Shown one piece after another: positions 1 to 23,737 of a stretch of 23,737 nucleotides of DNA. Numbering within the stretch: the first letter of the stretch is position 1; each line of letters begins with the position of its first letter. Both the position numbers and the translations under genes were made by a program. The notes under the pieces are model-generated. The model saw only the letters and a list, made by a program, of their open reading frames with translations, searched no databases and was not told where the DNA came from. Source of the DNA: a virus. The stretch lies in IMG/VR virus record IMGVR_UViG_3300025141_007001, positions 1 to 23,737 of that record; one strand, 5' to 3'.

Positions 1-3000
1 GACATCGTCACTCTTGATCATGTTGACCAGGTTCCTCTGGGCCTTGACCACGGTCCCTTTCGATTTCCCGTACTGCGTGAGCTTCTGTCTAAGATCATCT
101 ACCGACTGAGGACCTTTATCTTTATTAGTCAGCCGCCGTGTCCACTGGGCTGGCCCGGCGAGGGGCCATCCAGTGAGGGGACTGATCCCGGTGGCGATCT
201 TCTGGCCTGCTCGCATCAAGTCTTTCTGCCACTCAGTATTGCCAGTCTCGTTGACCCGTTTCTCTACCGCCTTGCTCATACCCTCCATGAACAGGGCAAC
301 CCCTGCGGCGGTCTGGTCGGCCCCGCCGGAGATGATATTCAGACGCATGAACTGTTGTCGACCGTAGCCCTTACCTTCACGCAGATGGTTCTTTGCATAG
401 GTGGTGGCCGAGTTCACAATGTCGCCACCGATGATCCAGTTGCCGAACAATCGGTTGACTCCAGTGACCAGGACGTCGCCAAGTTCATGGTCACGCCCCT
501 GGATCAGGGCTTCAACCCCAGTACCTATAGCCGTCACTCCGGCGGCATTGATCAACAACGGGACGCTGATCTCTTTAGCCAGCCTGGCGTGATCCTTGAT
601 TGTCTTCTGACTGGCATTGAATTTAGACGAAGCCATGATCGCCATATTGAGATTCTTATTTCTCTGACTACTGAACATCAGGCCTGGGACCAGGAGTTTC
701 CATGCAGGGTTACCTGCGGCATGCAGGACCAATTGCGACACGGTGGTCACGCCCCAGGTCGGCTGAGTGTATTGGATAGTCTTGTGTGCCAGGTCGGCTG
801 TGTATTCGAGAAGGCCCATGCCCTTCAGGCCTTTCGACTGGCCTTGAAGTTTGGCCCCTCTCCAGATATTCATAATCACTGCGGAGTCAGCCATATGGAT
901 CGGCTTCAAGCCAAGCTCTACAAGGGGAGTTGAGGCTCCGTAGAATTGCCGGACGCTCTCACCGACCGCTGCATCTGGGGTCATTATGTTGTGAGCCGAT
1001 CCCAGGAGCCTTGCCCGGATGGAAGCGGCAAACGGATTCTTATCTGCGAACATCAGAATCTCGTTCTTGGTCTTGGAAAAGAGTGCCGGGTTAGATGCCC
1101 GTGGGTCAGTCATAAACTTAGCAGGTATCACGTTCATCGCGTTGGCCAAGGACAATGTCTGGTATGCCCAGACCTGGGGCTTCAACCCGAGGATGCCGAC
1201 GTTGGCCTTTTTGACGAAGTTGCCGAGCACCTGGTCGAGCACCGTTCGCGGCTTGGTTTCCAGGCCCTCGAATTTCTCGACCATCTCATTGAGACTGCGG
1301 AGCATCTTCTTTCCGCCCTTGAACCTGTCGAGTACGGAGTTTTGGAACTTCTGATTACCGAGCATTCGCTTGGCGTTATGCACCGACTCGGCGGAGGATA
1401 TGAACTTGTACCGTCGATTCATACCGGCGAAGAATTCACTAAACGCATCCCCGACATGGATCGGCTGGTTGCCACCCTTCCGCTCTTTGAGGATGCCCAT
1501 GCGTTCCAGGGCAACCTTGGTGAATGTCTCTATAAAACTGCTCGGCTCCTTGTCTTCGAACTTAAAGCTCCGGCGGCGGGGAGTGACGTCGGTCCTGGTG
1601 AAGACGTCAAATCCCATCGTGGAATTTGATACGCGATTCATCTCAGCGATCAGCTCCGGCGAGTTGAACCTGGAGTGGAGCTCCTGGGCAATGGCCACCT
1701 CGGTCTTGGTCGCGGATTTCTGAATAGCCTTGATGTCTCTTGCGGTCAGCTTATACGCTTGTCTTCCATCAAAAGTAATACCCTCTGATGTATCCTTCAG
1801 CACTTGATGCCTGGTATCAGGATCGAGCATGTGCATCAGGAAATGAATTCTCTGGGCCGGAGTAATCTTGATACTCTTGGCTCTCTTGCCATAGCTACTG
1901 ATAGCGTCGGGCAATTCGACCTTGACCCGAACAGCTCCGGCCTGTCCGCCGGTCAGCTTGCTCACCAGGTTCCTGGACAGGCTGCGACCGGACATCAGGC
2001 TGTCGCTCATCTGTTCGACGTCTTTGAATTTCAACCCGAGCTTCTTCATAAAATTAGTCGGGGAATCAAAAGACTCCTTATACTGGAGCTGATTGAATCT
2101 TCCTTCGCTCCGTTCTGGATCGCGGATCAGCGTCCTGAACGTCTCGCCTTTATCACCGGCCATGCGAAACACATTGACTGTATTATTGTGTTGCTCTGAC
2201 CAGAACAACTTGCCGATAGCATTGGCTGCACCCTTGGTCTTCGATGTCGCAGGTTCATGCTCGCCAATCTCCAGTGCATGCTTAGGCTTGTGTCTAACCT
2301 TCATCTCTTCGAGGGAAGACTCCATAACTTTGTCGGCGTCACGGGCTTTGCCCTTGCCTATGAATACCTTCTTTAGTCTGTCGTTGTTAACCGCCATCTT
2401 GATCGCCGCAGTGATCGACCTGAGCTCCGGCGTCGACAAGTGGTGCTCACTCCTGGATGTAGCATCCCGCAGGATATTTCTTGCATTGTCATAGAGCACC
2501 TTGTGGATGTCGCCGACGTCAGCCTCGAAATTGGCGATTAAAACTTCAGCCTTATTGAGTGCGTCGAGCGACGGGGTCTTAAGTGCGATCCCATCGGTGA
2601 TCTCCTCGACCTTAGACAACAGTATGGCATTCTCTCTATTCTTAGGGATCGAATTCATCACCCTTTTCAACTCAGAGACTTCGTAGTTGCGTGTAGCTTT
2701 TTCGACATACTCGTTGATCTTGTCGGTCGCTAGTTGGATGGCCTTGGTATCACCAGCCTTGATCTTCTGGAGCCCAGGCATGATCTGCTTGAACATCTTG
2801 GGCGGGAGCCGCAAGCTGGCTTCACGCATCAGGTCGCCGGTCGTCTGAACCTGCTCGGCCACCCCGAAGGCGAAACCCCGGTGCGATGCCGTCTCAGAGG
2901 CCTTGTGGAGCAATGTGTTGACCGCTGCTGGCGTGTAAGCCATTTCCTCTGGCAGAGGCTGGCCCACCAGCTTCTGCTCTCTAGAGCGAATCCTGGCGAT

Positions 3001-6000
3001 TACACGGTTGAGCTGCCGGACGTCGGTCGCGGCCTTGACCGCTGGCTCGTACTTGGAGTAGTCACCGCCGATGGTATTCCTGGCCCAGGCCTCGACCGAT
3101 GCCTTCTGCTCAGTCAGGTCTTTGCCGCCGAGGGCGTGAGCGGTATCAGCAACGAGCCCTTCGCTCTTCAGTCGGCTGACCAGGGCATCCCTCTGGGAGA
3201 CGAGATTTCCACCGGCCCCGATATTCGGGTCCTTCGCGATGGATGCACCGATCATGTCAGCGAGCTGGTTCAGGCGGTCTTCAGAGTTAGCCGTTCGTAT
3301 TTTCTTCATCCACGGCTGCATGGCTGCTTCACCCATCAGCCGCTCGCCGGTCGCGATCATGTCTTCCTTGGCATCGATCAGTTCGGCGTTCTGCTTGATC
3401 GCAGCCTTGAATGCATTGGTAGCCGACTCGGCGGACTTCCTGATGCCAGCCGTTAACGCCTGGGCTTCAGTGAGGGTTTTCTCATCACGCTTACCCATCA
3501 GCCCGAGGATGCGAGTTTTTGTTCCAGTCTTTTTCCATTCAGAGGGAGTGTGATCATTGGCCAAGATACCAGCCGCCTTGACCAGGGCGTCGGCCTGGGT
3601 CCCGATCTGGTCGCCGTACCTGGCGATGAATTCTTGTTTGAGTTGGTTGGCCTTGAAAGTTCCGGTGACGATTTTCGCCGCACCCCATACGGCTGCATCG
3701 AACATCATGTCCGGGTTCTTGATGAACGCATTCATCGATCCGGCGGATGATGCGATCTTTTTGCCCAGGCGAACTTCGGCTTCCTTGCCTGCCTGTTTAG
3801 CCTTGCCGACAAGGCCAGGTAAAACCTTGCGGTGCTCCGGCATCTTGTCGGGATTCTTGGCGTAGAACTCGTTCAGTTCTTTTTCGGTGGCATCGCTGAA
3901 CGCATCAAGACGGGTGTTGTATTTGTCTACCGCTTGCTTGATTTGTCTTTCTTCGAAAGCGATATTCGCCAGTCTTGATCCTTTCTGAGCGTTTCGAAGA
4001 ATTTTTCGGTGTACTTCGGAAGCAACCTTTTTGTCGAGCCACTCGAAGTCTCCTGCGGACTCGAAGAACTCGACTCGCTCGGCTTCGGTGGGGAAGTATT
4101 TGTCGAGGAGTTTTCTTTGGTTTTTAGGGATTCGGTCAAGCCAGTATTGGTTTCTTGGTTCGGCATTTCTCAGCTTCTCCTTTAACTTGTGTATATTGGC
4201 CTTCATCGCAGCCTGGTCGGGAATATAATCATAGCCATATTTTGTTTTGAAGCCAACCATATCAGATGCCATGTTCTGAACATGGTCAGGAAGGGTTTTC
4301 ATAACTATGTCAGCGAATTCATTTTCCGTTATCTTAGTTTTTTTGCCAAACTCTTTTTCAGTGGGGACCAAGTCGAATCGAGTGCCGTCCGCACTCCACT
4401 CGGTGATCATTTCATTAGCATAGCCCCTGGCTTTAAGCTCCTTTTTAATAGCCTCGGAAGCAACGAGGTTACTTTCAAAGCCCTTAATAAATACACTAGG
4501 GACTGGAGTTGTGTCTTTATGTTTAGTTCCTTTGGATATGTCGACAATCTTGTGTGCGGCGGCAGCGTCCTGGTCTGTCCATAAACCCACAAATGACAAT
4601 ACAGCTTGCCTCTGGTTGGGCGTGGCATCTCCCTTCATCGGCACTCGGACGATCATCGAGGTGGCGTCCAGGTATGACCCGGTCGAGCCCCGGACATTTG
4701 TCTCAGTCGCCTTTTGGTCCCCGACTCCGATCCTGCGTATGTCCGTCGTCTTGGGATCGCCACCCTTTGCCGACAGGTCAGGCTTCTTACCAGTGATAGC
4801 AGCATATAGCCAGGTGTAGATTTTATGTTGAGCTATCTTTCCTGTAATTGTTTTGTATTTGCCCTTGGTTTCAAACAGGTCAGTGGCCAGAGTTTTTTGT
4901 ATGTGCCAGTACCCATCCTTAGCACCTTTACCACCAAGACCCCGTGCAACCAGTTTGGGGTCGCCTGTCGCTCGGGCTTCAGCCGCCAACTCACGGGCTC
5001 TCTTTCCCTGCGGGGTGAGCAGGGTATTCATCTCAGCCGTCATAAAGCTTGAATCTGCAAACTCCTTGGCCGTAACCCCTCGCACCGCATAGGTGAAGCT
5101 CGGATGATTAAGTACATTCCTGTCTATATACTCAACCCCGTTCTTGTCACTTGGAACCTTGATACCGAATTTCTTCAGTTCCCCTATTTGGTGAACGAAG
5201 GCTTCTTCAAATGTTCCGACCACATGTGCAGGGGCGTTTTTGATAACGTCGCGATTCATCCAGTACAACGCCTGGAGCTGCCAGGTCTGGAACGGCTCCT
5301 CTCCTGGCTTCAGATTCTTGTTAAGCCTTTTAGCTTGTAGACTAAGAAACTTCGATACGGTTTCATAGTCTGCCCCGTTGACGGCTGCACCCTTCTTACC
5401 GCCAAACATGTTGTTCATTATTACATCGATAGTCGGACCTGGGATCACCTTCTTAAGCCCAGACAGGTAAAGCATCGTGTCGACAAAGTTGCTTGTCTTC
5501 AGCCGGTCGCCGCCGGATATTGCCCCAGTGATCGCTCTGCCAATTGGGCCTTTGTCTAAGAAGTCAGTAATAAAACCCTTCTTACCCTGAATGCCCTCGG
5601 CTGTAGCAGAAAGCGTCCTGGACATGTTCTCTAAGACCTTGGTATTCTGGCTGGTCGCAGAGATCATATTGAAGAAAGCTTCCATCTCCTTGGGGCTCAG
5701 TCCTCTGAGATATTTCTTTGCACCACCTTCAGAAAAGAGTTCATACCAGAACCTGGATTCATTGGTCCCTCTCAATGCTTCGTGAATAAACGCTTCGGAC
5801 GGGGGCTTCATTATCGTATTTGGATTATTGGAAGATATTTTGGCTGCCTCGAAGTCAGCTAAAATCTCCGCTCCTGTCGGTAGCGTGCCAGACTTCACAT
5901 TGCCCTTGCGAAGCGATTCGAACTTGCCCCCGGTCGCAGTGGGGACCGATACCCCGGTGTCCCTCGGGGCGTTGTACTTCGTTGGCTCCAGCCGGTGAGG

Positions 6001-7992
6001 GTAGACCAGCTTGTATTGTTCCAGGCTCCTGTTCAACGTCGAGTGAGCCTTAACGATCTCTGTAGAATCCTCAAACAACTTAGCCACATATGGCTTAATG
6101 TCTTTGCCGTGCTCCTTGATCATCTCTTTGCTGAACTCGGCCAGGGTCATCGTGCCAGCCCCGAGCTTCGCCGCTCCGATGATCGCATAGTCCGGGAGGT
6201 CGGCGGTATTGAACAACGGGTTGAGCTTGGACTTGATGTAGCCGCCCTGGCGTTTGGTGATACGCTCGATGGCCTGGTCGGCTGAGAGATTAAGCGAATC
6301 CTTAAGAGTCGCCCCGGAAGCCCCAGGGGCCGATAGGGGGGACTTGCCCTGTTCGACCACCTGGAGCTCGGGGCTATCAGCCTCGGTATCCTCTGGTAGT
6401 CGGCCACCGGAGGCTTGACCCGGTAACACACCGGGTACAGTAAATTCTGCTCTAGATTCATAATCTCTTATCGACTGTTCCAATTTGCTTACTCTCGGAA
6501 CGTCGACCGGCTCTTCGCCTTGGTCAATTCGCTTGGAGTTCAATCGATCAATTGTGTCTCTGTATTGCTGTTCGCTGATATACCGCTCTAGCTTCATATT
6601 CTCCAGGCCGTCTAATACCTTAGAATACTGAGCTCTGCTCAGACTCTCTTGCGAAATACCCTTACGGTCTAACCTGGTCTTGCCCCCATGCTTAAACCCG
6701 AAGCCGCCGCCAAGCTTCAATCCTGCAACCATTGCAATGAACCTGGTGGCCTCACCCATATTGTGCATCCGCTGGATTTCATTTTGATACTCGGATAGAT
6801 TTGGATCATTGACCTGATCTGATGACGCCCAGATTTCAAACGGCATCTTGCCGAGCATTTTAACAAATTCTACAGGAGCCCCAGCTATCTCTTTGGCGTT
6901 GACATCTCCGCCCTGTTGAAATGCGGTAAGAGCTGATAGGAACCCAGATGTCCCGGCTACGCCCTGAATAATCTTACCGAGGCCAAGACTCTTCGTTATC
7001 CCTTGATATAAATTCTTGCCTAATTTGGCAGTACCCAATAACGGGTTGCCGGGGAACGGAACAAACGGTGCAATCTCTGCTGCATTCTTGGCAAAGATTC
7101 TCTCCAGCTCACCCTTCTTGGTATCAGACTTGAAACCGCCGAGCATCTCCTGGACGCCTTCTCCAGTGAGTGCGTCAGCCATCTCATATCGATCCATGCC
7201 GCCAGTGATGAAGTCTGGCAATACCGCACTGGCAATGGCCGTGCCTTTGTCTAACAGGCCAATCTTTTCTAGCCACCTGGCTGCGGGGTGAATTATTGAA
7301 CCTGTCGCCCCACCGAGTCCTTCAAGCACCGCAAATTCCCGGTCAGTCGACCCGACAGTGCTCGGCGTCTCTTGTGCTCCTGCATTACGCATTGACCGGT
7401 CATATGTTCCATCGTCAGTCAGCTCGCCGCTCGGATGGGCCGGGTTGACATCAAACAGAGTGTCGGGGCTCGGTAGGCCCAGACCTTGATCCTGCGGGGC
7501 GAAACCCATCTCCGGCAAACCAGGCAAGTTTTCGTCGGCATTAAAGAAAGCGGAGAGCCCCCGTGTCTCTCGACCGAGGGCGTGCTCGTTGGCGTTGTCG
7601 ATAATGTGTTGCGGGATCAGGTCCGGCCTGCCAGGCGGGACATTCATTAGGAGTTCGACATCCGAGTACGAAGTGGTCGAGGTGATGGTCGGAATCTCCC
7701 GACCGTCGACGTTCACCGAGAACTCGGTCATGTCCAGCCCATCCGGCCTGGTGAATGTGCCTTGGAAGCCAGGGCCTTTGATCGATCCATCAGGACGTAC
7801 AGCGTCGGGTCTGTAAGGGGTCGGGAAGCTCTGTAACGGCTGAGAGACTACTGGCGGTCCCATTGGAGCCTGGGGCAGCCCAGGAGCCCGTGACGCAGCG
7901 TACTGGTCAAACGTCTTTGGCTCGGGCTGCGGCATCCACTGTTGGGACCGCTTTCGCTTGCGGAGCTCTTCATCTACCGGGGGGAGCGGCAT
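1..7992 (-). CDS. Giant multidomain internal virion (ejection) protein, 3' end outside window
   Basis: Starting at the ATG at 7992, I read every codon to position 1 and found no stop, so at least 2664 residues are encoded and the C-terminus lies outside the window. A GGAGG at 8002-8006 precedes the start, and the upstream gene ends 5 bases away. Residues 66-150 form a small module with KGPGFQG, RPDG and EIPT motifs that I recall in other phage virion proteins. Residues about 745-915 (RFWYELF, ISATSQNTK, PTIDVIMNN, QTWQLQALYW) resemble a phage domain I know as DUF7178. Residues about 1200-2060 look mainly helical. From about 2118 to the edge the sequence (TPRRR, GLKPQVWAYQ, TQPTW, then a hydrophobic stretch near 2468-2490) resembles the C-terminal region of very large phage and polyvalent proteins. 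No HExxH, no lysozyme motif and no T7-like RNA polymerase motif was seen. Its place corresponds to T7 gene 16, so a DNA-ejection role is inferred. Confidence 0.85.
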   Translation of the reverse strand, partial: MPLPPVDEELRKRKRSQQWMPQPEPKTFDQYAASRAPGLPQAPMGPPVVSQPLQSFPTPYRPDAVRPDGSIKGPGFQGTFTRPDGLDMTEFSVNVDGREIPTITSTTSYSDVELLMNVPPGRPDLIPQHIIDNANEHALGRETRGLSAFFNADENLPGLPEMGFAPQDQGLGLPSPDTLFDVNPAHPSGELTDDGTYDRSMRNAGAQETPSTVGSTDREFAVLEGLGGATGSIIHPAARWLEKIGLLDKGTAIASAVLPDFITGGMDRYEMADALTGEGVQEMLGGFKSDTKKGELERIFAKNAAEIAPFVPFPGNPLLGTAKLGKNLYQGITKSLGLGKIIQGVAGTSGFLSALTAFQQGGDVNAKEIAGAPVEFVKMLGKMPFEIWASSDQVNDPNLSEYQNEIQRMHNMGEATRFIAMVAGLKLGGGFGFKHGGKTRLDRKGISQESLSRAQYSKVLDGLENMKLERYISEQQYRDTIDRLNSKRIDQGEEPVDVPRVSKLEQSIRDYESRAEFTVPGVLPGQASGGRLPEDTEADSPELQVVEQGKSPLSAPGASGATLKDSLNLSADQAIERITKRQGGYIKSKLNPLFNTADLPDYAIIGAAKLGAGTMTLAEFSKEMIKEHGKDIKPYVAKLFEDSTEIVKAHSTLNRSLEQYKLVYPHRLEPTKYNAPRDTGVSVPTATGGKFESLRKGNVKSGTLPTGAEILADFEAAKISSNNPNTIMKPPSEAFIHEALRGTNESRFWYELFSEGGAKKYLRGLSPKEMEAFFNMISATSQNTKVLENMSRTLSATAEGIQGKKGFITDFLDKGPIGRAITGAISGGDRLKTSNFVDTMLYLSGLKKVIPGPTIDVIMNNMFGGKKGAAVNGADYETVSKFLSLQAKRLNKNLKPGEEPFQTWQLQALYWMNRDVIKNAPAHVVGTFEEAFVHQIGELKKFGIKVPSDKNGVEYIDRNVLNHPSFTYAVRGVTAKEFADSSFMTAEMNTLLTPQGKRARELAAEARATGDPKLVARGLGGKGAKDGYWHIQKTLATDLFETKGKYKTITGKIAQHKIYTWLYAAITGKKPDLSAKGGDPKTTDIRRIGVGDQKATETNVRGSTGSYLDATSMIVRVPMKGDATPNQRQAVLSFVGLWTDQDAAAAHKIVDISKGTKHKDTTPVPSVFIKGFESNLVASEAIKKELKARGYANEMITEWSADGTRFDLVPTEKEFGKKTKITENEFADIVMKTLPDHVQNMASDMVGFKTKYGYDYIPDQAAMKANIHKLKEKLRNAEPRNQYWLDRIPKNQRKLLDKYFPTEAERVEFFESAGDFEWLDKKVASEVHRKILRNAQKGSRLANIAFEERQIKQAVDKYNTRLDAFSDATEKELNEFYAKNPDKMPEHRKVLPGLVGKAKQAGKEAEVRLGKKIASSAGSMNAFIKNPDMMFDAAVWGAAKIVTGTFKANQLKQEFIARYGDQIGTQADALVKAAGILANDHTPSEWKKTGTKTRILGLMGKRDEKTLTEAQALTAGIRKSAESATNAFKAAIKQNAELIDAKEDMIATGERLMGEAAMQPWMKKIRTANSEDRLNQLADMIGASIAKDPNIGAGGNLVSQRDALVSRLKSEGLVADTAHALGGKDLTEQKASVEAWARNTIGGDYSKYEPAVKAATDVRQLNRVIARIRSREQKLVGQPLPEEMAYTPAAVNTLLHKASETASHRGFAFGVAEQVQTTGDLMREASLRLPPKMFKQIMPGLQKIKAGDTKAIQLATDKINEYVEKATRNYEVSELKRVMNSIPKNRENAILLSKVEEITDGIALKTPSLDALNKAEVLIANFEADVGDIHKVLYDNARNILRDATSRSEHHLSTPELRSITAAIKMAVNNDRLKKVFIGKGKARDADKVMESSLEEMKVRHKPKHALEIGEHEPATSKTKGAANAIGKLFWSEQHNNTVNVFRMAGDKGETFRTLIRDPERSEGRFNQLQYKESFDSPTNFMKKLGLKFKDVEQMSDSLMSGRSLSRNLVSKLTGGQAGAVRVKVELPDAISSYGKRAKSIKITPAQRIHFLMHMLDPDTRHQVLKDTSEGITFDGRQAYKLTARDIKAIQKSATKTEVAIAQELHSRFNSPELIAEMNRVSNSTMGFDVFTRTDVTPRRRSFKFEDKEPSSFIETFTKVALERMGILKERKGGNQPIHVGDAFSEFFAGMNRRYKFISSAESVHNAKRMLGNQKFQNSVLDRFKGGKKMLRSLNEMVEKFEGLETKPRTVLDQVLGNFVKKANVGILGLKPQVWAYQTLSLANAMNVIPAKFMTDPRASNPALFSKTKNEILMFADKNPFAASIRARLLGSAHNIMTPDAAVGESVRQFYGASTPLVELGLKPIHMADSAVIMNIWRGAKLQGQSKGLKGMGLLEYTADLAHKTIQYTQPTWGVTTVSQLVLHAAGNPAWKLLVPGLMFSSQRNKNLNMAIMASSKFNASQKTIKDHARLAKEISVPLLINAAGVTAIGTGVEALIQGRDHELGDVLVTGVNRLFGNWIIGGDIVNSATTYAKNHLREGKGYGRQQFMRLNIISGGADQTAAGVALFMEGMSKAVEKRVNETGNTEWQKDLMRAGQKIATGISPLTGWPLAGPAQWTRRLTNKDKGPQSVDDLRQKLTQYGKSKGTVVKAQRNLVNMIKSDDV

Positions 7993-7997
7993 TTTAA

Positions 7998-10148
7998 TTA
8001 TCCTCCGCCACCGAATAGCTGACCCAATATATCTACAGCCTGGTCGCCACGCTTCCGACGCTCTTCGGCTTTAAGCTCCTCGGACGTCATCCATTCAGGC
8101 TTCCGCTGTTTGATCTGCTCGACAATATTCAATACGTCTCTTGCACCGATGGACTTATCTTTCTTGGCCATATCGAGCATTTGTCTAAGTGCCTCGTCCG
8201 GCGGAAGCTCCCGAGACTGATCCTCTACTAGGTCGACCAACTGGTCGCCGGTTAGCTTACCCTGGTCTATTCCAGCCTGGACTTCAGAACTCAGGCCTTT
8301 GTAGTAATTGTTCCAAGCCTGCTGGTATTTATTTTCTGTACCGGCAGCGGACTCTGCGGTCTTCTGAATGTTGAGATTCTGCTTGGTTCCTTCGGTAGCA
8401 GTCTTGGCATCGGTCAGTGCAATATCAGCCTTGCTCTCGGGTGCGATGGTTTTCCTGATCTCATCCTGGAGCTTGGCCCTAGAATCGGCGAGACTACCTT
8501 GCTTGCCATATTTAGACTGCTTGTCCTTTTCAGTCTGAGTCTTCTCATTGATCAGATTGATACTAGGCTGTCGGCTTTCGTTTTCAGTCTGAGTCTTCGC
8601 ATCACTCAGCAGTGACTTCGATAAGTAATCCTGGCCCTTGAAGTATTCAGAGGTGAACTTCGGTTCCCGCATTACCTGCTCAGTGACCGTCTCTTCATTG
8701 ATTCCTCTGGCCCTAGCCTGCTCGGTCATCATCTTGTATTCATTCAACCCAATCTTGCTGGCATTCAACGCAGAGTCTAAACCGTACTGCCGGTTGGAGT
8801 CATATCGATCAAGCCCCATCTTCACATACTCGGGACCCCCGAAACCCATCAACGCACCTCGCAATGAGGATGACGTCCTGGTCGAGCCGAACGGGTACTG
8901 GCTTGGGGCTGCCTGGGGAGCTTGTCGATAGGCGGCGTCGAGGTAAGGCTGGGCCGCTCCATTTATACCTTGTGGGGACTGGCCCCGGTACATCGGGTTC
9001 TGTCCTTCCTTGCCATTGATGAAGATTCCATTGCCCCTCGGTTGAGGATTCATCTTTCTCATCCAGTCATGCTCGCCCTCTACGAAACCTTGGGCTCCAT
9101 CCGGCATAATCCCCTGCGTGCCTCGCCCTTGCTGTTGGAGCTTGTTGAACCCCGGCTGCTGCTGGCCCTGCATGAATTGATTGACCCCAGCTCCGGCGAT
9201 AAACGGTGCGACCTCCGGCGGAAGTCCACCGTTGGGTTGAGCCCGTTTCATAGCCTGCTGGTACGCAGCTTGAGCCTGGGCTTGCCGCTGCATCCGCCGC
9301 TTGGCATCACCCTTAGTTAAATCTACACGGTTGCCTGTGCCAGGAGCCTGCGGACCTGTGATCTCGTTGACCATTGAACTCCTTGCGTCCTGAGACAATC
9401 CACCGGCAACATGATCCACGGCATCACGGGCATATTTCTGAGTGAGGCTGCCGGGGAGGTCTATCCCGAGCGTTCCGCCGCCACTCATACCAGCCCTATT
9501 GCCGCCGCCCATTCCGAGGCCACCATGGCCACCCAGGCCGCTGCCGCCCATCATGTCGCCTGGCATCATACCCATACTGCCCGGCTTCGGTGGGCCAAAC
9601 TGTTGCATCTGAGCCCCATACGGATTGCTACTATTATTTGAACCGATACCAAGGTCTAAGCCTTTTCCTGCATCAGGAGATATAACTTTACCAGTGCCGC
9701 CTGGTGCAAAATCTCCAGTGTCATTCAGGTAACTGTTAACTGAAGAGTTGGGGTCTGCCATGATCTGGCGGTTGGATGTCGCAATATCAGACATGCCCAT
9801 ACCGGGGTTGGTCGGTGCAGAAACATCTCCACCTGTCCCCATCCCCTTGGCAACCCCAGTCTGTTTCAATGCCCCGCCCATTGAAGTTCCGCCGGTAACT
9901 CCACCGGCGATGGCATTGGGTATCATCTTCGCCCAGTCGAGGCCGACCTGCTCACGGGCAGCCTGGCGTTGGGCTCTGATCTGGCGTTCCATATCAGCCT
10001 TGCGGCGAGAACGCTCTGCTCGCTTCTGAATCATATCGTGGTGCAAGGACATATTTAGACGTCCAGTTGCAGCCGAGTTGCCCATGTTGCCACCCAGTGA
10101 GCTAAACCCTTGTCCTAAACCTTGTGATCCGTATCCTTGGAATCCCAT
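7998..10148 (-). CDS. Putative internal virion protein, Gly/Met-rich N-terminal half, 716 aa
   Basis: The ATG at 10148 is preceded by AAGGAGG about 10 bases upstream, inside the last codons of the previous gene, and the stop is TAA. The N-terminus is glycine-rich, then residues about 38-68 form a strongly charged Arg/Lys helix. Residues about 190-226 are nearly all Gly and Met, and the centre is rich in Gln and Pro. The C-terminal third is helical and charged, with an 18-residue repeat carrying the KTQTE motif near residue 517. No enzymatic motif is visible. Position between the 379-residue protein and the giant protein, and a length close to T7 gp15 (747 residues), suggest an internal virion protein ejected with the DNA. 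That role rests on order and size, not on a recognised domain. Confidence 0.7.
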   Translation of the reverse strand: MGFQGYGSQGLGQGFSSLGGNMGNSAATGRLNMSLHHDMIQKRAERSRRKADMERQIRAQRQAAREQVGLDWAKMIPNAIAGGVTGGTSMGGALKQTGVAKGMGTGGDVSAPTNPGMGMSDIATSNRQIMADPNSSVNSYLNDTGDFAPGGTGKVISPDAGKGLDLGIGSNNSSNPYGAQMQQFGPPKPGSMGMMPGDMMGGSGLGGHGGLGMGGGNRAGMSGGGTLGIDLPGSLTQKYARDAVDHVAGGLSQDARSSMVNEITGPQAPGTGNRVDLTKGDAKRRMQRQAQAQAAYQQAMKRAQPNGGLPPEVAPFIAGAGVNQFMQGQQQPGFNKLQQQGRGTQGIMPDGAQGFVEGEHDWMRKMNPQPRGNGIFINGKEGQNPMYRGQSPQGINGAAQPYLDAAYRQAPQAAPSQYPFGSTRTSSSLRGALMGFGGPEYVKMGLDRYDSNRQYGLDSALNASKIGLNEYKMMTEQARARGINEETVTEQVMREPKFTSEYFKGQDYLSKSLLSDAKTQTENESRQPSINLINEKTQTEKDKQSKYGKQGSLADSRAKLQDEIRKTIAPESKADIALTDAKTATEGTKQNLNIQKTAESAAGTENKYQQAWNNYYKGLSSEVQAGIDQGKLTGDQLVDLVEDQSRELPPDEALRQMLDMAKKDKSIGARDVLNIVEQIKQRKPEWMTSEELKAEERRKRGDQAVDILGQLFGGGG
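8527..8598 (-). repeat. Exact 18-bp direct repeat within the 716-residue protein gene
   Basis: The 18-base unit ttttcagtctgagtcttc occurs at 8527-8544 and 8581-8598, exactly 54 bases apart. Both copies are in frame and encode the motif KTQTE with an 18-residue period. A looser third version (DAKTATEGTK) follows further on. It looks like an internal duplication of a helical segment. Confidence 0.75.
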
Positions 10149-10154
10149 GATTGT

Positions 10155-11294
10155 CTATCCTCCTTCTTTTCCACTAGGGAAAAAACCTGGGAAGAACGCA
10201 TTCGCCATTCCCTGGAATAACATATTCTGATTCTGTTGGCCTGGGGCCGCTGCTTGGTTGAGCATGTCCCAACCCATTCCGCCAGACCCGAGCTTGACCC
10301 CGAGGTCCATCCCTTCCAGGTTGACCGCAGACTCTAATGTCCCCATTGGGTCGAAAGAGCCGCCACTGTATATTTGGTTACGGGCATCCTGGAGTGTGCC
10401 TGGCAGGTTGGCAATACTCTGATCTATACCAAACAGCCCTTGTTGAGCTGTGCCTAAATTATTGAATGCCGTGTCGCGAAGACCGCCTTCGCCAACGACG
10501 TTCTTGTGAAGACCTTGGAATGCACCAGTCCGGCCCATCGAGGCAGCCTGCCTGGCTCCTATGTCGGTCATCAAGGCTTTGCCAGAGAACCCGGTTCCAC
10601 GCTGACCAGCTCGCTGGTTGGCCCCCTTAATCGTACCTTTCATCTGGGTGTTGATCTGAGACTCAGCGTCACGCAGGGCGGAGCCGAGGTCGACGTCCGA
10701 GCGAAGCTTGTTGGGGTCAGCCGCGATCCCCTCGTAGCGGTCGAACTGACCCTGGCGGTAATCGACTCGGCCTTGACCGAACTCCCTGACGTTCCCCAGG
10801 AGCCCACCCATGTCTTGACCAAACTGATTGAGTGTCTTCAGATTACCCCCGGTTCCAGCAGCTCGGGAAATGTATGAATCGATTTCAGCCTGGGGAATAC
10901 CGCTCTCCATGGCATTCAAAAAATTCTGTCGCTCAACCTGCAACCTGGCTTTATCTTCATCAGTTAAGCCTTCTGTATTAAAGACTTCGTCGAACCTGGC
11001 CAAATTGGATTGAATTTCCTCCGGTGAGATCGTGAAGTCATCCTGGATAGAGGCGAGTCCAGTATCAGATGTCTCATTGATTGTTTCGACCAGATTATCA
11101 ACTGAGGGCATCGCATCTAGTGATGCATCCTGAACTGCATTGGCCGCATCATTCGCACCGAAGAAATTGCCAGCGATGTCGAATGGGATTTGAAATATGT
11201 CGCCAATAAAGTTCGCTGTATTGCCGAGGAGGTCCCACGGGTCATAGTAACCCTCTTCGCCGTAACCGGGTTCTGCATTTGGTTGATCTGCCAT
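10155..11294 (-). CDS. Putative internal virion protein, 379 aa
   Basis: The ATG at 11294 follows GAGGTG at a spacing of 4-5 bases, and the TAG stop lies 6 bases before the next gene. The N-terminus has an acidic, aromatic start and a hydrophobic, possibly amphipathic stretch at residues 25-46. Residues about 200-265 are Gly/Ala/Gln-rich and helical, with GANQRAGQRGTGFSG in the middle; such Gly/Ala-rich helices are common in small podoviral ejection proteins. The C-terminus is again aromatic and Gly-rich (FFPGFFPSG). Placement first in the row of three internal-protein candidates matches T7 gp14, though it is longer than gp14. I do not recognise a named family. A tail assembly role is the main alternative. 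Confidence 0.65.
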   Translation of the reverse strand: MADQPNAEPGYGEEGYYDPWDLLGNTANFIGDIFQIPFDIAGNFFGANDAANAVQDASLDAMPSVDNLVETINETSDTGLASIQDDFTISPEEIQSNLARFDEVFNTEGLTDEDKARLQVERQNFLNAMESGIPQAEIDSYISRAAGTGGNLKTLNQFGQDMGGLLGNVREFGQGRVDYRQGQFDRYEGIAADPNKLRSDVDLGSALRDAESQINTQMKGTIKGANQRAGQRGTGFSGKALMTDIGARQAASMGRTGAFQGLHKNVVGEGGLRDTAFNNLGTAQQGLFGIDQSIANLPGTLQDARNQIYSGGSFDPMGTLESAVNLEGMDLGVKLGSGGMGWDMLNQAAAPGQQNQNMLFQGMANAFFPGFFPSGKEGG

Positions 11295-11302
11295 AATTCA
11301 CC

Positions 11303-11623
11303 TCATGTCTTAATTATTTCAAACGACTTATCGAGGTCACCCGGTTCTGTACCGGGAAGCCTGAACAGTTCATCATCGAGGTTGTCACCCTCGGCAAAAT
11401 GGATGTGACCTATTTTCTGGAATAAGTTTCGATGTGAGGATTGAAGGACCAGCCGCCCATCCATAAGCAGCCAGCCCTCGGGTATTGTAGTCTTTTCTCC
11501 ATGCCATGTAATGGAAATCCCGGTAGGAATTATCATTGATAACCTGACGAGGTTGTCGTCGACCCGGTCGAACTCATCTCGGAGCCGCTCGTCTTCCAAG
11601 GGATATACACGTTTATGAATCAT
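11303..11623 (-). CDS. Stand-alone phage tail collar domain protein, 106 aa
   Basis: The start codon at 11623 overlaps the TGA of the nozzle gene as ATGA, indicating translational coupling. Residues 1-30 form a charged helix. Residues about 32-95 show the phage tail collar pattern (PF07484): IPEGWLLMDG, then LFQKIG, then GDNLDDELFRLP, in the expected order and spacing. In longer fibres and microcins this domain sits near the distal or joint part; here it makes up nearly the whole protein. It may be a small tail tip, plug or fibre-attachment part working with the nozzle, as its coupling to that gene suggests. The domain assignment is firm; the role is inferred. Confidence 0.8.
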   Translation of the reverse strand: MIHKRVYPLEDERLRDEFDRVDDNLVRLSMIIPTGISITWHGEKTTIPEGWLLMDGRLVLQSSHRNLFQKIGHIHFAEGDNLDDELFRLPGTEPGDLDKSFEIIKT

Positions 11624-14600
11624 CCACGCAGCCCCTTGTCTGTGAAGTTGATCATATAGCCCAAGAGCGAAATCGGATGAGAGTCGTTACCGGAGAATTC
11701 CAGGCTGATGCTTTTTGCTTCAGCTCCAACATAGTACGGAGTGTCCTCGACTCCTACATAGTCAGGATGATTAACCGGAGGTGGATTGATAAGCCCTCCA
11801 TCTTCATCGACCGGGGCCTTGGCAATAACAAAAAACTTTTTCTCTAACCTTGGAGTTATCAAATTGTCTATAACCGGCTTCAACCCAATTGATACATGTG
11901 AGAAAGCTCCGTCTAAATCAGGATGATCATCTACTCTCCATGAACTGTTTATGTCTCTTATCTTCTTCTTGCTGGACTGATCTCCGAAACTCAGTTCAGG
12001 CAATTTGAAAAACCAGGATATCTGGCCCCCGTTATCATCGAAGTATTCTTCTTTAGGCCTGGAGAATTTAGTTAGCCTTCTGTCTGTAGTACCGCCTAAG
12101 AGCTGAATCTCTCCCTCGGTATCCCTGAAGACGGCAAGAGACAGTGTGCCATGTTCAAAAGCTTCAGGCCCAACAACGCCTTTGCCAAAACCCCAGTTCA
12201 TCCAGGTCTGGGAGTCTTGATCCCAAACCAAGGCATTGCGGTTAGGTGTTTCCTTGTCAACAGAGAGAGTGTCTTCATCGAGCCTGAGAACATAGAACAA
12301 AATATACCTTCGATAATTCGGATCGAAGATCGCGGTCGCATTGCTCATATTGATGTCATGCTTCCAAGTTGATTCTGAAACCCTCGCCCAGGTATCAGCT
12401 ATGATCGCACTGATCATCGTGGCATTGACGCCGTCAAATATATAAACTCCTGATGCACTGGCGTAGTAAAGTACCGACATAGACCCGGTCTTGGCCGAAG
12501 ATACAGCAATGGTCCGGTTGTTTATGCAGCCAGCAGCGTTGCGAATCTTGATGAACGCCAAGCCCTCGTCATCTATCACCGAGATGTCGATGGTGTAGAC
12601 CTCTTCCTCGGTGAAGATCATCAACTGTTCACCGAACGCCTTGATGGCTGTTATGTTTCCCCCTGAAGGCAGAACGTCGAAATTGTATGCAGGTACATAC
12701 TCAGCACCGCTTCGGCCATCTCCCTGTTGAAAAGGTAGACTGTAGTAAACAGTCCGGCCATTGGGCGGAACATAGAAAACCCTGCCCTTGAACTCTTCGA
12801 TGAATGCAGAAGGGGGAGGGACGCCATGGTCTTTGGGAACTGGCCTGCTTTTATTTATTTCAGTGGCATCTTTGAAGTCCTCATAAGAGCCAATGATTTT
12901 ATATTTAGTATCATTCTTGATAACCGTATTGGCACCAGCCGGGGTCTTCCACGCAGCGTTGACAGTAATCAACCTCGGAGTTGCTCCGGCTGAATGATCA
13001 TATTGAGTGATCGTCCTGGTCTGTCCAGCAGCTACGGTGCTTGATCCTGGACTGGTAATAACAACAGTCTTACTTACCATTCCAGTTGCGAAATTGGCGG
13101 CTGAGTGATCCGTGCCGTCGACTTCCATGCTTAACGTATTATTAGTTAATTCATTCTGGGAAGCCGTCTTCTCGGCCCCCGCATCAATGTCCACCTCATC
13201 GACAAAGCTCCAGTCAAATTCCTGGTTAGTACTTATTACACGCCGGTAGATTCTTATCTTATCTGCGAATAAATCCAGCTTGGTTCCAGAATTATGACCG
13301 TACCAGGTTGCCGGGACAGACCAGTGGATCAACATGGAATGCGTGTCTTCCGCGACAGTCCCCAATGCTTCAGCCACAAGCTCGGCGGATGGATCACTTT
13401 CCAATCCAGAGGTGGTATCGTAATAAGTGAATTTATACCCGAAGATTGTTCCAACATCGGCTATTACATTAGCGGGAGTGTTTGTGCTATCGCTTATTTC
13501 AGATGCCGCATTAAAACCAAAACTCTTGATGGGGGCCGCAAGTCCAGCGAGCCTAAGTATGTCGACCCGATTAACACTGGCATAGGCCATGACCGGGGTG
13601 CTCTCGATAAGGACAGACTCATCCTCTTCTTTGATAGGAGTAGCAATGGTCGCTCTTTTTATCCGGCCCTGAGGCTGCCTGCCACCCCAGTATAACATTG
13701 AATTCGGTGCGTCGATAGCCAGGGCTGACACATGGCCATCATTAGGATTTACCCGGTCATCCTTGTCAAAGACCTTTGTCTGGGCTGACTCTGCGGACAT
13801 GTCAGCAGTCCTGAATACTCCCAGACCACCTACCGAAAAGTAGATTCTATTATTCGTTGTGTCTAGTTCCAACTCACCAATCAATTGGGTAGTCGGATTA
13901 GTCAGGGTTATGTGTTGAGTGACTGTCCCCGCCGCAGCATGACTATCGTATTTTCTGATAGCGAAACTTCCTCCAACCAGGGAGGAGAAATAGATATCAT
14001 CATTCGCCACATCGATTACAAGTTCCTGGGCTCCAGTTGTGGTGACCAGGTCGGTCACGCTCCCGCTGCCATCTTCAGCCCCCTTCTGGATTTTCTGAGT
14101 TCCATTGTCAACCCAGAAAACCTCATTGCTTGTATGGTCATGGTCGATACTCACCGGGAACTCCAGCCCGTCATCAGAATCGAATAAGACCTTATAATTC
14201 TCGCCGTCTAAGTCGCACCGAACAATAGCCCCTTTACGTCTCTCGCAGAAATAAACCTTGCCACCGGCTGGATCGATATCAAGGTCAGTAACCCCGTCAA
14301 GATGTTCAAGAAGAATCTCGGCGTTAGTCCCATCCAAGTCTGACCTGGAAAGAGTGCCAAGCAAGTTGTCGGTCCAATATAATTTAAGATTTGTCAAATC
14401 TAGAGAAATACTTGCTGCTCTGGATAGAGAGTCCTTGGATGCAGCCATAAGCGTCCAGCCCCCGGCGTCAGCGTATTCAGCTTCCTGGCCTAGGCTGAAA
14501 TTAAACTGAGCTGCCCCGACATCAGATATCGCTTTGAGCTGGTCATCAGCCAGGGGGTCATACCTATAGAGCTTCGATTCAATTGAACCTATGCTTTGTA

Positions 14601-14853
14601 GAAGAAGTGTATCAGGCCCATTGCCGCCCTCGTCTGGGATTGCATGTATTGTGGCGAGCCGGTCGCCTATAGAATTGGTACTGAGAATAGGGAGTTCTTT
14701 CAGCCCTCGCCTGGGGCGAATCTTGCCGCCATAGACTTCCATGTTAAATGCTTTTGAAAGCTGGCCTGGCTGCAAAAGGTCCCGCGAAGTCAATTCATCT
14801 ATGCCGGAGAATTGACCGTAGTGTGCGAACCGCTTTGCATTTTTTCTTGCCAT
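11620..14853 (-). CDS. Tail nozzle (tubular B / hub-like) protein with inserted YWTD beta-propeller, 1077 aa
   Basis: The ATG at 14853 lies 6 bases after the adaptor stop, with only a weak Shine-Dalgarno sequence. The N-terminus (LLQPGQLSKAFN, then GGKIRPRRG) is typical of podoviral nozzle or stabilisation proteins. Residues about 145-425 contain six motifs of the LDL-receptor YWTD type: KLYWTD 157-162, KVYFCE 199-204, EVFWVD 244-249, DIYFSS 286-291, RIYFSV 336-341 and MLYWGG 386-391. Their spacing is 42-50 residues, and two are followed by DLDG turns, as expected for one six-bladed propeller. Residues about 660-900 return to the usual nozzle pattern (EFKGRVFYV, TVYYSLP, ITAIKAFGEQLMIF, ASGVYIFDG, FDPNYRRYILF, ALVWDQDSQTWMNWG). 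The protein is about 280 residues longer than T7 gp12, close to the size of the extra propeller. It should form the hexameric lower tail below the adaptor ring. Confidence 0.85.
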   Translation of the reverse strand: MARKNAKRFAHYGQFSGIDELTSRDLLQPGQLSKAFNMEVYGGKIRPRRGLKELPILSTNSIGDRLATIHAIPDEGGNGPDTLLLQSIGSIESKLYRYDPLADDQLKAISDVGAAQFNFSLGQEAEYADAGGWTLMAASKDSLSRAASISLDLTNLKLYWTDNLLGTLSRSDLDGTNAEILLEHLDGVTDLDIDPAGGKVYFCERRKGAIVRCDLDGENYKVLFDSDDGLEFPVSIDHDHTSNEVFWVDNGTQKIQKGAEDGSGSVTDLVTTTGAQELVIDVANDDIYFSSLVGGSFAIRKYDSHAAAGTVTQHITLTNPTTQLIGELELDTTNNRIYFSVGGLGVFRTADMSAESAQTKVFDKDDRVNPNDGHVSALAIDAPNSMLYWGGRQPQGRIKRATIATPIKEEDESVLIESTPVMAYASVNRVDILRLAGLAAPIKSFGFNAASEISDSTNTPANVIADVGTIFGYKFTYYDTTSGLESDPSAELVAEALGTVAEDTHSMLIHWSVPATWYGHNSGTKLDLFADKIRIYRRVISTNQEFDWSFVDEVDIDAGAEKTASQNELTNNTLSMEVDGTDHSAANFATGMVSKTVVITSPGSSTVAAGQTRTITQYDHSAGATPRLITVNAAWKTPAGANTVIKNDTKYKIIGSYEDFKDATEINKSRPVPKDHGVPPPSAFIEEFKGRVFYVPPNGRTVYYSLPFQQGDGRSGAEYVPAYNFDVLPSGGNITAIKAFGEQLMIFTEEEVYTIDISVIDDEGLAFIKIRNAAGCINNRTIAVSSAKTGSMSVLYYASASGVYIFDGVNATMISAIIADTWARVSESTWKHDINMSNATAIFDPNYRRYILFYVLRLDEDTLSVDKETPNRNALVWDQDSQTWMNWGFGKGVVGPEAFEHGTLSLAVFRDTEGEIQLLGGTTDRRLTKFSRPKEEYFDDNGGQISWFFKLPELSFGDQSSKKKIRDINSSWRVDDHPDLDGAFSHVSIGLKPVIDNLITPRLEKKFFVIAKAPVDEDGGLINPPPVNHPDYVGVEDTPYYVGAEAKSISLEFSGNDSHPISLLGYMINFTDKGLRG

Positions 14854-14859
14854 TCATAG

Positions 14860-15603
14860 TTACCAATTGTGGAAGAACAAGTCATCGTCCGGTTGAGTAG
14901 CTTCTTGAACAACCCCATCACCTACAGACTGGTCGAGGACAAAATTGTTTTTAAGTTCAAGGTAAATCGATTGTGCTCCAGGCATCAGCGTGTCGTCAGA
15001 GTTCAGTAAGTTGATTACGGCCCTCTGCACCAGAAACTCATGGTGATAATTAGGAAGGCCTGGATAAGACTGGCTGATATCTTGAACAATGCCTTCGTCG
15101 TTCCCGAAGACAGGGATGTTAGTGATCGCTTCGAGCTTCATCACAACGCCACTGGCGTGTACTACTGGGAATACTACATAAACATCCTTCTCGTTATTCG
15201 GGATATCGACATCGTATCTGAGCCACCAGACCAGGCGATTGCGGTCGTCGAACCCGCTGGAGTATGACCACCTGGTTTCATTGAAAGCCTTAACCTGTTT
15301 GGTTGGCTCGTCCTGGGATGTGTCAGTCCTGATCGCCCGGTAAACCCGTTTGAAATAATTGTGACCACTGAACTCATCACCAAGGCCGTCATCAAAGGAG
15401 CAGATGAATTCTTTTGCAGAGCCGTCCGTTGTGATCGTGGCCGTGGATATCAACTGGTGATCGGTGGCATACAGGTTGAGTAGAGTACCCATGAACACAG
15501 CCGCTCGGTTAAGTTCAAACACAATCTCCTCATCGGACCACCGAGTGTGTCGGCGGTCATCGATGCGTCGGCGTGCCAGGAGTATCATTCCATGTTGATT
15601 CAT
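14860..15603 (-). CDS. Head-tail connector adaptor (tubular A-like), 247 aa
   Basis: The ATG at 15603 lies 3 bases after the TAG of the previous gene; no clear Shine-Dalgarno is seen, so translation is probably coupled. The N-terminus carries the usual adaptor signature: ILLARRRIDD, RRHTRWSDEEIVFELNRA, that is, an Arg/Asp-rich start followed by RWSD and a helix ending in LN-A. The middle is a beta-rich insert with many Trp and Tyr (SYSSGFDDRNRLVWWLRYD), and the C-terminus returns to helix (YHHEFLVQRAVINLL). This layout matches T7 gp11-type adaptors. The protein should form the dodecameric ring between portal and nozzle, and its gene lies directly before the nozzle gene as in T7. Confidence 0.8.
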   Translation of the reverse strand: MNQHGMILLARRRIDDRRHTRWSDEEIVFELNRAAVFMGTLLNLYATDHQLISTATITTDGSAKEFICSFDDGLGDEFSGHNYFKRVYRAIRTDTSQDEPTKQVKAFNETRWSYSSGFDDRNRLVWWLRYDVDIPNNEKDVYVVFPVVHASGVVMKLEAITNIPVFGNDEGIVQDISQSYPGLPNYHHEFLVQRAVINLLNSDDTLMPGAQSIYLELKNNFVLDQSVGDGVVQEATQPDDDLFFHNW

Positions 15604-15606
15604 TGT

Positions 15607-16005
15607 CTAAGCCTGGGTGACACAATACATCAGTTCGACTGCGGAACCTGCGGTCTGGGTGTACATGTCGGTAGTTGCGGCAGCACCAGCACAAGTGATA
15701 TTAGGAGCCATAGGAAGGAAAAATCTACCCCCGCCTGGCAGCCTGGCAAATGCCTGATAGCCCTGCCCTATTCTCATTTCAACCCAATTAGTGTCGTCCA
15801 GATTTTCGAAGTATGCCCAGCTCGGTGACGTCACTGGGGTCATAGTGAAGACCGTCTCCGCTGCCGGACATGACTTCGTCCCGGCGAAGTAGATGTTTCC
15901 GGCAACAGTGAACCTGACCGGCCCCTTGTTGTATTGATCAGGGCCGCTATCAAAGTCATTGGTCTGCAACCGGAACTTCGCTTCTACAATTACTTTATTC
16001 GCCAT
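15607..16005 (-). CDS. Beta-rich virion-type protein, 132 aa
   Basis: The ATG at 16005 lies 2 bases after the TAG of the previous gene, so translational coupling is likely. The predicted content is nearly all beta strand, with YFENLDDTNWVEMRIG followed by GYQAFARLPGGGRFFLPMAP. I recall a similar NLD-TN-VE / F-LxPG pattern in small phage structural proteins, but I cannot name the family. It has no signal peptide, membrane segment or catalytic motif. The setting between the terminator and the adaptor suggests a minor head or connector protein. A decoration protein is an alternative. Confidence 0.6.
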   Translation of the reverse strand: MANKVIVEAKFRLQTNDFDSGPDQYNKGPVRFTVAGNIYFAGTKSCPAAETVFTMTPVTSPSWAYFENLDDTNWVEMRIGQGYQAFARLPGGGRFFLPMAPNITCAGAAATTDMYTQTAGSAVELMYCVTQA

Positions 16006-16007
16006 GA

Positions 16008-16607
16008 CTATCTCGCAACCTTCTGGCCTGAATATGAAGCCTTTTTATGGAACTTGGTTTTCTTAGCCTTCGGTGGCTTTCGTTTCTTTTTGAGGTAAGG
16101 CGTCACGATCTCTTCTTCGATCTGCTTATTGAATTCGACATCAGCTTTCTTGCCCTCTTCCTTGCGTTCCCGGCTCTCAGCCACGGCTTCGTGGAAAATC
16201 TCGGCATCGATCCGCTCTTCGCTCCCCTGGCGGCTGGCTTTGTCCCGGCTCCGCAATTCGTCCATGACCCATTGGCCTGGAATCCTTGGTTCGCCGTGAG
16301 GCCACTCCTGGTCGACGTCGAACTGGCAACTGAAGATAAGCCGGAACTCGCTATCAAAGTCCGTACCGCCCGGCTGAGTGATCTGTATGACATGGTGAGC
16401 CGGGCTCATCTGGTTCGGTGCAGTGAATCGGTCATAGACAATTCGAAGCCGAGGGTCCAGCTTCTCCAGGGCGGCGGTCAGGTTCCAATCGACCTCTCCG
16501 CCGACATACATCGCCTCGGGGAGATCGCCCAGGATGCCACCGGACAGTGGACCCATGGGACCGTGTTTCTCGAAATCCAACATTCGCTCGTAGCATCTGG
16601 GAGTCAT
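16008..16607 (-). CDS. Unknown protein with strongly basic C-terminal tail, 199 aa
   Basis: The ATG at 16607 is preceded by AGAGG about 8 bases upstream, just below the terminator at 16621-16662. I do not recognise a family. Residues 1-110 look globular and mixed alpha/beta (EKLDPRLRIVYDRF, RLIFSCQFDVDQEWP). Residues about 115-168 are a charged helix. Residues 171-199 are mostly Lys/Arg (YLKKKRKPPKAKKTKFHKK), resembling a nucleic-acid-binding or capsid-interior tail. It opens the tail module, so a head-completion or packaged-DNA-contacting role is possible but unproven. Confidence 0.65.
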   Translation of the reverse strand: MTPRCYERMLDFEKHGPMGPLSGGILGDLPEAMYVGGEVDWNLTAALEKLDPRLRIVYDRFTAPNQMSPAHHVIQITQPGGTDFDSEFRLIFSCQFDVDQEWPHGEPRIPGQWVMDELRSRDKASRQGSEERIDAEIFHEAVAESRERKEEGKKADVEFNKQIEEEIVTPYLKKKRKPPKAKKTKFHKKASYSGQKVAR

Positions 16608-16620
16608 TATGAAGCCTCTG

Positions 16621-16662
16621 TATAAAAACCAGGCGGCGGCAGGCCTGAACCAGCCGCCGCCT
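16621..16662 (-). terminator. Rho-independent terminator after the head module
   Basis: On the minus strand a perfect 10-bp GC-rich stem (AGGCGGCGGC pairing with GCCGCCGCCT, at 16653-16662 and 16631-16640) with a 12-base loop is followed by GGTTTTTATA. It lies 29 bases beyond the beta-helix gene stop and only 13 bases before the next start codon. It should reduce transcription into the tail module. Confidence 0.85.
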
Positions 16663-16690
16663 AGCGAGCCAAGTGGTAAGTAGGTGAATC

Positions 16691-17632
16691 TTAGGAGTCC
16701 GCGACCGGAGTCCAGTTGATGGCCAGGGACTTCTGGTTGGCAGCATTACCGACCGTGACGTCTTCACCAACAACTCGGAAGGTCGCACCAGTGATCGCCG
16801 TAGTGACGTTCGCGGCGTCATCTTCCAGTTGCAGATCAAGTGCCGGACCCATGATTCCGGTCGAGCCGGTGACGGTGTCCATGATGCAGATATCGTCGCC
16901 ATGTCGATTGCGAAGTTTGCAGTTATTGACCTTCAGATCAACAACAGCAGTCGTCCGGCAATCGATGCAGCCGACGTCGCCATCAACATCAATATCACTA
17001 TTGATAATCTCAACATCAGTGCATCCGGTTAATGCGATTGCAGAGTTAGCCCCGGCGGCTGCCGAACCACGAAATACCAAACCGTCGATCTTCATGCGGT
17101 CGGCGGCTGCCGTAGCAACGATACAATCGGTGGCCTGACCAGTGCTATCCCGGTACTCGCAATTCTTCAGCAAAAAGTCGGATGCCTGGATGCTCAATGG
17201 ATTAGTCAAGGCGTCGACGCCGCCAAGGAACAATACGTTCTTGAACACGCAGCTCGCCGCCGAAACCACCAGGCTCGCACCAACAGCAGTGTCGAAGGTG
17301 ATCGTCGGACGATCAGCCCCGTTGCCGAAGCCGAGCACGGTGACGCCTGCAATATCCATGGTCGCGGCTGAAGCCGAGGACAGGGATTCCGTATGGCCAG
17401 GCAGGAGCACGATGACGTCGCCCTTGCTCGCCGTACACTGGTTAATTGCATAATCCAGTGTCGCGAACGGTAGGTCCCGTGTCTTGCCGTCGCGGGTCGC
17501 GACGTCGGACCCGTCAGTGTTGTGAACAAAATAGACCTCATTCGGAATGTAGTCTACCAGTTGTGCCACTCTGTTCTTGTCAGAGTTCGATTGAAGTGTT
17601 GCCATTTCCGCTGATGTAAAATACTGACCCAT
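16691..17632 (-). CDS. Parallel beta-helix virion protein, probable head fibre or decoration, 313 aa
   Basis: The ATG at 17632 follows GGAG at about 9 bases. Residues about 25-65 (NTDGSDVATRDGKTRDLPFATLDYAINQC) match the usual entry of pectate-lyase-like repeats, with 'G--PF-TL--A' and then KGDVIVLLPGHTES. Residues about 85-260 are rungs of short alternating strands (ITGVTVLGFGNG-like turns, VFKNVLFLGG, LLKNCEYRDS, VEIINSDID, LKVNNCKLRN), the signature of a right-handed parallel beta-helix. No lyase active-site set is evident, so enzyme activity should not be assumed. Being in the head module, directly before its terminator, favours a head fibre or capsid-surface protein; a receptor-binding spike is the alternative. 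Confidence 0.8.
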   Translation of the reverse strand: MGQYFTSAEMATLQSNSDKNRVAQLVDYIPNEVYFVHNTDGSDVATRDGKTRDLPFATLDYAINQCTASKGDVIVLLPGHTESLSSASAATMDIAGVTVLGFGNGADRPTITFDTAVGASLVVSAASCVFKNVLFLGGVDALTNPLSIQASDFLLKNCEYRDSTGQATDCIVATAAADRMKIDGLVFRGSAAAGANSAIALTGCTDVEIINSDIDVDGDVGCIDCRTTAVVDLKVNNCKLRNRHGDDICIMDTVTGSTGIMGPALDLQLEDDAANVTTAITGATFRVVGEDVTVGNAANQKSLAINWTPVADS

Positions 17633-17691
17633 GATAAAGACTCCGTTCTAAATGGGTTAAATGTTCAGGTCACTCTCAAGACGACAACACA

Positions 17692-18183
17692 CTAGTGGTC
17701 GTCATCCTTCAATATGTAAGTGACCACTACGAAAACGCTGCCGCCCCCGGCCCCGTCGCAGTCGATCAGCAACGGAGTATTCTTGGGGACTACCGGCATT
17801 CCGTAGTCTTCCTGTAGTGTAGATTTCAATGTGGTTGCGAGGTCGACCTGTTCAACGTCTCCCTCGGATTTTGCCGATCCACCGTTGAGTACGGCATCAC
17901 TGCCTCCGCCGAGCCCATCATCCGTATTCCATTCATCGACAATTGCATCGAGATCAGTCGGCACGCCGATATCAATCTTGCCGAGCCCCGAGGGGTCCCC
18001 ACCAACATAGACAACTGAAATATCCATGATGATGGCGTCCTGATGACGGTGATAGAAGACGAGGTCGCCGTTCCCGGCAGTCGCTGCTCCCGTATCCACC
18101 TCGATGTAAGCCTGCTGAATCTTCGCACCGATATAAAGATCAGTGTTTCCGACTCCGCCTGTTCCCATGTCATTCCAAGCCAT
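17692..18183 (-). CDS. Putative virion protein, possible capsid decoration, 163 aa
   Basis: The ATG at 18183 follows GGAAGGA at about 9 bases, 18 bases after the capsid gene stop. The protein is acidic, Gly/Asp-rich and mostly beta strand (QQAYIEVDTG, LVFYHRHQDAIIMDISVVYVGG, PLLIDCDGAGGGSVFVVVTYIL). No known motif is visible. Lying directly downstream of the capsid gene in the same transcript, it would be made at high level, which suits a decoration or cement protein. This role is inferred from context alone. Confidence 0.65.
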   Translation of the reverse strand: MAWNDMGTGGVGNTDLYIGAKIQQAYIEVDTGAATAGNGDLVFYHRHQDAIIMDISVVYVGGDPSGLGKIDIGVPTDLDAIVDEWNTDDGLGGGSDAVLNGGSAKSEGDVEQVDLATTLKSTLQEDYGMPVVPKNTPLLIDCDGAGGGSVFVVVTYILKDDDH

Positions 18184-18201
18184 AGCAATTCATCCTTCCG
18201 T

Positions 18202-19518
18202 CTAGTTGCTGGCGTTGAGGTTGTTGACCTCAATAGCAGTCAAGTTGGTTGTAGTGAACATCTGCTGACGGGTGAGGATGTTGGCACGGTACGATTCGAC
18301 AGGCCGACCATTGATCGCGTCGGTGAGCTGCGTCCAAATAGACCCAGTTTTGTCATCGAACCAAGGCATCCGCATGACATAGCGGTATGTGTTATCAGGA
18401 TCAACCCACCGGGCCTTGGTTACCGGAGCATCGTCGTCTAAGACGAAGAAGGTCCGGTCATAGGTCATGGCTTCCCAGCCGCCTCGTACCATCTTAGTGA
18501 TATTGCCACTAAACCGGACATCCTTCTGGAGCTGGTTGTAGAGGGCGTGCCAGTTGCCTTCGCGGAGGAAGCAGATCATCCGACGATGATTGCCACCGGC
18601 CTGACCAGCTCGCAAGCGAACTTCGCGGTGAGCTGGTTGAATATGCTCCTGGATATTGAAGATGCTGTTGCCACCATCAATCTGTTTACCTTTCCAGAAG
18701 GCATTGGGGGTTAAGCTCTTGTCGATCCCGCCATACTGGTCATTGCCGCTTCCACCCCAGTTGTCTGGATTGGTTTCGCTGACAAAGACGCCAAAACCGT
18801 TGCACTGCAAACCCTGCTCGCCAAAACCATAGACGCCGTGACTGGCGGAAGTGGTCATTGAGGCTGTAGTGTTGTCGTGCTTCTTAACCGTGAGTTGCTC
18901 GTTAACCAAATCGACTTCAGTGATCTTCAACGGCTGGCCAGCGGTAGAGCCGGTGGCCAATGCCCCAGTCGATCGATTATGAATACCGATCTCCTGGTCG
19001 ACCTCGTACTGGGTCATGTCCGCCCCAGTTGCGAGCTGGACTACATTCGTCGCAGTCGTTGTTCCACACTGCGAAAATTCGCCGGAGCCGTCCTGGTGCA
19101 AAAGCCAGTTCTGACGCCGTCGCATATTTTCTTTTTGACCATCCATTTCCAGAGCCAACTGCGAGCCGACGCTCTGCTCACCGCCACCGGCCACATCAAA
19201 TACGATACCCAGCATTGATAGCGACTGGTTCTGAGTGGTGATGTTGTGGATGGCACTTCCCCACTTCTGGCCACCCGGTTCAGCGAGTGACGCACCAGGC
19301 GAAACTGCCACGGATCGGTTGGGGTTCCGCCCAGTCCACATGGGGACCTTGACGTACTGACCTTCCTTTTTAGCCAATTGAGGCAAGGCGTTAGGCCCCG
19401 ATTGAATTAAATCAAGGGCGGGCTCCCCGCTGATCATCTGCTTGAAGATGCGATCACCGAACGGAAATACTTCTTTTGTTAATGCACTAATTGTTGCTAG
19501 ATCAACGGCGGCTGCCAT
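18202..19518 (-). CDS. Major capsid protein (HK97 fold), 438 aa
   Basis: The ATG at 19518 has the strongest ribosome binding site in the window, AAGGAGG, shown in a hairpin loop. The N-terminal helix (ISALTKEVFPFGDRIFKQM) is followed by the usual capsid pattern: EGQYVKVPMWTGRN, then ALEMDGQKENMRRRQNWLLH (the spine-helix region with many charged residues), then a beta-rich domain. The C-terminal part has WHALYNQLQKDVRF, TFFVLDDD and YRANILTRQQM. Size (438 residues, against 430 in P22 and 345 in T7) and the portal-scaffold-capsid order support the call. No protease gene or cleavable delta domain is seen; a separate scaffold is encoded instead. Confidence 0.9.
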   Translation of the reverse strand: MAAAVDLATISALTKEVFPFGDRIFKQMISGEPALDLIQSGPNALPQLAKKEGQYVKVPMWTGRNPNRSVAVSPGASLAEPGGQKWGSAIHNITTQNQSLSMLGIVFDVAGGGEQSVGSQLALEMDGQKENMRRRQNWLLHQDGSGEFSQCGTTTATNVVQLATGADMTQYEVDQEIGIHNRSTGALATGSTAGQPLKITEVDLVNEQLTVKKHDNTTASMTTSASHGVYGFGEQGLQCNGFGVFVSETNPDNWGGSGNDQYGGIDKSLTPNAFWKGKQIDGGNSIFNIQEHIQPAHREVRLRAGQAGGNHRRMICFLREGNWHALYNQLQKDVRFSGNITKMVRGGWEAMTYDRTFFVLDDDAPVTKARWVDPDNTYRYVMRMPWFDDKTGSIWTQLTDAINGRPVESYRANILTRQQMFTTTNLTAIEVNNLNASN

Positions 19519-19521
19519 AGG

Positions 19522-19539
19522 TGAGTCCTCCTTGACTCA
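19522..19539 (-). promoter_or_regulatory. Hairpin displaying the capsid gene Shine-Dalgarno in its loop
   Basis: On the minus strand TGAGTC-AAGGAG-GACTCA forms a perfect 6-bp stem with a 6-base loop, and the loop is the AAGGAG ribosome binding core. The stem ends 3 bases before the capsid ATG at 19518. A loop location would keep the site single-stranded and accessible, which fits the need for high capsid synthesis. Confidence 0.6.
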
Positions 19540-19557
19540 GTCCCTGAATTGTTTTTC

Positions 19558-20424
19558 TTACTGTCTTCCTGCGTTAAGTTCTGCCATACGCCTGTCGAAC
19601 ATAGATGCTTTGTCCGAAAGCGATTCATTGTTAAGATTTCTCCCGGTATCGGTCGTCCGTGACCCACCGGGAGAATCGCCAGCTCGCAAGCGAGCGGCTT
19701 CGCGATCCGTGATTGTTTGAATTGATTTGTCCTGACGAAGGCGACCATACTTCCCAGCGTAGTGCTTGAAAGCGATTGCCGTCTCATCTTCGACTTGCTG
19801 CTTAGTTACCTGGCCGAGTTGGTTGGCATCACGCAGACCGGCGAGCTTTCCACCGACATGCTTCAGGACGTCGTCGCGGACTTCTTTGGCCAACACTTCG
19901 TCACCCTTGGTTGCAGGGTTGACATCAATTAGACGAGCGAGCTCAGTATTGGCGTTGTCGGCCCCGATCTGGAACAAGGTCTGATTCTGAGAAACCTCGG
20001 CCATGTTCAGGAATTTGCCAACCTGCTCCTGGGTCTTGGCCTGGGACGCCTCGATACCAGCCATCCGTTTGACCAACCATTCATCGTTAACCTGCTCGGG
20101 CTCAGGCTCGGCGACAGGCTCGACGACAGGAGTGTTAACACGCTCACCTAATTGAGCGATCTGCTCTTGCTGTTGGGTGAGCACCTGGTTCTGGCGTTGG
20201 ATTTGATTGATGAGTTGCTGTTGGAATTCAGACGGCTGCTCAGGGGCCGGGGTTTCATCGGTAACTACCGGAGCATCTTCGGTAACAACCTCGGTAACGA
20301 CCGGCTCGTCTTCGTCTAAAACACTAGGCTGATTGTTGAGGGAATCATCGGCGGTTAGACCCATGTCCTCGTTGTACGTTGCGTCGTCCGAATAGAGGGA
20401 GACGTCTTCAGTACTATCTGGCAT
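19558..20424 (-). CDS. Capsid scaffolding protein, 288 aa
   Basis: I chose the ATG at 20424, preceded by AGGA at about 9 bases; an in-frame TTG at 20463 has no good ribosome site. Residues 1-60 are very acidic and disordered, residues about 63-96 form a Gln-rich coiled coil (QQQLINQIQRQNQVLTQQQ), and a second helix covers about 115-145. The C-terminus (DKASMFDRRMAELNAGRQ) is a short, basic helix like the capsid-binding end of P22-type scaffolds. The length is near P22 gp8 (303) and T7 gp9 (307). The position between portal and capsid genes is the standard one for a scaffold. It should guide procapsid assembly and then leave. Confidence 0.8.
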   Translation of the reverse strand: MPDSTEDVSLYSDDATYNEDMGLTADDSLNNQPSVLDEDEPVVTEVVTEDAPVVTDETPAPEQPSEFQQQLINQIQRQNQVLTQQQEQIAQLGERVNTPVVEPVAEPEPEQVNDEWLVKRMAGIEASQAKTQEQVGKFLNMAEVSQNQTLFQIGADNANTELARLIDVNPATKGDEVLAKEVRDDVLKHVGGKLAGLRDANQLGQVTKQQVEDETAIAFKHYAGKYGRLRQDKSIQTITDREAARLRAGDSPGGSRTTDTGRNLNNESLSDKASMFDRRMAELNAGRQ

Positions 20425-20472
20425 CAGAAATTTTCCTGTCGAGGCAACAGGCGACACGAACAATATAGACCA

Positions 20473-22794
20473 TCAGACACTAGGTTGTCCACCAGTCTCT
20501 GGTGGCTTGGCTGGTTTTGAGGTCCTGGGCGACTTCTTACCCTGTGGTTTTCTGGCCGGTTTCTGGCCCTTCTGGGCCTCCGCCTGTTGCTCTTGCATCT
20601 GCCCCATGATCGCCAAAGGACCGGGCAACATGACCTGAACCATCTGTAGAGCTTGTTGAATTGCCTGGGGGTCAGCCCCCTGCTGTTGCATCTGCTGTAT
20701 CTGCATCATCTGACGCTGGCGGAACTCCTGATACAGCCGTATATCGGCCTCACGGTTCAAATATTGAGGTCGCAGAATCTCCTCCAAGACCCCGACTTCA
20801 TGCATATGACAGTGCTGATCGATCTCCTGGGCAATCTGCGGGAACTGCTGGACGACCATTTTGTACTGCTCTGTCTGCTTCCATCGCTTGTGCTCACTGT
20901 AATGGAACGTGTCATTGTCGCTGGCATTAGGCATACCCACCTGGCCACCCTGGAGCCACATGGTGTGCTCATCATTGACCTTGGATTGATCGCGACGGTT
21001 AACATCAAAGGCCTCGTTGAGTTCGCCGATGTCCAGGATTTTCCCGATCAACGCCCGGTCGGTCGCCGGATCGAGCACCGGCTGACCGCCAGTCAGGACC
21101 TCCAGGGCCGCGAACATCTGCCCCTTGCTTGAAGGCAACTGGCGAAACGAATCAACCCGAAGGTTGGCAGGGTTAGCTCCAGGTTGCCCATATTTCGACG
21201 GGCGAAGCATTTCACCATTGAAGTGCTTAACTTCTCCCCGATTATTTTCTCCGATGACATGAATGATCTTGGTGTCGACCATATTGTCCATCAACAATTC
21301 AAGTATCATCGACCCGGCGGTACATATAGCCTCATCCATCTCGTTGGCAAACCCAATGAGACGCATGTCATTTGTTTCTTTAACTTCGGCGATGGCCACC
21401 CCGGACTTAACCCCAGCTCCCCGAGGATCGCCCAAGTCAGCCTGAGATGTTCCGCTGATCTCACCCATCGACCGCAATGCTCGCTCAAACGCAATCTTGG
21501 GATCGTTTCCGATCTCCGGCCTGCGGACTACCTGGGGAACATGGCCCGGCGAGGAAACGATATTGATCTTACCTGGGCGAGTGTGCCAGGCTTTATCATT
21601 ACTGACGTCACCGGAGATTCTGACCATCGTATGGTGGGTCATATTCTTTCGATGATTGGCCTCATCTGAAATAGCCTGGTTGGCCTCTTGCTGCATCGAC
21701 CGCATCTGGTCGACAGTGCAGGTTCCCCAGAGCTTGCCGGGCAACGGTTTCTCTTGGAGCACCACAACCGGGGTCCGTCTGGACCGGAGCTGTAAATCCT
21801 GCGGCGGTCTAATTGTTGTATTGCCAATCACTACTGCATGTCGACCGCCGATCCAGTCGGGGTCCGGCTTCTTCCATACTTCGCGGACAACCAGCTCGCC
21901 GTCGCTCCCGTCGCCAGGGCCGATCCGAGGAGAGATACTAAACTCGGTGTCGTTGCTCAAAGCTGTCTTGTAGTCCTCTTCCTCGAATACGGTCCCAGCC
22001 ATCTCGGTCGAAGCCAGCTCTCGGACCTGGGCTCGCTTCATACCGAAGGTGGAAGCTATTTCGCCGATAGTGCGAATCCTGGACCGAATCCAGATGTCCG
22101 CATCGTTGAAGTGAATGATATTGAATGGCCAGAAGTCCATCTCAAACAGCGGGGCGATGCTCATCGCGACGTCGCCAGTCTTGCGGACTGCACCGCCCTG
22201 AGCCAGGGCCTCTTCGCCAAACATCTCGGCGAAGGCCTGAATACCCGCCTGCGGCGGAGCTCCATGGGGAGTCATCTGGTCCGGGGTGATAACCATCTCC
22301 TCCCCGGCATTGGGGTCCCATGAAGGACACAAGAAGACCGTCCGAGTGGCCATGGCCCACATCGCAGCATCCCGAATGATACTGGACATTTTTAGACCCT
22401 CAACGTAATACCAATTGAGGACGTCGTTGGAGAGTTTAGCCGTGACCTGATCGGAGGTATCGTCGGTCGAAGACAGGACACGCCATACGGGATCGCGGCG
22501 GACCAGGCGAGCGAGACGCTGCTCGACCGAAGGAAGGATAATATTGACAGTGCGAATGACTTCGGAGCCGGGCCGCTCGTAGTCACGTTCCATACGGCTG
22601 TTAATGCGGGACCACTTCAAGTGCTGATTGCCCTGGAGGAATTCCAGGTTGATCATGGCTGAACGCTCGGCCTCTCGCTTGTATTCGCGATTGCGGCAGA
22701 TGGCGTTAACTGTTTCGGCTATGGACTGCGGATCGTTCCAATCTGTGGAATCAATAGATGCAGAGCTCAAGCCCGTTTGCATATCAAGTGACAT
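20473..22794 (-). CDS. Portal protein, 773 aa
   Basis: The ATG at 22794 overlaps the preceding gene by 11 bases. The N-terminal part has the podoviral portal layout: EFLQGNQHLKW, then VNIILPSVEQRLARLVRRDPVWRV, a helix-rich wing, and RDAAMWAMATRTVFL. The core continues with WIRSRIRTIGE, PLPGKLWGTCTVDQMRSMQQEAN and SGTSQADLGD. Residues about 692-734 are a Gln/Met-rich helix (RQRQMMQIQQMQQQG) that may form the internal barrel seen in P22-type portals. The last 32 residues are a Lys/Pro-rich tail. The portal forms the dodecameric vertex through which DNA is packaged and ejected; terminase should be encoded upstream, outside the window. Confidence 0.92.
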   Translation of the reverse strand: MSLDMQTGLSSASIDSTDWNDPQSIAETVNAICRNREYKREAERSAMINLEFLQGNQHLKWSRINSRMERDYERPGSEVIRTVNIILPSVEQRLARLVRRDPVWRVLSSTDDTSDQVTAKLSNDVLNWYYVEGLKMSSIIRDAAMWAMATRTVFLCPSWDPNAGEEMVITPDQMTPHGAPPQAGIQAFAEMFGEEALAQGGAVRKTGDVAMSIAPLFEMDFWPFNIIHFNDADIWIRSRIRTIGEIASTFGMKRAQVRELASTEMAGTVFEEEDYKTALSNDTEFSISPRIGPGDGSDGELVVREVWKKPDPDWIGGRHAVVIGNTTIRPPQDLQLRSRRTPVVVLQEKPLPGKLWGTCTVDQMRSMQQEANQAISDEANHRKNMTHHTMVRISGDVSNDKAWHTRPGKINIVSSPGHVPQVVRRPEIGNDPKIAFERALRSMGEISGTSQADLGDPRGAGVKSGVAIAEVKETNDMRLIGFANEMDEAICTAGSMILELLMDNMVDTKIIHVIGENNRGEVKHFNGEMLRPSKYGQPGANPANLRVDSFRQLPSSKGQMFAALEVLTGGQPVLDPATDRALIGKILDIGELNEAFDVNRRDQSKVNDEHTMWLQGGQVGMPNASDNDTFHYSEHKRWKQTEQYKMVVQQFPQIAQEIDQHCHMHEVGVLEEILRPQYLNREADIRLYQEFRQRQMMQIQQMQQQGADPQAIQQALQMVQVMLPGPLAIMGQMQEQQAEAQKGQKPARKPQGKKSPRTSKPAKPPETGGQPSV

Positions 22795-23215
22795 CGCCTG
22801 CTAAATCCTCGGGATTGACCAGTCCGCCAGCGTATTCGTTGGCGATTCGTTCCTGGATGAGGCGTTGGCGATCTGCTTCTTCAAAAGACTGAGGGGAAGG
22901 TGGAGGGATCAGTGACCCGTTGTCGCCGGTAGTCACGATCACCGGCTCACGCTGGACAACCTTAGTGGCCATATCATGGCTCAACCGCTCCAGGGTCTGG
23001 TTGGTCGAGGTGGAAACAGCAGCCGATTCAGACAGGGCCTGAATTCCAATCCGGCTGGTGTCGGCTGAGTTCTTCAGGGTCTGCTCAATCGCGGCCATGG
23101 CCAGGCCGATGACTTGCTTCTCCTGCTTGGGCTGGACCTCCATCATCAACTTACGGGTCCACCAGCAGAGGGCTGCTGTTATAAGAGTTAGATATATGAC
23201 TAAAAACCAATCCAT
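22784..23215 (-). CDS. Small membrane-anchored protein of unknown role, 143 aa
   Basis: The open frame extends up to 23392, but I place the start at the ATG at 23215: it follows AGGAG at about 10 bases, and the longer frame would overlap the upstream gene by 164 bases with low-quality, Ser/Arg-rich sequence. From this start, residues 2-19 form one membrane helix (DWFLVIYLTLITAALCWW) followed by RK. Residues about 35-90 are helical, and the C-terminus is Pro-rich then charged. A spanin-like or other envelope role is possible from the topology, but no motif settles it. The stop codon overlaps the portal start, suggesting coupled translation. Confidence 0.65.
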   Translation of the reverse strand: MDWFLVIYLTLITAALCWWTRKLMMEVQPKQEKQVIGLAMAAIEQTLKNSADTSRIGIQALSESAAVSTSTNQTLERLSHDMATKVVQREPVIVTTGDNGSLIPPPSPQSFEEADRQRLIQERIANEYAGGLVNPEDLAGDVT

Positions 23216-23228
23216 TGGTGAGGCTCTC

Positions 23229-23633
23229 CTAGGGGATGATGTAACCGTTGTACATGATCTTGATGGCGACCGCCGTGCTGGTAATGAGATTGACCGAATC
23301 CGGTGCTCCGCCCCCGCTATCCTTGTGAGGGATAATAATATGCGGGTTGAAATGGAACGGAAAGAACAGGGACTCGATTGAACTGGCTCCACCGTAATGG
23401 ATGTTCACGATATCGTTGCTGGTATCGGACGCATCGTAAGTGTCGAGGGGGTACACCCGCAGGACGCCAGCCGCTGCCCCGGTGACAATCGAAACATATA
23501 GCTGGCTAATAACGAGCTTACTCTTGCCGGTCGGGGCCGCAATGAGCTGGACGCCACCGGATGCATCTGCTGATCCAGCAACGCCATAACGCCTTCGACT
23601 ACTGACCGGGCCTGTCGGGTAATTCGGGTCCAT
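23229..23633 (-). CDS. Beta-rich virion-type protein, 134 aa
   Basis: The ATG at 23633 has a clear AAGGAG site 7 bases upstream and follows a candidate promoter. The protein is mostly beta strand with Gly/Ala/Ser turns (KLVISQLYVSIVTGAAAGVL, AVAIKIMYNGYIIP), with no membrane segment, signal peptide or catalytic motif. I do not recognise the family. Its composition resembles the small beta-sandwich proteins elsewhere in this module, so a decoration or minor head protein is a reasonable guess. Confidence 0.65.
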   Translation of the reverse strand: MDPNYPTGPVSSRRRYGVAGSADASGGVQLIAAPTGKSKLVISQLYVSIVTGAAAGVLRVYPLDTYDASDTSNDIVNIHYGGASSIESLFFPFHFNPHIIIPHKDSGGGAPDSVNLITSTAVAIKIMYNGYIIP

Positions 23634-23652
23634 AAGAAAACTCCTTGATAAG

Positions 23653-23681
23653 ATTTAAGCAGCCTGGGTTCTATTTGTAAA
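23653..23681 (-). promoter_or_regulatory. Candidate sigma70-type promoter
   Basis: On the minus strand TTTACA (23676-23681; 5 of 6 matches to TTGACA) and TTAAAT (23653-23658; 4 of 6 matches to TATAAT) are 17 bases apart. The predicted start near 23646 would leave a leader of only about 13 bases holding the AAGGAG site of the gene starting at 23633. It lies just after the inverted repeat at 23691-23722. The match is moderate. Confidence 0.35.
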
Positions 23682-23686
23682 GAACC
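23667..23686. repeat. Small palindrome overlapping the candidate -35 box
   Basis: GGTTCT and AGAACC form perfect 6-base half-sites separated by 8 bases (minus strand GGTTCTTTACAAATAGAACC). The -35 hexamer of the candidate promoter lies in its centre, so it could be a regulator-binding site or a weak hairpin. Confidence 0.45.
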
Positions 23687-23690
23687 GGGG

Positions 23691-23722
23691 ACGGCTCGGG
23701 CAGCCTCACACGCCCGAGCCGT
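23691..23722 (-). terminator. Strong inverted repeat, possible terminator of an upstream gene
   Basis: A perfect 11-bp GC-rich stem (acggctcgggc at 23691-23701 and gcccgagccgt at 23712-23722) encloses a 10-base loop. On the minus strand it is followed by CCCCGGTTCTTT, with no immediate uridine run, so termination would be weak or aided. One minus-strand reading frame ends with TGA in the loop (23706-23708) and another with TAG at 23671-23673, but I cannot say which, if either, is a real upstream gene end. Confidence 0.45.
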
Positions 23723-23737
23723 ATAGCCTGGATCGCC

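Follow-up and report, generated by a model that had tools for sequence, protein, structure and literature searches.

A six-bladed YWTD propeller in a nozzle-like tail protein of an uncultured short-tailed phage

Sequence profiles and a predicted structure reveal a six-bladed YWTD propeller in residues 142-418 of a 1077-aa protein, most likely the tail nozzle, encoded by an uncultured short-tailed phage (IMG/VR record IMGVR_UViG_3300025141_007001). All positions given here refer to the window, i.e. the whole stretch of 23,737 nt that we analysed, in which the propeller is encoded at 13600-14430 on the minus strand. YWTD propellers are known chiefly as modules of animal receptors, where they mainly mediate protein-protein binding. 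Both the YWTD propeller and the nozzle are familiar, but we found their combination in no paper among the open-licence literature.

A six-bladed YWTD propeller

The open reading frame of the 1077-aa protein (tail tubular protein B type; 11620-14853, minus strand) is uninterrupted and contains six YWTD-type motifs, which begin at residues 157 (KLYWTD), 199 (KVYFCE), 244 (EVFWVD), 286 (DIYFSS), 336 (RIYFSV) and 386 (MLYWGG) and are spaced by 42, 45, 42, 50 and 50 residues. A first-pass annotation made from the sequence had reported six such motifs at a spacing of 42-50 within residues 145-425 (13579-14421, minus strand), and all six were found where it had placed them. By comparison, no more than three motifs appeared in any of 20,000 shuffles of the segment. 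The aspartate of an h-x-h-D pattern precedes the motif in each of the six repeats (D152, D194, D239, D281, D331 and D381).

A profile of five YWTD propellers from other phages, from which the 1077-aa protein was left out, gave residues 141-425 a score of 103.7 bits (E 4.8e-31), and 1000 shuffles yielded no match. The Pfam family PF00058 scored 29.1 bits, above its curated cut-off of 21, with only one stretch passing alone. When we used phmmer to search the sequences of the Protein Data Bank, the matches were exclusively to nidogen and to proteins of the LDL-receptor family (LRP2, LRP4 and LRP6); their E-values reach down to 3e-46 by summing many repeats in repeat-rich chains, and the best single stretch has an E-value of 2e-5.

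We predicted the structure with AlphaFold2 from an alignment that combined the protein, seven related nozzles and the five phage YWTD propellers. Residues 144-405 form six blades in the high-confidence part of the model. The pLDDT is 92-98 between residues 150 and 289, within blades 1-4, and drops to 47-91 for blades 5 and 6. The five YWTD rows in this alignment favour a propeller fold, whereas the model played no part in the sequence profiles. Taking motifs, model and profile together, the predicted blades (all on the minus strand) comprise residues 145-187 (blade 1, 14293-14421), 188-231 (blade 2, 14161-14292), 232-276 (blade 3, 14026-14160), 277-323 (blade 4, 13885-14025), 324-373 (blade 5, 13735-13884; less certain at residues 350-370) and 374-412 (blade 6, 13618-13734; last strand of low confidence).

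The best Foldseek matches of this model among solved structures were all to the LDL-receptor family or nidogen (LRP6, LRP4, LRP2, LDLR and nidogen), including nidogen 1npe with a TM-score of 0.69 (2.8 Å over 225 columns). In a library of viral structures the best matches were less strong (4e-8), with identities of no more than 15%. The six-bladed YWTD propeller proposed in the first-pass annotation is therefore borne out by PF00058, the Protein Data Bank sequence matches, the phage profile, AlphaFold2 and Foldseek, with blades 5 and 6 being the less certain part.

Compared with the propellers of LRP6, LDLR and nidogen, the one described here has the same six repeats, YWTD-type motif, h-x-h-D aspartate and predicted fold, but it resides in a phage protein, its blades 4-6 are degenerate (parts of the LDG repeat pattern have been lost) and it lacks an EGF module. 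A search for such a module after the propeller gave no match, and the entire protein has only three cysteines (203, 213 and 776). A following EGF module is a defining feature of the animal receptors and not of the YWTD propeller.

Probable nozzle identity and placement of the propeller

Because of remote homology in a core segment and the order of the surrounding genes, the 1077-aa protein is most likely a tail nozzle (tubular protein B), an assignment that we regard as strongly supported. BLASTP matched residues 684-782 to gp51 of Roseobacter phage CRP-345 (29% identity, E 8e-8), which is annotated only as a 'putative tail structure protein' and sits in the nozzle position. A profile of CRP-345-like nozzles found residues 682-782 by hmmsearch (9.1e-8) and did so again with inserts removed; the conserved core segment of the putative nozzle (residues 682-783) lies at 12505-12810 on the minus strand. 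In a family search, phrog_511 matched residues 729-820 (E 8.6e-8). The label of this family, 'internal virion protein', counts against the nozzle assignment, and we give it little weight.

The genes run in the order portal, scaffold position, coat, adaptor position, nozzle and large ejection-type proteins, as they do in Arthrobacter phage Casserole and in CRP-345. The P22-type portal passes the Pfam cut-off and the coat protein belongs to phrog_14242, while scaffold and adaptor were assigned by position; the 247-aa protein in the adaptor position (14860-15603, minus strand) had no family match. Another protein, of 313 aa (16691-17632), lies between the coat and adaptor-position genes, looks by eye like a right-handed beta-helix and has no family match above threshold. 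At the start of the window, a giant open reading frame of at least 2664 aa (1-7992), likely encoding an ejection protein, matches phrog_28077 (a family of unknown function, E 9.6e-33).

A sequence search against solved nozzle structures gave no match for the 1077-aa protein, and AlphaFold2 modelled its nozzle core with a pLDDT of only about 30; the nozzle of a relative was also modelled poorly. The whole protein had no tblastn match in INPHARED. In IMG/VR, searches with the 1077-aa protein (entire or core alone) and with the coat, portal and giant proteins found no close relatives except one overlapping contig, whose coat and portal genes are identical to those here and which ends short of the nozzle. 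Within window positions 18202-23737, IMG/VR contig L005 (3300025131_006136) is identical across the portal gene and the first part of the coat gene; it runs about 11 kb past the window with the terminase gene.

The propeller is probably not part of the standard nozzle core but a lineage-specific addition upstream of it, since PF00058 is absent from the whole records of Casserole, CRP-345, L008 and L061. The lack of the propeller in all related nozzles checked agrees with the insertion suggested by the first-pass annotation. The stretch from the N-terminus to the core varies among nozzles in both length and content: the core starts at about residue 210 in Casserole (684 aa), 311 in L061 (661 aa), 457 in CRP-345 (807 aa) and 682 here. 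In nozzles of the CRP-345 type this stretch holds a different added domain, which resembles domain B of pb9, the distal tail protein of T5 (PF21430, 23.6 bits, below the cut-off of 27; phrog_1302), indicating that the N-terminal stretch tolerates inserts. CRP-345 gp51 and its IMG/VR relatives thus share the homologous core and the preceding adaptor gene with the 1077-aa protein, but carry pb9-B-like inserts in place of the YWTD propeller. These pb9-B-like domains occupy residues 199-247 of the L061 nozzle (L061:4001-5983) and, in the N-terminal half of CRP-345 gp51, residues 327-403; their copy number seems to differ between the 661- and 807-aa nozzles.

A seven-bladed propeller already belongs to the core of the T7 (gp12), SU10 and crAss001 (gp44) nozzles, where further domains are inserted at blades 2-3 or close by (PMC6702177, PMC9509320, PMC10172136), and the nozzles of SU10 and crAss001 have grown by inserted Ig domains (PMC9509320, PMC10172136). 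The 1077-aa protein is like these three in its gene-order position, its conserved core with remote relatives and the presence of large inserts upstream of the core, but they have the canonical seven-bladed propeller only, and their inserts are Ig-like or of other types rather than YWTD. Our guess from the sequence is that the YWTD propeller is inserted within the second canonical blade.

When its flanks were joined without the insert and compared with relatives, a significant match was found in the core only, and the flanks alone gave only weak, unrelated matches by tblastn. Between propeller and core, residues 455-575 (13129-13491, minus strand) resemble an Ig/Fn3-type domain by eye and had no family or tblastn match. 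The GC content of the propeller (0.48) is like that of the adjoining residues 419-1077 (0.47-0.48), so that base composition gives no sign of recent transfer. A YWTD propeller in a nozzle is known from this one genome.

YWTD propellers in other phages and in bacteria

The first-pass annotation had associated YWTD propellers with eukaryotic receptors and some bacterial surface proteins. Among phages, however, the propeller is not unique to the 1077-aa protein, and a few unrelated phages have it in other proteins, mostly of virion type. YWTD alignments were used to scan IMG/VR twice, which brought up nine contigs, and PF00058 exceeded its cut-off in all seven of the other IMG/VR phage records searched. 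L079, L097 and L101, which are related IMG/VR phages, each encode a separate protein composed mostly of YWTD repeats (L079:4951-6906, L097:5578-7209 and L101:5770-6936); its gene comes a few genes after the coat gene and ahead of a neck-type gene, and it had no PHROG family. In L099 the YWTD protein exceeds 2400 residues and is encoded downstream of a tail sheath gene, and several of the proteins in L080 and L081 are very large and contain at most two propellers apiece. In the big contigs (L080:1-10533, L081, L099:5092-12345 and L082:1-12375), the very large proteins have at least one YWTD-type propeller amid fibre-like sequence.

The proteins of L079, L080 and L097-L101 share YWTD repeats with the 1077-aa protein, those of L079 and L080 aligning over all six blades, but they are fibre-like or encoded beside coat, neck or sheath genes, and none is a recognised nozzle. 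The L079 protein had no match in 50,697 INPHARED phage records, which makes proteins of this sort a rarity in the phage catalogues, and we found no papers on YWTD-bearing phage proteins in the open-licence literature.

Bacterial relatives of the propeller occur in Calditrichota, Saprospiraceae, Gemmatimonadota and others; in blades 1-3 they are 30-44% identical to it, compared with 29-37% for the phage relatives. A search of the bacterial genomes with YWTD for phrog_511 gave no match, and its control was likewise without one. Judging from the identities, the propeller more likely came from a prokaryote than from an animal.

Possible roles of the propeller

We propose that a whole six-bladed YWTD propeller was added to a podophage-type nozzle between its N-terminal part and its conserved core. 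The two ends of a closed propeller lie side by side, so a loop of the host protein could accommodate it with no disruption of the surrounding fold. In the hexamer, the YWTD propellers would form a second ring beside the canonical ones, most likely facing outward. The first-pass annotation envisaged six propellers around a hexameric nozzle and in doing so overlooked the canonical seven-bladed ones; because canonical nozzles already have a core propeller, the hexamer would have twelve, six canonical and six YWTD, or two per subunit. An outward-facing lobe of this kind would bind protein or glycan and thereby help the tail stick to the cell surface. We infer the position of the insert in the nozzle fold, its outward exposure and its adhesive role, and consider the chances to be about even that the propeller is an added, outward-facing binding lobe that serves in adhesion.

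Bacterial receptor binding by nozzle-type tail tubular proteins has been reported (PMC7241545), and propellers are present in other phage receptor-binding proteins (PMC4901313). phi11 Gp45 (five blades), PRD1 P2 (five) and PhiKZ gp131C (seven) resemble the 1077-aa protein in having a propeller in a part that would recognise the host, but theirs are of other types and outside nozzles (PMC4901313). We also count in favour of adhesion that the YWTD propeller proteins of other phages adjoin coat, neck or sheath genes.

The gene next to the nozzle (11303-11623, minus strand) overlaps the nozzle stop by 4 bases and encodes a 106-aa protein with a predicted phage tail collar domain (PF07484, 24.1 bits, cut-off 24); in CRP-345 a fibre gene is found there. 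A free-standing collar protein in the usual fibre position fits an adhesive role of the propeller as well as a second one, in which the propeller serves to dock another part of the virion (a tail fibre, a spike or the small collar protein) and does not itself bind the host. Docking would suit both this neighbour and a fold that is mainly a protein-protein binding module. The T7 and SU10 nozzles do bear fibre docks (PMC6702177, PMC9509320). Nevertheless, no long fibre gene is recognisable within the window, although the window stops inside a gene and one may lie beyond, and we consider docking possible but on the unlikely side.

It is doubtful that the propeller acts as structural filler, stiffening or extending the nozzle hexamer and having no ligand. 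Inserted domains do enlarge other nozzles, as the Ig domains of SU10 and crAss001 illustrate (PMC9509320, PMC10172136), and the partial loss of the repeat pattern in blades 4-6 would be consistent with such a role, but a propeller that is compact and closed, with ends of its own, would be an unusual spacer, and in L079, L097 and L101 the repeats constitute most of a separate protein encoded near the coat gene. Finally, T7-type nozzles do have a seven-bladed propeller (PMC6702177), but it is very improbable that the segment is this normal nozzle propeller with repeats resembling YWTD by chance, given its six blades, its match to LDLR-type sequence profiles and folds and its position upstream of residues 682-783, which align with other nozzles and correspond to the propeller section in P22-type tubes (PMC10386132).

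Returning to an adhesive lobe, a broader form of the proposal is that aquatic tailed phages repeatedly use YWTD propellers as virion adhesion modules and that the one built into this nozzle makes the nozzle itself a primary host-binding part; we offer this only tentatively and think it unlikely to hold in full. The YWTD domain is compact and can be made and assayed for host binding. Our results suggest that phages and animal receptors exploit one and the same binding fold, and that the nozzle, usually viewed as a plain conduit, may be able to bear extra binding lobes.
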